This document shows positions 1 through 64,000 of a stretch of DNA of 64,000 nt, in pieces. The stretch lies in contig NZ_JADMOP010000002.1 of NCBI RefSeq assembly GCF_015558785.1, positions 44,161 to 108,160 on the forward strand, written 5' to 3'. Positions within the stretch are counted from its first letter, which is position 1; every line of letters starts with the position of its first letter. The notes beneath the pieces are model-generated. The model was not told the DNA's origin and did no database searches. It saw nothing but the letters and a program-made list of their open reading frames with translations. The DNA is from Collinsella aerofaciens (GTDB lineage Bacteria; Actinomycetota; Coriobacteriia; Coriobacteriales; Coriobacteriaceae). The translations under genes and the position numbers were made by a program.

Positions 1-442
1 GTACCGCGGAATGCTCAAGGGCCTCGATGTGCTGATTGACTGGCTCGAGGAGAACGACCCGGCGCAGCTCGAGGTCGGCAGCCATCCGATTCTGGGCGAC
101 AAGGTCTTTGCGAACGTCATGGCTCCCACGACGCGTCCCGAGGCAGAGGCTCACTACGAGACGCATCAGCGCTATCACGACCTGCAGATCGATGTCGAGG
201 GTCGCGAGGCCTTTAAGGTTGCCACGGGCAGCCTGACGCTGGTCCAGGAGTTTGACGAGAAGGACGACTACGATCTGGTCGATTCCGACGCCTCGATCGC
301 CGGCGATCTTGCCGACGACAAGTTCGCGCTGTTCGTTGCCGGCGAGCCTCACATGCCCACACTCGAGTTCCCGGGCGATGGCGCACAGCCGGTCAAGAAG
401 ATCTGCTTTAAGCTGCTTGCAGACGCTTACTGGGAGGAGTAA
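1..442 (+). CDS. yhcH: YhcH/YjgK/YiaL family protein, 5'-truncated by window edge
   Basis: Partial gene: the reading frame is open from position 2 and stops at 442. By alignment with the complete copy at 12598-13071 only the first eleven codons are missing. The encoded protein differs from that copy by one residue in the shared part (Phe for Tyr in DKVFANVM). The family (DUF386, including EbgC and the nan-operon protein YhcH) is a small cupin-like fold linked to sugar and amino-sugar catabolism; its exact reaction is not settled. Its complete twin follows a nagA fragment, so an intact nagA probably lies just upstream of the window. Family assignment is firm, biochemical role uncertain. Confidence 0.9.
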   Translation, partial: YRGMLKGLDVLIDWLEENDPAQLEVGSHPILGDKVFANVMAPTTRPEAEAHYETHQRYHDLQIDVEGREAFKVATGSLTLVQEFDEKDDYDLVDSDASIAGDLADDKFALFVAGEPHMPTLEFPGDGAQPVKKICFKLLADAYWEE

Positions 443-474
443 CGCGCTGCTCGGCTGAGTTGTTCGCCTGATGG

Positions 475-554
475 CGTGATTCCCCTAGGGAAATCACGCA
501 AGGACCCCGCCAAATGTGTTTCCCCTAGGGGAATCACGTTTGGCGGGGTTTTAT
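475..554 (+). terminator. Compound terminator after yhcH copy 1
   Basis: A near-palindrome centred on CCCCTAGGG (475-498) is followed by a strong stem, CCCCGCCAAATGTG at 505-518 pairing with CACGTTTGGCGGGG at 535-548, then TTTT. Confidence 0.75.
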
Positions 555-927
555 GTTTATGAATAGGGGAACTGAAGCCGTGACGATGCTTGGGTTGGCG
601 CACGCGCACTCAAATCGGCAACAACAAAGTAGATAAGCATTTGAAGAAATGCGATTGAAACATAATGTAACTAGTATGAAATAGTGGATAGCTGGTACAT
701 ACCACCTTTCAAATATAGAATCGTTAGAAATCTATAGTTAAAAAGTAATTTACCAGCGGGCTTATATTTTGTTCATTAAAGCCGTTCATCGCCATTTCGC
801 TACCGTTTACGGACCACTTCAGATTCTGTCTACATAATTGCGTTAATGCGTCCATAATAGGCAAGGCGTTTAGCCGAGGGCCGAGGAACCGGCATCCGCG
901 TCGTAGAGCACGAAGATCGGGAGTAGC
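555..927 (+). promoter_or_regulatory. AT-rich upstream region of bgaC with a TGGTA/TACCA dyad
   Basis: No gene is supported here. The stretch is much richer in A+T than its surroundings and must carry the promoter of the GH35 operon. A perfect dyad TGGTA-CA-TACCA at 693-704 resembles operators of HutC-type GntR regulators and may bind the GntR protein encoded at 6411. It lies about 225 bp before the start codon, so this is a weak inference. Confidence 0.35.
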
Positions 928-2724
928 ATGCATTCGTTTAAGATCACCAATCAATTCCTACTTGATGATGAGCCGTTCACCATCTTGTCGGGGGCGATTC
1001 ACTATATGCGTGTTCATCCGAGCGACTGGCACCACTCGCTCTATAACCTTAAGGCTCTTGGGTTTAATACGGTCGAAACGTATGTACCGTGGAATCTTCA
1101 TGAGCCAAAGCCTGGCGTCTTCGATTTTTCTGGCTCAATCGATTTGGCGGCATTTCTTGATGAGGCAGCATCGCTCGGTCTGTATGCAATTGTTCGGCCC
1201 TCTCCGTTTATTTGTGCAGAATGGGAATTTGGCGGCATGCCAGCATGGCTGCTGCGCGAACATGATATGAGGCCGCGTAGCAGCGACCCCAAATTTCTTG
1301 CTCACGTTGCGCAGTACTACGACCATCTCATGCCGATACTCGTCTCGCGTCAGATTGACAAGGGCGGAAATATCATCATGATGCAGGTTGAAAACGAGTA
1401 TGGATCATATTGCGAGGATAAGGACTATCTTCGCGCGATTCGTCGCCTTATGGTCGAGCGTGGGGTTTCCGTGCCCCTTTGTACTTCCGATGGCCCGTGG
1501 CGTGGGTGCCTTCGTGCCGGTACGCTCATTGACGATGATGTGTTGTGCACCGGCAACTTTGGTTCTCATGCAAAGGAGAACTTTGAGGCTCTTTCTGCTT
1601 TTCACAAGGAGCATGGAAAACAATGGCCTCTTATGTGCATGGAGTTGTGGGACGGCTGGTTCAATCGCTATGGGGAGAACGTCATCAGACGCGATCCCGA
1701 AGATCTTGCCTCTTGCGTTCGCGAGGTGCTCGAGCTTGGAGGATCTTTAAACCTCTACATGTTTCATGGAGGCACCAACTTTGGATTTATGAACGGATGT
1801 TCTGCACGCCATACGCATGACCTGCACCAGGTGACATCATATGACTACGATGCTCCATTGGACGAACAGGGCAACCCGACCGAGAAATACTTCGCAATTC
1901 AAAGGACAGTTCACGAGCTGTATCCCGATATCGCGCAAAGCAAGCCGTTAACAAAAAAGGCGTTTTCCATGCCCGATATTTCGGTGAGTGAGCGCGTAAG
2001 TCTCTTTAATGTGCTCGATATTCTTTCGGAGCCGATTGAAGCCCAATATCCTATGCCCATGGAAGAGATGGGTCAGTCGTATGGATATACGTTATATACC
2101 ACGACTGTCGAGCGTGACCGTGCAGATGAAGAGCGTATTCGGGTTATTGACGCCCGCGACCGCGCTCAGGTGTTTGTGAACGGTGACAAGGTGGCGACGC
2201 AGTATCAGGAGCACATCGGGGAAGATATTCACTGCGTTCTTCCCTGTGAACACAACCGCCTGGATGTTCTGACCGAGGATATGGGTCGCGTCAATTATGG
2301 TCACAAATTGCTCGCTGATACGCAGCATAAGGGCATTAGGACAGGAGTTTGCGTTGATCTTCACTTTGTTACCGGTTGGGAGATGCGTTGTCTGCCACTC
2401 GATAACATCGATAATCTTGATTATTCCGCCGGCTGGGTAGAGGGGCAACCTTCCTTTTATCGCGCAAAGTTTGATATATCTGAGCCGGCTGATACCTTTA
2501 TCGACACTACGGGTTTTGGAAAGGGTGTGGCATTCGTAAACGGAACGAATGTCGGACGTTTTTGGGATAAGGGTCCCATCATGACGCTCTATGTTCCGCA
2601 CGGTTTATTACACCCTGGTACCAATGAACTCGTTATGTTCGAAACAGAGGGCGTGTATGATGCGAAAATCTCCCTTCGCTCTGAGCCCGTTATCCGTACA
2701 CTTGAACAAGAAGGAGTTGAGTAG
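928..2724 (+). CDS. bgaC: GH35 beta-galactosidase, BgaC-like, cytoplasmic
   Basis: 598 aa family 35 glycoside hydrolase. The N-terminal TIM barrel carries the family signature VENEYGSY with the expected acid/base Glu157, and MELWDGWF with the expected nucleophile Glu239; C-terminal beta domains follow. There is no signal peptide, so it acts on substrate already imported. The order GH35, PTS IIB, IIC, IID, IIA, AgaS and epimerase resembles the pneumococcal bgaC locus, whose enzyme prefers Gal-beta-1,3-GlcNAc/GalNAc. I infer hydrolysis of galacto-N-biose or lacto-N-biose taken up by the PTS. The ATG at 928 follows a CGGGAG ribosome site. Family certain, linkage preference inferred. Confidence 0.88.
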   Translation: MHSFKITNQFLLDDEPFTILSGAIHYMRVHPSDWHHSLYNLKALGFNTVETYVPWNLHEPKPGVFDFSGSIDLAAFLDEAASLGLYAIVRPSPFICAEWEFGGMPAWLLREHDMRPRSSDPKFLAHVAQYYDHLMPILVSRQIDKGGNIIMMQVENEYGSYCEDKDYLRAIRRLMVERGVSVPLCTSDGPWRGCLRAGTLIDDDVLCTGNFGSHAKENFEALSAFHKEHGKQWPLMCMELWDGWFNRYGENVIRRDPEDLASCVREVLELGGSLNLYMFHGGTNFGFMNGCSARHTHDLHQVTSYDYDAPLDEQGNPTEKYFAIQRTVHELYPDIAQSKPLTKKAFSMPDISVSERVSLFNVLDILSEPIEAQYPMPMEEMGQSYGYTLYTTTVERDRADEERIRVIDARDRAQVFVNGDKVATQYQEHIGEDIHCVLPCEHNRLDVLTEDMGRVNYGHKLLADTQHKGIRTGVCVDLHFVTGWEMRCLPLDNIDNLDYSAGWVEGQPSFYRAKFDISEPADTFIDTTGFGKGVAFVNGTNVGRFWDKGPIMTLYVPHGLLHPGTNELVMFETEGVYDAKISLRSEPVIRTLEQEGVE

Positions 2725-2726
2725 AA

Positions 2727-3191
2727 ATGATTGTAGGCGCACGAATCGACTTTCGCTTGATTCACGGACAGGTGGCAAACCTCTGGTCTAACGCCCGTCA
2801 GGTAAGCCGCTTCATGGTAGTTGACGACGAGGTATCGCAAGATGCTACCCAAAAGCAGGTTCTTCGCATGGCTTGCCCGGCAACTGTGAAGTTGTCCGTG
2901 CTTCCTGTCGACAAGGCCGCTGCCAACATCACTGCTGGCAAATATGATGCGCAACGTCTCTTCATTGTTGCGAAAAAGCCTGAGGTCTACGTTCGACTTT
3001 TGGAACAAGGTGTTAAGCTTGAGCAGCTCATCGTCGGTAATATGACGACAATGGAGCCGGTCAAGAAGCTGAATCGCAACATTAGTTGCGACCAGGGGGA
3101 CCTTGACGCATTTGCCAAACTCAAGGCCGATAATCTTCCTATTGTCATTCAGCTGACGCCGCAGGATAACCCAGAGGCTCTCACGCTCTAG
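2727..3191 (+). CDS. gadV: PTS mannose-family EIIB subunit
   Basis: 154 aa cytoplasmic IIB of the mannose/sorbose PTS family. The N-terminal RIDFRLIHGQV motif presents the phosphorylatable His13, which takes phosphate from IIA and passes it to the sugar. Two bases separate it from bgaC, so the two are co-translated. With the IIC and IID downstream and the IIA at 5895 it completes one permease. Substrate, from context, is galacto-N-biose, N-acetylgalactosamine or a related amino sugar; the AgaB/GadV name follows the pneumococcal parallel and is not proven. Confidence 0.88.
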   Translation: MIVGARIDFRLIHGQVANLWSNARQVSRFMVVDDEVSQDATQKQVLRMACPATVKLSVLPVDKAAANITAGKYDAQRLFIVAKKPEVYVRLLEQGVKLEQLIVGNMTTMEPVKKLNRNISCDQGDLDAFAKLKADNLPIVIQLTPQDNPEALTL

Positions 3192-3284
3192 TCGAATTAA
3201 CGCTAGGCCGTGAAGGGGGATGCACGGTTTATATAAGCGTATTGGTATTGTAGAAACTGTTACACCTTAAATAAGGAGTTAACC

Positions 3285-4172
3285 ATGATTGCTTGGTGGC
3301 AGATTCTTCTGTTAACCCTGTATGCGGGTTATCAGATTCTGGATGAGCTGAACTGGTACACCTGTGCCGGCTCAGCCGTCTTCTCTGGTATGATTACCGG
3401 TTTGATTATGGGTGACCTACAGACTGGCCTGTTTATCGGCGGCAGCATGCAGCTCACCGTCCTGGGCGTTGGTACCTTTGGCGGCGCCTCTCGTATCGAT
3501 GCCAACTCCGGCACTCTGGTCGCCACGGCCTTTGCCGTGGGCGCGGGCATGAATCCCGAGACGGCTCTTGCCGCTATCGGCGTACCTGTCGCTGCCATTC
3601 TCGTTTACACCGATATCGCCGGTCGTTTCGCCAACACGTTCTTCGGTCACATGTGCGATGCCGATATCGAGAAGATGAACTGGGGCGCCTACAACGTACA
3701 CTACTTGCTCGGTGCCGTTTCCTGGATGTTGTCCCGCATGATTCCGGTCTTCCTGGCTCTCGCATTTGGCCAGGGCTTGGTCGAGGGCATCACCACCGCC
3801 CTTAACGGCGACTTGAAGTGGCTGGGTGACGGTCTGTCTGTTGCTGGCGGTGCCTTGCCCGCCGTTGGCTTCGCCATCCTGCTCCGTTACCTGCCGGTCA
3901 AAAAGCACGTCGCCTACCTGCTGCTCGGCTTTGTAGTCGCCGCCCTGTTTGGTACGGCCTTCACGAGCATCATGAACCTCAACGCCAACATCGTCGCTGT
4001 GAACGGTGCGCTTGGTAAGGGCGCCGTGGATATGGTCGGTATGTTCAATAACATGTCGATGCTGGCGATCGCTATTATTGGCTTTGCTCTGTCTTTGCTG
4101 TACTACAAGAACAACCAGCGTCCCGTCGCTGCTGCTGGCGCTGCGGAGGGAGACGACGACGATGAGCTCTAA
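3285..4172 (+). CDS. gadW: PTS mannose-family EIIC subunit
   Basis: 295 aa polytopic membrane protein of the AgaC/ManY/SorA type, with many hydrophobic segments and an acidic C-terminal tail (GDDDDEL). The subunit forms the translocation path together with IID. A good AAGGAG site lies just before ATG 3285. The 93-nt gap after IIB shows no clear terminator. The 3' end overlaps the IID start by 11 nt, indicating translational coupling. Confidence 0.88.
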   Translation: MIAWWQILLLTLYAGYQILDELNWYTCAGSAVFSGMITGLIMGDLQTGLFIGGSMQLTVLGVGTFGGASRIDANSGTLVATAFAVGAGMNPETALAAIGVPVAAILVYTDIAGRFANTFFGHMCDADIEKMNWGAYNVHYLLGAVSWMLSRMIPVFLALAFGQGLVEGITTALNGDLKWLGDGLSVAGGALPAVGFAILLRYLPVKKHVAYLLLGFVVAALFGTAFTSIMNLNANIVAVNGALGKGAVDMVGMFNNMSMLAIAIIGFALSLLYYKNNQRPVAAAGAAEGDDDDEL

Positions 4173-5001
4173 TGAGAAACTCGCCAATGGCACCACTGGC
4201 TACAAGATTACCAAGGACGACCTTGCGCAGATCAACCGTCGTAACCTGCTTGGTTTCCAGGATGGTTGGAACTACGAGCGCATGCAACACTCTGGTTATC
4301 TCTGGATTATCCTGCCCACGCTGCGCAAGCTGTACGGTGACGGCACGCCGGAGCTAAAAGAAGCCTGCCGCGCCCAGTGCGCACCGTTCTTCAACACCTC
4401 AAACTTCCTCAACACGATCATCACCGGTATCGATTTGGCGATTGAGGAAGAGGAGGGCATTGAGGGCCTCGAGGCTGTTGCCGGTCTCAAGACTGGTCTC
4501 ATGGGACCGCTGGCTTCCATCGGCGATTCCATCTTCGGTTCGCTGCTCCCGACCATTTTTGGCGCCCTGGCTGCCAATATGGCCATGAACGGCAACCCCT
4601 TGGGTATCTTCATCTGGGTCGCCGTTAACATCCTTGTTGACTGGTTCCGCTGCAAGCAGACCCACATGGCCTATGAGCAGGGTATGAAGCTCGTCACCAC
4701 CATGAGCGACCGCCTGAACGCGTTGACCGACGCGGCCTCCGTAATGGGTGTCTTTATGGTCGGTGCCCTGGTCGCAACCAATGTCGGTATCGTCATTGCA
4801 GCGAAGCCTGTTATCGGTGGCGTTACCGTTGACTTGCAGAATATCTGCAATATGATTTGCCCCAAGCTGGTTCCTGCCGCGCTCGTCGGCTTCGTATACT
4901 GGCTCCTTGGTAAGAAGGGCATGACCTCGACGAAGGCTATCTTTATCGTCTTGGTTCTGTCCATTGCCTTGGGTGCATTCGGTATCATTTGCAAGGGCTA
5001 A
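4162..5001 (+). CDS. gadE: PTS mannose-family EIID subunit
   Basis: 279 aa. The open frame extends further upstream inside IIC, but the supported start is ATG 4162, giving MSSNEKLANG, with GGAGGG as ribosome site in the end of IIC. The family signatures are visible (NRRNLLGFQDGWNYERMQ, then LYGDGTPELKEA and later GLMGPLASIGDS), followed by C-terminal membrane segments. IID pairs with IIC in the membrane. The gene is followed by a strong terminator, so the upstream part of the operon may end here, with partial read-through to the downstream genes. Confidence 0.88.
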   Translation: MSSNEKLANGTTGYKITKDDLAQINRRNLLGFQDGWNYERMQHSGYLWIILPTLRKLYGDGTPELKEACRAQCAPFFNTSNFLNTIITGIDLAIEEEEGIEGLEAVAGLKTGLMGPLASIGDSIFGSLLPTIFGALAANMAMNGNPLGIFIWVAVNILVDWFRCKQTHMAYEQGMKLVTTMSDRLNALTDAASVMGVFMVGALVATNVGIVIAAKPVIGGVTVDLQNICNMICPKLVPAALVGFVYWLLGKKGMTSTKAIFIVLVLSIALGAFGIICKG

Positions 5002-5043
5002 GTACCCCATATTGTCGCGACATTTGATCCTCAATTAAGATGT

Positions 5044-5104
5044 GGCGCACACCTCCAAGGCGACTTTATCGCCATATCCCCTGGAGTGTGCGCCTCTTTT
5101 GTTT
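5044..5104 (+). terminator. Rho-independent terminator after EIID
   Basis: GGCGCACACCTCCA (5044-5057) pairs, with one bulge, with TGGAGTGTGCGCC (5082-5094), with an inner GGCGA/TCGCC helix; TCTTTTGTTTTG follows. Confidence 0.8.
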
Positions 5105-5189
5105 TGTCGGACACCGCTGTTCATAGGCGGTTATGCAGTCATCGTGTTCGATTAATTCATTAAGGCTGCCTTGAAGGGAATATAGTGCA

Positions 5190-5813
5190 ATGCCATTTTG
5201 GATTGTCCTGTTCATTTGTGTTGTCGTGGCTTATTTCGCTGTGACCGAAGGAGCGAAAAAATACTTCGATATGAAATTGCAGGTATTGTTTAACTTGGGC
5301 TTATACCAAGATTGCATAGACCTGCTCGATCGCAAACTAGCGCGTATAGTAATGTCTACGTATAAGCAGTATTACCTTCGTTTCACTATCTACGAAGCTG
5401 CTGATATGGACGCATATGCAGATCGAATGCTTGACCACTTGCTGGAGATGTCGTGCAGCGATAAGCAACGTCGACAGCTTGCGGTTCGCGCCTTTAATTT
5501 CTATATCAAGACGGGTGACCGCAAGCGGGCGGCGTCCATGTTGGAAGAGATGCGTCCCGTCGTGTCGAAGGGTATTTTGGCGGACAGTCAATTGACCTAC
5601 GACATAGTCTTTCGCCGTCGGCATGATAAGATCGATGAGATGGAAGCCATGCTAGATACGAACGACCTTGGGTTACGCGGAAAGCTCTATCTGCTGCTCT
5701 CATATCAATATGAGAGTAGCGGGAACAAGAGCGAAGCACGTAGATATCGCAACCTTGAAAAGCAGCTTAGAGACGCTCACAGACCTCCCACGATAAAACA
5801 AAATACTCACTAA
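5190..5813 (+). CDS. Membrane-anchored helical-repeat protein of unknown function
   Basis: 207 aa, not recognised as a named family. An N-terminal hydrophobic helix (about residues 3-20, FWIVLFICVVVAYFAV) is followed by a soluble, highly helical part with paired-helix spacing like tetratricopeptide repeats (FNLGLYQDCIDLLDRKL, FYIKTGDRKRAASMLEEM, YQYESSGNKSEARRY). It probably anchors to the inner membrane face and acts as a protein-interaction module. It lies between IID and IIA, an unusual place for a non-PTS gene. A role in assembling or regulating the permease is speculation. Confidence 0.6.
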   Translation: MPFWIVLFICVVVAYFAVTEGAKKYFDMKLQVLFNLGLYQDCIDLLDRKLARIVMSTYKQYYLRFTIYEAADMDAYADRMLDHLLEMSCSDKQRRQLAVRAFNFYIKTGDRKRAASMLEEMRPVVSKGILADSQLTYDIVFRRRHDKIDEMEAMLDTNDLGLRGKLYLLLSYQYESSGNKSEARRYRNLEKQLRDAHRPPTIKQNTH

Positions 5814-5894
5814 ACTTTAATGATGCAGTGGTCGTAAGAGCCCTTTTGAGGGGTTCTATGGCTAGAGAAAGCGAACGGTAGAAAGGTAGATAGA

Positions 5895-6323
5895 ATGATT
5901 GGATTTGTACTAACTGGTCACGGTCAGTTTGCACCTGGTTTGAAAAGCGCTGTGGATATGGTCGCCGGCGAACAGCCTAATTTTGAGGTAGTTCCTTTTG
6001 CGGGCTCGGAGGCGGTTACTTTTGGTGATGATTTGCGAACCTGCATCGCCAAGATGCGTCAAGCTTGTGATGGCGTATTGGTGTTTGTTGATTTGCTTGG
6101 CGGTACTCCGTTCAATCAAGCTATCCCAATGACGACTGAGCTCGATAACGTGACCGTTGTCACCGGAACAAATCTACCTATGTTGGTGGAGCTCGTTATG
6201 ACGCGTGCGTTTGGAGACCCAACGCTTGATGAACTTGCCGAACGCGCACGGGTCGTTGGTCGTGAGGGAGTCGATCTCAAGAAACTCGAGAGTGCTGACA
6301 TTGACGAAGACGATGAGATGTAG
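5895..6323 (+). CDS. gadF: PTS mannose-family EIIA subunit
   Basis: 142 aa EIIA-Man fold. The start MIGFVLTGHGQFAPGL puts the phospho-acceptor His at residue 9, and VDLLGGTPFNQA is the conserved loop of the family. It receives phosphate from HPr and hands it to the IIB at 2727. The acidic tail (DIDEDDEM) is a minor peculiarity. An AGAAAGG ribosome site precedes ATG 5895. Separation from its IIBCD genes by the membrane-anchored protein is unusual but the subunit set is complete. Confidence 0.87.
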   Translation: MIGFVLTGHGQFAPGLKSAVDMVAGEQPNFEVVPFAGSEAVTFGDDLRTCIAKMRQACDGVLVFVDLLGGTPFNQAIPMTTELDNVTVVTGTNLPMLVELVMTRAFGDPTLDELAERARVVGREGVDLKKLESADIDEDDEM

Positions 6324-6410
6324 TGTCGCTATTAGCCCATTTATTGGACATGTTGGTGCGTTACCTGAAGGCTGAAGTATTGGTCAATTGCTCATTACGT
6401 GGAGAATATC

Positions 6411-7145
6411 ATGACGTGCACGAGGCACAGACAACCGCTATATGACCAGCTCGTAGATATTCTGATCGAAAAAATTGATCATGAATATCAGCCAGGTGAT
6501 TTGATTCCGTCCGAACGTGAGCTTGCCGAACGTTTCGGGCTTTCGCGGTCGACTGTCCGGCTTGCAATTCAGGAACTTGAGTATCTTGGTCGGATTGTGC
6601 GAAAACAAGGTCGCGGTACGTTTGTTGCCGATCGACTAGCTCAAGCAACAAATCTTACCCAATCGTACAGTTTTACTGAACAGATGAAAGCGATGGGCCG
6701 GCTGCCAGAAACAACCATCTTAGAGTTCTGTGAAATGGAAGCAGATAAAACGCTCTCGATGCAAATGGGGATTCATTTGGGTGAAAAGGTATTAAAACTC
6801 AAACGTTTACGAATGGCAGATGGTATACCTATGATGGTTGAGCGTAGCTATCTTCCAGCAAGGCTCTTTATTTCACTCAAGCGTCCTCTACTCGAACAAA
6901 AGCCCCTTTACGATGTTATTGAGCAGGATTATCAGCAGAAAATTCGAGTAGCGGATGAGGAGTTCTCTGCGGGTATAGCACGTCCATGTGACGCTCGGCT
7001 TCTAGGTATTGGTGAGGGTGCGCCAGTTCTGGACATAGTCCGAACTACTCACAACACCCAAAATGATGTTGTCGAGTTCACGCTTTCGGTGGCTCGTGCG
7101 GACAAGTTCAAGTACAGAATCTCTCACTATCGAGATACTTTGTGA
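6411..7145 (+). CDS. GntR/HutC-family transcriptional regulator
   Basis: 244 aa from ATG 6411, which has GGAGA five bases upstream; an in-frame GTG at 6399 is less likely. The N-terminal winged helix includes PSERELAERFGLSRSTVRLAIQELEYLG and RGTFVADR; the rest is a UTRA (HutC-type) ligand-binding domain. HutC-type regulators commonly bind sugar phosphates, and this one sits inside the PTS/agaS locus, so GalNAc-6-P, GlcN-6-P or tagatose-6-P are plausible effectors. The dyad at 693-704 is one candidate target. The gene looks richer in A+T than the agaS gene after it. Confidence 0.85.
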   Translation: MTCTRHRQPLYDQLVDILIEKIDHEYQPGDLIPSERELAERFGLSRSTVRLAIQELEYLGRIVRKQGRGTFVADRLAQATNLTQSYSFTEQMKAMGRLPETTILEFCEMEADKTLSMQMGIHLGEKVLKLKRLRMADGIPMMVERSYLPARLFISLKRPLLEQKPLYDVIEQDYQQKIRVADEEFSAGIARPCDARLLGIGEGAPVLDIVRTTHNTQNDVVEFTLSVARADKFKYRISHYRDTL

Positions 7146-7256
7146 TCGGATACGAGTGCCAACGAAAGAAAAACAGCCTATGACTACTACCCGATTTAAC
7201 TTTTCAGATTAAGTCTTTGTATATCAGACAATTTAGTAAAGAAAGAGGTATTAGAA

Positions 7257-8423
7257 ATGTTCGAGAAGAGTGTCGAGGAGCTTACCGAGCTCGGCGCCCA
7301 GATCACCACGGCCGAGATTGCTCAGCAGCCCGAGCTTTGGCGTGATACGCTCAACATCTATCGCGAGAACAAGGAGGCCATCGAGGCCTTCCTGGCCGAG
7401 GCTCGCGCTATGGGTGAGGGTCGTCTGTCCGTTGTCTTCACCGGTGCCGGTACGTCCGACTACGTTGGCGATACCTGCGCCCCGTACCTGCGTCACGCTG
7501 GCAACACTGATCTCTACGACTTTAAGCCCATCGCCACGACCGACATCGTGAGCGCCCCGCGCGACTTCCTGCGCGCCGAGGATCCCACGCTCGTGGTTTC
7601 CTTTGCCCGTTCTGGCAACAGCCCCGAGAGCCTTGCCGCCGTTGCCGTTGCCAAGGAGCTCGTCCACAACGTCAAGTTCCTCAACATCACCTGCGCTCCT
7701 GAGGGCAAGCTCGCCGTCGAGTCTGCCGATGATCCCAATGCGCTGACGCTGCTCATTCCGCGCGCCAACGACAAGGGCTTCGCCATGACTGGCTCTTATT
7801 CCTGCATGACCCTGCTCTCCACCCTTATTTTCGACACTGCCTCTGACGAGCAGAAGGCCGAGTGGGTCGAGACGATTGCCAAGATGGGCGAGGAGGTCAT
7901 CTCTCGTGAGTCTGAGATCGCCGATTACCTGGCTGGCGACTTCAACCGCGTGACCTACTTGGGTTCTGGCTCCTTTGGTGGCCTTGCCCAGGAGAGCCAG
8001 CTCAAGATCCTCGAGCTCGCTCACGGTCTGGTCGCTACTTCCTACGATACCTCCATGGGCTATCGTCACGGACCCAAGTCCTTCGTCGACGATAAGACGC
8101 TCGTCTTCGTGTTCGTCAACAACGACGCCTACACCCGTCAGTACGACATCGACATCCTCAACGAGATCGGTGGCGACGAAATCGCTCAGCACACCATCGC
8201 CGTTCAGCAGGAAGGTGCTACCGTCTATGAGGGTGAGTCCTTCACCTTTAAGGGCTACGAAGCGCTTCCCGAGGGCTACCTCGCTCTGCCGTTCGTGATG
8301 TTTGCCCAGGCCATCAGCCTGCTCAACTCCGTGCGCGTGGGCAACACGCCCGATACGCCGAGCCCCACCGGCACGGTCAACCGCGTGGTCAAGGGCGTGA
8401 CGATTCACCCCTTCACCGCTTAA
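7257..8423 (+). CDS. agaS: AgaS-type SIS protein, galactosamine-6-phosphate deaminase/isomerase
   Basis: 388 aa with two SIS domains (FTGAGTSDYVGD and VVSFARSGNSPES in the first; YLGSGSFGGLAQES in the second). AgaS enzymes convert galactosamine-6-phosphate to tagatose-6-phosphate and ammonia. Here that places it between the deacetylase encoded next door (8540) and the LacC kinase. ATG 7257 follows AGAAAGAGG. The gene has strongly GC-biased codons compared with the GntR gene before it. The alternative is a ketose/aldose isomerase for another amino-sugar phosphate. Confidence 0.85.
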   Translation: MFEKSVEELTELGAQITTAEIAQQPELWRDTLNIYRENKEAIEAFLAEARAMGEGRLSVVFTGAGTSDYVGDTCAPYLRHAGNTDLYDFKPIATTDIVSAPRDFLRAEDPTLVVSFARSGNSPESLAAVAVAKELVHNVKFLNITCAPEGKLAVESADDPNALTLLIPRANDKGFAMTGSYSCMTLLSTLIFDTASDEQKAEWVETIAKMGEEVISRESEIADYLAGDFNRVTYLGSGSFGGLAQESQLKILELAHGLVATSYDTSMGYRHGPKSFVDDKTLVFVFVNNDAYTRQYDIDILNEIGGDEIAQHTIAVQQEGATVYEGESFTFKGYEALPEGYLALPFVMFAQAISLLNSVRVGNTPDTPSPTGTVNRVVKGVTIHPFTA

Positions 8424-8441
8424 TCGCGTCCCTCTGTAAGG

Positions 8442-8478
8442 GCGCCCGTCCGCTCATAACGGCGGGCGGGCGCTTTTT
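8442..8478 (+). terminator. Terminator after agaS
   Basis: GCGCCCGTCCGC (8442-8453) pairs with GCGGGCGGGCGC (8462-8473, one G-U) and is followed by TTTTTGTTTT. Confidence 0.8.
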
Positions 8479-8539
8479 GTTTTACCTGAGCTGGGTATAG
8501 CATCACCACAGTCAACTGCTTTAGAAGCAAGGAGTGCAT

Positions 8540-9709
8540 ATGAGCACGTACGCAATTAAGGCTGACAAGTTCTTCTTGCCGGCAGGCCCGCAACTGGGCG
8601 GCTATCTTATGGTCGAGGATGGCGTCTTTGGCGCCTGGCAGGCCGACGAGCCCTCTTGCGAGATTAAGGACTACACGGGGTCGTGGATCGCACCGGGCAT
8701 GGTCGACACCCACATCCACGGCTTCTACAACCACTCAACTACCGATAATGATCCCGTGGGCATCGATATCAGCTCGACCGAGCTCGCCCGTCGCGGTACC
8801 ACCAGCTGGCTGCCCACGACGTTCACCGATGGCGTCGAGCAGATCAAGGACGCCTGCGCCGCCATCGCTCAGGCGGACGAGGGTCGCGGCCCCGACTTCT
8901 GCGGTGCTCGCATTCAGGGCATCTACCTGGAGGGCCCCTTCTTTACCATGAAGCACGTGGGCGCGCAGAACCCCGCTTATCTTATCGATCCTTCCGAGGA
9001 GGTTTTCGATCAGTGGCAGGAGGCTGCGGGTGGTCGCATCGTCAAGAGCGCCATGGCGGCCGAGCGCGACGGTGCCGCTGCTTATGCGGCTGCTCTGAAC
9101 GCCAAGGGTGTGGTGACCAGCATCGGTCACTCCGACGCCACCTACGATGAGTGCATCGCCGCCATCAACGCCGGTGCCAGCTGCTTTACGCATACCTATA
9201 ACGGCCAGCGCGGGCTGCATCACCGTGAGCCCGGTGTCGTGGGTGCTGCCATGTCCACGCCCGAGACCTACGCCGAGATCATCTGTGACGGCAAGCACGT
9301 AAACCCTGCCGCCATCAAGGCGCTGCTGCAGGCAAAGGGCTGGCAACACACGGTACTCATCACCGACTGCCTTGGCTGCGGCGGTATGCCCGAGGGCAGC
9401 TACACCAGTGGCGGCATGGACGTCATCATGAAGGACAACCTATGCTGGCTCGCCGACGGCAAGAGCATTGCCGGCTCGGTGCTCACGCTTGCCCAGGGCG
9501 TCAAGAACATCGTCGACTGGGGCATCGCCAGCGCCGATATCGCCATTCGCATGGCAACCGAGGTGCCGGCACGCTCCGCGCACATCGAGGATAAGTGCGG
9601 CAGCATCATGCCTGGTCGCGACGCCGACTTTGTCGTGTTCGACCATGAGCTCACCCTCGTCGAGACGTATGTTGGCGGTCAGAGCGTCGGCAACGCCTTT
9701 ACCGAGTAA
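8540..9709 (+). CDS. nagA: N-acetylglucosamine/galactosamine-6-phosphate deacetylase
   Basis: 389 aa amidohydrolase; ATG 8540 follows AAGGAG at five bases. Visible NagA features are the THIHG metal motif (His58, His60), YLEGPF (Glu131), GHSDATY (His197), THTYNG (His218) and ITDCLGCGG with the catalytic Asp. It removes acetate from GlcNAc-6-P or GalNAc-6-P. Because it is next to agaS and behind a GalNAc-type PTS, GalNAc-6-P (AgaA role) is the likelier physiological substrate. A fragment of a second nagA remains at 12422-12565. Confidence 0.87.
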   Translation: MSTYAIKADKFFLPAGPQLGGYLMVEDGVFGAWQADEPSCEIKDYTGSWIAPGMVDTHIHGFYNHSTTDNDPVGIDISSTELARRGTTSWLPTTFTDGVEQIKDACAAIAQADEGRGPDFCGARIQGIYLEGPFFTMKHVGAQNPAYLIDPSEEVFDQWQEAAGGRIVKSAMAAERDGAAAYAAALNAKGVVTSIGHSDATYDECIAAINAGASCFTHTYNGQRGLHHREPGVVGAAMSTPETYAEIICDGKHVNPAAIKALLQAKGWQHTVLITDCLGCGGMPEGSYTSGGMDVIMKDNLCWLADGKSIAGSVLTLAQGVKNIVDWGIASADIAIRMATEVPARSAHIEDKCGSIMPGRDADFVVFDHELTLVETYVGGQSVGNAFTE

Positions 9710-9715
9710 CGAGAG

Positions 9716-9751
9716 AAAAAACGGCGGGTCCGAATCTGCTCGGACCCGCCG
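9716..9751 (-). terminator. Terminator of the flavodoxin gene, shared with nagA
   Basis: CGGCGGGTCCGA (9722-9733) and TCGGACCCGCCG (9740-9751) form a perfect 12-bp stem. The T-run lies on the minus strand (A-run 9716-9721), so it mainly serves the minus-strand flavodoxin gene, while the hairpin can also stop nagA transcripts. Confidence 0.75.
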
Positions 9752-9783
9752 TATGGGTTAAACGCTCAAAAGCACCTTAACAG

Positions 9784-10422
9784 TTACAGCTTGTTAGCGA
9801 TCTTCTTTGCCGTGCGCTTGACGCCGGCCACAAGACCTCCCGCAGGATGCTCCTTTTTGTAGGCTAGACGCTTCTCGCGCTTGGCGCACTCTTCGACGAT
9901 GATGTCGCCATACTTGTCTTCGACCTTGTCGAAGAAGTCGACGGCGCCCTTAATTTCCTCAGCGGTCGGGTGCCCCTTTTGGACACCGCCGGCGAGTTTG
10001 AATGGTCCCCACGTATCAAAGCCGGGGCAGCCGTAGACGCCCATAAAGATGGCCTGCCTCATGCGGCAGATACCATCGATATCCTTGCTGTACCACTTGT
10101 TTTTGCCACCGTAGGTCATAAGGCCAAACACCTTGTCCTGCGGCTGCAGCACGTTAGTGAGCACACGTGCCATATCCTTGTCGATCTCGGAGTAATAAAT
10201 GCCCGTGGCGACGCCGATCAGATGGTATTCGTGCAGGTCGGGGTACTCGTTTTTACCGAGTGACTTCACGTCGAGGGTATCGATTTCGGGGTGTGCCTCA
10301 ACGATGGCGTCCACGAGCTTTTTCGTATTGCCGTGGTGGCGTGAGGCATAGAGGATGATGGTTCGAATAAGAAGGCCTTTCAGCTGTAATTGCTTCAATG
10401 TCTGTATGGTACCCCGTTGCAT
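9784..10422 (-). CDS. Flavodoxin-like protein
   Basis: About 212 aa as drawn. The core TIILYASRHHGNTKKLVDAI is the FMN phosphate-binding loop, followed by GVATGIYYSEIDKDM and VFGLMTYGG, as in flavodoxin-like electron carriers and protoporphyrinogen-oxidase-like flavodoxins. The start is uncertain. ATG 10422 gives a long, weakly convincing leader; the conserved fold begins at about 10368, where an ATT codon follows GAAAGG at a good distance, and TTG 10398 is also possible. It converges on nagA and diverges from the lacX-like gene. Relation to sugar metabolism unclear. Confidence 0.78.
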   Translation of the reverse strand: MQRGTIQTLKQLQLKGLLIRTIILYASRHHGNTKKLVDAIVEAHPEIDTLDVKSLGKNEYPDLHEYHLIGVATGIYYSEIDKDMARVLTNVLQPQDKVFGLMTYGGKNKWYSKDIDGICRMRQAIFMGVYGCPGFDTWGPFKLAGGVQKGHPTAEEIKGAVDFFDKVEDKYGDIIVEECAKREKRLAYKKEHPAGGLVAGVKRTAKKIANKL

Positions 10423-10523
10423 GGCTGGGATACCGGACGCATCGATGAACGTGCGGGTTTGTCCTTTGGTCAGGGCCGAGACAGGTACTTGCGAGCAAAA
10501 GCAGTTGTTCGAAAGGATGGGCA

Positions 10524-11405
10524 ATGGAATACGCTCTCTCCAACGATTCGATTTCTATTAAGGTGTCCACGGCCGGCGGCTCGTTTACCTCGATTGAGGC
10601 CGACGGTCGCGAGTATTTGTGGCAGGGCGATCCCGCCGTGTGGTCCGGCCAGGCGCCGATTTGCTTCCCGATTTGCGGAGGCTTGCGTGACAACAACGCC
10701 ATGACGTTTGCCGGGCATCATGTAAAGCTCGCTCGCCACGGGTTTGCGCGCAAACAGGAGTGGAAGCTGCTGAGCCAGAGCGAGAACGAGCTGGCGATGT
10801 GCCTGGATTCGGAGGATAACGCGGCGCTGCTGAGCGATTATCCCTACCCGTTTAAGCTTGTCGCCCGCTATGCGCTTGAGGACGCTGCCGTGCGCGTTTC
10901 CTATGAGGTGACCAACGAGGGCACCGAGGACATGCCGTTCTTTATCGGCGGTCATCCCGGCTTTAGGTGTCCGCTCGATGAGGGCGAGGCCTATACGGAC
11001 TACGAACTGCGCTTTGAGAAAGACGAGGCTGCGGAGCTTTGCACCGCTGTCCCTTCGACTGGCTTGATTGACGTTACCAACCGCTCCAAGAACCCCATGG
11101 TGGGAAAGACGCTGCCTCTGTCGCATGAGCTCTTCGATTTTGCGGAGACCGTCTTTGACGTGCTCGAGAGCCGTCAGGTCACGCTTTCCAAAAAGGGCGA
11201 GGACAAGGGCGTCCGCCTGAGCTTTGAGGGCTTCCCATATCTCATTGTGTGGAGCAAGCCCGAGGGCGATTTTGTGGCGGTTGAGCCCTGGGGCGGCCTT
11301 TCGACCTGCTCCGATGAGGACGACGTGCTTGAGCATAAGCGCGGCTGCCTTGTCGCCAAGCCCAAGGAGACCGTCGTTCGCTCGTTCACGATTGAGATTC
11401 TGTAA
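10524..11405 (+). CDS. lacX: LacX-like aldose 1-epimerase family protein, copy 1
   Basis: 293 aa galactose-mutarotase-like fold of the LacX subgroup, recognised by DPAVWSGQAPICFPICGGLR, KLARHGFARKQEW and FFIGGHPGFRCP. LacX proteins accompany tagatose-6-phosphate pathway genes and are thought to act on a sugar or sugar-phosphate anomer. ATG 10524 follows GAAAGGA. It is followed by lacC copy 1; the same lacX-lacC pair occurs at 44897-46767 with high protein similarity, indicating duplication of the block. Substrate not established. Confidence 0.82.
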   Translation: MEYALSNDSISIKVSTAGGSFTSIEADGREYLWQGDPAVWSGQAPICFPICGGLRDNNAMTFAGHHVKLARHGFARKQEWKLLSQSENELAMCLDSEDNAALLSDYPYPFKLVARYALEDAAVRVSYEVTNEGTEDMPFFIGGHPGFRCPLDEGEAYTDYELRFEKDEAAELCTAVPSTGLIDVTNRSKNPMVGKTLPLSHELFDFAETVFDVLESRQVTLSKKGEDKGVRLSFEGFPYLIVWSKPEGDFVAVEPWGGLSTCSDEDDVLEHKRGCLVAKPKETVVRSFTIEIL

Positions 11406-11464
11406 TTCCGTTTTGTCGACTCGTATCGCGAGGCACAAGGAGCCTGCGAGATAAGGAGCTAAAA

Positions 11465-12400
11465 ATGATCCTCACCGTTACGATGAACCCGTCTGTTGAT
11501 ACGCGCTATCAGCTCGATGAGCTCGTTATCGACGACGTCAACCGTGTGACGCCCGAAAAGACCGCCGGCGGCAAGGGCCTCAACGTGGCCCGTGTGCTGG
11601 GTCAGCTGGGCGACGACGTTGTGGCAACCGGTTTGCTCGGCGGCCACATGGGCGCCTACATGGCTGAGCTCATGGACGCCAACGGTATTAACAACGACTT
11701 TGTGCCCATCAAGGGCGAGACTCGCATTTGCCTCAACATCCTCCACGCCGGCAACCAGACCGAGCTGCTCGAGAGCGGCCCGACAATTGCCCCCGAGGAG
11801 CTCGATGCCTTTACCGCCAAGTTTACTGAGCTTGCGGGCAAGGCCGACGTTGTCACCATTTCGGGTTCTCTGCCCCGCGGTGTCGAGGCAGGCTACTATG
11901 CCAAGATCACGGGCATTGCCGAGAACGCCGGAGCCAAGGTGCTGCTCGATACCTCGGGTGCTTCGCTCGAGGCCGCCCTTAAGTCCGAAATTAAACCCGA
12001 GCTGGTCAAGCCTAACCTGACCGAGATCAACGGCCTTCTGGGCACGAGCTTTACCACCGACGATGTGGACGAGCTCCGCGCCGCGCTCGCCTCTGATGCC
12101 CGCTTCTCCGATATCCCCTGGGTCGTCGTGTCCATGGGCGCTGCCGGCTCCGTTGGCTTCCACAATGGCCGTGCGTTCCGCGCAAAGACGCCCGATATCC
12201 CTGCCGTTAACGCTACGGGCTCTGGCGATTCGACCATTGCCGGCTTCGCACATGCGATTGCTGCCGGCGCCGACGACGAGACGGTGCTGCGTACCGCCAA
12301 CACCTGCGGCAAGCTCAATGCCATGGATCCCATGACCGGCCATCTAGTCATGGACCGTTGGGACGAGGTCTACAACGGCGTTGTCGTGACCGAGCTGTAA
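11465..12400 (+). CDS. lacC: PfkB-family tagatose-6-phosphate kinase, copy 1
   Basis: 311 aa ribokinase/PfkB kinase of the LacC/FruK group. Visible are the N-terminal ILTVTMNPSVD, the sugar-binding KTAGGKGLNVARVL, and a C-terminal ATP/anion-hole motif NATGSGDS with the catalytic Asp, where many relatives have GAGDS. It should phosphorylate tagatose-6-phosphate to tagatose-1,6-bisphosphate, using the product of AgaS. The aldolase for the next step is at 55327. ATAAGGAGC precedes ATG 11465. Fructose-1-phosphate kinase activity is the main alternative. Confidence 0.83.
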   Translation: MILTVTMNPSVDTRYQLDELVIDDVNRVTPEKTAGGKGLNVARVLGQLGDDVVATGLLGGHMGAYMAELMDANGINNDFVPIKGETRICLNILHAGNQTELLESGPTIAPEELDAFTAKFTELAGKADVVTISGSLPRGVEAGYYAKITGIAENAGAKVLLDTSGASLEAALKSEIKPELVKPNLTEINGLLGTSFTTDDVDELRAALASDARFSDIPWVVVSMGAAGSVGFHNGRAFRAKTPDIPAVNATGSGDSTIAGFAHAIAAGADDETVLRTANTCGKLNAMDPMTGHLVMDRWDEVYNGVVVTEL

Positions 12401-12421
12401 GGGCTTGGGCGTCGGTCCCGG

Positions 12422-12565
12422 CATCGCTTGCTAGCTCATGTCGACGACAAGTGCGATAGCATTATGTCGGGGCGCGACGCCGACGTTGTCGTGTTCAATC
12501 CCGACCTTACCCTGGTCGAGACGTATGTGGGCGGCAACAGCTTTGGTAATGCGTTTATCGAGTAG
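12422..12565 (+). pseudogene. nagA: 3' fragment of a second nagA
   Basis: In one frame this stretch encodes about the last 47 residues of a NagA protein, with DDKCDSIMSGRDADVVVF and LTLVETYVGG ending at TAG 12563-12565. It aligns with the C-terminus of the intact nagA (EDKCGSIMPGRDADFVVF) but with clear divergence, so it comes from another nagA, perhaps the one expected upstream of the window. The rest of the gene is absent: lacC copy 1 stops 21 bases before. It is the scar of the event that created the duplicated yhcH ends. Confidence 0.82.
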
Positions 12566-12597
12566 CCGCCAAAGAAACGATCCGAGAGGGGATTTAG

Positions 12598-13071
12598 ATG
12601 ATTTACGGTGCATTGGGCGATATCGAGGAATACCGCGGAATGCTCAAGGGCCTCGATGTGCTGATTGACTGGCTCGAGGAGAACGACCCGGCGCAGCTCG
12701 AGGTCGGCAGCCATCCGATTCTGGGCGACAAGGTCTATGCGAACGTCATGGCTCCCACGACGCGTCCCGAGGCAGAGGCTCACTACGAGACGCATCAGCG
12801 CTATCACGACCTGCAGATCGATGTCGAGGGTCGCGAGGCCTTTAAGGTTGCCACGGGCAGCCTGACGCTGGTCCAGGAGTTTGACGAGAAGGACGACTAC
12901 GATCTGGTCGATTCCGACGCCTCGATCGCCGGCGATCTTGCCGACGACAAGTTCGCGCTGTTCGTTGCCGGCGAGCCTCACATGCCCACACTCGAGTTCC
13001 CGGGCGATGGCGCACAGCCGGTCAAGAAGATCTGCTTTAAGCTGCTTGCAGACGCTTACTGGGAGGAGTAG
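12598..13071 (+). CDS. yhcH: YhcH/YjgK/YiaL family protein, complete copy
   Basis: 157 aa, complete. ATG 12598 follows GAGAGGGGATTTAG, 32 bases after the nagA fragment stop. The sequence has the family's conserved core (GSHPILGDKVYANV, HQRYHDLQID, then the acidic QEFDEKDDYD and GEPHMPTLEF). It is nearly identical to the partial copy at 1-442. The family is found beside nan, ebg and nag genes and may handle a sugar anomer or acid; no reaction is firmly assigned. Confidence 0.88.
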   Translation: MIYGALGDIEEYRGMLKGLDVLIDWLEENDPAQLEVGSHPILGDKVYANVMAPTTRPEAEAHYETHQRYHDLQIDVEGREAFKVATGSLTLVQEFDEKDDYDLVDSDASIAGDLADDKFALFVAGEPHMPTLEFPGDGAQPVKKICFKLLADAYWEE

Positions 13072-13199
13072 CGAACTGCTCGGCTGAGTTGTTCGCCTGA
13101 TGGCGTGATTCCCCTAGAGAAATCACGCTACGACCCCGCCAAGCGTGTTTTCCCTAGGGGAATCACGTTTGGCGGGGTTTTCTGTTTTTGAATAGGGAA
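12630..13199 (+). repeat. Direct repeat copy 2 (yhcH plus terminator)
   Basis: Second copy of the 570-bp repeat that starts the window; same orientation, offset 12,629. Homologous recombination between the copies would delete the whole GH35-PTS-agaS-nagA-lacXC island. Confidence 0.9.
13134..13183 (+). terminator. Terminator after yhcH copy 2
   Basis: CCCCGCCAAGCGTG (13134-13147) pairs with CACGTTTGGCGGGG (13164-13177), followed by TTTTCTG. It corresponds to the terminator at 505-552. Confidence 0.78.
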
Positions 13200-13204
13200 G
13201 CTGT

Positions 13205-13776
13205 TTATTTGCGAAGAACATCGGCTAGCCGCAGGATTGAAATCATCGACCGATAAGTGAGTTCCACTTTTTCGCCCGCAAGCAGTCGTTTCGATTGAAT
13301 CTCATCCAGCCCCACAAGCCGAGAGAACAACGAACTGCTCATCGTGCCCTCGTCAATTGATTCCCTTATGGTCTTCAAAACGTCCGTATCATGAAGCGAT
13401 GCCGAGCTGTAGGGGGCAACACGAGCGGAACTCTCAATTAACGACGAGACAAAAGGATGGAGATGCTTTGGACATAGTCCATCAAACACCACATCCCCAT
13501 TGTCGTTCGAGCCGACCAGGCGCCAAGTATAATGATCGACCCAGTCATCTCCGTCATATATGGCGTCCATGAGCAACTTCCCGTCTAGAGAGAGAAATCT
13601 ATTTGGACATCGGGGCGCAAGACCGCAATCCATATCGGGCCTGCAGCAGCTCCAACCCAACGCACCACATAGGTTCCCTTTCGTACATGTGTATCAATCT
13701 GCCCCGAAATGCCGGTGAATGCAATTCCAGACCCGTTTGTCGGATAGCAATCGACGTATTTTTGTTTTCCGCTCAC
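13205..13776 (-). pseudogene. Frameshifted or phase-variable hypothetical gene
   Basis: Two minus-strand frames overlap at a (CT)n tract: an upstream part from ATG 13776 (MSGKQKYVDCYPTNG to LRPDVQIDFSL, stop at 13585) and a downstream part ending at 13205 (DGKLLMDAIYDGDDWVDH to ADVLRK). The tract reads AGAGAGAGA on the plus strand (13587-13595). Removing one CT unit joins them as VQIDFSLDGKLLMDAIYDG, a smooth protein of about 189 aa. The C-terminal part (GLDEIQSKRLLAGEKVELTYRS) looks like an HTH or antitoxin-like helical module. Family not recognised. Could be a pseudogene, a sequencing error or a slippage switch. Confidence 0.5.
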
Positions 13777-13964
13777 AACCTTGTATAGATATATCGTTCC
13801 AGCAAAAGAGAAGGTATCGTGGCTATTTTAAATCTATATGGCCAATTCGAGCCCTCACCATGGCAATTGTTGCAGCTGGGTTTCTTTTCATTAAAATTTC
13901 ACTTTGGTAAATCCCCGCCCCCTAAGCATTAAATCCGAAGTCCACCGAGTGGGCGAATCGGCAA

Positions 13965-13988
13965 CAAAAAAGCCGCCCGAAGGCGGCT
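13965..13988 (-). terminator. Terminator of tRNA-Thr
   Basis: On the minus strand AGCCGCC-TTCGG-GCGGCT forms a short GC stem (13971-13988) and is followed by TTTTTTG (13965-13970). It lies just downstream of the tRNA. Confidence 0.75.
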
Positions 13989-13999
13989 ATCTTGTGCAA

Positions 14000-14075
14000 T
14001 GGAGCCAGCGACCGGGCTCGAACCGGTGACCCCCGCTTTACGAGAGCGGTGCTCTACCAACTGAGCTACGCTGGC
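14000..14075 (-). tRNA. tRNA-Thr (anticodon CGT)
   Basis: The minus strand folds as a cloverleaf: acceptor GCCAGCG/CGCTGGC, D-arm AGCTCAGTTGGTAGAGC, anticodon arm CCGCT-CTCGTAA-AGCGG with anticodon CGT, T-arm with GGTTCGAGCC, discriminator T and encoded CCA at 14002-14000. It reads ACG threonine codons. Confidence 0.95.
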
Positions 14076-14232
14076 GGCCATGTGGTGACGCAACTGAGGC
14101 GTCAACGGCTGTCTATGATACGGGACATCGCACATCCGTGCAAGTGTTCTGACGGCTTTTCTCACTTTAAATGCACTAATATTGGAGACGTGATGTCTCG
14201 CTCTTACGAGTCTCAAACAGAATGGGACTGCC

Positions 14233-14745
14233 ATGGCTCAACCCAAGATCCTTCTCACGCGTATCGATGACCGGTTTATTTACGGGCAAGACGTTGAGCT
14301 GTGGAACGAGGCTATGGGTTCCAACCTCGTCCTAATCGTCAACGACGAGATTGCGGCGGATTCGCGCAAGTGGGCGCCTATGAGGGTCGCGGCGCCCGAG
14401 GGCGTGTGGACGCGGTTTTTCTCGGTGCAAAGGACCATCGACATCATTCATACCGCAACGTCGCGCCAATGGATTCTCATCATGGTGGCGTCGCCCGCGG
14501 ATGCGCTCGCGCTGGTCAAGGGCGGTGTGCCCATTACCAAGATCAGTATCGGTCACATGCAAGCAGGGGAGGGCAAGCGTCCCGCGACGCCCACAGTTGC
14601 CGTAGACGACACAGACGTCGCCGCCTTCAAAGAGCTGCAAGAACTCGGCATAGAGCTAGAAATCCGCTCCCTCCCCAGCTCCAATTCCGACCCCATTCAA
14701 CTAGTCGTTGGGGACACCCTTGGCACTTGGGGACGTTCCTTTTAA
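14233..14745 (+). CDS. Orphan mannose-family EIIB-like protein lacking the catalytic His
   Basis: 170 aa IIB fold aligned with the subunit at 2727 (RIDDRFIYGQDVELWNEAMG, then ISIGHMQAGEGKRP). The phospho-accepting His is replaced by Tyr17 in RIDDRFIYGQ, so normal phosphotransfer is not expected. No IIA, IIC or IID gene is adjacent. The C-terminus (GDTLGTWGRSF) runs into a GGGGACGTTCC sequence repeated elsewhere in the window, suggesting the original stop was lost to a repeat. It may be a regulatory paralogue, a decoy or a decaying gene. Start ATG 14233 is assumed from the conserved N-terminus. Confidence 0.72.
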   Translation: MAQPKILLTRIDDRFIYGQDVELWNEAMGSNLVLIVNDEIAADSRKWAPMRVAAPEGVWTRFFSVQRTIDIIHTATSRQWILIMVASPADALALVKGGVPITKISIGHMQAGEGKRPATPTVAVDDTDVAAFKELQELGIELEIRSLPSSNSDPIQLVVGDTLGTWGRSF

Positions 14746-15062
14746 TATGAGCAGGACATTGTCAAGAGGCAAAATCGGGCCTGGCCCCAACGATGTGGGG
14801 TCAGGCCCCCTCCCTATATCAGCCCGTCCGCGGCGACCTCGGCGTGTCTTACCGACGCTCGTCTTTGCAGTTTAATATCCGCCCGCGGCGATCTCTCGCC
14901 GGGCAATCCGTTGCTACGGCTGAGGCTTCTACGTCGAACCGACAGTCTGTGCACGCGTGTGGCGCCCTGGGCGCTCGCAGAAAAGGGACCTGAGGTTCGC
15001 CTCAACGGCTTCGGATACAACCGCTTCCGGGGTGACTGGCTTATGTGCGGGGGAACGCCCCC
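14746..15062. other. Non-coding interval: hairpin plus IS110 remnant flank
   Basis: A GC hairpin (GGGCCTGGCCCCA 14777-14789 with TGGGGTCAGGCCC 14796-14808) follows the orphan IIB and may end its transcript. The rest, up to the transposase stop, shows no credible gene and is probably flanking sequence of the IS110 remnant. Confidence 0.45.
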
Positions 15063-15428
15063 CTACGCCTCCTCGGCCATGAGGCCGACCGCCCACACCC
15101 AGCAGGCGAGCTCGCGCGCCGTGGCCACGTTCGCCTTGTTGTTGTGGACCCCGCGCGCGAGCAGGGCCTCGCGCCTCTCGACCAGCCTCCGCACGCCCTT
15201 GGCGGCATGCCTGCGGGCGCCCGGGTCCGGGGCCTGGCCCCTGGCGGGCTCCTTCGGCCGCCCCGAGCACGTCAGGTAGTGCCACGCGGCCTCGACCAGA
15301 GCCTTCCTCAGGTGCTTGTTGCCGGCCTTGGTGATCGCGCCCCTGCGGTCGCTCTCCCCGCTGGAGTGCTCGGAGGGCGTCAGGCCGACCCACGCCGCGA
15401 ACGAGCGGGCGTTCGACTGGATAGAAAA
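15063..15428 (-). mobile_element. IS110-family transposase remnant (C-terminal part)
   Basis: The minus strand encodes about 120 residues typical of the C-terminal Transposase_20 region: SFAAWVGLTPSEHSSGES, RRGAITKAGNKHLRKALVEAAWHY, and the end ANVATARELACWVWAVGLMAEEA. The N-terminal DEDD catalytic domain is missing: the frame is cut at about 15428, exactly where the galM terminator begins. No intact element or clear inverted ends are visible, as expected for IS110. Inactive remnant. Confidence 0.8.
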
Positions 15429-15456
15429 ACGCCCGTCGGCGGTGTGCCGGCGGGCG
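15424..15456 (-). terminator. Terminator of galM
   Basis: On the minus strand CGCCCGCCGG-CACA-CCGCCGACGGGCG forms a stem (15430-15456) followed by TTTTTC (15424-15429). Confidence 0.8.
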
Positions 15457-15484
15457 CTGTTGTGCGATATGTCGCGTTGTGGGC

Positions 15485-16537
15485 TTAGTGCCTCATAAAA
15501 TGGTATTCGATCACATTGCTGTAGGGGTGACCCGGGCCCACAATGCCCTGTGGGAACAGCGGCTGGTGCGGCGTGTCGGGGTACATCTCGGCCTCGAGGG
15601 CAAAGCCGGCGCCCCAGCCATAGTTGGCATCGTCCTTGGCGTGCTCGTCGCCCAGCCAGTTGCCGGTGTAGAGCTGCACGCCCGGTGCGGTGGTGTAGTA
15701 GTCCAGCTCGCGACCGGCCCACATCTCCTCGACGTGCATCGCGCGGCGCAGGTTGCGACCGTACTGATAGCCATCGATGCACAGGCAGTGGTCGTAGCCA
15801 CGGGCCTGCTTAATCTGCGGGTCGTCGGCCTCCATGCCAGGCGCGACGGGACGCAGCTCGCGAAAGTCAAACGGCGTGCCTTCGACCGGAGCGATCTCGC
15901 CGGTTGGAATGTTCTGGTCATCAATGGGCAGGTAGTGGGCAGCGTTGGCAACAAAGAAGTGTTCGCAGTCCATGCCGGCGTTATGGCCGGCAAGGTTAAA
16001 GTACGTGTGGTTGGTCATGGACACGTAGGTGGCGCGGTCGCTCTCGCAGCCATACTCGACACGAAAGACGCCGGTGCGCGTCACGGTAAACACGGCCGTA
16101 AAGGTGCGGTTGCCGGGGAGACCAATCTCGCCATCCTTAAGCGAGGTGGTCATGCGCACGGCGTTGTGGACCTCGTCGAGTTCAACATCCCATACGCGCT
16201 TGTGCAGACCATGCTCAAGATCGCTGTGCAGGTTGTTGGCGCCTTCGTTGGCCGGCATATGCCAGTCCGTGCCGTCAATGGTGATCGTGGCACCCGCAGT
16301 GCGGTTGGCCACAGGGCCGATGGTCGCGCCAAAGCAGGCGGGGTTGTCAAAGTAATCCTCGAGCTTATCGAAGCCCAGCACCACATCGCGCACGTTGCCA
16401 GGGATGTCGGGCACATCGATGCCAAGCACGGTGGCGCCATAGTCCATAATGCGAACGCAGATCTCGGGCCCGTTGAGGGTGTAACGATGAACGGGAGTGC
16501 CGCACGGCGCGGTGCCGAAAAGCTCGGAAGTGATCAT
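15485..16537 (-). CDS. galM: Aldose 1-epimerase (galactose mutarotase)
   Basis: 350 aa from ATG 16537, preceded by AGGAACCAA; the frame extends 20 codons further without support. Typical GalM features are IMDYGATVLGIDVPD, GPVANRTAGA, NEGANNLHSD, the catalytic-His motif NHTYFNLAGH, and DYYTTAPGVQLYTGNWL. It interconverts alpha and beta galactose or glucose for the Leloir route (galK and galT at 48.6-51.5 kb). It stands alone, divergent from a DeoR-type repressor. Unlike the two LacX-like proteins it is a canonical GalM. Confidence 0.9.
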   Translation of the reverse strand: MITSELFGTAPCGTPVHRYTLNGPEICVRIMDYGATVLGIDVPDIPGNVRDVVLGFDKLEDYFDNPACFGATIGPVANRTAGATITIDGTDWHMPANEGANNLHSDLEHGLHKRVWDVELDEVHNAVRMTTSLKDGEIGLPGNRTFTAVFTVTRTGVFRVEYGCESDRATYVSMTNHTYFNLAGHNAGMDCEHFFVANAAHYLPIDDQNIPTGEIAPVEGTPFDFRELRPVAPGMEADDPQIKQARGYDHCLCIDGYQYGRNLRRAMHVEEMWAGRELDYYTTAPGVQLYTGNWLGDEHAKDDANYGWGAGFALEAEMYPDTPHQPLFPQGIVGPGHPYSNVIEYHFMRH

Positions 16538-16691
16538 TTGGTTCCTAACATCGAGGTATTTCGGACAAACTGTAGCGCGAACAGGCGAGATTATCACTAC
16601 ACCCCACTAAAGCAGGGGTATTTTTCTCAAAAAAGTGATGATTGGAACTGTGCGGGCGTTCATTTTTGACGGGTACGAGTCTGATACAATT

Positions 16692-16710
16692 TGTTCGTTA
16701 CTGTTTGAAT
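16692..16710 (+). promoter_or_regulatory. Candidate LacR (DeoR) operator upstream of the DeoR gene
   Basis: TGTTCGTTACTGTTTGAAT is a 10-bp-spaced direct repeat of the form TGTTCG-N4-TGTTYR. The same arrangement occurs before lacF (41659) and lacA (43637). It directly follows a possible -10 TACAAT (16685-16690), consistent with autorepression. Confidence 0.55.
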
Positions 16711-16742
16711 GATATGCGCGCAAAGAACGGCGAGGATTCATC

Positions 16743-17507
16743 GTGATTAAGGCAGAGCGACAGGATAAGGTTCGTCAGCTGCTCGAAGAGCAGGGCACGG
16801 TCTCGGTCAAGGAGATTTCGGATGCACTGGGCGTCTCGGATATGACGATCCGCCGCGATCTTGAGGAGCTTGCGAGCCTAGGCGAGATCGAGCGCGTGCA
16901 CGGCGGAGCACGCAGTGCACAGGGCCGTCCCCACGCGATGTTGCGCCATGAGTATTCGCACAGCGAAAAGCGCACCAAGCATGCCGAGGAAAAGCTGCAG
17001 ATTGCGCGCCGTGCCGTGGAGCTTATCGAGGAAGGCTCGACCATCTTTTTGGGTACGGGCACTACGGTGGAGCAGATGGCCTCGATGCTGCCGGCGTTTC
17101 GCCTGCGCATCGTGACTAATTCGCTTTCGGTGTTTAGCCTGCTCGAGGCGCGCGAAGACTGTGATTTGTGCCTCGTGGGCGGTATGTACCGTCGCCGCAC
17201 CGCCGCTTTTGTGGGGCCAACGGCCGAGGATACCCTGCGGGCATTGGGCATCGATGCGGCGTTTATCGGTGCCAACGGTATCTTGGACGGTGACGTATCT
17301 ACGTCCAACATGGACGAGGGCCGTATCCAGCAGCTCGCCTTTAGCAAGGCAGACTCGCGCTACCTGATTGCCGATTCCAGTAAAATCGGCAAGCGCGACT
17401 TCTACACCTTCTGCCGCCTGGACAGCTTGGACGCCGTGGTGTGCGAACCGGGTATCGCCGCCGAGGACCGCGCCGCCATCGAGGAGCACACGCAGATCAT
17501 TTGCTAG
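16743..17507 (+). CDS. lacR: DeoR-family repressor, LacR-like
   Basis: 254 aa. The GTG start at 16743 follows GCGAGGA. The N-terminal HTH (VSVKEISDALGVSDMTIRRDLEELASLG) and HGGARS are classic DeoR; the C-terminal sugar-phosphate sensor includes FLGTGTTVEQMA, VTNSLSVF and FIGANGI. Lactococcal LacR of this family senses tagatose-6-phosphate and represses lacABCDFEGX. The shared TGTTCG-N4-TGTT sites before this gene, lacF and lacA make it the best candidate for control of the tagatose pathway here. Name inferred from family and sites. Confidence 0.85.
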   Translation: MIKAERQDKVRQLLEEQGTVSVKEISDALGVSDMTIRRDLEELASLGEIERVHGGARSAQGRPHAMLRHEYSHSEKRTKHAEEKLQIARRAVELIEEGSTIFLGTGTTVEQMASMLPAFRLRIVTNSLSVFSLLEAREDCDLCLVGGMYRRRTAAFVGPTAEDTLRALGIDAAFIGANGILDGDVSTSNMDEGRIQQLAFSKADSRYLIADSSKIGKRDFYTFCRLDSLDAVVCEPGIAAEDRAAIEEHTQIIC

Positions 17508-17548
17508 CTATCGCTGCGGGAGATCGGACCAAGTATTCAGTTTGTGGG

Positions 17549-17854
17549 CTAGACCAGGCGGCCGTAGTCCTGTGACTGATGAAAGACATGGGCGATATAG
17601 ATCGTATCGCGCTCAAACTTGTAAAGACACACGTATTTGTTGACGGTAAACGATCGATAATTGCGTGCCGCCAGCTCTCGTATGTGGGAGAGGGGCCGTA
17701 GGAGCGGCTGCTCGCGAAGCAGATCAAGCTGATATTCAAACTCAGCAACAAAATTGCCTGCTGCACGTGGGTTCATAAGGATTTGAGCAAGGTATCTGAC
17801 AATAGCCTCGTATTCATATTGTGCGCTTTCGAGTATTACGACGTTATAGGCCAT
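17549..17854 (-). CDS. RelE/ParE-type toxin
   Basis: 101 aa, type II toxin-antitoxin toxin of the RelE/ParE superfamily: IVRYLAQILMNPRAAGNFVAEFEYQLDLLREQP, LAARNYRSFTVNKYVCLYKFERDTIYIAHVFHQSQDYGRLV. The basic and aromatic C-terminal strand pattern is usual. The start overlaps the end of the antitoxin gene by 11 nt, so antitoxin is made first. Whether it cleaves mRNA (RelE-like) or poisons gyrase (ParE-like) cannot be told from sequence. Confidence 0.85.
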   Translation of the reverse strand: MAYNVVILESAQYEYEAIVRYLAQILMNPRAAGNFVAEFEYQLDLLREQPLLRPLSHIRELAARNYRSFTVNKYVCLYKFERDTIYIAHVFHQSQDYGRLV

Positions 17855-18110
17855 ATTTGTCTCGTATCGCGGTCGCGAAGGAGTCGTAGTCGCTGTAGTC
17901 GCCTTGCGATATCTCGTCTTCTGCCAACATCATACGAGACAGCAGCTTGGCTTTGGCGATTTCGTCTTGCATGAGACGATACTGGTCGCTGCTGATGCAG
18001 TGCATGGCCTCATAGCCGTTCTTAGTTACGGTGACGTCGCGCTCGGACTCAACAAGCGCGGTAAATGCAGCGGTGTCCTTCATGTCTCGGACGGGCACAC
18101 AGGTGGGCAT
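17844..18110 (-). CDS. Phd/YefM-type antitoxin
   Basis: 88 aa from ATG 18110, which has AAAGGAGG just upstream; a longer frame to 18173 lacks a ribosome site. MPTCVPVRDMKDTAAFTALVESERDVTVTKNGYEAMHCIS is the Phd/YefM DNA-binding fold, and the C-terminal tail (DEISQGDYSDYDSFATAIRDKYGL) would wrap the toxin. It should neutralise the RelE/ParE protein and autorepress the operon. Marks the start of the accessory island. Confidence 0.87.
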   Translation of the reverse strand: MPTCVPVRDMKDTAAFTALVESERDVTVTKNGYEAMHCISSDQYRLMQDEIAKAKLLSRMMLAEDEISQGDYSDYDSFATAIRDKYGL

Positions 18111-18224
18111 AGGTACCTCCTTTGCGTTGGGACACAATTGTACCACGCCTTGACAAGAATTCGGTACCGTCAAATTGTCTCAATCTGTAACGGGTGGGTG
18201 TGATCGGAGAGTCTGAGGGTCTTT

Positions 18225-18464
18225 ATGGGTGGAGCAAACGGCGTGACATGCGCTGTTGAATCCGTACGCCCGCTTGCGTTTTCGAGTGAAGAGGCAGCAA
18301 AGTTGATTGGCGTAAGCGCGAAGACCCTTGCAAATTGGCGCTGTCCTAGTAAGGGGCCGGAGTACATTCGCCTCGGCAAATCCTCGCGATCCCATGTTCT
18401 TTATTGTTACGATGATCATGAGGCTTGGCTGCACTCTCTGCGCCAGCAGGCCAAGGTAAATTGA
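18225..18464 (+). CDS. Excisionase-like helix-turn-helix protein
   Basis: 79 aa. LAFSSEEAAKLIGVSAKTLANWRCPSKGPEYIRLGKSSRSHVLYCYDDHEAWLHS is the HTH_17/MerR-like winged helix found in excisionases and small mobile-element regulators. No integrase is visible in the window. It lies between the toxin-antitoxin pair and the restriction-modification genes, so it is probably left from a mobile element that carried them. Confidence 0.75.
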   Translation: MGGANGVTCAVESVRPLAFSSEEAAKLIGVSAKTLANWRCPSKGPEYIRLGKSSRSHVLYCYDDHEAWLHSLRQQAKVN

Positions 18465-18803
18465 TTGATAGCTGTTGGGCGCGGACAATATCGTTTGGAC
18501 GGGTATAGCATGGTTCCATGCTCCGCGTTGCTAATTGCGCCGCTGCGTCATTTGTGAAATGGAATGATTGATGATGGAGAGGCGTGAGGTTCTCGGCTTG
18601 CCGCTTTTCACTTGGACTAATGACTGCGGCGGCAGAAAAATGTCCTGGCGAACGACTATCGTATAGAACGCAGCGGTGGTTAGATGGGTCTTCGCGGTTT
18701 GAGTGGTACATGGATTGTCGGATGTGGGAGACGTGAGAAACCCATGGTTTGGGGCAAGGTTGCTATTCTGACGAGTTTATCTCTTCATCCCTGTGGCAAA
18801 ATG
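18465..18803. other. Non-coding interval before the methylase gene
   Basis: No supported gene. Short frames here lack ribosome sites and family features. The stretch presumably contains the methylase promoter. Confidence 0.4.
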
Positions 18804-18818
18804 AGGACATATTGTCCT
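18804..18818 (+). promoter_or_regulatory. Inverted-repeat operator of the EcoRII/SsoII-type methylase
   Basis: AGGACATATTGTCCT is a perfect 6-bp inverted repeat with a 3-bp centre, 23 bp before the methylase ATG. From memory, the autoregulatory site bound by M.SsoII is almost the same 15-mer (central base differs). The N-terminal HTH of this methylase makes the same feedback control likely. Confidence 0.7.
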
Positions 18819-18841
18819 GTTATCTATCCAGAAGGTGCGTC

Positions 18842-20014
18842 ATGCAATTATCAGCAGATGAGGTAAAGGCCAAGAGACAGGAGCTCGGCTTGACTCAGAA
18901 GGAATTCGCCGCTGCCCTAGGCATGGGCCCCAACGGCGAGCGAACGGTGCGCCGCTGGGAGGCAGGCGAAACAAGGCCCACCGCAGCCGAGTCGAAGTAC
19001 ATCTCCACCCTCGGCCATCGCGCCCCCTTTGCACCCGCAGGGGAGGGGAAGCCTGCCTTCACCTTCATCGACCTGTTCGCGGGCATCGGCGGGATCCGCA
19101 TGCCGTTCCAGGAGCTGGGCGGCAGGTGCGTCTTCTCCTGCGAGTGGGATAAGTTTGCGCAGAAGACCTACCGCATGAACTACGGCGAAACCCCGGCGGG
19201 GGACATCCGTGAGGTCGCCGCTTCAGACATCCCCGACTTCGACGTGCTGCTCGCTGGCTTTCCATGCCAGCCGTTCTCGCTTGCGGGTGTGTCCAAGAAG
19301 CGCTCCCTTGGTCGCGCTACGGGCTTCGAAGACAAGACGCAGGGCACGCTCTTCTTCGAGGTTGCACGCATCCTGAACGAGAAGCGCCCGAAGGCGTTCC
19401 TGCTCGAGAACGTGAAGAATCTGATCAGTCACGACAGGGGCAGAACGTTCGACGTCATCATGCAGGTCCTCCAGGACGAGCTCGGTTACCACGTTCACTA
19501 CAAGGTTCTGGACTCCAAGGGTTGGACATGCCAGCACCGCGAGCGCATCTACATTGTTGGCTTTCGCGACGATGTGGAGTTCTCTTGGGACGACCTCGAC
19601 TGCCCGAACAGTGGTCAGAAAGCCGCGGAGATTCTGGAGGAGGATGCGGACGCGAGGTACGTGCTCTCCGACAAGCTGTGGTCATATTTGAAAGCATACA
19701 AGGCCAAGCACGAGGCCGCCGGCAACGGGTTCGGCTACGGTCTTATCACTCCATCGGACACCACGAGGACGCTCTCCGCACGCTATCATAAGGACGGTAG
19801 TGAGATCTTGGTCTCGCGCGGCGAGGGCGAGAACCCCCGTAAGCTGACCCCTAGAGAGTGCGCGCGCTTGCAGGGATTTCCCGACCGGTTCATAATCCCG
19901 GTCTCCGACACACAGGCCTACCGCCAGTTCGGCAATTCGGTGACGGTCCCTGTAATACGGTCGGTGGCCAAGCTCATGATGGGAGCGTGTCAGGATGGAT
20001 TACGGGGCGCTTAG
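18842..20014 (+). CDS. DNA (cytosine-5) methyltransferase with N-terminal HTH, EcoRII/SsoII type
   Basis: 390 aa from ATG 18842 (GAAGG upstream). Residues 1-60 form an XRE-like helix-turn-helix (VKAKRQELGLTQKEFAAAL, then VRRWEAGETRP). The C5-methylase motifs follow in order: FIDLFAGIGGIR (I), AGFPCQPFS with catalytic Cys142 (IV), LLENVKNL (VI), QHRERIYIVGF (VIII), LTPRECARLQGFP (IX) and FGNSVTVPV (X). It should protect the site cut by the EcoRII-type nuclease encoded next (probably CCWGG). The HTH and the operator at 18804 suggest it represses its own transcription. Overlaps the nuclease gene by 20 nt. Confidence 0.92.
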   Translation: MQLSADEVKAKRQELGLTQKEFAAALGMGPNGERTVRRWEAGETRPTAAESKYISTLGHRAPFAPAGEGKPAFTFIDLFAGIGGIRMPFQELGGRCVFSCEWDKFAQKTYRMNYGETPAGDIREVAASDIPDFDVLLAGFPCQPFSLAGVSKKRSLGRATGFEDKTQGTLFFEVARILNEKRPKAFLLENVKNLISHDRGRTFDVIMQVLQDELGYHVHYKVLDSKGWTCQHRERIYIVGFRDDVEFSWDDLDCPNSGQKAAEILEEDADARYVLSDKLWSYLKAYKAKHEAAGNGFGYGLITPSDTTRTLSARYHKDGSEILVSRGEGENPRKLTPRECARLQGFPDRFIIPVSDTQAYRQFGNSVTVPVIRSVAKLMMGACQDGLRGA

Positions 20015-21212
20015 CAGCTACTTCGACGGCGCGGTCTCGAAGACCCTCGCGGACGTCGATATCGACGCAGGTAGGAGTAATCAGCACGAGTTCAACGGCA
20101 CGCTGCCGCTGAGGTCGCTGTTCGGTGACGACGACATCCGCGACATCCGCACCACGTTCGCCTACATGTGCGACGAGGCGGAGCCGGAGATGTGCGACGG
20201 GACCGTGACTTGGTACGATGCGCGCCGCAAACATCCCACGAGAACCGAGTACCGTCTCTACTACAAGGACAACCCCGCCATCAGGCAGGCATCCGCTGGC
20301 GACCTCATGGTGGTCGCCAACTCCGATGACCTCGGGCTGCTCATCATCTTCGCTAAAAAAGGCTCGACCATCGAGTCGCAGCTGAGGTGGCTGTTCGGCT
20401 TCGAGGAGCCCGACCGCTCGGGCTATGCCGTATCAAAGGGCGAGCGCAACCGTATCGGTGCGGTGGCCTCGCGCATCCTCGGCATGATTGGTATCGAGAC
20501 GCGCGCTCCCTTGAGCGCGGATATCTACTTGGACGATATGGTCAAGAGGTTTGGACATACGTTTCCGAAGGGCATCGACTTTACGGAGTACTCCATCTCA
20601 ACCCTTGAAGGTCTCGACTGGGCGGATGACCCCGATCGAAGCCTGCTCGCGTGCTACGAGCGCGAGGAATTGCTGTTCAAGGTGTTTGAGCGCCATCTGC
20701 TTGAGAGAGACCTTGCGCCCTATTTGAACGGCCAGCTCGACGTCGACGGCATTCTGAAGACCACCATGTCGACCTTCCAGCGCAGGAAGTCCCGCGCGGG
20801 CACAGCGTTCGAGCACCAGCTTGAGTTCCTGTTCAAGGGTAGGGGAATCCGATACTCCGCACAGCCCTACACCGAGGGAAAGTCGAAGCCGGACTTCATT
20901 TTTCCGTCAATCGAGTGCTACCGGGATGAGGGGTTCCCCTCCTCGAGCCTTACGATGCTCGGTGCGAAGACGACCATCAAGGAGCGCTGGAGGCAGGTGC
21001 TCGAGGAGGCGAACCGCATCGAGCGTAAGCACCTTATCACGCTGGAGCCCGCCGTGAGCGTGGACTACACGAACGCCATGCGTGACAGCAAGCTCCAGCT
21101 CGTCATCCCCTCCCAGCTTTTCCCCACCTACACGCCTTCACAGCAAGGATGGCTCATGGATGTGGGAGGCTTCTGCGAGATGGTCGAGGAGAGGCAACGG
21201 GTACTTGACTAG
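19995..21212 (+). CDS. EcoRII-type restriction endonuclease
   Basis: 405 aa, essentially the length of EcoRII. The C-terminal catalytic domain is clear: FEHQLEFLFKGRGIRYSAQ, TEGKSKPDFIFPS with Asp300, MLGAKTTIKERWRQVLEEANRI with Lys325, and KHLITLEPAVS. This matches the EcoRII core, with metal-binding Asp and Lys at nearly the same numbering. The N-terminal half is the effector domain that makes EcoRII need two sites. Predicted to cleave before CCWGG unless methylated by the upstream enzyme. The ATG at 19995 lies inside the methylase gene, ensuring coupled expression. Confidence 0.9.
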   Translation: MDYGALSSYFDGAVSKTLADVDIDAGRSNQHEFNGTLPLRSLFGDDDIRDIRTTFAYMCDEAEPEMCDGTVTWYDARRKHPTRTEYRLYYKDNPAIRQASAGDLMVVANSDDLGLLIIFAKKGSTIESQLRWLFGFEEPDRSGYAVSKGERNRIGAVASRILGMIGIETRAPLSADIYLDDMVKRFGHTFPKGIDFTEYSISTLEGLDWADDPDRSLLACYEREELLFKVFERHLLERDLAPYLNGQLDVDGILKTTMSTFQRRKSRAGTAFEHQLEFLFKGRGIRYSAQPYTEGKSKPDFIFPSIECYRDEGFPSSSLTMLGAKTTIKERWRQVLEEANRIERKHLITLEPAVSVDYTNAMRDSKLQLVIPSQLFPTYTPSQQGWLMDVGGFCEMVEERQRVLD

Positions 21213-21250
21213 GCCGCGACAATAAGAGCGTTGAGGCGGCGCGCAAGCGC

Positions 21251-21556
21251 ATGACCATCCTGAAGGGCTCCGAAAAGATTGTGGCATCGCTCAATCAGTT
21301 CGGCGTTGTCCGGCGCGTGAGGCGGGGGCACTACGTGATTGCAGAGCCCATCGAACTGAATGACGAGCTTACGCGGTTTTTGGTCTTTGCCGACATGCTG
21401 GTAAACCGGTCGAGTTACCGGACGTTCCTGGAACTGCAGGACGTGGCCGAGTTGTTTCCGTTCGCGTGCCGTGTGAGCAAGGAGGGACTTGTGGCTGACG
21501 AGCGGTTCGAGGTGAACAACTTCGGCGGGGAGTTCTCGGTGGGGATACGGGAGTAG
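21251..21556 (+). CDS. Small hypothetical protein downstream of the restriction gene
   Basis: 101 aa; no family recognised. MTILKGSEKIVASLNQFGVVRRVRRGHYVIAEPIELNDEL suggests a small winged-helix-like fold, followed by an acidic C-terminus (VADERFEVNNFGGEFSVGIRE). It starts 38 bp after the nuclease stop on the same strand, with no terminator between, so may be co-transcribed. It converges on the ABC-type ATPase gene. It could be a remnant; no start signal is strong. Confidence 0.45.
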   Translation: MTILKGSEKIVASLNQFGVVRRVRRGHYVIAEPIELNDELTRFLVFADMLVNRSSYRTFLELQDVAELFPFACRVSKEGLVADERFEVNNFGGEFSVGIRE

Positions 21557-21573
21557 GAGAGTACAGGTCACTC

Positions 21574-23298
21574 CTACGACGCAACACCTTTGCCACGCGT
21601 GAAAAGCATATCGTCAATCGAAAGCTGCAGGATTTGCAGTTTACCCTGCTCCTCGGCTGGTATCAGCGACGAATCGAGCTTCTCCTTAAGGACTGCGACT
21701 ATGTACTGGCAGTTGATTGTGCTGGCGCGTGCGATTATGTCACGCAACACCTTACCCTCGATGTTTTCAAGGACGTCATGCACTATGAAGCGCGGAGTCT
21801 TGATGCCCTTTGATTCTGCAAACTGCTGATACGCTAAATCAAATGCGGCGATGAGTGACTTGCGTGTGCCCGTGCTGGAGCCAGCGGTATCACGTATTGC
21901 AACGGGGAACTTGTTCGACTCTTCATAGTAAACGAGCAGCGGCGATTCGTTGTTGAACTCCCTGGCAAGCGGAGTGAAGAATGCGTTAAACGCAAGCATC
22001 ATTGCAGCAAAATCGTTGGATTGCGGCTCGTCGCCATCATCAGACGAGCCAAGCGATGCGATTTTTCCCTCAATGCTGGTCTGTTCTACCTCAAAGCTGT
22101 TGAGCGTATCTATTACTTCTCGGCATTTGCCGATACTGCTCGAAAGCTCAACTAGGCGTGCCTGAAGCGACTCGTACTCATCGATGAGGTCTTGCTCCAC
22201 CAATGACATGAATTGGCTGTTCTGCGATGACAGTTGGCTGATTTCACGTTGCACAGATGCACGCTCGGCCTTCAGTTTTTCTGCCACACTCGCGAAATAG
22301 GCAATCTTGTTGTCGCAGAGCTGGTTGTTGAATGCGACCATCTCTTCGAAAGTTGCATTCACCATCGGGATCATCGAACAGACTTCCTCGAAAAACCGTC
22401 TGCTCAAATTAACGTCGGCTTGTCTACCGCGCTCTTGCATAGCAGTCTGCAGGGCCTCTTCATTTCGTTGCAGCCTGTAGTCTATGTCTGAGAGTTGCAG
22501 TGTCAGAGATGCGTATCGGGTGCGTGTAGCCGCGATTTCATCGCGGTTGGCCCTGTAGACATCGGCGTCGATGATGCTGTTGAGCTTGCACTGGACTTCT
22601 TCATGCTCGGCTTCGAGCCCTGCAAGTATCTGCTGCTGCTCGCTGACCGTATCGACGTTCTGGACTTTCTTATAGCGTTTGATGGACTCACGCGTCTTGT
22701 TCAAGTCCTTGTTGAGGTCGTCACGCTTTTTGTCGAGCGCCGGATCTGAGATGCCGAACAGAGCGTTGTAGACACTCCGGTAGATGGATGTGCTGCCGCT
22801 GGGAACGGTTTTGAGGAAGGAATTATCATCCCCGCCTACGGACACGCGGACAAATGAATTGATCAATTGGCGAAACGTGGGCACATTCGCTTCGTTCCCG
22901 AAAAGCAAGACATTGAGTCGTTGCTGGTAAGCTTTCTGCCCCATCTTTTCGCCGTCTATGTAGTACCTTCCATTCGGGAAGAGGTCGATTGTGAGAATCA
23001 CGTCATCGCCATCGGGAAAATCCGATGTCAGTGTCATGTCGACGGCGATCTTGTTTGTGACGATGAAATCGCGTAGCTCCTCGGTCACCGTGCCCGTGTC
23101 GGCGTCTGTGTAAATGAGCTTCCTGTCCTTGGCGCCCATTGCGATATCAATGAGCTTGAGGAAGGTTGTTTTTCCAACGCGATTGTGCGATTCGGAGTCC
23201 TCGGTATCGACGATGAGGTTGGCACCCTTGTGGAATAAGACCTCGCGAACTATTTCGTCAGTTGTTGTCTTGCGAATTCTAAGCGACTTGATGAACAT
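21574..23298 (-). CDS. SMC/RecN-like ATPase (DUF2326), ABC-three-component system
   Basis: 574 aa. An N-terminal ABC-ATPase half has the P-loop SESHNRVGKTTFLKLIDIAMG (GKT at 42-44). A long coiled coil follows (about 180-420, with KRDDLNKDLNKTRESIKRYKK and AEKLKAERASVQREISQL). The C-terminal half has SSTGTRKSLIAAFDLAYQQFA and FIVHDVLENIEGK, as in DUF2326 proteins. Such ATPases are the motor of ABC-3C conflict systems, where they partner a middle component and an effector-bearing protein. The start (GGAGGG, then ATG 23298) overlaps the preceding small gene by 20 nt. Probably senses or acts on invading nucleic acid; function inferred. Confidence 0.83.
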   Translation of the reverse strand: MFIKSLRIRKTTTDEIVREVLFHKGANLIVDTEDSESHNRVGKTTFLKLIDIAMGAKDRKLIYTDADTGTVTEELRDFIVTNKIAVDMTLTSDFPDGDDVILTIDLFPNGRYYIDGEKMGQKAYQQRLNVLLFGNEANVPTFRQLINSFVRVSVGGDDNSFLKTVPSGSTSIYRSVYNALFGISDPALDKKRDDLNKDLNKTRESIKRYKKVQNVDTVSEQQQILAGLEAEHEEVQCKLNSIIDADVYRANRDEIAATRTRYASLTLQLSDIDYRLQRNEEALQTAMQERGRQADVNLSRRFFEEVCSMIPMVNATFEEMVAFNNQLCDNKIAYFASVAEKLKAERASVQREISQLSSQNSQFMSLVEQDLIDEYESLQARLVELSSSIGKCREVIDTLNSFEVEQTSIEGKIASLGSSDDGDEPQSNDFAAMMLAFNAFFTPLAREFNNESPLLVYYEESNKFPVAIRDTAGSSTGTRKSLIAAFDLAYQQFAESKGIKTPRFIVHDVLENIEGKVLRDIIARASTINCQYIVAVLKEKLDSSLIPAEEQGKLQILQLSIDDMLFTRGKGVAS

Positions 23299-23530
23299 GT
23301 AGCCCTCCCTTCTCGTCTATTGACACGCGTCCGAGGAGGAAGAGAAAGTCCAAAGCCATGACAAAGAAGTCGTAGCTCACTTCTTTCTTGACCAGAGTGT
23401 TCGCCGTTACCTCATAGAGTTGACCGGCGTCCAAGCCTGGGTTCTGGTCGATGTAGCCATCCAAGGCGGCAGCGATGTAATAGACCGTGCTCGTCGGCTC
23501 ATTATTGCGATCAAGCAGCAGCATCGTCAT
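23279..23530 (-). CDS. ABC-3C middle-component-like small protein
   Basis: About 83 aa. TSTVYYIAAALDGYIDQNPGLDAGQLYEVTANTLVKKEVSYDFFVMALDFLFLLGRVSIDEKGGLHV resembles the winged-helix middle component of ABC-three-component systems (LDFLFLLGRV is typical). ATG 23530 is chosen over an upstream GTG. It overlaps the upstream gene by 20 nt and the ATPase gene by 20 nt, so the three products are made together. Predicted to bridge the ATPase and the third component. Confidence 0.72.
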   Translation of the reverse strand: MTMLLLDRNNEPTSTVYYIAAALDGYIDQNPGLDAGQLYEVTANTLVKKEVSYDFFVMALDFLFLLGRVSIDEKGGLHVHQVA

Positions 23531-24116
23531 CACCTGGCCTCAGAAGGCCTCTGCATTTTGCCACGGCAACGGCAATCAACGCAACGCAGAACTGGTTGAT
23601 GATTTCTTCGGGGACCTCGTCAGCCTGAAAGCTTGCGTCATTCACAATCATGTTATAGATCTCGTTCTCGATGAGCTTGAGCTGTGCATCGCCGTTTCCT
23701 ACGCACAGCTTGCCGTCATCGCGAACGTCTGCCACATTGACAAACATCTTGTTCAGCCTTTGGATGATGGCTTCGCTGTCGGGGAATTCCTTGATCACGC
23801 TGTCGAGACGAGCGTAGTTCTCAGAATACTCGTTGATGATGTTTAGGTAACGCGGTGCGTGGTTGTAAATCAGCTTCTTCTCTATAGGAGGCGGAGGCGT
23901 AAGGGGGAAATCTTCGCCCGTTGGCTCAGTCGACGAAATCATGATTTGCAGGAGTTTATACATGAGCGTCTTTGTAAGCGGCCGGTGCGGGCCAGACGAG
24001 ACGGGCTGGTAGATGTTTATGTCATGTGAGTCATAGCTATTGGAGTCGCCGGTTATGTTCGTGGCGACCTTTCCAATTGCGCTCTGGCTTGTCTGCGTTG
24101 GCTTATCGCGAAGCAT
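23511..24116 (-). CDS. ABC-3C third component (C-terminal-domain protein)
   Basis: 201 aa. The central and C-terminal region (NHAPRYLNIINEYSENYARLDSVIKEFPDSEAIIQRLNKMF to NQFCVALIAVAVAKCRGLL) matches the helical domain that defines the third protein of ABC-three-component systems. That domain is usually fused to an effector. Here the N-terminus has only a short segment, SAIGKVATNITGDSNSYDSH, similar to the C-terminus of the membrane protein encoded just upstream. This suggests the effector part is supplied in trans by that membrane protein. Overlaps it by 14 nt. Confidence 0.68.
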   Translation of the reverse strand: MLRDKPTQTSQSAIGKVATNITGDSNSYDSHDINIYQPVSSGPHRPLTKTLMYKLLQIMISSTEPTGEDFPLTPPPPIEKKLIYNHAPRYLNIINEYSENYARLDSVIKEFPDSEAIIQRLNKMFVNVADVRDDGKLCVGNGDAQLKLIENEIYNMIVNDASFQADEVPEEIINQFCVALIAVAVAKCRGLLRPGDDDAAA

Positions 24117-24300
24117 GGATGTTCGCCGAGTTGTTGCTGCCTACGACGTTTGTGGCAACTTTACCTGTAGCGGTCTGCGAGTTGTCGCTTAGACTCTTTT
24201 TGATTGACTTGATCTCTTGCTTGTTTTGGAGCGAGATGACGGCGGCGGCGATGGATGCGATAGACGCGATAATTCCAAGGATAAGGTTCACAGTCTCCAT
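24103..24300 (-). CDS. Single-pass membrane protein of the ABC-3C operon
   Basis: 65 aa from ATG 24300 (GGGAGG seven bases upstream; a TTG four codons earlier is less likely). Residues about 3-22 (TVNLILGIIASIASIAAAVI) form a transmembrane helix. A charged stretch follows (KQEIKSIKKSL), then SQTATGKVATNVVGSNNS, which is echoed in the N-terminus of the next protein. First gene of the four-gene overlapping operon. It could be a membrane-damaging effector or an anchor for the complex. Not recognised outside this context. Confidence 0.62.
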   Translation of the reverse strand: METVNLILGIIASIASIAAAVISLQNKQEIKSIKKSLSDNSQTATGKVATNVVGSNNSANIHASR

Positions 24301-24463
24301 CTTGCCTCCCAAATGTCAAGTCCAATATTCTAGACCATTATCGAGCGTTCGCTCGTTGCGTTGCCTCTAATTCTTGCTAATGGTCACAAACTGCCGAACG
24401 GACTGGATGACCTCACTTTGTGACCGACCTTTAGCCTATTTGCATGGTTAAGGGACGGTTCGT

Positions 24464-25166
24464 TTGTGCTGGCCTATGTCAATCGAAAGGCAGGCCGACA
24501 TGGACGGAGACGACCATAGCATCGACGACGAGGAAGAGGTCGCAGCGCAGGCGGGCGGCCAAGAAGGGGTCGCGCAGGCGGAAGAGCCGCAGGCAGTGGA
24601 CTCGGAGAGGGGCTACCAGGCGCTTCTCGCCAAGCAGGAGGCTCGCATCAAGGAGCTTGAGGGGCAAGTGGCCGAGGCTGCCAAGAGCGCCGAGGTGGCG
24701 GACGCCCTGCGCGACGAAATCCAGCAGGTGAAGGCCAGGCGGCCGATGAGCGCATCGCCTTCGCGGCAGACATGGCGACGTTCGCAACCATGAACCTGAC
24801 CCACCTCTTCTACTCATGCACGGCGCTGGAGGTGGTCTCCGGTTTGGGCAACCTCGCAGGTGTCAAGTCGTGCGGTTCGCGTTCGCTTCGCGCTCGTCGC
24901 CCGCCGAGCTGGACTTCCGAGGCTTCGACCCGTCTGCGCTCACCGACCTGACCTACTGCTTCTCGGGGTGCTCGTCGCTGGTGACGATCTACGCCGACGC
25001 CACCTGGGCGCTGCCTTCGAGCGGGGTTTCGGACTCGCAGTGCTTCTATAACTGCTACAAGCTGACGGGCGGCAACGGAACCACGTATGCAAGCAGCAGG
25101 ACGGTTTATACCCACTTCCGTATCGATACGACGGCTACGCCTGGTTACCTGACTGTCTCTGCTTGA
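24464..25166 (+). pseudogene. Decayed phage/BspA-like surface protein fragments
   Basis: Three frames are needed to read it. First comes a coiled-coil part like small phage scaffold proteins (SERGYQALLAKQEARIKELEGQVAEAA), breaking near 24738. Then, in another frame, ADERIAFAADMATFATMNLTHLFYSC. After a second shift near 24870 the text continues to FDPSALTDLTYCFSGCSSLVTIYADATWALPSSGV and a C-terminal PGYLTVSA. The latter parts resemble BspA-type leucine-rich repeats found on coriobacterial mobile elements. Two frame breaks and a junction of unrelated pieces show it is non-functional. The 3' end overlaps the HTH regulator gene on the other strand. Confidence 0.65.
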
Positions 25167-26046
25167 CATGCTCTTTGGCTACGGTATTTGCGTCAGTCTG
25201 GGTAATATCCGAGAACATTTCATCAACGATGCGGACATGGCATTCATAAGCTGCATACCTGCTGGATCTCACCGCATTTTCCGCTTCCTGCAGGCGTGTT
25301 GCAGCATCCCTGAATCGGGATTTTGCCGCCATTTGCCCCATGATGGAGTCTGGGTGGTTGTCACTGAGTACGTCTGCGTCTCTCAGTTCTATTTCCGCAC
25401 TTGCAATGCGTTCCATAAGCAGATTGTATTGGGCATCGCCGACCTCAGACAGGCAGAGCACAAGGTCTTTAAACGCTGCTGCGGTCAGCATTCGATTGAG
25501 CACTGCCCTGCAAGCTTCTGGCTCGGCATTCGCCTTCGCGACCATATCATTCACGAGGTATTTTTCCCATTCCTCATGGTCTCCGCCGTTGCCGCCAGAC
25601 TGTTCCGGAAGCCACTCCGCACTAACTTTTCTCGTCATACGCTCGATGGACAGAACAGCCTCGCCGCTGAGACCAAGGAAGTCAGCAATATCTTGGAGCT
25701 CGTACGTATCACAATCGGTCTCCCCGATGAGAAAACCTACTGGCTTTCCGAATATGTCAGCCAGATCTACGAGGTCATCCCATTGAGGAAACTGATCTCC
25801 TTTTCGAAATCGGCTGATCTTTCTCGCAATCGCCTTGCGGCCGTTCTCCCTTTCCACTGCATAGCGGTCATCGGCTAGCGAGGCATCATCGGCACCGTTA
25901 CGCTTTTGATAGAGCAGACGCGCAAGGCCGATATTGCTAATGCCTCTGCGCCCCTTTTCTATTTCATAGCTTTCCATCAAACCGCTGAGTCTCTTTGGAA
26001 AAATGTCCTTAGGGCGATCTTTGCGGACGTACATTGTCTTAATCAT
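25135..26046 (-). CDS. HTH-type regulator, large (303 aa)
   Basis: The N-terminal part contains GRRGISNIGLARLLYQKR and KAIARKISRFRKGDQFPQWDDLVDLADIFGKPVGFLIGET, an XRE-like DNA-binding module with an insertion. The C-terminal 200 residues are helical with coiled-coil character (MERIASAEIELRDADVL, ATRLQEAENAVRSS). No closer family recognised. It is divergent from the small membrane protein at 26177. Three TAAGAC-type half sites lie around its start, suggesting autoregulation. Probably a mobile-element or defence-associated regulator. Confidence 0.65.
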   Translation of the reverse strand: MIKTMYVRKDRPKDIFPKRLSGLMESYEIEKGRRGISNIGLARLLYQKRNGADDASLADDRYAVERENGRKAIARKISRFRKGDQFPQWDDLVDLADIFGKPVGFLIGETDCDTYELQDIADFLGLSGEAVLSIERMTRKVSAEWLPEQSGGNGGDHEEWEKYLVNDMVAKANAEPEACRAVLNRMLTAAAFKDLVLCLSEVGDAQYNLLMERIASAEIELRDADVLSDNHPDSIMGQMAAKSRFRDAATRLQEAENAVRSSRYAAYECHVRIVDEMFSDITQTDANTVAKEHVKQRQSGNQA

Positions 26047-26095
26047 TCCTCATTAACAACAGATAAGACAATTATAGGACATATACCGTCTTATT
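26034..26095. promoter_or_regulatory. TAAGAC half-site cluster between divergent genes
   Basis: ATTGTCTTA at 26034-26042 and TAAGACAAT at 26064-26072 form an inverted pair, and GTCTTAT at 26088-26094 gives a third half site. The cluster covers the start of the HTH gene and the intergenic region to the divergent membrane protein. Confidence 0.5.
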
Positions 26096-26176
26096 TACCG
26101 ATGGCATGATAGCACTGTCGAAAGTGAGCACCCCAGTGGAAGCGGTGCTGAAGTGAAAGAAAGTGAGGAAAAGGCA

Positions 26177-26521
26177 ATGACGACTTGGGACTATGCGCAA
26201 TTGTCGCATCTGGCGAAAGAGCTCGGTGGGCCTCAGGCGCTGATCAGCAATATCAGAGCGGGCGGGATTTCCGTTGGAAGAATCCAGGGTGGAGTAATCG
26301 GTTCTGTAGCCACGCTAGTCGCAGGTGGAATCGGACTGTATGCCTACGACAAGCACCAGAGGAAGATCGCTCTTGCTGAACAGAGTGCAACCATGCTCAA
26401 GGCGAACATCGAAGTATACGAAGAGGCACATTCGTCAACAGAAGTTGATGAGGCTACGAGAGAGACGCAACATAGTGAGGAGGAAACGGTAACTGAATCC
26501 AGTGGCGGCGAAGAGGCCTAG
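26177..26521 (+). CDS. Small single-pass membrane protein of unknown function
   Basis: 114 aa from ATG 26177 (GAGGAAAAGGC upstream). The N-terminal part (TWDYAQLSHLAKELGGPQALISNI) may be amphipathic. A glycine-rich hydrophobic segment (VIGSVATLVAGGIGLYAY) is followed by a basic turn and an acidic, Ser/Thr/Glu-rich tail ending SSGGEEA. Not recognised. Divergent from the HTH regulator, with shared operator-like sites, so the pair may form a small regulated module. Confidence 0.5.
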   Translation: MTTWDYAQLSHLAKELGGPQALISNIRAGGISVGRIQGGVIGSVATLVAGGIGLYAYDKHQRKIALAEQSATMLKANIEVYEEAHSSTEVDEATRETQHSEEETVTESSGGEEA

Positions 26522-26608
26522 CCACCAGATTCATTAGACAGCCACTACCACGAGGAGCCCCGGTATGTACCAGGGCTCCAATTCGTTCTTATACCTTGCA
26601 GCGGATAC

Positions 26609-26833
26609 TTAGATCTCTCGGGACTTGCAGTAGAGCGGGTCGCCCTCTCCGACCAGCACATCCCACCGCCATTGCGGGGTCTCGGTGCCGGACTGGCAGA
26701 GCGCATCGAGGGGCATGACTTTTTGCTCGGGCGAGCAGGGGCAAAGGTCTGCCTTGATGTGGGCCATGTCTTCGGCCTGGCCGGCGAGCTTTTTTATCCG
26801 GGGACCATGCTTTCGGCACGCGATCCCCCATCC
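26609..26833 (-). pseudogene. Cysteine-containing small reading frame without a start
   Basis: An open minus-strand frame encodes about 74 residues (ACRKHGPRIKKLAGQAED, then DLCPCSPEQKVMPLDALC and ending DPLYCKSREI). The Cys spacing suggests a metal-binding module. A stop lies directly upstream and no normal start codon opens the frame except an internal ATG, so it is more likely a fragment. Function unknown. Confidence 0.3.
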
Positions 26834-26853
26834 TCAACCTCCCAAATCAAAAA

Positions 26854-26994
26854 CTCAATCTGTAACACCTAGACTCGATTTGAGCAGATATCTGTTACAG
26901 ATTGAGACGTTTCGGCAGAGTGATTCCCGTTTGTCTTGATTTGTAACAGGTAGAGGCAAAAAACTCGACTTGATGTTACAGATTTAGACAAACG
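26854..26994. repeat. Palindromic repeat, two copies (a, b)
   Basis: Copy a (26854-26907) and copy b (26928-26994) each pair TCAATCTGTAACA-type sequence with TGTTACAGATTGA about 20 bp later. Copy b has an extended outer stem CGTTTGTCT/AGACAAACG. The same family occurs at 31644-31860 and 36731-36870. Confidence 0.8.
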
Positions 26995-27015
26995 GCTGCC
27001 GACCCGCGCGAAAAC

Positions 27016-27058
27016 AAAAAGGCCGCATGCGAACCCGTGGAGGGATTCGCATGCGGCC
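27016..27058 (-). terminator. Terminator of lacG module 1
   Basis: GGCCGCATGCGAA (27021-27033) pairs perfectly with TTCGCATGCGGCC (27046-27058). The minus-strand T-run is at 27016-27020, just after the lacG1 stop. Confidence 0.85.
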
Positions 27059-27079
27059 GACAGGGGTATGCGGCGGAAA

Positions 27080-28501
27080 CTAGGCCATGAGCAGGCCGGT
27101 CTCCGCGACGTTCTTGTACCAGTACGCGCTCGCCTTGGGATAGCGCTTCTGGGTCTCAAAGTCGATGTAGAACAGGCCGTAACGTTTGTTATAGCCGTTG
27201 GTCCAGGAGAACTGGTCCTGCAGCGACCACACAAAGTAGCCGTCGACGTTTACGCCGCCGTCGATTGCCTTGAGGATCCATGCGAGATGTTGACGCATGT
27301 AGTCGATGCGAGGGGCGTCGTCGATAAAGCCATCCTCGAAGTCGTCCTTATAGCCCATGCCGTTCTCGGTGATGTAGATCTTCTTGTAGTTGGGGTAATC
27401 GTTCTTAATGCGCAGCAGCAGGTCGTAGAGGCCCTCGGGATAGATGATCCAGTCCCAATCGGTGGTGGGTACGCCTTCGCGCACGCATGACTCGCCCACG
27501 CCCTTGAGGAACCAGCGCGAGGAGCCCTTGTCGCCGGTGCCATTGTGGTTGATGTCGTTTTCGCCCTCGGCGGCACGCAGGAACTGGCACTTGTAGGTGT
27601 TGACGCCCAGGCAATCGTTGTAGGGGAGCGCGGCGGTCAGCGCGGCGATGTCCTCGTCGCGGACGTCGAGCTCGCCGCCGGCGATATGGGCCAGCTTGGT
27701 CGCAGCCTCCATGGTGTCGGCTGCATAGTGGCCGCGGAAGGTGGCGTCGAGTACCCAGCGGTTGTTGATGACGTCGGCCATGCGAGCTGCCTCGCAGTCG
27801 GTGGCGTTGTTGGGGTCGAGGGGATACTTGGGCTCCAGGTTCTGGACAATGCCGATCTCGCCCTCAAAGCCGCCCTCGTGGAAGGCGACGACGGCCTTGG
27901 CATGGGCCACCATCATGTTGTGCATGAGCTGGAAGGCCTTATCCAGGCGATACTTCTCGCCGTGCGGCCAGTTGCCGACGATAAAGCTGCCCTCGGCGGT
28001 CGCGGGAATCTCGTTAAAGGTAAACCAGTGCTTGACCTCGGTGAACTCGGCAAAGCAGAACTTGGCGTACTCGACAAAGGCGTCGATCGTCGTGCGCGTC
28101 AGGAAGCCCTCGCCGCCGTTCTGGTAAAAGGCCTCGGGCGTATCAAAGTGATCGAGCGTGACATAGGGGATAACGCCGGCTTTATTGCAGGTGGCAAAGA
28201 GCTCGTGATAGAAGGCAACACCCTCGGGGTTAATCTCACCAGTGCCGCTGGGGAAGATACGGCTCCAAGCGATGGAGACACGAATGCCGTTGATGCCGAA
28301 GCGCTGGCACAGGTCGATATCGACCGGGTACTTGTTGTAGAAATCGCTTGCGGGGTCGGGGGAGAAACGGCCCTGAGCAGCCAGGAAATCGTCCCAGGGC
28401 ACTTTGCCCTTGCCGTGTGTACGGGTCTCGCCCTCAACCTGGTAAGCAGCGGTGGCGCCGCCAAACACAAAGCCGTCGGGGAACTGCATGGGGTTGGTCA
28501 T
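27080..28501 (-). CDS. lacG: 6-phospho-beta-galactosidase, GH1, module 1
   Basis: 473 aa GH1 enzyme of LacG length. Acid/base Glu164 is in WFTFNEI and nucleophile Glu379 in YITENGMGYKD. The phosphate-binding motif FSWTNGYNKRYG carries the Ser, Lys and Tyr of phospho-glycosidases, and its Trp is the residue that separates 6-phospho-galactosidases from phospho-glucosidases. It should split lactose-6-phosphate or another 6-phospho-beta-galactoside into galactose-6-phosphate (for LacAB) and the aglycone sugar. It follows lacE1 with a 75-nt gap containing a hairpin. Exact substrate unknown; paralogues at 33895 and 36993. Confidence 0.9.
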   Translation of the reverse strand: MTNPMQFPDGFVFGGATAAYQVEGETRTHGKGKVPWDDFLAAQGRFSPDPASDFYNKYPVDIDLCQRFGINGIRVSIAWSRIFPSGTGEINPEGVAFYHELFATCNKAGVIPYVTLDHFDTPEAFYQNGGEGFLTRTTIDAFVEYAKFCFAEFTEVKHWFTFNEIPATAEGSFIVGNWPHGEKYRLDKAFQLMHNMMVAHAKAVVAFHEGGFEGEIGIVQNLEPKYPLDPNNATDCEAARMADVINNRWVLDATFRGHYAADTMEAATKLAHIAGGELDVRDEDIAALTAALPYNDCLGVNTYKCQFLRAAEGENDINHNGTGDKGSSRWFLKGVGESCVREGVPTTDWDWIIYPEGLYDLLLRIKNDYPNYKKIYITENGMGYKDDFEDGFIDDAPRIDYMRQHLAWILKAIDGGVNVDGYFVWSLQDQFSWTNGYNKRYGLFYIDFETQKRYPKASAYWYKNVAETGLLMA

Positions 28502-28535
28502 GAGTCATCCTTTCTGTGGGATACGAATAGGGAGA

Positions 28536-28562
28536 GGTGCCCGAACCGGGAATCCGGGCACC
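28536..28562 (-). promoter_or_regulatory. Intercistronic hairpin between lacE1 and lacG1
   Basis: GGTGCCCG (28536-28543) and CGGGCACC (28555-28562) pair in the gap between the two genes. There is no T-run, so mRNA processing or attenuation is likelier than termination. Confidence 0.5.
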
Positions 28563-28576
28563 AACAGAGGGAGGAA

Positions 28577-30334
28577 CTAGTCGAGGTTCTCGCGGAGCCA
28601 CTTGATGGCGCCAGCGGGGTCGCGAGTAAGGTCGATATATTCCTTACCGCGGGGAGCGAGCAGCTTAATGCCCAGGCGATCGGTGTCGGCCTTCATGTCG
28701 TTGTAGTAGCTACGGACCTGCGGGGCAAGCACGATAACGTCGTACTGATCCATGATGGCAGTGTGCTGACCATAGGCACCTGCGGAGGAAGCAATGTTCT
28801 CTCCGGTCTGCGCGGCACCTTCCTTGATGGCGTTGGCAAGCATGGCGGAGGTGCCGGCGCCAGCGCACAGGACGAGGACCTTCAGACCGTCGACATCCTT
28901 CTTAGCGGATGCGTCGAAGGCGGGCTCGGGCTGATCGGCGACAGGCTCGCTGTCGACGGAAGCGGCAGTCTGCTCGACAGCGGGCGCGGGGGTGCTGGCA
29001 GCGATGGTGGCAGCACCATCGGACTCGAGACCCAGCTCGGCGGCGCGCTCGGCCTCCTGGTCGCAGAGCAGCTTATCGTATGCCTTCAAGAACGGCAGGT
29101 AGATGATGGCGTCCAGCAAGATGATGATCGCGACAAATACCAGGGCAATAAGCTGGAAGTTCGTGGTGATGAAAATGCCGATGGGGGCGGGGGTGGCCCA
29201 GGGCACCACGAAGGAGAAGCCGTTCATGCCCACGTTATCGATAAAGAACTTGGCAACACTCACGTTGACGCAGCCGGCGGCAACAAAGGGGACGAGCATG
29301 TAGGGGTTAAGGATCATCGGCGCGCCAAAGAGCAGCGGTTCGTTGACGGCGAAGGCCACAGGAACAATCGAGGCCTTACCGACGGCTTTGAGCTGCATGG
29401 ATTTCATGAAGAGAATCAGCAGAAGCGGCACGATGAACGTGGCGCCGGTGCCGCCGAACTCACCCACGAGCGACATGTTGAAGGTGAGGGAATGGGCGGG
29501 GTGACCACCGGCCAGCAGAACCTGCAGGTTCTCGGCCTGGTTGGCAAGACGGATGGGGTCGATGCCCGGCTGGACGATCGAGGGGCCGTGGACGCCGATG
29601 AACCAGAAGAACGCGGTGGCTGCCTGGATAAGGATAAGGCCAGGATAGGTTTCTGCAGCGGTAAAGAGCGGAGAGAGCAGTTTGATAAGCAGCTCGGAGA
29701 ACGGAACGCCCATGAGGTTGCGCACGACGACATCGATGATGCCGCAGATGATGACGGCGCCGCCGAAGGGGATGATGTCGCGGAAGTTCTGAGCGATGGC
29801 GCCCGGGACCTCCTTGGGCAGCTTAATGGTCAGATCGCGCGAGACGCAGAATTTGTAGACCCACACGGTAATGAATGCGGCGATATAGGCCGAGAACAGG
29901 CCGCGCGTGCCCATGCTGGTGCAATCGAAGACCGAAAGTTCGGAGCCGTTGAACTTGGTGGTGAACTGCGTGACTGCGAGCAGCAGCATGCTGCACTGGG
30001 CGGCCACCATGGTGGAACCGTCGTTGAGCACTTTGCCGGCGGGCATACGACGGTTCATGGATGCCGTGAAGTTCTTGGCAGTGGTACCGGCAACCATGAT
30101 GCCCATGACGCCCATGGTGAAGTTGTAGAGCTTGTTGCACCAGTCGATGAGCGGCTGGGGCAGCGTGATGCCGACTACGCCGGGAAGGGTGGCAATGAGC
30201 AGAAAGATCGAAGAGGTGAGGACAATGGGCATGCACCCAAGGAATCCGTCCTTGATGGCCTGGAGGTATATGTTCCTCGAGATCTTCTCAAAGAACGGTT
30301 GATGCTTTTCGAGCATCTTTACGATGGCGTCCAT
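28577..30334 (-). CDS. lacE: PTS lactose-family EIICB, module 1
   Basis: 585 aa. Residues 1-~440 form the polytopic lactose/cellobiose IIC (IGVHGPSIVQPGI, FIVPLLLILFM, AFAVNEPLLFGAPMILNP). An Ala/Pro/Glu-rich linker leads to the C-terminal IIB with phospho-acceptor Cys490 in LVLCAGAGTSAML. Unlike cellobiose systems, IIB is fused, as in LacE. No IIA is encoded in the module; the only lactose-family IIA in the window is lacF at 41842. Expressed from the promoter with the ATGACAACGTTGTCAT operator, divergent from LacI1. Confidence 0.9.
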   Translation of the reverse strand: MDAIVKMLEKHQPFFEKISRNIYLQAIKDGFLGCMPIVLTSSIFLLIATLPGVVGITLPQPLIDWCNKLYNFTMGVMGIMVAGTTAKNFTASMNRRMPAGKVLNDGSTMVAAQCSMLLLAVTQFTTKFNGSELSVFDCTSMGTRGLFSAYIAAFITVWVYKFCVSRDLTIKLPKEVPGAIAQNFRDIIPFGGAVIICGIIDVVVRNLMGVPFSELLIKLLSPLFTAAETYPGLILIQAATAFFWFIGVHGPSIVQPGIDPIRLANQAENLQVLLAGGHPAHSLTFNMSLVGEFGGTGATFIVPLLLILFMKSMQLKAVGKASIVPVAFAVNEPLLFGAPMILNPYMLVPFVAAGCVNVSVAKFFIDNVGMNGFSFVVPWATPAPIGIFITTNFQLIALVFVAIIILLDAIIYLPFLKAYDKLLCDQEAERAAELGLESDGAATIAASTPAPAVEQTAASVDSEPVADQPEPAFDASAKKDVDGLKVLVLCAGAGTSAMLANAIKEGAAQTGENIASSAGAYGQHTAIMDQYDVIVLAPQVRSYYNDMKADTDRLGIKLLAPRGKEYIDLTRDPAGAIKWLRENLD

Positions 30335-30435
30335 AGAGCTCCTTTGCTACTTGATGCGCGATGCATGTGGATGGAACTGGTCGTCGATGGATGGTCAGGA
30401 CTGCCCGGAAACCTTCCTGCTTAAGGAAGGCATTG

Positions 30436-30479
30436 CGAAATGACAACGTTGTCATTTCGTTAATGACAACGTAAGACAT
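30436..30479. promoter_or_regulatory. LacI1 operators
   Basis: A perfect 24-bp palindrome (30436-30459) has the core ATGACAACGTTGTCAT. A second, weaker site ATGACAACGTAAGACAT is at 30463-30479. Both lie between divergent lacE1 and lacI1. Confidence 0.75.
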
Positions 30480-30609
30480 TTTTGGAAGAGCAACAAGGAT
30501 TTACGGGTGAGTGGTCGATATTGTCCGGTAAACGGTTGATTTGTTAGTCGGGCAGGTAGTGTATGCTAGAACGCAAAAAACAAGTGATTGAGAACCGAGT
30601 GGAGAAGCA

Positions 30610-31620
30610 GTGGCAACGATGGACAAGAAAAATGTCTCGATGAACGATGTGGCGATTGCCGCGGGTGTTTCTCTCAAGACGGTTTCGCGTGTGATCAACG
30701 AGCCCGATAGCGTGCGAGAGTCGACACGCGATAAGGTTCATTCGGCCATGGAGGCGCTCGGGTTTCGAACCAACTTTGCCGCGCGTTCGCTCAAGTTAGG
30801 CCGTTACGGGTGCATCGGCGTCGTGCTGTTTCACTTGTCGGGCGGTGCCGTGGACATGATTGACGGTATCGCCGATGCCGCCGAAGAGCGAGGCTTTGCG
30901 CTCACGATGATCAAAAAGCGGGCGGGGGAGAAGATGACCCTTGCCGAAGCGGCGCGTAGGATGTCGCAGCTTCCCGTCGACGGCATGATCTTCAACCTGC
31001 GTCAGATGGTCGATGACTTTGATACCTTTGAGGCGCCGAAAGACCTCAAGACGGTGATTATCACGCCGATGGAACATCCTAACTGCTCTACCGTTAGTGA
31101 CGATCAAGAGGGTGGTGCGCGCATGGCGTGCGAGCACTTCTTAAATCGCGGGCACAAGAACGTGTATTTCGTCTCTGGTAAGAAAGAGTCGCTGTCGAGC
31201 CAGTGCCGTATGAAAGGTTGGCGTGCGGCACTCGAGGCGCGTGGCATTGAGCCGCCCGAGCCTCTGCAAGGCGATTGGAATGCGGATAGTGGCTATGCCG
31301 CGGGCCTTGCGCTTGCCGATAAACCCGATTGCACGGCGGTCCTCGCTGCTAACGACTGCATGGCAAACGGCGTGATGATGGCTCTGCGTGACAGAGGACT
31401 CAGGGTGCCCGACGACGTGTCCGTGATCGGCTTTGACGACGAACTCTACAAGACGATTCCCAACTCGATTCTGACGTCAGTGAAGTTTCGCCACCGCGAG
31501 CTGGGCGTCCGTGCGCTCAACGAGGTCGTCGCGGGTCTGGAAGCTCCGAGCTCCAGAAGCCGTACGCTCGTCTCGGGCGTGTTGGTCGAGCGTTCCAGCG
31601 TAAAGGACTTGCGGGCGTAG
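30610..31620 (+). CDS. LacI-family repressor, module 1
   Basis: 336 aa from GTG 30610 (GGAG six bases upstream). The HTH MNDVAIAAGVSLKTVSRVINEPDSV and hinge RSLKLGRYGCIGV are followed by a periplasmic-binding-type sensor with DGMIFNL, GDWNADSGYAAG and VSVIGFDD. Recognition positions are Ser-Leu-Lys-Thr, different from its paralogues, matching a different operator word. Divergent from lacE1-lacG1, which it should repress until a galactoside or phospho-galactoside binds. Confidence 0.88.
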   Translation: MATMDKKNVSMNDVAIAAGVSLKTVSRVINEPDSVRESTRDKVHSAMEALGFRTNFAARSLKLGRYGCIGVVLFHLSGGAVDMIDGIADAAEERGFALTMIKKRAGEKMTLAEAARRMSQLPVDGMIFNLRQMVDDFDTFEAPKDLKTVIITPMEHPNCSTVSDDQEGGARMACEHFLNRGHKNVYFVSGKKESLSSQCRMKGWRAALEARGIEPPEPLQGDWNADSGYAAGLALADKPDCTAVLAANDCMANGVMMALRDRGLRVPDDVSVIGFDDELYKTIPNSILTSVKFRHRELGVRALNEVVAGLEAPSSRSRTLVSGVLVERSSVKDLRA

Positions 31621-31643
31621 ACGTGCTCGGCCTATTCCGTTTG

Positions 31644-31860
31644 TCTCAATCTGTAACAGCTAGGACCCAAAAACTCGGCTAGATGTTACGGATCGAGATT
31701 TTTGGCCCGGCTTATTCCGTTTGTCTCGATCTGTAACAACTAGACGGTCAAAAGTGGTCTACATGTTACAGATTGAGATTTTCGGCTTGGCCTGTGCGTT
31801 CATCTCGATCTGTAACAGCTAGGACCGAAAAACTCGGCTAGATGTTACAGATTGAGATGA
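31644..31860. repeat. Palindromic repeat, three copies (c, d, e)
   Basis: Copies at 31644-31698, 31723-31778 and 31801-31860 have TCTCAATCTGTAACA-type left arms and TGTTACAGATTGAGA-type right arms, with a CTAG-flanked variable centre. They fill the gap after lacI1 and before the lacE2 terminator. Confidence 0.85.
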
Positions 31861-31884
31861 ACAGGAGGACGGGTGCGGTCTAAA

Positions 31885-31925
31885 CAAAATGGCCCGCGCA
31901 TCACACATCGATGCACGGGCCATTT
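31885..31925 (-). terminator. Terminator of lacE2
   Basis: On the minus strand ATGGCCCGTGCATCG pairs with TGATGCGCGGGCCAT (with one mismatch) and is followed by TTTTG. Confidence 0.7.
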
Positions 31926-31957
31926 ATTGTCTGCAAGCGGCAGGTGGTGTCAGCGTC

Positions 31958-33718
31958 TTATGCCTCGAGGTTTTCCTCGATCCAGGCGACGGCACCCTTG
32001 GGATCCTTAGTGAGGTCGATGTACTGTTTGCCCTTGGGCGACAGCAGCGTGATGCCCAGGCGGTCGGTGTCGGCCTTCATCTCGTTGTAATAGGTGCGAA
32101 CCTGCGGAGCCAGGACGATGACGTTGTACTGGTCCATGATGGCGTAGTGGCTGCCGTAGGCACCGGCGTTGGCGGTAATGTCGATGCCCAGCTCGTCGGC
32201 GCCTTCCTTAAGCGCGTTGGCGAGCAGTGCAGAGGTGCCGGCGCCAGCGCACAGAACCAGAACCCTCAGATCCTTGCCCTTAAGGGCGGACGGAGCTGCG
32301 GAGGCCTCAGTGGCAGAAGCGGTCTCGACAACAGGAGCCTCAACGGCGGGGGCGGCAGCGGTCTTGACGGCCTTGGTCTCCTCGGCCTCTTCTTCGGCCA
32401 GGGTCTCGGCCTCCTGCTTGCACAGGACGTTGTCGTAGGCCTTGCAGAACGGGTAGTAGATCAAGAAGTCAACGACCAGCAGGACGACAACCAGGACCAG
32501 AGAGATCGGCTGGAAGTTGGTGTCGATGAAGGTGCCGATCGGTCCGGGGAGTGCCCACGGCATGGCATAGATAAAGCCGTTCATGCCCAAAAAGTCGATG
32601 AAGAACTTACCAATGAGGACGTTGGCCACGGGGGCAAACAGGAACGGGATCAGGAAGTACGGGTTGAGGATGATGGGCGCGGCGAACAGCAGCGGCTCGT
32701 TGACGGCGAACATCACGGGCACGACAGAGGCTTTGCCGACGGCCTTGAGCTGCTTGGAGCGCATAAAGAGCAGGAAGATGATCGGGACAATGAACGTGGC
32801 GCCGGTGCCGCCGAGTTCGCCGATGTAGTTACCGAAGTTTTCGGTCAGGGCGAGGGCGGGGTGACCGCCGGCCTGCAGCGTGGCGAGGTTGGTGGTGATG
32901 TTGCCAAACAGCGCGGCGTTGAGGGCAGGCTTAACGACCGAGGGGCCGTGGATGCCCATGAACCAGAACAGCGGGATCATGAACCAGATGAGGGCGAGGC
33001 CGGCGTAGGAATCGGCAGCGGCGAACAGCGGGCTCACCAGCGTGGAGATGACGTTGGCAAACGGGACGGCCAAGCAGGTGCGGCAGATAACGTCGATGAC
33101 GGCGACAAACAGGATGGAGAAGCTGAAGGCGAAGATGTCGCGGAAGTTCTGGGCGATGGCGCCGGGGACTTCTTTGGGCAGCTTGATGGTGATGTCTCGC
33201 TTAATGCAGAAGGCATAGATGTTGACCGTGGCAAATGCGGCGACAAAGGAGCTCAGCAGGCCCTTGGTGCCCATGTTGTCGGTAAAGAACACCGAGACAT
33301 CGGCGCCGTCGATCTTGGCACTCGTCTGGGTAACGGCCAAGATGAGCATAGCGCACATGGCGGCGACCATGGTGCTCGTGGCGTTGATGGCCTTGCCGGC
33401 AGGCATGCGGCGGTTCTTGGAGCCGGTCAGCGCGCTTGCGGTGGTGCCGGCGACCATGATGCCCACGACGCCCATCGTGAAGTTGTAAACCTTGTTGCAG
33501 AAGTTCACGACGTCGACGTTCCACCAGTCGGGCAGCGTAAAGCCGCCGACCGTGGCGACAACGCCCGGCAGGGTCGAAATAAGCAGGAAGACAGAAGAAG
33601 ACAGGATGATGGGCATTGCTGCCAAAAAGCCGTCTTTAATGGCCTGAAGGTAGATGTTCTTAGAGACCTTGTCGAAGTACGGCTGACCTTTCTCCAAGAA
33701 CTTAACGATCGATTCCAT
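31958..33718 (-). CDS. lacE: PTS lactose-family EIICB, module 2
   Basis: 586 aa with the LacE layout: IIC (MGIHGPSVVKPAL, FAVNEPLLFAAPIILNP), a linker rich in Ala and Glu, and IIB with Cys490 in LVLCAGAGTSALL. It is more like module 1 than module 3 in the IIB part (shared AGAYG, IVLAPQVR and KADTDRLGI). In this module it is the second gene, after lacG2, with a 176-nt gap containing a hairpin. Depends on a separate IIA. Substrate within beta-galactosides unknown. Confidence 0.9.
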   Translation of the reverse strand: MESIVKFLEKGQPYFDKVSKNIYLQAIKDGFLAAMPIILSSSVFLLISTLPGVVATVGGFTLPDWWNVDVVNFCNKVYNFTMGVVGIMVAGTTASALTGSKNRRMPAGKAINATSTMVAAMCAMLILAVTQTSAKIDGADVSVFFTDNMGTKGLLSSFVAAFATVNIYAFCIKRDITIKLPKEVPGAIAQNFRDIFAFSFSILFVAVIDVICRTCLAVPFANVISTLVSPLFAAADSYAGLALIWFMIPLFWFMGIHGPSVVKPALNAALFGNITTNLATLQAGGHPALALTENFGNYIGELGGTGATFIVPIIFLLFMRSKQLKAVGKASVVPVMFAVNEPLLFAAPIILNPYFLIPFLFAPVANVLIGKFFIDFLGMNGFIYAMPWALPGPIGTFIDTNFQPISLVLVVVLLVVDFLIYYPFCKAYDNVLCKQEAETLAEEEAEETKAVKTAAAPAVEAPVVETASATEASAAPSALKGKDLRVLVLCAGAGTSALLANALKEGADELGIDITANAGAYGSHYAIMDQYNVIVLAPQVRTYYNEMKADTDRLGITLLSPKGKQYIDLTKDPKGAVAWIEENLEA

Positions 33719-33831
33719 AGTTCACGCTCCTCTTTGCATGAAATCTTAATGGCATGGACGTTGAAAACCTATATGGTCTCCCGCTTGCTAAAAGCCCGGG
33801 TGCAGGCGGGGTCGGTCCCAGGGGGAGAGAG

Positions 33832-33868
33832 GGGAGCGGCTGGGTTTGTATCGCATAGGGCCGCTCCC
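33832..33868 (-). promoter_or_regulatory. Intercistronic hairpin between lacG2 and lacE2
   Basis: GGGAGCGGC (33832-33840) pairs with GCCGCTCCC (33860-33868). It has the same location type as the hairpins at 28536 and 38457 although the sequences differ. Confidence 0.5.
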
Positions 33869-33894
33869 TTCTCGGGGGAAAGCGAGGCGATGCG

Positions 33895-35337
33895 CTACTG
33901 CGCGTCCGCCATAGTGTCGGCGAGCTCCTTGTACCAGAGTGCCGACTGCTTGATGTAGCGTTTTTGCGTGTCGAAGTCGATGTAGAACAGGCCGTAGCGC
34001 TTGTTATAGCCATTGGCCCACGAGAACTGGTCCTGCAGGCTCCAGATAAAGTAGCCCTGGACGTCGACGCCCTCGGCGCGCGCCTGGAGCACCTTCTCCA
34101 TGTGCTGGTCGACAAAGTCGATGCGCTCGGGATCGGCGACGATGCCGTTTGCGTCGGGCTCGGGGTCCTTGTGGCCCAGGCCGTTTTCGGTGATATAGAT
34201 GACGGGGAGGTTGGGATAGGTGGCGCTGATGTGCTTGAGCGTGTCGTAGAGGCCTTGCGGGTAGATGAGCCAATCCCAGTCGGTGGTGGGGATACCCGGC
34301 ATATCGACCTGCTGCCCGACGCCCTTAAACTTAAAGCACGAGGTGCCCTTGTCTCCGGTGCCGTTAAAGCTGTTGGTGGACTCGCCATCGTAGGCGGCGA
34401 TAAACGCCGACTGATAGTAGTTGAGGCCGAACATATCGTTGCGGGGCGCCGCCTTGGCGAGCTCCTCCATGTCGCTGTCCTCAACCGTAAGTGTGGCGTT
34501 GTTGGCACGCAGAATCTCGTTGATGAGTGAGAGGGTGCGCGCGGAGTAGTGACCCAGGAAGGCGCCGTCCATGATGAAGTCGGTGTAGAAGGCGTTGTAC
34601 AGGTCGGCGGCGTGCTGGTCGGCGGGCGAGTCGGTGGCAGGATATGCCGGCGTCAGGACGTTGACCATGCCAATGCGTCCGCCCAGGTGCTCGGTCTCGT
34701 CAAGATCCTTATACAGGTTGACGGCGCGGGCGTGGGCAACGAGCTCGTTGTGCTGGCTCTGGATGCCGCTCGTCACATCAAAGTGATGGTTGGGCGGGAA
34801 GTTGCCTTGGATGTATTGGGAGTGCGAGAGGCTGATGAGCTCGTTGATGGTGAACCAATTCTTGACCTCGCGGAACTCGCGGAAGCAGAACTCGGCATAG
34901 CGCACATAGGCGTCGACGGTCTTGCGGTTGAGCCAGTCGCCCTGGTTGAACAGGGCGGCGGGGGAGTCAAAGTGATGCAGGGACACATAGGGCTCGACGC
35001 CATACTTTTTGCAGCAGGCGAACAGCTCGTGGTAGTGCTTAACGCCCTCGGCGAGGGGTTCGGCATCGTCGCCGTTGGGGAAGATGCGGGTCCAGGCGAT
35101 GGACACACGAATGGCGTTGAGTCCATGCTCGGCAGAAAGGCGGATATCCTCCTCGTAGCGGTTGTAGAAATCACTGGCCGGGTCGGGCAAAAAGCGACCC
35201 TGGGCGACAAGGTAATCGTCCCACATGGTCTTACCCTTGCCTGCCACCTTCGTGGAACCTTCCGTTTGGTACGCGGCGGTTGCGGCGCCCCAAACAAAGC
35301 CCTTCGGCAGCTGCTGTACGCGGTTTAGCAAAGACAT
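33895..35337 (-). CDS. lacG: 6-phospho-beta-galactosidase, GH1, module 2
   Basis: 480 aa from ATG 35337 (GAGAGGA nine bases upstream; ATG 35343 is too close). Acid/base Glu166 sits in WFTINELIS, where Ile replaces the usual Phe of TFNE. The nucleophile is in YITENGLGHKD and the phosphate site in FSWANGYNKRYG, again with the Trp typical of phospho-galactosidases. It is the most divergent of the three GH1 proteins and comes before its permease gene, the reverse of modules 1 and 3. A weak TGTTCG-N4-TGTG element lies upstream at 35361. Confidence 0.88.
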   Translation of the reverse strand: MSLLNRVQQLPKGFVWGAATAAYQTEGSTKVAGKGKTMWDDYLVAQGRFLPDPASDFYNRYEEDIRLSAEHGLNAIRVSIAWTRIFPNGDDAEPLAEGVKHYHELFACCKKYGVEPYVSLHHFDSPAALFNQGDWLNRKTVDAYVRYAEFCFREFREVKNWFTINELISLSHSQYIQGNFPPNHHFDVTSGIQSQHNELVAHARAVNLYKDLDETEHLGGRIGMVNVLTPAYPATDSPADQHAADLYNAFYTDFIMDGAFLGHYSARTLSLINEILRANNATLTVEDSDMEELAKAAPRNDMFGLNYYQSAFIAAYDGESTNSFNGTGDKGTSCFKFKGVGQQVDMPGIPTTDWDWLIYPQGLYDTLKHISATYPNLPVIYITENGLGHKDPEPDANGIVADPERIDFVDQHMEKVLQARAEGVDVQGYFIWSLQDQFSWANGYNKRYGLFYIDFDTQKRYIKQSALWYKELADTMADAQ

Positions 35338-35360
35338 ATGCATACATCCTCTCGTCTCGC

Positions 35361-35379
35361 TGTTCGATATTGTGCGTTT
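35361..35379. promoter_or_regulatory. Weak LacR-type direct repeat near lacG2
   Basis: TGTTCGATATTGTGCGTTT keeps the first TGTTCG, the N4 spacer (ATAT as in the lacF site) and TGT of the second half. It lies 24 bp upstream of the lacG2 start. Confidence 0.35.
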
Positions 35380-35457
35380 GCGCTCAGGAGGCTCCCTGGT
35401 TAGCGTTCAGCGGTGAAAAAGCCCGATAAACACTATCTTAAAATGATTAGAACCAAA

Positions 35458-35627
35458 ATGAGCACGTGAACATTTGACAATGAGCACGTTAACATCCGGC
35501 TGGGATGTATAGAAACAAAACAACTTCAAACAGCTGCGAACGGTTGTATTTGTTCGGTAAGCGGTTTTGATTGACAGAAGTTTTCATGTTGTGGTATATG
35601 GCTCGGGTATCATGAGCACGTTATCAA
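35458..35627. promoter_or_regulatory. LacI2 operators, three copies
   Basis: ATGAGCACGTGAACAT (35458-35473), ATGAGCACGTTAACAT (35480-35495) and ATGAGCACGTTATCAA (35612-35627) lie between divergent lacG2 and lacI2. They are one base from the LacI4 sites at 51.5 kb. Confidence 0.75.
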
Positions 35628-35678
35628 TGTATGTACGATGCGCCATGGGCGCGGGGAATAGTTGGGAAGCAGGTTAGC

Positions 35679-36716
35679 GTGGAAGGCATGGATCAGCAGA
35701 CAAGGAATGGTCGTTCGGCGAGCGCGGCAGAGGTTGCGGCGCTCGCTGGCGTGAGCCGCCAGACTGTGTCTCGCGTGGTCAACGGTATGCCCAACGTGAC
35801 GGAAAAGACGCGCAAGCGTGTGCTGGCCGCCATGGAAGAGCTGGGCTTTCGTCCCAATTTTGCTGGAGCGGCGTTGCGCGGCGGGTCGTATCGTTCTATT
35901 GGCCTGTGCATGTACAACATCACACGTGTCGGTAACCTGGCGACGCTCGAGGGTATCATGCAAGCGGCGCGCGAGCATGATTTTGCCGTCACTATGATCG
36001 AGATGGGCGGCGACAAGCCCTATGCACTTGCCGATGCCTCGCGCCGCATGGTCGAGCGACCCGTCGACGGCATGATTCTCAACATGAACCGCATGGCTCC
36101 CGATTTTGAGGAGTTTGTTCCCCAGCCGGGAGTGCGAACGGTCATCCTGTCCATGTATGCGCATCCGCGCTGCACGACGATCGACTCCGACCAGTATGGT
36201 TCGTGCGAGCTGTTGACCAATTATCTGCTGGAACATGGTCACTCGAATATGCGGTTTGTGGCGGGTCCGGAAAACTCGATTTCCTCGCGTTTTCGTGAGG
36301 CCGGTTGGCGCGATACGCTGGGTCGTGCTCATGTCGATGCCGCTCCGATGCTGCGTGGCGATTGGAGTGCGGACAGTGGGTACGCCATGGGCGAGCGGAT
36401 TGCGGCCGAGGTGCTTGCCGGCGGGTCGCAGACGCCGACTGCCGTGCTTGCGGCAAATGACCAGATGGCGCTGGGCGTTATCGCCGCGCTCGAGAACGCG
36501 GGCCTGTCCGTGCCCGACGACGTGAGCGTGGTTGGTATCGACGACGCACTCGAGGGACTTGTTCCTCACAATCGGCTGACGACGCTGCGATTTGATTTGC
36601 GCGGTGTCGGTAAGCTTGCGTTTGAGGCGGCGATTGGAGAGAGCTCGTCTATCGAGGCGATTCATGTGCCGAGCACGCTGGTCGAACGCTCGACTGTTAG
36701 GGACATACGGGGTTAG
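35679..36716 (+). CDS. LacI-family repressor, module 2
   Basis: 346 aa from GTG 35679 (AGCAGG six bases upstream); ATG 35688 is nearly as good. The HTH AAEVAALAGVSRQTVSRVVNGMPNV is followed by a sensor domain with DGMILNM, GDWSADSGYAMG, AANDQMALG and VSVVGIDDALEG. Closely similar to LacI4 in the sensor (EMGGDK/EMSKTE, YAHPRCTT/YAHPRVTT). It should repress lacG2-lacE2 through the ATGAGCACGTTAACAT sites. Confidence 0.87.
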   Translation: MEGMDQQTRNGRSASAAEVAALAGVSRQTVSRVVNGMPNVTEKTRKRVLAAMEELGFRPNFAGAALRGGSYRSIGLCMYNITRVGNLATLEGIMQAAREHDFAVTMIEMGGDKPYALADASRRMVERPVDGMILNMNRMAPDFEEFVPQPGVRTVILSMYAHPRCTTIDSDQYGSCELLTNYLLEHGHSNMRFVAGPENSISSRFREAGWRDTLGRAHVDAAPMLRGDWSADSGYAMGERIAAEVLAGGSQTPTAVLAANDQMALGVIAALENAGLSVPDDVSVVGIDDALEGLVPHNRLTTLRFDLRGVGKLAFEAAIGESSSIEAIHVPSTLVERSTVRDIRG

Positions 36717-36730
36717 GTCCTACTCCGTCT

Positions 36731-36870
36731 GTCTCGATTTGTAACAGGTAGACGGTCAAAAGCGGGCTACGTGTTACAGATTTAGAATCTTCGGAAAGAG
36801 CAATCCTGTTCGTCTCAATCTGTAACAGCTAGGACCCAAAAACTCGGCTAGTTGTTACAGATTGAGACAA
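36731..36870. repeat. Palindromic repeat, two copies (f, g)
   Basis: Copies at 36731-36786 and 36811-36870 belong to the CTGTAACA/TGTTACAG family. Copy g shares AGCTAGGACCCAAAAACTCG with copy c at 31644, showing close relatedness. Confidence 0.85.
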
Positions 36871-36888
36871 ACGGACCCCGAACCGCCC

Positions 36889-36932
36889 AAAAAGGCCGGG
36901 GGCGGCGCGCCGTGTGACGTGCCGCCCCCGGC
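36889..36932 (-). terminator. Terminator of lacG3
   Basis: GCCGGGGGCGGC (36895-36906) pairs perfectly with GCCGCCCCCGGC (36921-36932), with the minus-strand T-run at 36889-36893. Confidence 0.85.
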
Positions 36933-36992
36933 TGAGAAATGGGGACAGGTTATGTGGGCGGTGCAACTCCGCCAACCGCTCGCCGCAAGCCG

Positions 36993-38432
36993 CTAGTCCA
37001 GACGACGGGTCTGCGCCACGTGCTTATACCAGTAGGCGCTTGCCTTGGGCGTGCGCTTCTGGGTTTCAAAGTCAACGTAGAAGAAGCCGTAACGCTTGTT
37101 GTAGCCATTGGTCCAGGAGAACTGATCCTGCAGGCTCCACAGGAAGTAGCCGCCTACGTTGACGCCAACCTCCATGGCCTTGAGCAACCAGCGCAGGTGC
37201 TGCTCGATGTAGTCGATGCGCGGCTGGTCGTCCACAAAACCGTCCTTGTAGGGGTCCTTGTAGCCCATGCCGTTCTCGGTGATGAAGATCTGCTTGTAGT
37301 TGGGGTAGCGCTGCTTAATGTAGACGAGCAGATCGAACAGGCCCTCGGGATAGATGATCCAGTCCCAGTCGGTGGTGGGGATACCAGGCTTGTTCACATG
37401 CTCGCCAATACCCTTAACGCGCCAGCGGCCGGTGCCCTTCTCGCCCGTACCGTTGTGGTGCAGGTCGTTCTCGCCATCGTAAGCCTTCAAGAAGCGGCAC
37501 TGGTAGTTGTTAACGCCCAGGTAGTCGTTGTAGAGCGCGGCCTCGCGCATAATCTCGAGGTCCTCGTCCAGGATCTCGATGGTGCCGCCTGAGACGGCAG
37601 CCAGGCGGTTGGCGCACTCGAGGGTGTCGGGGGCATAGTCGCCGCGGAAGGTGGCGTCGAGCAGAAACTGGTTCTGCAGCACGTGCTCGTTGTTGGCGGC
37701 TTTGATGTCGGCGGGGTCGTTCTCGTTGAGCGGATACTTAAACTCCAGCGACTGAATGACGCCGATCTTGCCCTTAAAGCCGCCGTTGTGGAAGGCCAGC
37801 ACGGCCTTGGCGTGGGCGAGCATCATGTTGTGCTCGCACTGGAAGGCCTCGGCCAGATGCGCCTTGACGCCACCGGGGAAGGTGCCCTCAATGTAGGTGT
37901 TGGAGGCGTCGGCCCAGATCTCGTTAAAGGTGAACCAGTAGGTTACCTGGTCGGCGTACTCCTTAAAGCAGAAGGTGGCAAAGTCCACAAAGGCGTCGAT
38001 GGTCTCGCGGTTGAGGAAGTCGCCCTTCTCAAAGAGGGGAAGCGGCGTATCGAAGTGATGCAGCGTGACAAACGGCTCAACGTGGTGCTTGTGGCACTCG
38101 GCGAAGAGGTCGTGGTAGAACTGGACACCCTCGGGGTTGATTTCGCCGGTACCGTTGGGGAAGATGCGGCTCCAGGCGATGGAGAGGCGGATGCCGTTGA
38201 TACCGAACTCCTCGCACAGCTCCAAGTCGACGGGGTACTGGTTGTAGAAGTCCGAAGCGGGATCGGGGGAGAAGCGCCCCTGGGCCTCCAGGAAGTCGTC
38301 CCAGGCAACCTTGCCCTTACCGTGGGTGCGGGTCTCGCCCTCTACCTGGTAGGCAGCGGTGGCGCCGCCAAAGACAAAGTCCTCGGGAAACTGCGCGGGC
38401 GGGTTGGTGACGCTAGCAGGGTTAACGGACAT
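36993..38432 (-). CDS. lacG: 6-phospho-beta-galactosidase, GH1, module 3
   Basis: 479 aa. The acid/base Glu171 is in YWFTFNEIW, the nucleophile in FITENGMGYKD, and the phosphate site is FSWTNGYNKRYG. The core FGGATAAYQVEGETRTHGKGK is shared almost word for word with module 1, so modules 1 and 3 are the closest pair. Second gene after lacE3, across a 66-nt gap with a hairpin. Converts a 6-phospho-beta-galactoside to galactose-6-phosphate for LacAB. Confidence 0.9.
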   Translation of the reverse strand: MSVNPASVTNPPAQFPEDFVFGGATAAYQVEGETRTHGKGKVAWDDFLEAQGRFSPDPASDFYNQYPVDLELCEEFGINGIRLSIAWSRIFPNGTGEINPEGVQFYHDLFAECHKHHVEPFVTLHHFDTPLPLFEKGDFLNRETIDAFVDFATFCFKEYADQVTYWFTFNEIWADASNTYIEGTFPGGVKAHLAEAFQCEHNMMLAHAKAVLAFHNGGFKGKIGVIQSLEFKYPLNENDPADIKAANNEHVLQNQFLLDATFRGDYAPDTLECANRLAAVSGGTIEILDEDLEIMREAALYNDYLGVNNYQCRFLKAYDGENDLHHNGTGEKGTGRWRVKGIGEHVNKPGIPTTDWDWIIYPEGLFDLLVYIKQRYPNYKQIFITENGMGYKDPYKDGFVDDQPRIDYIEQHLRWLLKAMEVGVNVGGYFLWSLQDQFSWTNGYNKRYGFFYVDFETQKRTPKASAYWYKHVAQTRRLD

Positions 38433-38456
38433 GATGATCCAATCGTCTAAATCGAA

Positions 38457-38488
38457 GGGCCAGCCGGCTGTGGATGGTCGGCTGGCCC
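38457..38488 (-). promoter_or_regulatory. Intercistronic hairpin between lacE3 and lacG3
   Basis: GGGCCAGCC (38457-38465) pairs with GGCTGGCCC (38480-38488) inside the 66-nt gap, without a T-run. Confidence 0.5.
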
Positions 38489-38498
38489 TGAGCGTTAC

Positions 38499-40265
38499 TT
38501 ACTTCGAAAGCTGCTCGGAGACGAAGGCGAGAGACTTATCGCCGTTCTGGGAGAGCTCGATATACTGCTTGCCACGGCAGGCGACGCACTTGTTGCCCAC
38601 GCGCTCGCAGTCCTTCTGCAGGTCGGCCAGGTAGCTTGCGGCCTGCGGGGCCAGGACGACCAGATCGAAGTCGGGGAGCATGTCCACGTGGTTGCCATAG
38701 GCCTCGGCAGCGGTCTCAAGATCAATGCCGCGCTCCTTGGCGGCCTTGGCCAGCGCGTTGGCGAGCAGGCCCGAGGTTCCGCCACCCTGGCAGAGCACGA
38801 GTACGCGCTTGCCGTTGAGGTCGCTGGCGGTCGTTGCCTCAACGGCGACAGCGGCGGGAGCATCGGTCTTTACAGCCTCGGCAGCGGCGCCGGCGGCAAC
38901 GCTCTTGGCATCGGCCTTGCCCTGGAAAGCGTCGTTGAGCTTGGCGGCCTTCTCGGCGTTCTTGGCGGCGAGCTCCTCCTGGGAGATCTCGGCCTCCTCG
39001 GCGCACTTCTGGGCGTCATAGGCGCGGAAGAACGGATAGTACAGAGCGAAGTCGACGACCAGGATAAGGGCGAGCATCACAAAGGCGAGCGGCTGGAAGC
39101 CCAGGCCCATGATAGTGCCGATGGGGCCGGGGACGGTCCAGGGCAGGGTGTACATAAAGCCGTTCATGCCCAAGAAGTCGATAAAGATCTTGAGGATCCA
39201 GATGTTGGCGATCGGGGCAAAGACAAACGGGACAAAGAAGACGGGGTTGAGCACGATGGGCGCGGCGAACAGCAGCGGCTCGTTGACGGCAAAGCAGACG
39301 GGGACGATGGCGGCCTTACCGACGGCGCGCATCTCCTGAGACTTGGCCAGGAAGCAGAACATAAAGACCAGGACGAGCGTGGCGCCGGTGCCGCCCATGC
39401 AGACGACGAAGTACTGGGCACCCTGGGTCAGGACAGCGGAAGCGTGCTGGCCAGCCTGGAACGCAGCCAGGTTGTCGGTCATGTTGGCAACGAGGGCGGC
39501 GGCGATGGCGGGCTCGACGATCGAGGGGCCGTGGACGCCCACGAACCAGAACAGGCTCATGGCGCCGTAGATCACAGCGAGGCCGATGTAGCCATCGGCA
39601 GCGGTGAACAGGGGCTGGAACACCTGGATGACGCCCTGGGCAAAGCAGAAGCCAAAAGCAGCGCGGAAGGCGATGTCAAAGACCCAAAAGACGGTGATGC
39701 AAACGGAGAAGGGGATGATGTCCTTAAAGGTCTGCGAAATGTTGGGCGGAACCTGCTCGGGCATCTTGACGGTGATGTTGCGCTTAATGAAGAACTTGTA
39801 GATGATGCCAGTCACAAACGCAGCGATGAAAGCGGTCAGCAGGCCCTTGGAACCAAGGTAGGTGGTGTTGAAACCGCTGGCGGCGTCCGTGGCGATCGTG
39901 TCGCTCGAAAGGAGCAAGAAGCCGATGATGGCCGCGCACATGCACGAGATGAAGTTGATCTGGTTGTTCTTGGGCAGATCGCGGTTCTGAGCGTCGGCGA
40001 AGTGCTTGGCCGTGGTGGCGGCGCAGGCGATGGCCAGGATGCCCATGGAGTAGTTGTAGCACTTCCACAGGGCGTTGTTGATGTCATCGGGCCAGTAGAA
40101 ACCCCAGATGTTGGGGACCGAGGCTACCAGGCAAAAGATGGACGAGAAGATGATGATGGGGATGACGGAGATAAAGCCGTCGCGGATCGCCTTGAGGTAC
40201 TTGTTGCGGGCGATCGCGTTGAAAAAGGGCTGGCCCTTTTCGATGATGGCGATGAGTTGCTCCAT
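38499..40265 (-). CDS. lacE: PTS lactose-family EIICB, module 3
   Basis: 588 aa. The IIC part has VGVHGPSIVEPAI and FAVNEPLLFAAPIVLNP. The linker is rich in Ala and Lys, and IIB has Cys492 in LVLCQGGGTSGLL. The IIB is the most divergent of the three (EAYGNHVDMLPDFDLV). Divergent from LacI3, with operators in between. Requires LacF or another IIA. Probably imports a different beta-galactoside from modules 1 and 2. Confidence 0.9.
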   Translation of the reverse strand: MEQLIAIIEKGQPFFNAIARNKYLKAIRDGFISVIPIIIFSSIFCLVASVPNIWGFYWPDDINNALWKCYNYSMGILAIACAATTAKHFADAQNRDLPKNNQINFISCMCAAIIGFLLLSSDTIATDAASGFNTTYLGSKGLLTAFIAAFVTGIIYKFFIKRNITVKMPEQVPPNISQTFKDIIPFSVCITVFWVFDIAFRAAFGFCFAQGVIQVFQPLFTAADGYIGLAVIYGAMSLFWFVGVHGPSIVEPAIAAALVANMTDNLAAFQAGQHASAVLTQGAQYFVVCMGGTGATLVLVFMFCFLAKSQEMRAVGKAAIVPVCFAVNEPLLFAAPIVLNPVFFVPFVFAPIANIWILKIFIDFLGMNGFMYTLPWTVPGPIGTIMGLGFQPLAFVMLALILVVDFALYYPFFRAYDAQKCAEEAEISQEELAAKNAEKAAKLNDAFQGKADAKSVAAGAAAEAVKTDAPAAVAVEATTASDLNGKRVLVLCQGGGTSGLLANALAKAAKERGIDLETAAEAYGNHVDMLPDFDLVVLAPQAASYLADLQKDCERVGNKCVACRGKQYIELSQNGDKSLAFVSEQLSK

Positions 40266-40326
40266 GCAATGCTCCTAAGAGTCGGTGGGTTAGCAACGAT
40301 GGTAGCTTTTGACTTTCGGTTGCCAA

Positions 40327-40609
40327 AATGTTGACGTTGCCATTTTGTGACACAAAAAAAGAAGCGAACCGGTGGTTCCTGTGCCTGCGAACCGTCGATT
40401 CCTTACGCGTAAACGTTTGAGCCGCCCGGTGGCTCTGTGTTTGCACAATGGCAACGTTAACATTTGGTCGACAAAAGCCGTTTGGGGAAGCAAAAATGTC
40501 GGTGAACGGTAGGTTTTGGGTGGTGAGCGTATGGTGGGGGAGGCGTTGGATATACTTGAAGGCGGTAAAAATGACTGCGCAAGGTGCCATCAATGGCATC
40601 GTTGACATA
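40327..40609. promoter_or_regulatory. LacI3 operators, three copies
   Basis: AATGTTGACGTTGCCATT (40327-40344), AATGGCAACGTTAACATT (40447-40464) and AATGGCATCGTTGACATA (40592-40609) are variants of one near-palindrome. They lie between divergent lacE3 and lacI3. Confidence 0.75.
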
Positions 40610-40622
40610 GAAAGATCGACCT

Positions 40623-41627
40623 ATGGCCGCTGTTAAAAAATCGGTATCCGTTAAGGATGTGGCGCGTCTCGCGGGCGTCTCGGAGCAGACGGTCTCGCGC
40701 ACCGTGCACGATTCGCCCAGCGTGCGCCCCGAGACCAAGGAACGCGTGCGTGCCGCCATGCGCGAGCTGGGGTATCGCCCAAACTTTGCCGGTCGATCGC
40801 TGCGCCGCGGTAAGTTTAAGACCGTCGGCGTCGCCATGTTCAACATTACCGGCACCGGCAACCTCGACCGTATGGAGGGCTTTGCCGCCGCGGCCGACAA
40901 ACACGGCTATGCCATCACCCTCACTAAAGTAGACGGGCATCCGTATACCCTCGAGAGCGCATCGTCACGCATGAGCGCACTGCCAGTGGACGGTATGGTT
41001 GTGATCATGAATCGCATGCCGGCGGACTTTGGCACCTTCGAGCCGCTACCTGGCATGCAGACGGTGCTCGTTACCATGCTGGAGCACCCGCTCTGTTCAA
41101 CGGTCGATAACGACCAGTTCGATTGCTCGCGCCAGGTGGTCGAGTATTTGCTGGGGAGGGGGCACAAGACTGTGCACTTTATCTCATGCCCCGAGCGCTC
41201 GCTTTCGGGCATGCGGCGCGAGGAAGGCTGGCGCGAGACATTGCGCGCGCATGGCATTGAGCCCCCGCAGCTCGTGCGCGGCGACTGGACGGCACAGAGC
41301 GGGTATGCCGCAGGCCAGGCTCTGGCGGATGATCCGACCTGCACGGCCATTTATGCCTCCAACGATGCCATGGCATATGGCTGTATCCGTGGGCTCGAGT
41401 CGCGCGGGAAGTGCGTGCCCCAGGACGTGAGCGTGGCGGGTGTTGACGATAGTCTGGGCGATATCGTGCCCGACCGTCGCCTGACCACGGTGCGCTTTGA
41501 CAACAAGCGCGTCGGCATGTGGGCGGTCGACAAGATTGCCGGCGCCGATGGGGGTGCGTCTGGCGTGGAGCACATGCTGATCCCCGGTGTGCTCGTAGAG
41601 GGCGATACGGTGCGCGATTTGCGTTAG
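40623..41627 (+). CDS. LacI-family repressor, module 3
   Basis: 334 aa. The HTH VKDVARLAGVSEQTVSRTVHDSPSV has Ser-Glu-Gln-Thr at the recognition positions. The sensor has DGMVVIM, GDWTAQSGYAAG and VSVAGVDDSLGD. ATG 40623 directly follows AGATCGACCT, a poor ribosome site, and the third operator copy ends only 14 bp upstream, so strong autoregulation is likely. It should control lacE3-lacG3. Confidence 0.87.
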   Translation: MAAVKKSVSVKDVARLAGVSEQTVSRTVHDSPSVRPETKERVRAAMRELGYRPNFAGRSLRRGKFKTVGVAMFNITGTGNLDRMEGFAAAADKHGYAITLTKVDGHPYTLESASSRMSALPVDGMVVIMNRMPADFGTFEPLPGMQTVLVTMLEHPLCSTVDNDQFDCSRQVVEYLLGRGHKTVHFISCPERSLSGMRREEGWRETLRAHGIEPPQLVRGDWTAQSGYAAGQALADDPTCTAIYASNDAMAYGCIRGLESRGKCVPQDVSVAGVDDSLGDIVPDRRLTTVRFDNKRVGMWAVDKIAGADGGASGVEHMLIPGVLVEGDTVRDLR

Positions 41628-41658
41628 GGTGCGGTCCTGTTTGGGTTGTCACTAACTG

Positions 41659-41677
41659 TGTTCGATATTGTTCAGAT
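41659..41677 (+). promoter_or_regulatory. Candidate LacR (DeoR) operator upstream of lacF
   Basis: TGTTCGATATTGTTCAGAT matches the TGTTCG-N4-TGTTYR direct repeat seen before lacA and the DeoR gene. Confidence 0.6.
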
Positions 41678-41841
41678 TGGTTTAAAAACCGTTCACGGGC
41701 GAAAAGTGACCGTTCATAGCTTGAAATTGCGTTTTGCGCTGTTCTTTTTTGTTTGAATGTTAATGTTTCTGTCATACAGAACGCAGCGCGTATGCCCGGA
41801 CGCGATGCTCTCCATTGGTTCATATGTGAAAGGAACGCAAT

Positions 41842-42180
41842 ATGGCAACCAAAGAAGAAATCTCGATGGTTGGATTCGAGATTGTCGCATACGCAGGTGA
41901 CGCCCAGACCGATCTGCTTGCAGCGCTCGATGCTGCTCGCGAGGGCGATTTTGAGAAGGCCGAACAGCTGCACAAGGATGCCAGCGATGCACTTATCGGC
42001 GCCCACGACACGCAGACCAAGCTGCTTTCGCAGGAGGCCGGCGGTGGCGAGATGGAGATGACCTTCATCATGGCTCACGCTCAGGACACTCTCATGACCA
42101 CTATGATCCTGGAGAAGCAGGCCCGCTTTACCATCGATGCCTACAAGCGCATCGCCGAGCTCGAGGCCAAGCTCGCCTAA
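41842..42180 (+). CDS. lacF: PTS lactose/cellobiose-family EIIA
   Basis: 112 aa helical IIA of the LacF/ChbA family, which works as a trimer. ISMVGFEIVAYAGDAQTDLLAALDAAREGDF is the conserved N-terminus and FIMAHAQDTLMT contains the phospho-acceptor His79. ATG 41842 follows GAAAGGA. It is monocistronic, between lacI3 and an unrelated membrane-protein gene, and is the only IIA of this family in the window. It therefore probably feeds all three LacE permeases. The upstream TGTTCG-N4-TGTT site suggests control by the DeoR/LacR repressor rather than a module LacI. Confidence 0.9.
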   Translation: MATKEEISMVGFEIVAYAGDAQTDLLAALDAAREGDFEKAEQLHKDASDALIGAHDTQTKLLSQEAGGGEMEMTFIMAHAQDTLMTTMILEKQARFTIDAYKRIAELEAKLA

Positions 42181-42210
42181 CGAGCCCTCACAACCAAGTC
42201 CCCTTCCAAA

Positions 42211-42244
42211 AGCTCTGCCGCTACCCGCGGCAGGGCTTTTTCTG
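42211..42244 (+). terminator. Terminator after lacF
   Basis: AGCTCTGCCGC-TACCC-GCGGCAGGGCT forms a GC stem followed by TTTTTCTG. Confidence 0.8.
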
Positions 42245-42254
42245 TCCTCCTCCA

Positions 42255-42321
42255 AGTTGCGGTGAAATAGGGACTGAATAGGGGCCGACGGGCGCAAAAC
42301 AATCCCTATTCCACCGCAACT
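42255..42321. repeat. Long imperfect inverted repeat
   Basis: AGTTGCGGTGAAATAGGGA on the left pairs with TCCCTATTCCACCGCAACT on the right across a centre of about 29 bp. It could form a cruciform or RNA hairpin; not similar to the other repeats here. Confidence 0.6.
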
Positions 42322-42438
42322 CATCCGGAGATAGTCATTGGGGACAGTCTTGGTGCGCTCTGTTCGTCTTCCCGTTCGTTTTTTGCTCGGTGGGTATACT
42401 TCCTTTCGCATTAAGCCCCGGACTGAGGAGGTATCCAA

Positions 42439-43452
42439 ATGCCGGATAACGGGGCAATACAAAAAAGAGACGCGCACGAGATGGCTCATGGGCGTCCTGT
42501 CCAGATAACCGAGCACACGACGGTAACCGAGCTGCAGCCCAGTCTGTCCGATGTCGTGTGCGCAAACAAAAAGCTGCAGATTGGCTTTATCGTTGCGCTC
42601 GTGGTACTGGCGCTGCTGTCGGGCTTTGTAGCTCGTCCGCATTTCGCCGATACCAAGACTTGGGACTCCACCATCGAGGTCATCGATCAAAAGAAGGGCA
42701 ATGTTTTGGCGCTCACGACCTCGTGCGTCGCCCTATCTGCGGGTATCACTGCGCTGCCGGGCGATACGGGAACGCCGGTTGCCGAGCAGCTCGCGCAGCT
42801 TTCGGGTAACTTGGGCATCGTGCTTGCCGTGCTCTACCTCGAGAAATACCTGCTGACCATTTTGTGGTCGGTTGGCCTGGGCATCCTGATCCCGTTTGCG
42901 CTGGTGCTCCTTGCGGTGTCGCTCGGCATTCACGGGCGCTGGAGCACGAGCGCCGTCCTGCGCCGCGTGGCGACTCGCGTGCTGGTGGTCGCCACGATCG
43001 GCATGGCGTTGGTGCCTGCAAGCGTATGGGTGTCGCAAAAGGTCGACGAAACGTATCGAGTGAGCATCGAAGCGGCCGAGCAAAAGGCGGCCGACGCTGC
43101 GGGTACGGCAAATAGTGATAGCTCCAAAGCAAGCAAGAAAAAGACCGAGTCCACAGAGTCCAAGAACGTGCTTGAGCAGCTTGCCGACGGTGCCTCAAGC
43201 CTGGTCACGTCGGTAACCAGTGGTGCCAAGCAGATGACCGACGAGATCGTGCAGCAGGTGACCGACCTTATCGAAGGCGTCATCGTGATGATCGTGACCT
43301 CGTGCGTGATTCCATTGCTGGTGCTCGCGGCGTTTTTGTGGCTGGGGCACACCCTGCTGGGGATTGATATTTCCGGCCCGGCGAACTATTTGACGGGTCG
43401 CTTTCTGAGCGCTCCGTCCAAGCACGCCAAAAAGGGCGGGCAGTCCGAGTAG
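42439..43452 (+). CDS. Integral membrane protein of unknown function
   Basis: 337 aa with about five hydrophobic segments: IGFIVALVVLALLSGFVA, LGIVLAVLYLEKYLL, LGILIPFALVLLAVSLGI, LVVATIGMALVPAS and VIVMIVTSCVIPLLVLAAFLWL. Between the last two is a Ser/Lys-rich, helical, probably extracytoplasmic region (SDSSKASKKKTESTESKN). No family recognised. AGGAGG precedes ATG 42439. It lies between lacF and lacA with terminators on both sides, so is an independent unit. A role in envelope biology is possible but not shown. Confidence 0.65.
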   Translation: MPDNGAIQKRDAHEMAHGRPVQITEHTTVTELQPSLSDVVCANKKLQIGFIVALVVLALLSGFVARPHFADTKTWDSTIEVIDQKKGNVLALTTSCVALSAGITALPGDTGTPVAEQLAQLSGNLGIVLAVLYLEKYLLTILWSVGLGILIPFALVLLAVSLGIHGRWSTSAVLRRVATRVLVVATIGMALVPASVWVSQKVDETYRVSIEAAEQKAADAAGTANSDSSKASKKKTESTESKNVLEQLADGASSLVTSVTSGAKQMTDEIVQQVTDLIEGVIVMIVTSCVIPLLVLAAFLWLGHTLLGIDISGPANYLTGRFLSAPSKHAKKGGQSE

Positions 43453-43486
43453 CTAAAACAGCTGTATATACCGGGGAATACCGCCG

Positions 43487-43524
43487 AAGGGCGGCCGAGA
43501 CACGTTCTCGGCCGCCCTTTTGTT
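43487..43524 (+). terminator. Terminator after the membrane-protein gene
   Basis: AAGGGCGGCCGAGA (43487-43500) pairs perfectly with TCTCGGCCGCCCTT (43506-43519), then TTGTTTG. Confidence 0.85.
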
Positions 43525-43590
43525 TGTTGAATACGTGGCAGGGCGGGCTTTCCCCGATTCCAAACGGTCAGCAATCATCCGCGAACGGTA

Positions 43591-43670
43591 TTTGTTCAAA
43601 AAAGAACAAAGACAAACAAATAATTCTTGCAGTCGGTGTTCGAATGTGTTCAAATAAACACGAACAGTGA
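43591..43670 (+). promoter_or_regulatory. lacA promoter region with LacR-type operators
   Basis: The palindrome TTTGTTC-A6-GAACAAA spans 43591-43610. TGTTCGAATGTGTTCAAAT at 43637-43655 is the TGTTCG-N4-TGTTCA direct repeat, and the region continues to AACACGAACA (to 43666), adding inverted half sites. The stretch is A+T-rich and holds the promoter of lacA-lacB-lacX-lacC. Confidence 0.65.
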
Positions 43671-43760
43671 AGAACCGCACATTCAGATGCCCGGACCTGA
43701 ACGCGATTCAACACTTCCAAACAGAAACTACGCACCTGCGTATCTCTCAAGGAGGATGTC

Positions 43761-44189
43761 ATGAGGGTTGTAATCGCTTCCGATGCCGACGGTATGTCGA
43801 TGAAGGAGTCCATCAAGGAGATGCTCATCGCCGACGGTCACGAGGTCGTCGACTATTCCGAGACCCCTGCCGCGGACTTTGTCGATTCCGCGACCGCCGT
43901 TGCCAAGGACCTGCTGGAGCACAAGGATTCCCAGGGCTTTGCATTCGATAAGTACGGCGTCGGCTCCTATATGGCCGCCGTCAAGATCAAGGGCATGGTC
44001 GTCGCCAACATTTCCGACGAGCGTTCCGCTTACATGACCCGCGAGCACAACGGCTCGCGCATGGTCACCATGGGCCCGGGCGTTGTGGGCACCGAGGTCG
44101 CCAAGAAGATCGCCCGCGAGTTCCTGCGTGCCCAGTACGCCGGCGGCCGTCACCAGATCCGTGTCGACATGCTCAACAAGATGGCCTAA
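43761..44189 (+). CDS. lacA: Galactose-6-phosphate isomerase subunit LacA
   Basis: 142 aa RpiB/LacA family. MRVVIASDADGMSMKESIKEML, DFVDSATAVAKDLLEHKDSQGFAFDKYGVGSYMAAVKIKGMV and MVTMGPGVVGTEVAKKIA are characteristic of LacA, which lacks the usual active-site Cys and pairs with LacB. Together they convert galactose-6-phosphate, the product of LacG, to tagatose-6-phosphate. AAGGAGG precedes ATG 43761. First gene of lacABXC. Confidence 0.92.
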   Translation: MRVVIASDADGMSMKESIKEMLIADGHEVVDYSETPAADFVDSATAVAKDLLEHKDSQGFAFDKYGVGSYMAAVKIKGMVVANISDERSAYMTREHNGSRMVTMGPGVVGTEVAKKIAREFLRAQYAGGRHQIRVDMLNKMA

Positions 44190-44252
44190 CGAGAGCCACC
44201 GAGAACTCGAACTTCTACCTCAACTTGTGAATTCAGACGAAAGGACGTTCTG

Positions 44253-44777
44253 ATGAAGAAGACCATCGCAATCGGTTGCGACCATATCGTTACGGACGAG
44301 AAGATCTATCTGGCCGACCGCCTGGAGCAGGCTGGCTACAAGGTGCTCGACTGCGGCACCTACAGCCACACCCGTACGCACTATCCCATCTATGGCAAGG
44401 CCGTGGGCGAGGCTGTTGCCAGCGGCAAGGCCGACTTTGGCGTGGCCCTGTGCGGCACCGGCATCGGCATCACCAACGCCGTCAACAAGGTTCCCGGCGC
44501 CCGCTGCGCCCTGGTCCGCGACATGACCTCTGCCCTGTATGCCCGTCGCGAGCTCAACGCCAACATCGTGGGCTTTGGTGGCAAGATCACCGGCGAGTTC
44601 CTGATGGCTGATATCATGCTTGCCTTCCTGGAGGAGCCCTACGAGAAGACTCCCGAACACGACGCCCTGATCGCCAAGATCGACGCCTGCAATAAGGCCG
44701 ACGCCGAGGCTCAGGCTGACCCGCACTTCTTTGACGAGTTCCTCGAGAAGTGGGACCGCGGCGAATACCATGATTAG
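44253..44777 (+). CDS. lacB: Galactose-6-phosphate isomerase subunit LacB
   Basis: 174 aa. [36 protein letters not shown] and [29 protein letters not shown] contain the catalytic Cys of the RpiB/LacB family, and [19 protein letters not shown] is the usual LacB tail. Forms the heteromeric isomerase with LacA. AAAGGACG precedes ATG 44253. Confidence 0.93.
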
Positions 44778-44896
44778 CGGGTATCCGGCGTAATTAACTA
44801 GTCCGTTGACGGCTCGCGTTTCTGTGAGGGGGCGCGGGCCGGTTTTCTATCAGCCCTATTGACTTGGCGGGCTGTCGTAAGAAAGGGAAGGCTCCT

Positions 44897-45778
44897 ATGG
44901 AGTTTGTTCTTGATAACGGTTCTATCCGCGTAGCACTGAGCACGGCGGGCGGGTCGTTCACTTCTATTGCGGCCAACGGCCGTGAGTACCTGTGGCAGGG
45001 TGATCCGGCGGTCTGGTCGGGCCAGGCACCTATTTGCTTCCCGATCTGCGGTGGCCTTCGTGACGGTCACGCAATGACCATGGGCGGCCGCGAGGTAAAG
45101 CTCGCCCGCCACGGCTTTGCGCGCAAGCAGGAGTGGAAGCTCGAGGAGCAGAGCGACAACATGGTTGTGCTGAGCTTAAGCTCTGCCGACCATGCCGAGT
45201 TGCTCGAGCAGTACCCGTATCCGTTTAAGATCGTTGCTCGTTACACGATCGATGCGGAGAAGGTGGCCGTGTCGTACGAGGTGACCAATGAGGGCACCGA
45301 GGACATGCCGTTCTTTGTGGGCGGTCACCCTGGCTTTAAGTGCCCGCTTGACGAGGGCGAGTCCTACGACGACTACGAGCTCCGTTTTGAGCAGCGCGAG
45401 GCCGCCGAGCTCTGTACTGCCGTTCCCTCGACGGGCCTGATTGATGTTGAGCATCGCAGCAAGAACCCGATGGTTGGCCATGACCTGCCGCTGACCCACG
45501 AACTCTTTGACTTCGCAGAGACCATCTTTGACGTGCTCGAGAGCCACGTGGTTACGCTTACCAAGAAAACCGAGGACAAGGGCGTGCGCCTGACGTTCCC
45601 CGATATGCCATACCTGATTGTGTGGAGCAAGCCCGAGGGCGACTTTGTGGCCGTGGAACCGTGGGGCGGCCTGTCCACCTGCTCCGACGAGGACGATATT
45701 CTGGAGCACAAGCGCGGCTGCCTGGTGGCCAAGCCGGGAGAGACCGTCACCCGCGGCTTTGAGATCGAAATCCTTTAA
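44897..45778 (+). CDS. lacX: LacX-like aldose 1-epimerase family protein, copy 2
   Basis: 293 aa from ATG 44897 (GGGAAGG upstream; a longer frame from 44864 is less likely). Same motifs and length as the protein at 10524, and identical over stretches such as YLWQGDPAVWSGQAPICFP and KPEGDFVAVEPWGGLSTCSD. It sits in lacAB-lacX-lacC, the arrangement that gave LacX its name. Probable sugar or sugar-phosphate mutarotase; substrate unknown. Confidence 0.85.
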   Translation: MEFVLDNGSIRVALSTAGGSFTSIAANGREYLWQGDPAVWSGQAPICFPICGGLRDGHAMTMGGREVKLARHGFARKQEWKLEEQSDNMVVLSLSSADHAELLEQYPYPFKIVARYTIDAEKVAVSYEVTNEGTEDMPFFVGGHPGFKCPLDEGESYDDYELRFEQREAAELCTAVPSTGLIDVEHRSKNPMVGHDLPLTHELFDFAETIFDVLESHVVTLTKKTEDKGVRLTFPDMPYLIVWSKPEGDFVAVEPWGGLSTCSDEDDILEHKRGCLVAKPGETVTRGFEIEIL

Positions 45779-45831
45779 CGAGCTATCGTATGTTTGGGGC
45801 GGGTTATGCCGCCCCGGAACAGGAGTTCAAC

Positions 45832-46767
45832 ATGATTCTGACCGTTACCATGAACCCGTCGATTGATACGCGCTATCAGCTCGACAAGCTGATCATCGAC
45901 GACGTGAACCGTGTGACGCCCGAAAAGACCGCTGGCGGCAAGGGCCTCAACGTGAGCCGTGTGCTGCTGCAGTTGGGCGACGATGTGCTCGCGACCGGTC
46001 TGCTCGGCGGACACATGGGTGCCTATATGGCCGAGCTTATGGATGCCGACGGCGTCAAGAACGACTTTGTGCCCATCGCCGGTGAGACGCGCATTTGCCT
46101 GAATATTCTGCACGAGGGTAATCAGACCGAGCTGCTGGAGAGCGGCCCGCAGATCGCTCCGGCCGAGCTCGAGGCCTTTACGGCCAAGTTTGCCGAGCTT
46201 GCAGCGAAGGCGGACGTTGTGACGCTTTCGGGCTCGCTGCCGCGTGGCGTCGATGCCGGCTACTATGCCGAGCTCGTCAAGATCGCCGAGGAGGCGGGCG
46301 CCAAGGTGCTGCTCGACACTTCGGGTGCATCGCTGGAGGCCGCGCTGGAGTCCGACGCTAAGCCTGAGCTCGTAAAGCCCAACCTGACCGAGATTAACGG
46401 CCTACTGGGTACGTCCTTTACGACCGATGATGTCGATGCCCTGCGCGAGGCGCTTGCCGCCGATGACCGTTTTGCCGGTATCCCCTGGGTTGTCGTTTCG
46501 ATGGGCACTGCCGGTTCGGTGGGCTTCCATGAGGGTCGCGCGTTCCGCGCCAAGACGCCCGCGATTGCGGCTGTGAACGCAACGGGTTCCGGCGACTCGA
46601 CCATCGCCGGCTTTGCGCATGCTATTGCTGCCAGCGCCGACGATATCACCGTACTTAAGACTGCCAATACCTGCGGCAAGCTCAACGCCATGGATCCCAA
46701 GACCGGTCACCTGGTCATGGATCGCTGGGACGAGGTCTACGACAGCGTTGAGGTCACGGAGCTTTAG
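45832..46767 (+). CDS. lacC: Tagatose-6-phosphate kinase, copy 2
   Basis: 311 aa from ATG 45832 (CAGGAG upstream). PfkB-family motifs are the same as in copy 1 (MILTVTMNPSID, KTAGGKGLNVSRVL, NATGSGDS), at identical length. It phosphorylates tagatose-6-phosphate from LacAB to the 1,6-bisphosphate. The lacD-type aldolase is not in this operon; the class II aldolase at 55327 is the probable next enzyme. Last gene of the lacABXC operon, followed at once by the hairpin of the structured element. Confidence 0.88.
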   Translation: MILTVTMNPSIDTRYQLDKLIIDDVNRVTPEKTAGGKGLNVSRVLLQLGDDVLATGLLGGHMGAYMAELMDADGVKNDFVPIAGETRICLNILHEGNQTELLESGPQIAPAELEAFTAKFAELAAKADVVTLSGSLPRGVDAGYYAELVKIAEEAGAKVLLDTSGASLEAALESDAKPELVKPNLTEINGLLGTSFTTDDVDALREALAADDRFAGIPWVVVSMGTAGSVGFHEGRAFRAKTPAIAAVNATGSGDSTIAGFAHAIAASADDITVLKTANTCGKLNAMDPKTGHLVMDRWDEVYDSVEVTEL

Positions 46768-46906
46768 GGTTACGGCGTTTTACAAACGCCGTAACCGGCC
46801 GACGCTGCGCGGGCCGCATTTGGACAATCTGACGTTCAACTTCAAGGGCGCGACCGGAAGGTCAGCGCCCTTTCGTTTCACGTCACCTTGTCTCAAATGC
46901 GGCCCG
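46768..46906 (-). ncRNA. Structured element, copy 1 (candidate RNA)
   Basis: Read on the minus strand: outer stem P1 CGGGCCGCATTT/AAATGCGGCCCG (46895-46906 with 46810-46821); inside it ACAAGGTGACGTGAAA pairs in part with TTGAACGTCAGATTGT; then an inner hairpin AAGGGCGC/GCGCCCTT; then linker GCAGCGTCG; then hairpin GGTTACGGCGTTT/AAACGCCGTAACC (46768-46796). Copy 2 at 62902-63040 is exactly as long, with the same loop words but different stem sequences. The end hairpin touches the lacC2 stop codon and may help end that transcript. Confidence 0.65.
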
Positions 46907-46964
46907 CTCGCTGCCGTTGCCAAGACATCGGTGTTGCCTTGCTTCGGGAATGCGGCAGATGGGG

Positions 46965-47004
46965 ACGTTCCTTTTTTGCCGGCAGTTTGGGACACTCCTT
47001 ACGG
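46965..47004 (+). repeat. Short dispersed repeat (GGGGACGTTCC type), copy 1
   Basis: GGGGACGTTCCTTTTTTGCC followed by GGCAGTTTGGGACACTCCTT recurs, with changes, at 48473-48512, so the two copies flank the ATPase gene as direct repeats. The first half also occurs at 14727-14742. Confidence 0.7.
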
Positions 47005-47023
47005 GGCACCCCCTCCACAGCGC

Positions 47024-48325
47024 CTATGCCAGCTTGTCGATTTGCCCAATCTCCCAGAGCGGAATATTGACGAGCGTGCCTTCGTCTCTATATGCCGCTA
47101 ACGATGTTCTCACGCAGCGCCCGAGTTTGAACTTCTCGCAGGCAGTCCTCAGGCTCTTTGCTTTGAGATTCTCTGCCGCCTTGACCTCGAGCGGAAGCAC
47201 GGTCCCCGCATGGTCGATGGCAAAGTCAGTCTCTGCATTGCCGGAGGAGGATGACCAATACGCGGGAGTTTTGCCTTGGAGCAAAAGCTCCTGTGCGACG
47301 TATTGCTCGGTCAGCGAGCCTTTGAACTCCGTAAAAACAGCGGGCCCGTTCAGAACAATGGCTGGCGTGAGGCTGGAGAGTGCTCCGAGGATGCCGGTGT
47401 CGATGCAGAACAGCTTGAAGCCCGAGAGATCCTCGTAGCTTGTGAGCGGTGCTCTTAGGGCGGAAACACGTGGTACCTTATGAACGATTCCATAGTCCAT
47501 GAGCCACTGGAGGCTTTCCTCAAAATCGCGTGCGCGCGCCCCGGGACGAAGCGCGCCGTAGACGAACTTCTTGTTTTCCTTTGCGAGCTGGCCGGGAAGG
47601 GATTTCCAAACCAGCCTCATGCGCTCGACGATGCGGGCTGGCGCATGCTTGCCAAAATCGGATTCATAAGCTTCGATGATTTGCTGCTGAAGCCTGCGGG
47701 CCTCGATGAAATCGTGGGAGGCGGCGAAAGCGGAGACAACTTCTGGCATGCCACCGACAACGAGGTATTCCTTGAGCAGGCGCTCGAGCTTTTCGGAAAC
47801 GTTTGCGAGCAGGTCCATGTCTGCGGCAAGGATGGCATCTGCGAGCGGATCGCCATCGACGGCACGAACGAACTCGACAAACCCCATGGGGCGCATGGTG
47901 AGCTGGTCGATCTTGCCGACGGGGAACGACTCGTTTTCGCGTCGGAGCGCGAGCCCCATATAGGAGCCGGCTGCCACGATATGGTATTCCGGCGCCAGCT
48001 CGTTGAAGTATTTGAGCGAGGTGATGCCACGCGGTGCCTCTTGGATTTCGTCGAAGATGATGAGCGTGTCTGTCGGCGTTATGGTCTGGCCGCGCAGGAG
48101 CTCTATCTGGGAGATGATGCGTTTGGGGTCAAGGCTTCCGTCGAACAGCGAGCGTGCGCCCGGTTCGAGCATAAAGTCAAAACGGATGACGTTTTGATAC
48201 TGCCGCCCTGCGAATTCGTTGAGAAGCCAGGTTTTTCCCGTCTGGCGGGCCCCCTTAAGCAGGAGGGGCTTGCGGTTTGCCCTAGATTTCCAAGCGATGA
48301 GTTCGTCCATTAGCTGTCGCTGCAT
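47024..48325 (-). CDS. DUF4143-type AAA ATPase
   Basis: 433 aa. The P-loop LLLKGARQTGKTWLLNEFA and Walker B LIIFDEIQEAP begin an AAA domain, with sensor region HIVAAGSYMGLAL. The C-terminal DUF4143 part has DTGILGAL and FTEFKGSLTEQYVAQELL, and the end FAIDHAGTVLPLEVKAAENLKAKSL is nuclease-like (E-x-K). These proteins are common accessory genes of unknown role, perhaps DNA-directed or toxin-antitoxin-like. The gene is flanked by direct GGGGACGTTCC repeats and its upstream region has 33-bp repeats, which suggests it was acquired as a unit. Confidence 0.82.
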   Translation of the reverse strand: MQRQLMDELIAWKSRANRKPLLLKGARQTGKTWLLNEFAGRQYQNVIRFDFMLEPGARSLFDGSLDPKRIISQIELLRGQTITPTDTLIIFDEIQEAPRGITSLKYFNELAPEYHIVAAGSYMGLALRRENESFPVGKIDQLTMRPMGFVEFVRAVDGDPLADAILAADMDLLANVSEKLERLLKEYLVVGGMPEVVSAFAASHDFIEARRLQQQIIEAYESDFGKHAPARIVERMRLVWKSLPGQLAKENKKFVYGALRPGARARDFEESLQWLMDYGIVHKVPRVSALRAPLTSYEDLSGFKLFCIDTGILGALSSLTPAIVLNGPAVFTEFKGSLTEQYVAQELLLQGKTPAYWSSSSGNAETDFAIDHAGTVLPLEVKAAENLKAKSLRTACEKFKLGRCVRTSLAAYRDEGTLVNIPLWEIGQIDKLA

Positions 48326-48370
48326 ACTGCCCCCTAACGATTATGGTTAGTATAAGACTGTCTTGGTCTT

Positions 48371-48460
48371 TCCATCGAAAAATGTGTGAGTAAACCACGT
48401 TTTTCCATCGAATAATGTGGGAGGCAACCACGTTTTTCCATCGAATAATGTGGGGGTTTA
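48371..48460. repeat. 33-bp tandem repeat, about 2.7 copies
   Basis: TCCATCGAATAATGTGGGAG followed by GCAACCACGTTTT repeats with starts at 48371, 48404 and 48437. It lies upstream of the ATPase gene. The period is constant and there is no spacer variation, so it is not a CRISPR array. Confidence 0.75.
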
Positions 48461-48472
48461 GGTCGGAACCTG

Positions 48473-48512
48473 GGGGCGTTCCTTCTCTGCCGGCAGTTTG
48501 GAAAACTCCTTG
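48473..48512 (+). repeat. Short dispersed repeat (GGGGACGTTCC type), copy 2
   Basis: GGGGCGTTCCTTCTCTGCC and GGCAGTTTGGAAAACTCCTT match copy 1 at 46965 with a few changes, in the same orientation. Confidence 0.65.
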
Positions 48513-48542
48513 TTTTGGTGCAAATTAGCTACCCTTGCATCA

Positions 48543-48581
48543 GAAAACGGCGCCCGTCGGCGATGTTGCCGGCGGGCGCCG
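48543..48581 (-). terminator. Terminator of galT
   Basis: CGGCGCCCGTCGGC and GCCGGCGGGCGCCG (48548-48581) form a long GC stem, with the minus-strand T-run at 48543-48547. Confidence 0.8.
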
Positions 48582-48629
48582 CTGTCGTGTAGGCGCTATT
48601 TGTTAAGTGCGTGCGTTCGAGCTCGCGTG

Positions 48630-50249
48630 CTACAGCGAGTCGATAAAGCGCTGCTGGGCGGCACGTCCTGCCTCGTCCCACTTAAAGACGCCGGCGTTGT
48701 CGAGCACGTGGCCAAACACCACGCCGACCTCCTCGTGCAGGATATCGATGGCGTTGTCTGCCGTAAGCTCGTCGGCGCGGCGGGCAAAAACGTCTTCGGC
48801 CCATGCGGCGTGGTTGCGGCATAGATCATCGCCCTCGAGCGCGCTAGCAAGGTCGTAGCTGGCATCGACCTTGGCCGCCAGCAGGTGCTCGCGGACAGCG
48901 CCGAGCTCGGGAACCAGGCGCGGCGGAAGAATGGCCAGGCCCATGACCTCGATCAGGCCGATGTTCTCCTTCTTAATGTGGTGGTACTCGGCATGCGGGT
49001 GGAACACGCCCAGCGGATGCTCGTCGGTCGTGATGTTGCAGCGAAGCGCCAGGTAGGCCTCGTAGATTTCGCCGCCGGCATTTCCGCGAGAGTCGACGCG
49101 GCGGATGACGGGCGTCACGGTGTTGTGCGCCACGCCATCGGCTGTGTACGCGATGACGCCCACAGACTCATCGGTCCACTCGCGCCAGGCGAGGATAATC
49201 TTCTCGGCAGCGTCGAGCAGCTGAGCGCGGTCATGCGAGCGCAGGCGCAGCACCGAGAGCGGCCACTGCAGCACGGTACCGCTGACCTGGTCAAAACCGG
49301 GCACGCTAAACTGCGAGACCTCGGCGGCATGCATCATGGGGAACTCGTGCGCGCCGCCCTGGAAGTGGTCGTGCGACAGAATCGAGCCGCCCACGATGGG
49401 CAGGTCGGCGTTGGAGCCAATAAAGTAGTGCGGGAACAGGTCGACAAAGTCGAGCAGGCAGGTCAGCCCCTTGCGGTCGACGTGCATCGGACGATGCTCG
49501 GAGCTCATGGCAATGCAGTGCTCGTTAAAGTACGCGTACGGGCTGTATTGGAAGCCCCAGCGCTCGCCGTCGAGCTTAATGGGGATAACGCGCAGATTCT
49601 GGCGGGCGGGATGGGCGCCGCCGTCGGCTGCAGCGGAGCGTCCGGGATAGCCCTCGTTTTCGATGCAGAGCTGGCAGGCGGGATACTTCTCGCCCGTGTT
49701 TTTGGCGGCACCGGCCGCGGCAATATCGCGCGGGTCCTTTTCGGGCTTTGACAGGTTGATGGTAATCTCGAGGTCGCCCCAGTTGGTGGGGGTGCTCCAT
49801 TTGATGTTGCGCGCGATGGCGGCACGGCGCACGTAGCCGGCGTCGCAGCACAGGCCGTAGAACCAATCAGTCGCGGCGCGGGGCTCGTTGACGCCCATGC
49901 GGCCGTTGAATTCCTCGTTTACAACCGAAGGCCTCGGCATCAGCACGCCCATGATGCGCATGGCGATGCGGTCGCGGCCCGATACCGTGTCCTCGGCAGC
50001 ACCGTTGGCAACAGCCGCCTCGGCAAGCGCGGCAAGTGTGCCTTCAAGGTCAAAGTTGGGCAGGGTATCGGGGTGCAAGAGCGAGAGTTTCTCGACCTGG
50101 AGCGCCCAGGCCATGTCGAGCGCCGGGCCCGTGGCGCCGATGCACTCCAAAATGGTGTTGTAGGCCCAGATGCGATCGTCCTGTCGGATCATCGATCGAT
50201 GGATGGCATACTCAATCAAGCCCTGCGCGGCCTCGCGCACGTCAGTCAT
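48630..50249 (-). CDS. galT: UDP-glucose-hexose-1-phosphate uridylyltransferase (GalT, type 2)
   Basis: 539 aa; this length and YPACQLCIENEGYPGR, GFQYSPYAYFNEHCI and SHDHFQGGAHEFPMM (catalytic His region) mark the Gram-positive GalT-2 family. It exchanges galactose-1-phosphate for glucose-1-phosphate on UDP-glucose. The start ATG 50249 overlaps the galK stop as TAATG, so translation is coupled; ATG 50258 is an alternative. No galE is present in the window. Second gene of galK-galT. Confidence 0.92.
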   Translation of the reverse strand: MTDVREAAQGLIEYAIHRSMIRQDDRIWAYNTILECIGATGPALDMAWALQVEKLSLLHPDTLPNFDLEGTLAALAEAAVANGAAEDTVSGRDRIAMRIMGVLMPRPSVVNEEFNGRMGVNEPRAATDWFYGLCCDAGYVRRAAIARNIKWSTPTNWGDLEITINLSKPEKDPRDIAAAGAAKNTGEKYPACQLCIENEGYPGRSAAADGGAHPARQNLRVIPIKLDGERWGFQYSPYAYFNEHCIAMSSEHRPMHVDRKGLTCLLDFVDLFPHYFIGSNADLPIVGGSILSHDHFQGGAHEFPMMHAAEVSQFSVPGFDQVSGTVLQWPLSVLRLRSHDRAQLLDAAEKIILAWREWTDESVGVIAYTADGVAHNTVTPVIRRVDSRGNAGGEIYEAYLALRCNITTDEHPLGVFHPHAEYHHIKKENIGLIEVMGLAILPPRLVPELGAVREHLLAAKVDASYDLASALEGDDLCRNHAAWAEDVFARRADELTADNAIDILHEEVGVVFGHVLDNAGVFKWDEAGRAAQQRFIDSL

Positions 50250-51454
50250 TACAGCCATGCCGCGTAAGCCCCCTTGTCAGAAATTGCGTAGTGGCGGGCA
50301 GAGCCCTCGCCCAGCCAGCCGTTCATCTTGGCAATGAAGGTGTCGACCAGGTCGAGCGGCACGAAGGCCTGGATGGTGCCACCAAAGCCGCCACCGTGGA
50401 TACGGACGGCGCCACGGCCGTCGAGCACGTGCTCGGCCAGCGCCAGGGCATACATGGAGGGCTGCTCGGAGCCCAGCTTGGCAACGACATTCTGTAGGTA
50501 CATGGCAGAGCTGGCGCCGGACTCGCGCGTCAGGACCAGGAACTGATCGATGTCTCCGGCGTTCAGGGCAGCCCAGCGCTTGTCGACCAGGCCGTTTTCG
50601 TACCAGTAGTGAACGGCGCGCAGGCAGGCGCGGTCGCCCAGCTTGGCGCGCAGCTCGGGGAGCTTGGCGTCAAAGTCCGCCACGTTTACCTCGCACAGGC
50701 GTGCCTTGCCAAACTCGGCAGCGACGTCCTGCATCTCGCGCGGAACGGCGGCGTAGTCGTCGGTGGCGGCCACGTGGTCGGCACCGACCTTAACGAGCAC
50801 GAGCGCATAACCGTGATCCTCAAAGTTGAGCTCGAGCTTCTGGGTTTTAGGCTGAGCCTGGTCCTCAAAGTCCATGTAGGCGAGGCCGCCCAGGCACACA
50901 GCGGCCTGGTCCATCAGACCGCAGGGCTTGCCGTAATAGTTGTTCTCTGTGCGCTGGCTCATCTGGGCGAGCGCGACGGGCTCGATGGCGGGTGCTCCCC
51001 AGAGCGTCTCCATGGCGCGACCGTACGCGGCCTCGACGGCGGCAGAGCTGGAAAGGCCGCCGCCCGAGGGGACGGAGCAGGTGAAGGCGAAGTCAAAGCC
51101 CTGGGGCTCAACGCCCAGTGCTGCGACCTCGTGTGCCATACCACGAACGAGACTTGCGGACGTGCCCTTCTCGGACTCCTGAACATCCAGCGTGTCGAGC
51201 GTGATCTCAAAGGTGGGGTAACCCTCGTCGGCAACGCGAACCTTGTTGGTATCGGTCGTCACGGCGATGCCGTCGACGGCGACATCGAGCGAGCCGGCGA
51301 TAACGTGGCCGCCCTCGTGGTCGGTGTGGTTGCCGCTGATCTCGGAGCGACCGGGCGCGTGCACATAGAGCACCTGGCGGTCGCCAATGGGGCCAAACTC
51401 CTCCTCAAATAGCTTGGTGAGCGTGGCGAGTGTCTTTTCGTCGGGGGTGGTCAT
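50249..51454 (-). CDS. galK: Galactokinase
   Basis: 401 aa from ATG 51454 (AAAGGA upstream). The GHMP-kinase motifs are PGRSEISGNHTDHEGG (galactokinase signature with Asn in GNHTDH), SVPSGGGLSSSAAVE (ATP loop) and RIHGGGFGGTIQAFV. It phosphorylates free galactose to galactose-1-phosphate. The promoter faces LacI4 and carries ATGAGTACGTTAACAT operators, so the Leloir genes respond to that repressor. Confidence 0.94.
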   Translation of the reverse strand: MTTPDEKTLATLTKLFEEEFGPIGDRQVLYVHAPGRSEISGNHTDHEGGHVIAGSLDVAVDGIAVTTDTNKVRVADEGYPTFEITLDTLDVQESEKGTSASLVRGMAHEVAALGVEPQGFDFAFTCSVPSGGGLSSSAAVEAAYGRAMETLWGAPAIEPVALAQMSQRTENNYYGKPCGLMDQAAVCLGGLAYMDFEDQAQPKTQKLELNFEDHGYALVLVKVGADHVAATDDYAAVPREMQDVAAEFGKARLCEVNVADFDAKLPELRAKLGDRACLRAVHYWYENGLVDKRWAALNAGDIDQFLVLTRESGASSAMYLQNVVAKLGSEQPSMYALALAEHVLDGRGAVRIHGGGFGGTIQAFVPLDLVDTFIAKMNGWLGEGSARHYAISDKGAYAAWL

Positions 51455-51496
51455 GGGAGTCCTTTCCTTGGCGCGCACGGGGAGTTTTGCGTCGTT

Positions 51497-51699
51497 ATGA
51501 GTACGTTAACAACTTGAAGCGGAATGAACCAAGTGTTCACGATGCCGCACGTTGTGGGCTATGTTAACGTACTCATAACACAACGTTTGTCACTTTTTGA
51601 GAATCTGGTAATCGGTAGAAAAACAGCCGTGAACGGTACTGCTGTATGGACTTATAAAGCAGAAGAGATGCAGATAGAAAAAGTAGAGTACGTTAACAT
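51497..51699. promoter_or_regulatory. LacI4 operators, three copies
   Basis: ATGAGTACGTTAACAA (51497-51512), ATGTTAACGTACTCAT (51561-51576, inverted) and AGAGTACGTTAACAT (51685-51699) lie between divergent galK and lacI4. They differ from the LacI2 word by one base. Confidence 0.75.
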
Positions 51700-51791
51700 G
51701 CGTCCGACGATAGCAGGCCTCGGCGCGGGATGTATTTCTGCCCGGGCCGGCATGCACGCTATTCAGATCTCGCAAGGGTGAAGGTGATCCT

Positions 51792-52823
51792 GTGGCAAGG
51801 CGCCCGTCCAACGATGCAGGTACGCGTCCGGTCTCCATGGCCGACGTCGCCCGCGCTGCCGGCGTTTCGCAGCAGACGGTTTCGCGCGTCGCCAACGGCT
51901 TGCCCAACGTTAACGAGCAGACGCGCCAGCGCGTGCAGGCCGCTATGCAAGAGCTCGGCTTTCGTCCGAGTTATGCCGGTCGCTCGCTGCGCGACGGCCG
52001 TTACCATTCGGTCGGCCTATGCATCAACGATGTCACCAAGTTTGGCAACCTCTCAATGATCGACGGCATCGCCAGCGCTGCTCGCGAGCATAATTGCGCC
52101 ATCACGCTGGTCGAGATGTCCAAGACCGAGGAGTTTTCGCTTGCCGAGGCCACGCGTCGTATGGCCGCGCTGCCCGTGGACGGCATCATCATCGGCATGA
52201 GTCGCATGGCGCCCGATTTTGAGACGTTTGATCCACTGCCGGGCATTGGCACGGTCATCGTTACCATGTATGCGCATCCGCGGGTGACCACGGTCGATTC
52301 CGACCATTACGGCTGCTCGCTATTGCTTGTGGATCACCTGTTTGAGCTGGGGCACGAGCAAATTCGCTATATTGGCGGCCCGTCGTTCTCGGTCGACGAG
52401 CAATTTCGTCGCGCCGGTTGGCAGGATGCGCTCGAGCGTAAACACATCGAGCCGGTAGAGCCGCTCGAGGGCGACTGGTCTGCCAACAGCGGTTACGAGG
52501 CCGGCAGGTACCTGGCCGAGCATGATCGCACCATGACGGCGATTTACGCGGCAAACGACCAGATGGCAAATGGCGCGATTGCCGCGCTGCGCGATAGCGG
52601 TCTGCGCGTGCCCGAGGACGTGAGCGTGGTGGGTGTCGACGATTCGCTCGATGATTTTGTGGCACACAACGAGCTCACGACCGTGCGATTCGATTTGCAT
52701 CAGCGTGGACGCGAGGTGTTCGAGCACGCGGTTCCCAAGGCGGGGGCAACGGGCAAAAACGTTGCCATTCGTATTCCCGGTCAGCTCATCGTTCGACATA
52801 GTACGGCGGCACCGCGCGCATAG
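51792..52823 (+). CDS. galR: LacI-family repressor of galKT
   Basis: 343 aa from GTG 51792 (AAGGTGATCCT upstream). The HTH MADVARAAGVSQQTVSRVANGLPNV is followed by a sensor domain with DGIIIGM, GDWSANSGYEAG, AANDQMANG and VSVVGVDDSLDD. Divergent from galK; by position it is the galactose repressor. Its sensor and operator are close to those of LacI2, so overlap of the two regulons is likely. Symbol is by function, not orthology. Confidence 0.85.
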   Translation: MARRPSNDAGTRPVSMADVARAAGVSQQTVSRVANGLPNVNEQTRQRVQAAMQELGFRPSYAGRSLRDGRYHSVGLCINDVTKFGNLSMIDGIASAAREHNCAITLVEMSKTEEFSLAEATRRMAALPVDGIIIGMSRMAPDFETFDPLPGIGTVIVTMYAHPRVTTVDSDHYGCSLLLVDHLFELGHEQIRYIGGPSFSVDEQFRRAGWQDALERKHIEPVEPLEGDWSANSGYEAGRYLAEHDRTMTAIYAANDQMANGAIAALRDSGLRVPEDVSVVGVDDSLDDFVAHNELTTVRFDLHQRGREVFEHAVPKAGATGKNVAIRIPGQLIVRHSTAAPRA

Positions 52824-52952
52824 TTTTCGCAGGTCAACGGTGATATGTTGAACATCAATAACAATCAGTAAGGATGTCGGTAGATAGCTGTTGGGATGTA
52901 GCCGAGTGCTATGATAGACGGGCTCTTTTGTCTATCTAGGAGGCTTTGCCTG

Positions 52953-54113
52953 ATGGAGATCACCAAGGATATCCGCTACATTGGCGTCGACGATCACGAC
53001 ATTGACCTGTTCGAGGGCCAGTACGACGTGTCCGAGAACGGTATGGCATATAACAGCTATGTTATCTTGGGCGACAAGATCGCTGTCGCCGATTCGGTCG
53101 ACGCCGGCTTTGTCGACGAGTGGCTCGGCAACCTCGAGGCCGTGCTTGATGGCCGTACGCCCGACTACCTGGTTGTTCATCACATGGAGCCCGATCACTC
53201 CGCCGGTATCGCCGCCTTTATGGAGCGCTATCCCCAGGCACAGATTGTGGCCAGCATGGGCGCTTTCCGCATGATGGTCAACTACTTTGGCACCGACTAC
53301 CCCGAGCGCAAGATGGTCGTCAAAGAGGGCGACGTGCTCGATCTGGGCGGTCACAGCCTAACGTTTGTCGGCGCCCCCAACGTGCACTGGCCCGAGGTGA
53401 TCTTCTCCTACGAGTCCACCGACAAGGTGCTCTTTAGTGCCGACGGCTTTGGCAAGTTTGGTGCTAACGACATCGAGGACCCGGAAGGCTGGGCTTGCGA
53501 AGCTCGCCGCTACTACTTTGGCATCGTGGGAAAGTTCGGCAAGTTTGTGCAGGCCGTGCTTAAGAAGGCTGCCGATCTGGATATCCAGATCATCTGCCCG
53601 CTCCATGGTCCTGTTCTTACCGAGAATCTGGGCTACTACCTCGACACCTATAACACCTGGTCGAGCTATCAGCCCGAGGACGAGGGCATCACGATTGCCT
53701 ATGCGAGCGTGTATGGCCATCTGAAGGCTGCCGTCGAGGAGCTCGCATCTGCGCTCGAGGCCCGCGGCCAGAAGGTTTCCGTCTTTGACCTGGCTCGCGA
53801 CGACATGGCCGAGGCCGTTGAGGATGCGTTCCGCTATGACCGCCTGGTGCTCGCTTCCATCACCTATCAGGGCGAGATCTTCCCGTTCATGAGCACCTTT
53901 ATCCATACGCTTGCCGGGCACGCCTACCAGAACCGTACCGTGGCGCTTGTCGAGGCCGGTTCCTGGGCGCCTGCAGCTGCCAAGGTTATGACCAAGGAGC
54001 TCGAGGGCATGAAGGACATCACCCTGGCGCAGAACAAGGTGACCGTCCTGGGTTCGCTCAACGACGCCTCGCGCGCTCAGATCGAGGCCCTCGCCGACGA
54101 GCTTTCCAAGTAG
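52953..54113 (+). CDS. fprA: FprA-type flavodiiron protein
   Basis: 386 aa from ATG 52953, preceded by AGGAGG at nine bases; the frame runs 14 codons further without support. The N-terminal metallo-beta-lactamase domain has the diiron ligands HHMEPDHSAG, PNVHWPEV, SADGFG and PLHGP. The C-terminal flavodoxin domain binds FMN (ITIAYASVYGHLKAAVE). These enzymes reduce O2 to water or NO to N2O and protect anaerobes. It stands alone with its own terminator; the electron donor (rubredoxin or similar) is not in the window. Confidence 0.92.
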   Translation: MEITKDIRYIGVDDHDIDLFEGQYDVSENGMAYNSYVILGDKIAVADSVDAGFVDEWLGNLEAVLDGRTPDYLVVHHMEPDHSAGIAAFMERYPQAQIVASMGAFRMMVNYFGTDYPERKMVVKEGDVLDLGGHSLTFVGAPNVHWPEVIFSYESTDKVLFSADGFGKFGANDIEDPEGWACEARRYYFGIVGKFGKFVQAVLKKAADLDIQIICPLHGPVLTENLGYYLDTYNTWSSYQPEDEGITIAYASVYGHLKAAVEELASALEARGQKVSVFDLARDDMAEAVEDAFRYDRLVLASITYQGEIFPFMSTFIHTLAGHAYQNRTVALVEAGSWAPAAAKVMTKELEGMKDITLAQNKVTVLGSLNDASRAQIEALADELSK

Positions 54114-54145
54114 CGACACGTTCACTTTTGACGCTCAACCATCAC

Positions 54146-54187
54146 AACCACCACAAAGGGGACAAGTACCTTTGTGGTGGTTTTTGT
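54146..54187 (+). terminator. Terminator after fprA
   Basis: AACCACCACAAAGG (54146-54159) pairs perfectly with CCTTTGTGGTGGTT (54169-54182), then TTTGTTT. It abuts the stop of the convergent DeoR gene. Confidence 0.85.
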
Positions 54188-54991
54188 TTAAGCGCCGGCG
54201 ATGACGAGATTTGGGCGGGCGTCGTCGGCGGTCTCGGCGATTGAGGTGGCGACGGCGCCATCGGGATCACGGTCCATCACGATGGTGTCGACATCGGTCA
54301 GCTCGGCAAAGCGGTACATGCCGCGTCCGTTAACCTTGCTGGCGTCCATGAGGGCGACGCTTTGACGGGCGGTGCCGACCATAGCCGCTTTGGTCTCGGC
54401 CATCTGCGGAAAGTCGGTCGTAAAGCCGCAGCTGGGAACAAAAGCTCCGGGGCACATGACGGCAAGGTCGGCGTGGACCATTTGGAGCGCCTGCATGGTA
54501 AGTGGGCCGTACAGATAGCGATGACCTTTGCGCAGTGCCCCGCCCAGCATGACGACATCGACCGAGGGCATGCTCTCGTCAATATAATCGGCGATGGTAA
54601 TGTCGGCCGTGATAACGGTGATGCCGTTGCGCTGATCGAGGAGCCGGACGAACTCGAGCGCCGTGGTGCCCGAGTCGACGAGCAGCGTGTCGCCGTCATT
54701 GACGAGCTCGATGGCGTTTTGCGCGATGGCCTGCTTGGCGGCGACATTGACATTGATGCGGCGATCCTGCGTGGAGACGGTCAGGCGTTTATGGAGCGAT
54801 ACGGCACCACCATGTGTGCGGCGCAGCTTGCCTGCTTCGGCGAGCGCGTCCAGGTCGGCGCGGGCGGTGACGGAGGACACGCCAAAGGTCTGGGCGATTT
54901 CTGCTACCTGTACCGAGGCGTTATGCTCAAGCATCTCCATGATGGCGGCACGACGCTCATCGGCGAAGGCTCGGGTTGTTACATGGGCCAT
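54188..54991 (-). CDS. DeoR-family regulator, divergent from the aldolase
   Basis: 267 aa from ATG 54991 (CGGAGCAGCT upstream; a longer frame to 55039 is less likely). The HTH VQVAEIAQTFGVSSVTARADLDALAEAG with RRTHGGAVS is DeoR-type, and the sensor has LLVDSGTTALEFVRLL and MLGGALRKGHRYLYGP. It lies back-to-back with the aldolase gene, which it probably controls together with itself. Sugar phosphates or bisphosphates are the usual ligands of the family. Confidence 0.85.
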   Translation of the reverse strand: MAHVTTRAFADERRAAIMEMLEHNASVQVAEIAQTFGVSSVTARADLDALAEAGKLRRTHGGAVSLHKRLTVSTQDRRINVNVAAKQAIAQNAIELVNDGDTLLVDSGTTALEFVRLLDQRNGITVITADITIADYIDESMPSVDVVMLGGALRKGHRYLYGPLTMQALQMVHADLAVMCPGAFVPSCGFTTDFPQMAETKAAMVGTARQSVALMDASKVNGRGMYRFAELTDVDTIVMDRDPDGAVATSIAETADDARPNLVIAGA

Positions 54992-55048
54992 AGCTGCTCC
55001 GTTCTCAACATAAATTTGCAGGAATTGTGTTGAATCCATTTTCGTTCA

Positions 55049-55107
55049 TTTTCTTTTTTAGTAAGAAAACGCCTTTCGATTACTTATCTTTTCTATAAAA
55101 GAAAGAT
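55049..55107. promoter_or_regulatory. Candidate operators between the DeoR and aldolase genes
   Basis: TTTTCTT and AAGAAAA form one inverted repeat (55049-55069), and ATCTTTTCTA with AAAGAAAGAT another (55086-55107). Both are A+T-rich and centred between the divergent genes. The rest of the 54992-55326 interval has no gene. Confidence 0.5.
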
Positions 55108-55326
55108 GATTCGCTTGAAAACTTCAATGTCGTATAGAGGAATCCGGTGCGAATCTCTTCCGTTTGCTTTTCAAAAACGAGTGTCTTGACCTGTGTGCCG
55201 GTGATATCTCATGCGTGCGACACCATCGATTTTCATACAATGAGCGCAGTAAAACGCAAGGTAAAACGCCTTGTGAACAACTACGCCCGATGTCCAGATG
55301 CGGGCGAGGGAGAGGAGCAAACGCTC

Positions 55327-56184
55327 ATGGCACTTGTTACCACCGAAAAGATGCTCAAGGACGCTCAGGCCGGCCACTACGCCGTCGGCGCGTTCAACGT
55401 CGAGAACCTCGAGTTTGTTATGGCCGTTCTGGCCGCTGCCGAGGAGACCAAGTCCCCCGTCATCATGCAGACCACCCCGGGCACCATCAAGACCGCTGGT
55501 CTGGACTACTTCTACGGCATGGTCAAGGCTGCCGCCGAGCGCGCTTCCGTGCCCGTCGCTCTGCACCTCGATCACGGCGATGGCTATGACCGCTGCATGC
55601 AGGCTTTCCGCACTGGCTACACCTCCGTCATGATCGATGGCTCGCACGAGTCCTTCGAGGACAACATCGCCCTGACCAAGTCCGTCGCCGACGCTGGCCG
55701 CGCCATGGGCGTGCCTGTCGAGGCCGAGCTCGGCAAGGTCGGCGGCAAGGAGGACGACGGCCCCGCGGTTGAGGGCGAGAGCCCCTACACCGATCCTGCC
55801 GAGGCTAAGGAGTTCGTCGAGCGCACTGGCTGCACCTCCCTCGCTATTGGCGTTGGCACCAGCCACGGTGTGTACACGAGCGATCCGCACATCGAGCAGT
55901 CCGTGGTCAAGGCCATCCGCGACGCCGTCGACGTGCCGCTGGTCCTGCACGGCACCTCCGGTGTGCCCGATGAGCAGGTCGCCGAGGCTGTGAAGAACGG
56001 CATCTGCAAGGTTAACTACGCTACCGAGTTGCGTCAGGCCTACACCAAGGGCTTCATGGCCTACATGGCCGAGAACCCCGCCTGCTTCGATCCCAAGAAG
56101 CCGGCCAAGGAGGGCATGCGCGAGATCACCGAACTGGTTAAGATCCGCATGACCAACCTCAACTCCGTGGGCAAAGCAGAGTAA
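55327..56184 (+). CDS. gatY: Class II tagatose/fructose-1,6-bisphosphate aldolase
   Basis: 285 aa from ATG 55327 (GAGAGGAG upstream; the frame extends 60 codons upstream without support). Class II motifs: YAVGAFNVENLEFVMAVL, VALHLDHGDGYD (catalytic Asp and zinc His), VMIDGSHESFEDNI, GVGTSHGVY and LVLHGTSGVPDEQV. It cleaves ketose-1,6-bisphosphates to dihydroxyacetone phosphate and glyceraldehyde-3-phosphate. No lacD is seen in either lacC operon, so this enzyme is the probable tagatose-bisphosphate aldolase, perhaps also serving glycolysis. Length and motifs cannot fully separate GatY/KbaY from FbaA. Confidence 0.88.
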   Translation: MALVTTEKMLKDAQAGHYAVGAFNVENLEFVMAVLAAAEETKSPVIMQTTPGTIKTAGLDYFYGMVKAAAERASVPVALHLDHGDGYDRCMQAFRTGYTSVMIDGSHESFEDNIALTKSVADAGRAMGVPVEAELGKVGGKEDDGPAVEGESPYTDPAEAKEFVERTGCTSLAIGVGTSHGVYTSDPHIEQSVVKAIRDAVDVPLVLHGTSGVPDEQVAEAVKNGICKVNYATELRQAYTKGFMAYMAENPACFDPKKPAKEGMREITELVKIRMTNLNSVGKAE

Positions 56185-56218
56185 CAGCAAGGGTACTCCG
56201 ACTCGCTACATATCCCGG

Positions 56219-56600
56219 GGAGGGACGAGGGCTTAGTTCCCCAATCGTCCTCGGGCATGCAAAAAGCCTCGCTGCGCACTTCGTGCGGCGAGGCTTTTTG
56301 CCCCCTGCGGAAAGATTGGGGAACTAAGCCCTCGTCTCTCCCAAGTTGACCTGCTCGAGGTCGTCGCCCTTGTGGCGTTAGGTCTGAAAATAATAAGAAG
56401 CCTTCGCGCTGCGGAATGATTTTGGAAACTAAGTACGGGACCCGCCCAAGCCGTCCTGCTCGATCGCCCTTGTGGCGTTAGTGTCGGAAAAATAAGACGT
56501 TGCTTTTTGCCCCCTGCGGAAAGATTGGGGAACTAAGCCCTCGTCCCTCCCAGGTTGACCTACTCGAGGTCGTCGCCCTTGTGGTGTTGGGGCTGAAAGG
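56219..56600. repeat. Inverted and tandem repeats of about 100 bp downstream of the aldolase
   Basis: Three degenerate units start at about 56301, 56408 and 56509. Each has CTGCGGAAAGATTGGGGAAC at its head and TCGCCCTTGTGGCGTTAG near its end. An inverted copy of the head (GGGCTTAGTTCCCCAATC) lies at 56228-56245 before the terminator. No gene is supported between 56185 and 56614. Confidence 0.75.
56263..56300 (+). terminator. Terminator after the aldolase
   Basis: GCCTCGC(TGCGCAC-TTC-GTGCG)GCGAGGC forms a long stem followed by TTTTTG. Confidence 0.85.
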
Positions 56601-56614
56601 GTTAGGCTCGGGGG

Positions 56615-57238
56615 TTATTTGGTTGTTAGGGTTAGTAGGTCGTTGGGGGTTTTGAGGTTGTAGGTGGCGTTTGGGATGTCTTGGTGTGATCCCCATGCCG
56701 CTCTGGCAAAACTGACCCCTGCCGAAGTTGCGCATTGTTCGTCGTAGACGGTGTCGCCAACGTAGACGACGTTGCCAGGATTCGCGCCCGTACGCCGGAG
56801 ATATTCGAGCATGGGAGCGGGTGCGGGTTTATGTTCGGTTGTGTCTTCGACAAGGATGATGTGTTCAAAAAACTTATCGAAGCCAAGGGGTGCAATTTCG
56901 TCTGTGTATTCGTCGCGCGCACGTGAGGAGACGATGCCAAGTTTGCAGCCGTTGTTGGCGAGTGTTGCGATGACTTCAAGCAAGCCTGGAAACACGCTGA
57001 TGGTGCTTTTAAAGCTGGCAGCAACTTGGCACCAGCGATTCAACGTTGCCTGCGAGTAGATTCCAAGTTTCTCAAGGGCATCCTTGCCGGGTATGCCGAG
57101 GGCAAATTCAAGCTCGTGTCGGGGGAGCGTTTTGCCGGTTTCTTCTTGGATAATCTGGCCAAGCGATGACAGCACGCTTTCTTCTGTATCTGCCAATGTC
57201 CCATCAACGTCAAATACGATATGGTCAAAGTGCTTCAT
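56615..57238 (-). CDS. HAD-superfamily hydrolase, phosphoglycolate-phosphatase-like
   Basis: 207 aa. HIVFDVDGTLADTEES holds the nucleophile and acid Asp residues of HAD motif I, GIVSSRARDEY is motif II, KPAPAPMLEYL carries the motif III Lys, and VVYVGDTVYDEQCA is motif IV. Cap type is Gph/PgmB-like. It dephosphorylates a small phospho-sugar or phosphoglycolate; substrate unknown. Minus strand, downstream of nothing obvious; its own upstream region faces the AraC gene, which has the same orientation. Confidence 0.87.
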   Translation of the reverse strand: MKHFDHIVFDVDGTLADTEESVLSSLGQIIQEETGKTLPRHELEFALGIPGKDALEKLGIYSQATLNRWCQVAASFKSTISVFPGLLEVIATLANNGCKLGIVSSRARDEYTDEIAPLGFDKFFEHIILVEDTTEHKPAPAPMLEYLRRTGANPGNVVYVGDTVYDEQCATSAGVSFARAAWGSHQDIPNATYNLKTPNDLLTLTTK

Positions 57239-57294
57239 ATGGTTGCTCCTCTCTGTTGTTTGCCTGCAAGTTTGATGCGGTGACAGAAGAAAGG

Positions 57295-58233
57295 CTAGCG
57301 GGATTTCTGCCTGGTGCTATCGAGATTCTGCCTCGCTGCTCGATAGCTCGAAGGAGTGCACCCCATTTGTTCTTTAAATACCTGGCCAAGATGGCTTGCT
57401 GTCGCAAAGCCGCATTGGCGCGCGACTGTCTGGACCGTTCGCGTGGTGTGTGCCAAAAGTTCGCAAGCACGGTTTACGCGGTATGCGCGCAGATATGCCG
57501 CCGGGGTCGTTCCTGCGCAAGCTTCGATAATGCGGTAACACTCTCTTTCGCTTACGCCGGCTGCAGATGCCATCTGGGGCACATCTATAGCGGCTGCATA
57601 GTTTGCGCGGATATAGTCCAGGATTGCCTTGAACTGTACGTCGCGGTTGGTCATCCAAGAGGCGTTGTCGGAGGAAAAGAGCGGTTCGGCCTTGGCGTAA
57701 ATCTGAATCCAGAGCTCTGACAAGCTATTCCGAAGCGCCATCTCGTTCTGCGGCCGTTGAAGGTCGTGGTTAAAGGAACTCTTTAGCAAATCGATAAAGG
57801 GCATATCGTCGGGGTTGGTGGGCGACCATTTGAGCACATCGACGCCTCGACATTGCAGCAAAGGATTGATATAGCGCTTTTGAAGGCGTCCCGCGGGATC
57901 GCCGAGCATCGACGGCTGAAAGATATGCAACATTTGAATGGCCGGTGCCGAATTGGGTGATTGCAGCGTGCTGTGCAAAACGCCGCCGTTGATAAAGCCG
58001 GCGGACCCTTCCTCAAAGCGCACGTGTTCATGAGCCGCGCGCGTTCGATAGCCAATCGCTCCCTGCTCCATGTAGAAAAGCTCGACTTCGGAATGCCAGT
58101 GCCAGGGGACGGAATTGCCCGGATAGCGAGCGAATTCTGCGCGTTCGGCAATATAGGGCCAGTCTTCGGCGGTCTCGGGAAACGCTTCCTCGCGTCCTCC
58201 GCGGTGCAATTCTATGTGATCCATGTTTCGCAT
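57295..58233 (-). CDS. AraC-family transcriptional regulator
   Basis: 312 aa. The N-terminal cupin has PWHWHSEVELFYMEQGAIGYRT and FINGGVLHS. The C-terminal double HTH has YAAAIDVPQMASAAGVSERECYRIIEACAGTTPAAYLRAYRVNRACELLA and VARQCGFATASHLGQVFKEQMGCTPSSYR. The layout is that of regulators of sugar utilisation (MelR/XylR-like). It precedes the HAD phosphatase gene on the same strand with a 56-nt gap, so the two may be co-transcribed. Target genes not evident. Confidence 0.87.
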   Translation of the reverse strand: MRNMDHIELHRGGREEAFPETAEDWPYIAERAEFARYPGNSVPWHWHSEVELFYMEQGAIGYRTRAAHEHVRFEEGSAGFINGGVLHSTLQSPNSAPAIQMLHIFQPSMLGDPAGRLQKRYINPLLQCRGVDVLKWSPTNPDDMPFIDLLKSSFNHDLQRPQNEMALRNSLSELWIQIYAKAEPLFSSDNASWMTNRDVQFKAILDYIRANYAAAIDVPQMASAAGVSERECYRIIEACAGTTPAAYLRAYRVNRACELLAHTTRTVQTVARQCGFATASHLGQVFKEQMGCTPSSYRAARQNLDSTRQKSR

Positions 58234-58721
58234 GGCATCAGTATAAAGCGCGATGGGCTTAGATTGCTCTTGCCTGTTCGGGGAACGCCTTGTCTAGGGA
58301 TGCTTGGAGCTTTTCGAAGGATGTCTGCAGGTTGAGGTGTTGGTCTGCAGAGCGTTTGGGTTTGGGAGTTGGGGAGTCGAGGAGGCCGTTTCTCTGTGTC
58401 GGGGGAAGGAGAAAAGGTTTGCATGTTTTAGGGATGGCTGCTGTGCTGCGTCATTGGAAGAATGCATGCTTATGCGGCCTCCTCGATGTCCACCAAAAGA
58501 TTGCGCTCGGGGTATGCTGCTAGGTCCCGTGCGTTGGCAGTATTATGCCGCGGCTGCTGCAAAGAAGCGCTAAAGAAAGGCTTAACCTGGTTTGGTTTTA
58601 CGATGAAACTGCAGGTCAGAGGTATTGAGTAACACTCTTGAAAGGTTTTGAGCTTAAGGGCTTTCTAAGGTTTGTGGTGCGGATGTGGCTCGCCTGTGTG
58701 GGGCGTGTGGACGGCTCGTTC
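58234..58721. other. 488-bp interval without a supported gene
   Basis: Short minus-strand frames end in VDIEEAA (stop near 58470) and EQARAI (near 58265). They are joined only by a stop and a frame change, and have no recognisable family or good start. They may be remnants of a small gene; I see no terminator with a clear T-run. Confidence 0.35.
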
Positions 58722-59711
58722 CTAGCGCTGCGGTGCGGCAGCGCGTACTTGTTCGATGACCTTTTCCATCGTGGCGTCGATGCGGTCCTTTTTGAGTTCG
58801 CATTCCCAGATGGTTATGGGCGTCCAGCCCATTTCGGTGAGCGCTGCCACGGCGGCACGGTCGCGCTCGACGTTGCGACGGAACTTTGCCTCCCAAAACT
58901 CGACATTGCGCTTGGGCTGACTTGGGTTGCATTTGGGGCAGCGGTGCCAAAAGCAGCCGTTGACGAAGATGGCGATCTTGCGGCCGGGGAAGGCGATGTC
59001 GGGCTTGCCGGGAACCTTCCATTCCAAGCGGTAACCCGTAAGGCCCGCTGCGCGCAGGTGCTGTCGTACGAGCAGCTCGGGCTTGGTGTTGGCGCGCTTG
59101 TTACCCTTCATGGACTTTTTGATGGCGGCGCGACGGCGCACCAGTTCACGCTCGTCGGCGGAAAGGTCTGAGGTATCGATGCCGTCGAGCAGACCTGGTT
59201 TGGGGCGTTTTTTGCTACGGCGCTTAGGTGCGCGTTTGGGCTTGGAAGCGGGCTCGTCGGTCGTGGCGGCCATGGCATCTTTGGCAGTGCTGTTGGCCTC
59301 AAGCCGATCTTCCTTTAACTCAATCAGAGCATCAATGAGCCCCTTGTCGGCGGGCATCCATTCCACCGTGGCAAGCGAGGTGCGCGGAATCCAGCGGATA
59401 TCAAGCTGGCGGTCGTGTTTCTGGGGCTCGCCAGACTCTTTAGCCAGTGAGCAGTAGTAGCACTCCATGGAGAGATGGAAATCGGGGTAGTCGTACTCAA
59501 CGGTATAGAAATCGCGCAGGTTGGTGACTTTTACCTGCAGCTCTTCCATGAGCTCGCGGCGCACGGCGTCTTCGGGTGTCTCGCCGTGCATGAGCTTGCC
59601 GCCGGGAAACTCCCAAAGTCCCTGCATGTCGCCGTAGCCGCGCTGCACGGCAAGCAGCTCGTCAGATCCTTCCTTGCGAATGATCCCAGCGGCAACATGA
59701 ACAGTCTTCAA
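58722..59711 (-). CDS. Nudix hydrolase-Vsr endonuclease fusion
   Basis: 329 aa from TTG 59711 (AGAGGA upstream); the open frame continues into the ABC gene region but nothing supports it. Residues 1-135 are a MutT-type Nudix domain with the Nudix box at 37-59 (PGGKLMHGETPEDAVRRELMEEL). A basic linker (about 140-175, KPKRAPKRRSKKRPKP) leads to a complete Vsr domain: NTKPELLVRQHLRAAG, GYRLEWKVPGKPDIAF with metal-binding Asp238, NGCFWHRCPKC and WECELKKDRI, including the zinc Cys/His set. Vsr nicks T:G mismatches left by deamination of 5-methylcytosine. The fusion would couple nucleotide-pool cleaning with mismatch repair. Confidence 0.88.
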   Translation of the reverse strand: MKTVHVAAGIIRKEGSDELLAVQRGYGDMQGLWEFPGGKLMHGETPEDAVRRELMEELQVKVTNLRDFYTVEYDYPDFHLSMECYYCSLAKESGEPQKHDRQLDIRWIPRTSLATVEWMPADKGLIDALIELKEDRLEANSTAKDAMAATTDEPASKPKRAPKRRSKKRPKPGLLDGIDTSDLSADERELVRRRAAIKKSMKGNKRANTKPELLVRQHLRAAGLTGYRLEWKVPGKPDIAFPGRKIAIFVNGCFWHRCPKCNPSQPKRNVEFWEAKFRRNVERDRAAVAALTEMGWTPITIWECELKKDRIDATMEKVIEQVRAAAPQR

Positions 59712-59859
59712 CAGGAGTCCTCTCTCAACATCAACACGCGGCAGGGTAGCTACCCGTACCTTACACAACGGTAAGGCAAGCGTAAGCCATATCGATGGTA
59801 GCCGACTCGTCTTCTTGCGACTATAGATGCCGTAGACTAATCGCAAAAAAGGACTCGGT

Positions 59860-60645
59860 ATGCAAACCACGCACATGGCGACCCCGGTACTGGAGGTCGC
59901 GCATCTCGAAAAGGTATATGGAGCGCTGGGCAACGTGACCCGTGCGCTCAACGACGTCAGCTTTACCGTCAACCGCGGTGAATTTGTTGGCATCATGGGC
60001 GCTTCGGGCTCGGGCAAGTCGACGTTGCTCAACTGCGTGTCGACCATCGATAGCGCCACGAGCGGCACGATCCGCATCAACGGGCAGGACGTGACGCGCA
60101 TGAAGCAGGCTAAGCTTTCGCAGTTCCGCCGCGAGGAGCTCGGCTTTATCTTCCAGGACTCCAACCTGCTCGATACGCTCACGGCACGCGAGAACATCGC
60201 CCTGCCGCTCACCATTGCCCGCACAAACTCGGCAGAGATCTCGACCCGCGTGCAGGATGTGGCAGCGCGCCTGTCCATCAGTCAGGTGCTCGACAAGTAT
60301 CCCTACCAGATGTCCGGCGGCCAGCAGCAGCGCGTTGCCGCGGCTCGCGCGCTCGTCACCGACCCCACCATGATCATGGCCGACGAGCCTACCGGCGCCC
60401 TCGACTCCAAAAGCGCCCGCCTGTTGCTCGAGAGCCTAGAGGCCCTCAACCGCCGCCTGCGCGCCACCGTGCTCATGGTCACGCACGACAGCTTTGCCGC
60501 CAGCTACACGAGCCGTGTGCTGTTTATCCGCGACGGCAAGATCTTCACCGAGCTGCGCCGCGGCGACACCGACCGCCGAGAGTTCTTCGACCGCATTATG
60601 GAGGTCGTTGCCATGATGGGCGGTGAGGGCTCCGATGCTCTGTAA
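59860..60645 (+). CDS. ABC transporter ATP-binding protein, BceA-like
   Basis: 261 aa. Walker [13 protein letters not shown]-loop [22 protein letters not shown], signature [15 protein letters not shown], Walker [14 protein letters not shown] and the H-switch VTHD are intact. The MacB/BceA subgroup works with a large FtsX-type permease to remove antimicrobial peptides such as bacitracin from the membrane, or to sense envelope stress. The permease gene overlaps by 11 nt. No BceRS-type two-component system is in the window. Confidence 0.9.
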
Positions 60646-62857
60646 ACTCGCTTGGGGCAACGTCCGCCGCGCCGGCTGCGACTACCTCGTCTACCTTTTG
60701 ACGCTCACCCTGGGCGTCACGGTCTTCTATGCCTTTAACACCATCTCGATGCAGGTCGACATCGCCGGAATCGATGAAGAGGGCTTGGCGCAGGTTATGG
60801 GCAGCATGCTCGGCGACCTGACGTACTTTTTGGCCGGTGTCATGGCCTTTTTGATGGTGTATGCCAATAACTTCATCATGAAACGCCGCAAGAAGGAGTT
60901 TGGCCTGTACCAGGTGCTCGGCATGGGGCGCGGGCGCGTCGCCACGATCATGGCGCTCGAGACCGTGATAGTGTCGGTCGTGGCCTTTGTCGCCGGCATT
61001 GTGCTGGGTGTGGGACTCTCCCAGCTCATAACGTTCTTTACGGCCTCGCTCTTTAAGACACAGATCGCCAATTTTCACTTCTTTTTCTCGGTGCATGCGT
61101 TCAATCTGACCCTTGCCTGCATGCTCGTAATGTTTGTGCTCACGCTACTGCTGAACCTTCGCGCCGTGCGTCGTACCAAACTCATCGAGCTTATGGGTGC
61201 CGAGCGTCGCAACGAGAGCATCAAGACACGCAACCCCTGGATCGCGATTGCCATCTTTGCCGTGGGCGTGGTGCTTGTGGGCGTGGCCTATTACCGTCTG
61301 CTACGTGATGGGTTCCCGCTAACCGCGACGGACAGCAAGCTGCAAGAGGCCATGAACCAGTTTGGTATTACGACCGCTATGGTTACCGTGGGCACCTTTG
61401 CCCTGTTCTGGGGACTCTCGGGCATGCTCATCAAGCTGCTGCAGAGCCTGCGCAGCGTGTATTGGCGCGGCCTCAACATGTTTACCGTGCGCCAGCTTGC
61501 GGCCAAGGTCAACACGGTGTGCTTTTCGATGGGCGTCATCGCGATGCTCCTGTTTTTGGCCATCACCTCGGTGACGTGCGGTATGTCGATTGCCAACGTG
61601 ATGAACGAAAACCTGGAGCGCTATAATCCGGCCGACATGTCGCAGACGTATATCTATTACACGCCCGATACGCTCGACTTCTACAAAGAGTCTTTCAATC
61701 CGTCTGAGGCCGATCGAATGGTGCTGGCCGATAGTACGGTCGATTTGTACTCCGCATGGCACGGCGATTCATGGCACGGCGATCGTAAGGGCAAGTCGAC
61801 GGACAACAACGACGAGACCGGCAAGAAGGTCAATATCGCCGATGTTGCAGGCGAGCATGTGCAGATCGATTCGTATCTGAGTTACCCGCTTGGCGGCTCG
61901 AATCCTTCGGTGACCCCAAGTGAAATGTGCAAGACCATGGGCGAAAAGCTTCCCAAGGCGTTCGGGGGTAGCAATGCCGATACGATGGGTCTGTTTGTGA
62001 CGCCGGCGAGCCAGTACAACAAACTGCGTCAGATGATGGGCGAGGAGCCGGTGCACATCGGTCACGACCAGTATCTGCTCACATGCGATATGGGCGGCGA
62101 GCTGGTCGACCTGTACACCAAGTATATGGCTGGCGGCCATGCCCTTACCTTGGGCGGGCATACGCTCAAGCCCGCAACCGATAAGTCGGACGAAGATACG
62201 GCGGCCATCGCCAACTCGGCGATGGGCAGTAATCCGGGTACCGTCGTCGTTGCCGACGAGCTGTTGTCCCAGCTTAATCTGCAGCCGTATTCCAGTAGCC
62301 TGCTCGTTAACTACAAACAGGGGATGGATACGACCGAGGCAGATGAGAGCATTAAATACACTCTGCTCGACAATCTGCTCGTTGACGGCAAAGAGCCGGG
62401 GTCGTGGGGAATCTTTATCACACGCTCCGAGATGTACACGCAGGCAGCGCAAATGAACGGTCTTATTAGCTACCTAGCCATTTACATCGGCTTTGTATTG
62501 GTCGTTGCATGCGCGGCGATTCTGTCGATCCAGCAACTCTCCAACGTGGCCGACGGCAGCCGCAGCTATCGTGTACTGGCACAGATCGGCTGTGAGGACC
62601 GCCAGATTCGCCATTCGGTGATGGCGCAGCAAGCGGTATTCTTCCTGTTCCCGCTGGCAGTGGGCTTGGCGCACTCCTTTGTGGCACTTAAGGTGATCAT
62701 CGAGCTGGTGAGCATATTCGGAAATATGAGCATCGGCGGCACCGTGGGCCTCACCTGTGCAATCTTCCTGGCAGCATACGGTGGCTACTTCCTGGTGACC
62801 TACCTCATGAGTACCGGCATGGTACAAGCCGCCATTGCTACCCGCTACAGCGAGTAA
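60635..62857 (+). CDS. ABC transporter permease, BceB-like (FtsX family)
   Basis: 740 aa from ATG 60635, inside the end of the ATPase gene. Ten hydrophobic segments are arranged as in BceB. FtsX-type helices occur at both ends (DYLVYLLTLTLGVTVFYAF; VTYLMSTGMVQAAIATRYSE). A large extracytoplasmic domain lies at about residues 320-590 (from NENLERYNPADMSQTYIYY to MYTQAAQMNG), between TM7 and TM8. Likely exports or disengages peptide antibiotics from lipid carriers. Specificity unknown. Confidence 0.88.
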   Translation: MLCKLAWGNVRRAGCDYLVYLLTLTLGVTVFYAFNTISMQVDIAGIDEEGLAQVMGSMLGDLTYFLAGVMAFLMVYANNFIMKRRKKEFGLYQVLGMGRGRVATIMALETVIVSVVAFVAGIVLGVGLSQLITFFTASLFKTQIANFHFFFSVHAFNLTLACMLVMFVLTLLLNLRAVRRTKLIELMGAERRNESIKTRNPWIAIAIFAVGVVLVGVAYYRLLRDGFPLTATDSKLQEAMNQFGITTAMVTVGTFALFWGLSGMLIKLLQSLRSVYWRGLNMFTVRQLAAKVNTVCFSMGVIAMLLFLAITSVTCGMSIANVMNENLERYNPADMSQTYIYYTPDTLDFYKESFNPSEADRMVLADSTVDLYSAWHGDSWHGDRKGKSTDNNDETGKKVNIADVAGEHVQIDSYLSYPLGGSNPSVTPSEMCKTMGEKLPKAFGGSNADTMGLFVTPASQYNKLRQMMGEEPVHIGHDQYLLTCDMGGELVDLYTKYMAGGHALTLGGHTLKPATDKSDEDTAAIANSAMGSNPGTVVVADELLSQLNLQPYSSSLLVNYKQGMDTTEADESIKYTLLDNLLVDGKEPGSWGIFITRSEMYTQAAQMNGLISYLAIYIGFVLVVACAAILSIQQLSNVADGSRSYRVLAQIGCEDRQIRHSVMAQQAVFFLFPLAVGLAHSFVALKVIIELVSIFGNMSIGGTVGLTCAIFLAAYGGYFLVTYLMSTGMVQAAIATRYSE

Positions 62858-62901
62858 CTCGTTCAGCTTGGAATTATCGTAGGTTGAGCATAGGTCGGCG
62901 A

Positions 62902-63040
62902 AAACGCCCCTAAGCGAGCAAGGTGACGTGAAAGAGGAGGGAAGCGTACTTCGGTACGCGACCGACGATTGAACGTCAGATTGCCGCTTAGGGGCGTTTG
63001 CAGCGTCGAGCCGTTACGCGGTTTGGTAAAACCGCGTAAC
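62902..63040 (+). ncRNA. Structured element, copy 2 (candidate RNA)
   Basis: A perfect 15-bp outer stem AAACGCCCCTAAGCG (62902-62916) / CGCTTAGGGGCGTTT (62985-62999) encloses CAAGGTGACGTGAAA, an inner hairpin GCGTAC-TTCG-GTACGC with a UUCG-type loop, and TTGAACGTCAGATTG. TGACGT and ACGTCA pair within it. A linker GCAGCGTCG and a second hairpin GTTACGCGGTTT/AAACCGCGTAAC (to 63040) follow. Copy 1 (46768-46906, minus strand) keeps the loop words while its stems differ by compensating changes. It lies between the BceB-like gene and the APC permease gene. Confidence 0.68.
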
Positions 63041-63166
63041 TTCATCGTAGAAGCACGTCTGCGGGCGGCGGATGCTCGTCTCCTGTCGCCCGCTCACCGA
63101 GGCCCGGCAATTGCCTTAATATCTTAAGGACCTCGATTTGTCCAAGACTGAGCGAAGGAGCTCATC

Positions 63167-64000
63167 ATGAGCGACGGAAAGAAAAAGCTTTCCTTCTTGA
63201 CGGTCATCTCGACCATCATCTGCGTCGTCTTCGTTTGTGAGGCCGCCGCACCTGCTGCTGCCATTGGCAACCAGCAGTTCTTCTGGTGGATTTTCCTGAT
63301 TCTGACCTTCCTGCTCCCTTATGGCATGGTCGCTGCCGAGCTCGGCACTACCTATGACGGCGAGGGTGGCATTTACGACTGGGTACGCGATGGTCTGGGC
63401 GACAAGTGGGGTGCCCGCATTTCGTACTACTACTGGGTTAACTACCCGCTGTGGATTGCCTCGCTGGCCACCATGTTCCCTGACATTTTGGGTATGGTCT
63501 TTGGCGTCGAGTTCAATCTGATTGCCAAGATTGGTATCGACCTTGCCTTTGTGTGGATCGTCTATCTTATGGGTCGCTCCAAGGCTGCCGACTCCGAGTG
63601 GGTCCTGAACGGCGGTGCCATCATCAAGGTCGCCGTTGCCGTTATCGTCGGCGCTTTGGGCATTTGGTACGCCATGGAGAACGGTTTTGCGAACGATATG
63701 TCCGCTGTCACCTTCTTGCCCGAGCTCACCAACACCAACGCGCTCGGCTACCTGTCGATCATCATCTTTAACTACATGGGCTTCGAGGTCATCTGCACCA
63801 TGACCGACGATATGGCCGATCCCGCTCGCGATATCCCCAAGGCTATCATCGTCGGCGGCCTGTCCATCGCCGTGATCTACCTGTTCGCTGGCTTTGGCAT
63901 CGGCGCTGCTGTGTCGGCCGATTCCATCGATCCCGACTACGGTATGATCTACGCTGTCCAGACTATTGTGGGCGATTCCATGATCTTTAAGGTCATCTGC
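63167..64000 (+). CDS. APC-family amino acid permease, 3'-truncated by window edge
   Basis: 278 codons are visible from ATG 63167 (GAAGGAG upstream), and the frame is open to the end. It starts MSDGKKKLSFLTVISTII, and PYGMVAAELGTTYDGEGGIYDWVRDGLG is the conserved TM2-3 region of the APC superfamily (close to GadC/YjeM-like exchangers). NYMGFEVICTMTDDMADPARDIPKAIIVGG is another family hallmark. About seven membrane segments are present in the visible part. Substrate unknown; an amino acid or amine exchanger is likely. Confidence 0.88.
   Translation, partial: MSDGKKKLSFLTVISTIICVVFVCEAAAPAAAIGNQQFFWWIFLILTFLLPYGMVAAELGTTYDGEGGIYDWVRDGLGDKWGARISYYYWVNYPLWIASLATMFPDILGMVFGVEFNLIAKIGIDLAFVWIVYLMGRSKAADSEWVLNGGAIIKVAVAVIVGALGIWYAMENGFANDMSAVTFLPELTNTNALGYLSIIIFNYMGFEVICTMTDDMADPARDIPKAIIVGGLSIAVIYLFAGFGIGAAVSADSIDPDYGMIYAVQTIVGDSMIFKVIC

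Follow-up and report, generated by a model that had tools for sequence, protein, structure and literature searches.

In E. coli, the Nudix hydrolase MutT acts on 8-oxo-dGTP, and structural work has shown that its residue N119 reads the 8-oxoguanine. A Nudix-like domain does not need to be an enzyme, as the C-terminal domain of MutY is a precedent for a non-catalytic lesion reader. For the Bacteroides fragilis Nudix hydrolase Q5LBB1 (PDB 3GWY), hydrolysis of 5-Me-dCTP with a kcat/Km of 4.8e6 per M per s has been reported, and with 5-Me-CTP, 5-Me-dCTP and 5-hydroxymethyl-dCTP the enzyme reaches about 5e6 per M per s (PMC5158307). Among the Vsr endonucleases, V.NgoAXIII cuts T:G mispairs in all contexts (PMC6116569). 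In Actinobacteria without MutS and MutL, NucS/EndoMS is a mismatch endonuclease, and all analysed Coriobacteriia lack both NucS and MutS-MutL (PMC5290159).

In Collinsella aerofaciens, a Nudix hydrolase and a Vsr endonuclease are encoded by one gene. The gene lies in the window, by which we mean the whole stretch of 64,000 nucleotides that was analysed, and its features are compiled in Table 1 together with those of a restriction-modification system of the same window.

Table 1. Positions of the fused gene, its parts, and the restriction-modification system in the window
Feature	Position	Strand	Remarks
Nudix-Vsr fusion gene	58722..59711	-	329 aa; TTG start at 59711; TAG stop at 58722-58724
Shine-Dalgarno AGAGGA (GAGAGAGGACTCCTG-TTG)	59718..59723	-	5' of the TTG start; kept across the C. 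aerofaciens group
Nudix hydrolase domain, residues 1-137	59301..59711	-	Pfam NUDIX; AF2 pLDDT about 93
Nudix box, residues 38-60	59532..59600	-	R52, E53, E56 and E57 identical in every aligned fused copy
Basic linker, residues 138-184	59160..59300	-	partly disordered in the model
Vsr mismatch endonuclease domain, residues 185-329	58725..59159	-	TIGR00632 above cut-off; structural match to 1cw0
Vsr core motif FVNGCFWHRCPKC, residues 249-261	58929..58967	-	alignment to E. coli Vsr
Dcm/EcoRII-type C5-cytosine methylase, N-terminal HTH	18749..20014	+	best PDB matches 3lx6 and 3me5
EcoRII-like restriction endonuclease, EcoRII-C domain	19995..21212	+	

A single reading frame for two domains

A preceding sequence-only reading placed the gene correctly at 58722-59711 but left its minus strand unstated. 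Its claim of a 329-aa frame that joins Nudix and Vsr holds true, as frame, domain matches and conservation agree on a real, single-chain fusion, and as both domains are fused without an internal stop in 42 of 43 Collinsella genomes, chance is excluded. The TTG start is preceded by a good Shine-Dalgarno sequence; in relatives outside the C. aerofaciens group, the start codon at the same site is often ATG or GTG. Also the absence of a stop or a ribosome site between the domains has been corroborated: the frame is open in relatives, and none of the internal start candidates (codons 147, 191 and 201) is accompanied by a Shine-Dalgarno sequence. In a comparison of 12 close relatives, third codon positions carry most of the substitutions in Nudix, linker and Vsr, and the entire frame thus looks translated as a single piece. 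The rough dN/dS values from these relatives are 0.03 for the Nudix domain, 0.21 for the linker and 0.02 for the Vsr domain, and both domains are under strong purifying selection. Two separate genes or a frameshift are ruled out by the conservation of the frame, the codon-position bias and the lack of internal ribosome sites, and a single polypeptide is presumably produced. In a public Collinsella record, the gene is annotated merely as 'DNA mismatch endonuclease Vsr'.

Relatives have linkers of about 1 to 109 aa, with Nudix and Vsr remaining in frame throughout. AF2 models of long- and short-linker members reach a pTM of about 0.6 and do not fix the orientation of the domains relative to each other. 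With such a flexible tether between them, Nudix and Vsr probably act independently of each other at their active sites.

The Vsr domain

The Vsr domain is recognised by Pfam (PF03852, residues 197-257, 3.1e-17; 62.6 bits, cut-off 27) and by the NCBIfam model TIGR00632 (109.1 bits, cut-off 97.85). Its AF2 model aligns to the E. coli Vsr-DNA structure 1cw0 with a Z score of 15.3 and an rmsd of 2.1 A over 119 residues (VIA-align); the Vsr half accounts for two rows among the structural matches listed, which are otherwise matches of the Nudix domain. The equivalents of E. coli M14, E25, D51, W68, H69, W86, N93 and D97 are invariant in all 51 distinct fused copies, and the position of E. coli residue 67 is occupied by Phe in 46 and by Tyr in five of them. 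According to the alignment with E. coli Vsr, the motif FVNGCFWHRCPKC contains the intercalating F/W, the catalytic His (E. coli H69) and zinc cysteines. H64 of E. coli Vsr is an Asn in the fused protein, as it is in 36 of 60 Bacteroidales Vsr proteins, and T63 is a Val, which is common across the wider Vsr family. The catalytic core of the Vsr domain is therefore complete, as had been supposed, given the conserved key residues, the score above the TIGR00632 cut-off and the match to the Vsr fold. With respect to the T:G specificity, a broad one is just as possible as one for CCWGG.

The Nudix domain and its substrate

The Nudix domain matches the Pfam NUDIX family at residues 5-123 (4.5e-19). 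Its Nudix box, G38-x5-E44-x7-R52E53-U-x-E56E57, had been described as complete, which is correct for the catalytic residues R52, E53, E56 and E57, but the final Gly of the textbook motif GX5EX7REUXEEXGU is replaced by Gln. None of the 51 fused copies deviates at R52, E53 or E57. Most fused copies have Arg in the position of the MutT metal ligand E98 and an Asp at the residue before it, and a few copies retain the Glu. As the residues of the box are invariant but E98 is mostly Arg, it is likely, though not certain, that the Nudix half is catalytically active.

Overall similarity does not set 3GWY apart from MutT for the Nudix half. Its model gives VIA-align Z scores of 17.3 with 3r03, 16.5 with MutT (3a6t), 15.9 with MutT2 in complex with 5mdCTP (5zro) and 15.6 with 3gwy, and the structure scores of MutT and 3GWY are regarded as tied. 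The best PDB sequence match is 3GWY, with 63.1 bits and thus a tie with MutT (62.4 bits), and in a Nudix tree with long reference branches MutT is no farther away than 3GWY. The equivalog cut-offs are reached neither for MutT (TIGR00586, 85.5 versus 97.9 bits; PRK10776, 85.2 versus 148 bits) nor for NudG (PRK10546, 64 versus 156 bits). At the position of MutT N119, there is an Asp in the window copy, in 49 of the 51 fused copies and in all 15 Vsr-neighbouring Nudix copies, and this Asp is also present in NudG, MutT2 and 3GWY. Because of the Asp at this position and the missed MutT cut-offs, 8-oxo-dGTP, which the sequence-only reading had suggested, is not the best-supported substrate. The Asp and the gene context described below would rather be compatible with a 3GWY-like preference for 5-substituted (d)CTP, and for 5-methyl-dCTP as the substrate of the Nudix half the chances appear a little better than even.

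Distribution of the fusion in Coriobacteriaceae

When the domain pair was searched beyond the window, the fusion was found not only in nearly all Collinsella genomes (42 of 43) but also in four sister genera of the Coriobacteriaceae (g2, g3, g4 and g6), and in the genus g5 Vsr stands alone. The single Collinsella genome without Vsr and without the fusion, G024, has kept only a Nudix relative, so that the role of Nudix may be separate. In G024, this Nudix relative shares an open frame with a GFO/IDH/MocA oxidoreductase (L246:1818-3602), which may be a second fusion or merely a long ORF. Genome G395 has a stand-alone Nudix gene, placed near the sister of the fused clade, that diverges from an adjoining Vsr gene (L207:401-2034), possibly a pre-fusion arrangement. 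A mobile or phage-borne fusion has been considered and rejected, as no fused copy turned up in viral contigs, where matches span only one half. Among the matches in the plasmid collection, only one spans most of the gene, and it belongs to a 0.9 Mb Collinsella record.

Mismatch repair in Coriobacteriales

MutL was found in none of 120 Coriobacteriales genomes, and a MutS_I signal in only one of them, with two matches within one odd 3249-aa frame (G006:C11:111334-113181). Full-length NucS was likewise absent from the 120 genomes, which gave only weak matches to stretches of about 40-60 residues. These counts are in line with what has been published for the class Coriobacteriia (PMC5290159). Vsr, in contrast, is nearly core in the order: it is encoded in 182 of 247 Coriobacteriales genomes (74%), or in 164 of the 201 genomes of good quality. 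A sample of 295 Bacteroidales genomes has it in only 71, and among other Actinomycetota its frequency is roughly a fifth. With no MutL or NucS, MutS in a single genome and yet such a frequent Vsr, Vsr may be the main mismatch endonuclease of Coriobacteriales and may perform much of their mismatch repair. The NucS study had asked what substitutes for mismatch repair in species with neither pathway, such as Coriobacteriia (PMC5290159), and Vsr is a concrete candidate for this role.

Base composition was compared in an exploratory manner (samples L428-L447, L178-L207 and G024/G372). In one Coriobacteriales family, the GC content is 43-52% in Vsr-less and 56-73% in Vsr-bearing genomes. Kinship and genome size confound this difference, and in two other families the pattern does not hold. 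The Vsr-less Collinsella genome G024 fits the low-GC pattern with 48.5%, genome reduction being an obvious confounder. The tetranucleotide signature of very short patch repair (low CTAG, high CCAG) did not clearly differ between genomes with and without Vsr. In G024, which has a C5-methylase, CCWGG is depleted (0.60), and the corresponding value in the window is 1.0.

Relation to C5-methylases

An EcoRII/Dcm-type methylase had been reported for the window and is indeed encoded there, 38 kb away from the fusion gene. It is a possible, but not an obligate, source of 5mC for the fused protein. The idea that the fusion is tied to this methylase did not hold, as a C5-methylase is missing altogether from 14 of the 43 Collinsella genomes, all of which carry the fusion, and an obligate partnership with the EcoRII-type system of the window is ruled out for the same reason. 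At the level of genomes, Vsr and C5-methylases do co-occur: among the 247 Coriobacteriales genomes, 129 have both, 53 only Vsr, 14 only a methylase and 51 neither, corresponding to an odds ratio of 8.9 that is uncorrected for kinship. Taking the methylase-less genomes and this co-occurrence together, the fusion gene has the appearance of a core gene at the service of whichever C5-methylases are gained and lost, and not of a partner to one system.

Two other regions of the window may be mentioned. The EcoRII-type system is adjoined by a gene for a 574-aa protein with a DUF2326 domain (21574-23298), and the region 27080-41627 contains, by inspection of the translations by eye, three successive and apparently paralogous cassettes with beta-glucosidase-like, PTS permease-like and LacI-type regulator genes.

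Nudix-Vsr pairs in other bacteria

A fused Nudix-Vsr protein of 306 aa is also encoded in a Prevotella genome (L057). In the Nudix tree, its Nudix half groups with Nudix genes of Bacteroidales and apart from the Collinsella clade, which requires at least two fusion events, and judged by this tree the fusion arose independently at least twice.

With the entire fusion protein as query, several Bacteroidales loci with separate genes were retrieved (L102, L111, L048, L082). One of them has the order methylase-endonuclease-Nudix-Vsr with an EcoRII-type endonuclease (L102), the type of system also present in the window, and another one the order methylase-endonuclease-Vsr-Nudix (L111). In L048, Nudix and Vsr lie a few genes past a methylase and an endonuclease, and in L082 Vsr and Nudix are side by side. 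Since these loci had been chosen by their similarity to the fusion, a second Bacteroidales sample was drawn by Vsr alone, and only one of its 50 loci had a Nudix box at a distance of about 2 kb or less from Vsr. A Bacteroidales-wide rule of Nudix-Vsr adjacency is thereby ruled out; most of the genomes in this sample have no fusion-type Nudix, and the link holds in those that do have such a Nudix gene. Of ten close Nudix copies (at least 57% identity, from Vsr-bearing Bacteroidales genomes, with G045 left out), four have a Vsr gene at a distance of 1.7-6.5 kb (one each in G265 and G167 and two in G276). The chance of a close Nudix gene being less than 7 kb from Vsr is about 0.6% each, which gives a P of about 3e-7 that weakens if the two copies in G276 represent one event. 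Both Nudix genes of G276 have C5-methylases as near neighbours.

Some further arrangements were observed. In a Victivallales genome (L110:3842-4842, L143, L147), Vsr overlaps with a Nudix gene from another subfamily at two loci, one of which is near a C5-methylase. A Bacteroidales frame of 529 aa fuses Vsr to a C5-methylase (L210:769-2355), and in three Bacteroidales genomes a fusion-type Nudix gene without a nearby Vsr directly adjoins the gene of a 703-710-aa protein (L255-L257).

Possible functions of the fused protein

The explanation that we favour, with a chance just short of even, is that of a bifunctional protein for 5-methylcytosine hygiene and T:G repair. The Vsr half would nick 5' of the T at T:G mispairs that result from the deamination of 5mC, possibly in many sequence contexts as known from V.NgoAXIII, and short-patch resynthesis after the nick would restore the C:G pair. 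The Nudix half would hydrolyse 5-methyl-dCTP, probably also related dCTP derivatives and possibly 8-oxo-dGTP, to the monophosphate, and the removal of 5-methyl-dCTP would keep 5mC from degraded DNA out of random sites and out of the repair patches. We infer that there is a benefit in coupling Nudix to Vsr, and the tether would then couple the expression of pool cleaning and mismatch nicking rather than fix a geometry. The hygiene function is supported by the conservation of the fusion, the invariant residues of both domains and the Asp at the N119 position, as well as by the 5-Me-dCTP activity of 3GWY, the methylase operons of Bacteroidales, the at least two fusion events, the above-chance proximity of close Nudix copies to Vsr in Bacteroidales and the co-occurrence of Vsr with methylases. 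It is weakened by the tie of 3GWY and MutT in scores, folds and tree, by the Arg at the E98 position of most fused copies, by the 14 genomes with fusion but no methylase, by the lone Nudix of G024 and by the single adjacency among 50 Bacteroidales loci. The recurrent pairing, twice in one protein and several times beside a restriction-modification system, may point to a little-noticed cost of 5mC in bacteria, which is the recycled 5-methyl-dCTP.

The methylase-less genomes, as well as the lack of MutL and full-length NucS and the near-absence of MutS in a group in which Vsr is so frequent, would also agree with a general mutation avoidance, in which the MutT function of the cell on 8-oxo-dGTP rests with the Nudix half, the Vsr half is a broad T:G endonuclease that replaces mismatch repair, and 5mC is incidental. 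This is a widened form of the sequence-only reading, and it fits the context-independent cleavage by V.NgoAXIII (PMC6116569), the score of the fused Nudix near the MutT equivalog cut-off, and the lower GC content of Vsr-less genomes in one family. However, Asn119 of MutT is changed to Asp, the operon partners in Bacteroidales are C5-methylases, Vsr tracks the presence of C5-methylases, and the GC pattern is confounded and fails in two families; we regard this alternative as somewhat unlikely. In a related scenario, Vsr is the resident mismatch endonuclease of Coriobacteriia, to which the Coriobacteriaceae have added a Nudix half that cleans 5-methyl-dCTP or other damaged dNTPs, and this we hold to be unlikely.

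A neutral fusion of two adjoining housekeeping genes without any functional coupling would be in agreement with the variable linker and the lack of a fixed domain contact, and with the persistence of a lone Nudix in the Vsr-less G024, but then the pairing would hardly recur in unrelated lineages, with two independent fusions and a linkage above chance, and such neutrality is thus improbable. The loss of the E98-equivalent metal ligand in most fused copies, together with the MutY precedent, brings up the idea that the Nudix half is a non-catalytic reader of lesions or DNA that guides the Vsr nuclease to damage. A mere reader would not need to retain a Nudix box, though, and R52, E53, E56 and E57 are invariant; as also the Bacteroidales partner is a separate and complete Nudix enzyme, a reader function is very improbable.

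Comparison with known systems

Each half of the protein belongs to a known family. The combination in one protein had been judged unusual, which agrees with the open-licence literature that was searched: we came across no paper that links Vsr and Nudix, and no description of this pair of domains, of how it recurs, of its place among the core genes or of its occurrence in a clade that lacks mismatch repair.

E. coli MutT (8-oxo-dGTP) and NudG/Orf135 (5-methyl-dCTP, CTP) share the Nudix fold and box with the fused Nudix domain, which differs from them in that it misses both equivalog cut-offs and, unlike MutT, has an Asp in place of N119. The 5-methyl-(d)CTP pyrophosphatase of B. fragilis has this Asp as well and belongs with the Vsr-linked Nudix genes of Bacteroidales (90 bits to the Nudix of L102, versus 56 for MutT), but it is a stand-alone enzyme, is only about 29-30% identical to the fused Nudix domain, and retains the E98 ligand. 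NucS/EndoMS is, like the Vsr described here, a mismatch endonuclease of Actinobacteria without MutS/MutL (PMC5290159), but it belongs to another protein family and has no full-length match in the 120 Coriobacteriales genomes. Caulobacter VsrA (PMC12907096) is also a chromosomal Vsr that is unlinked to its methylase gene, but no Nudix domain is described for it, and its organism has MutS/MutL. E. coli Vsr (TIGR00632/PF03852; 1cw0, 1vsr) has the same fold, catalytic Asp/His/Asp/Glu, intercalating aromatics and zinc cysteines. A co-occurrence with C5-methylases is shared at the level of genomes, with the 14 methylase-less Collinsella genomes as exceptions. The fused protein deviates from E. coli Vsr by T63 to Val, H64 to Asn and a CxxC zinc motif, all of which are common in the wider family, by its Nudix domain, and in that it is encoded by a core gene of the genus and not within a dcm operon.
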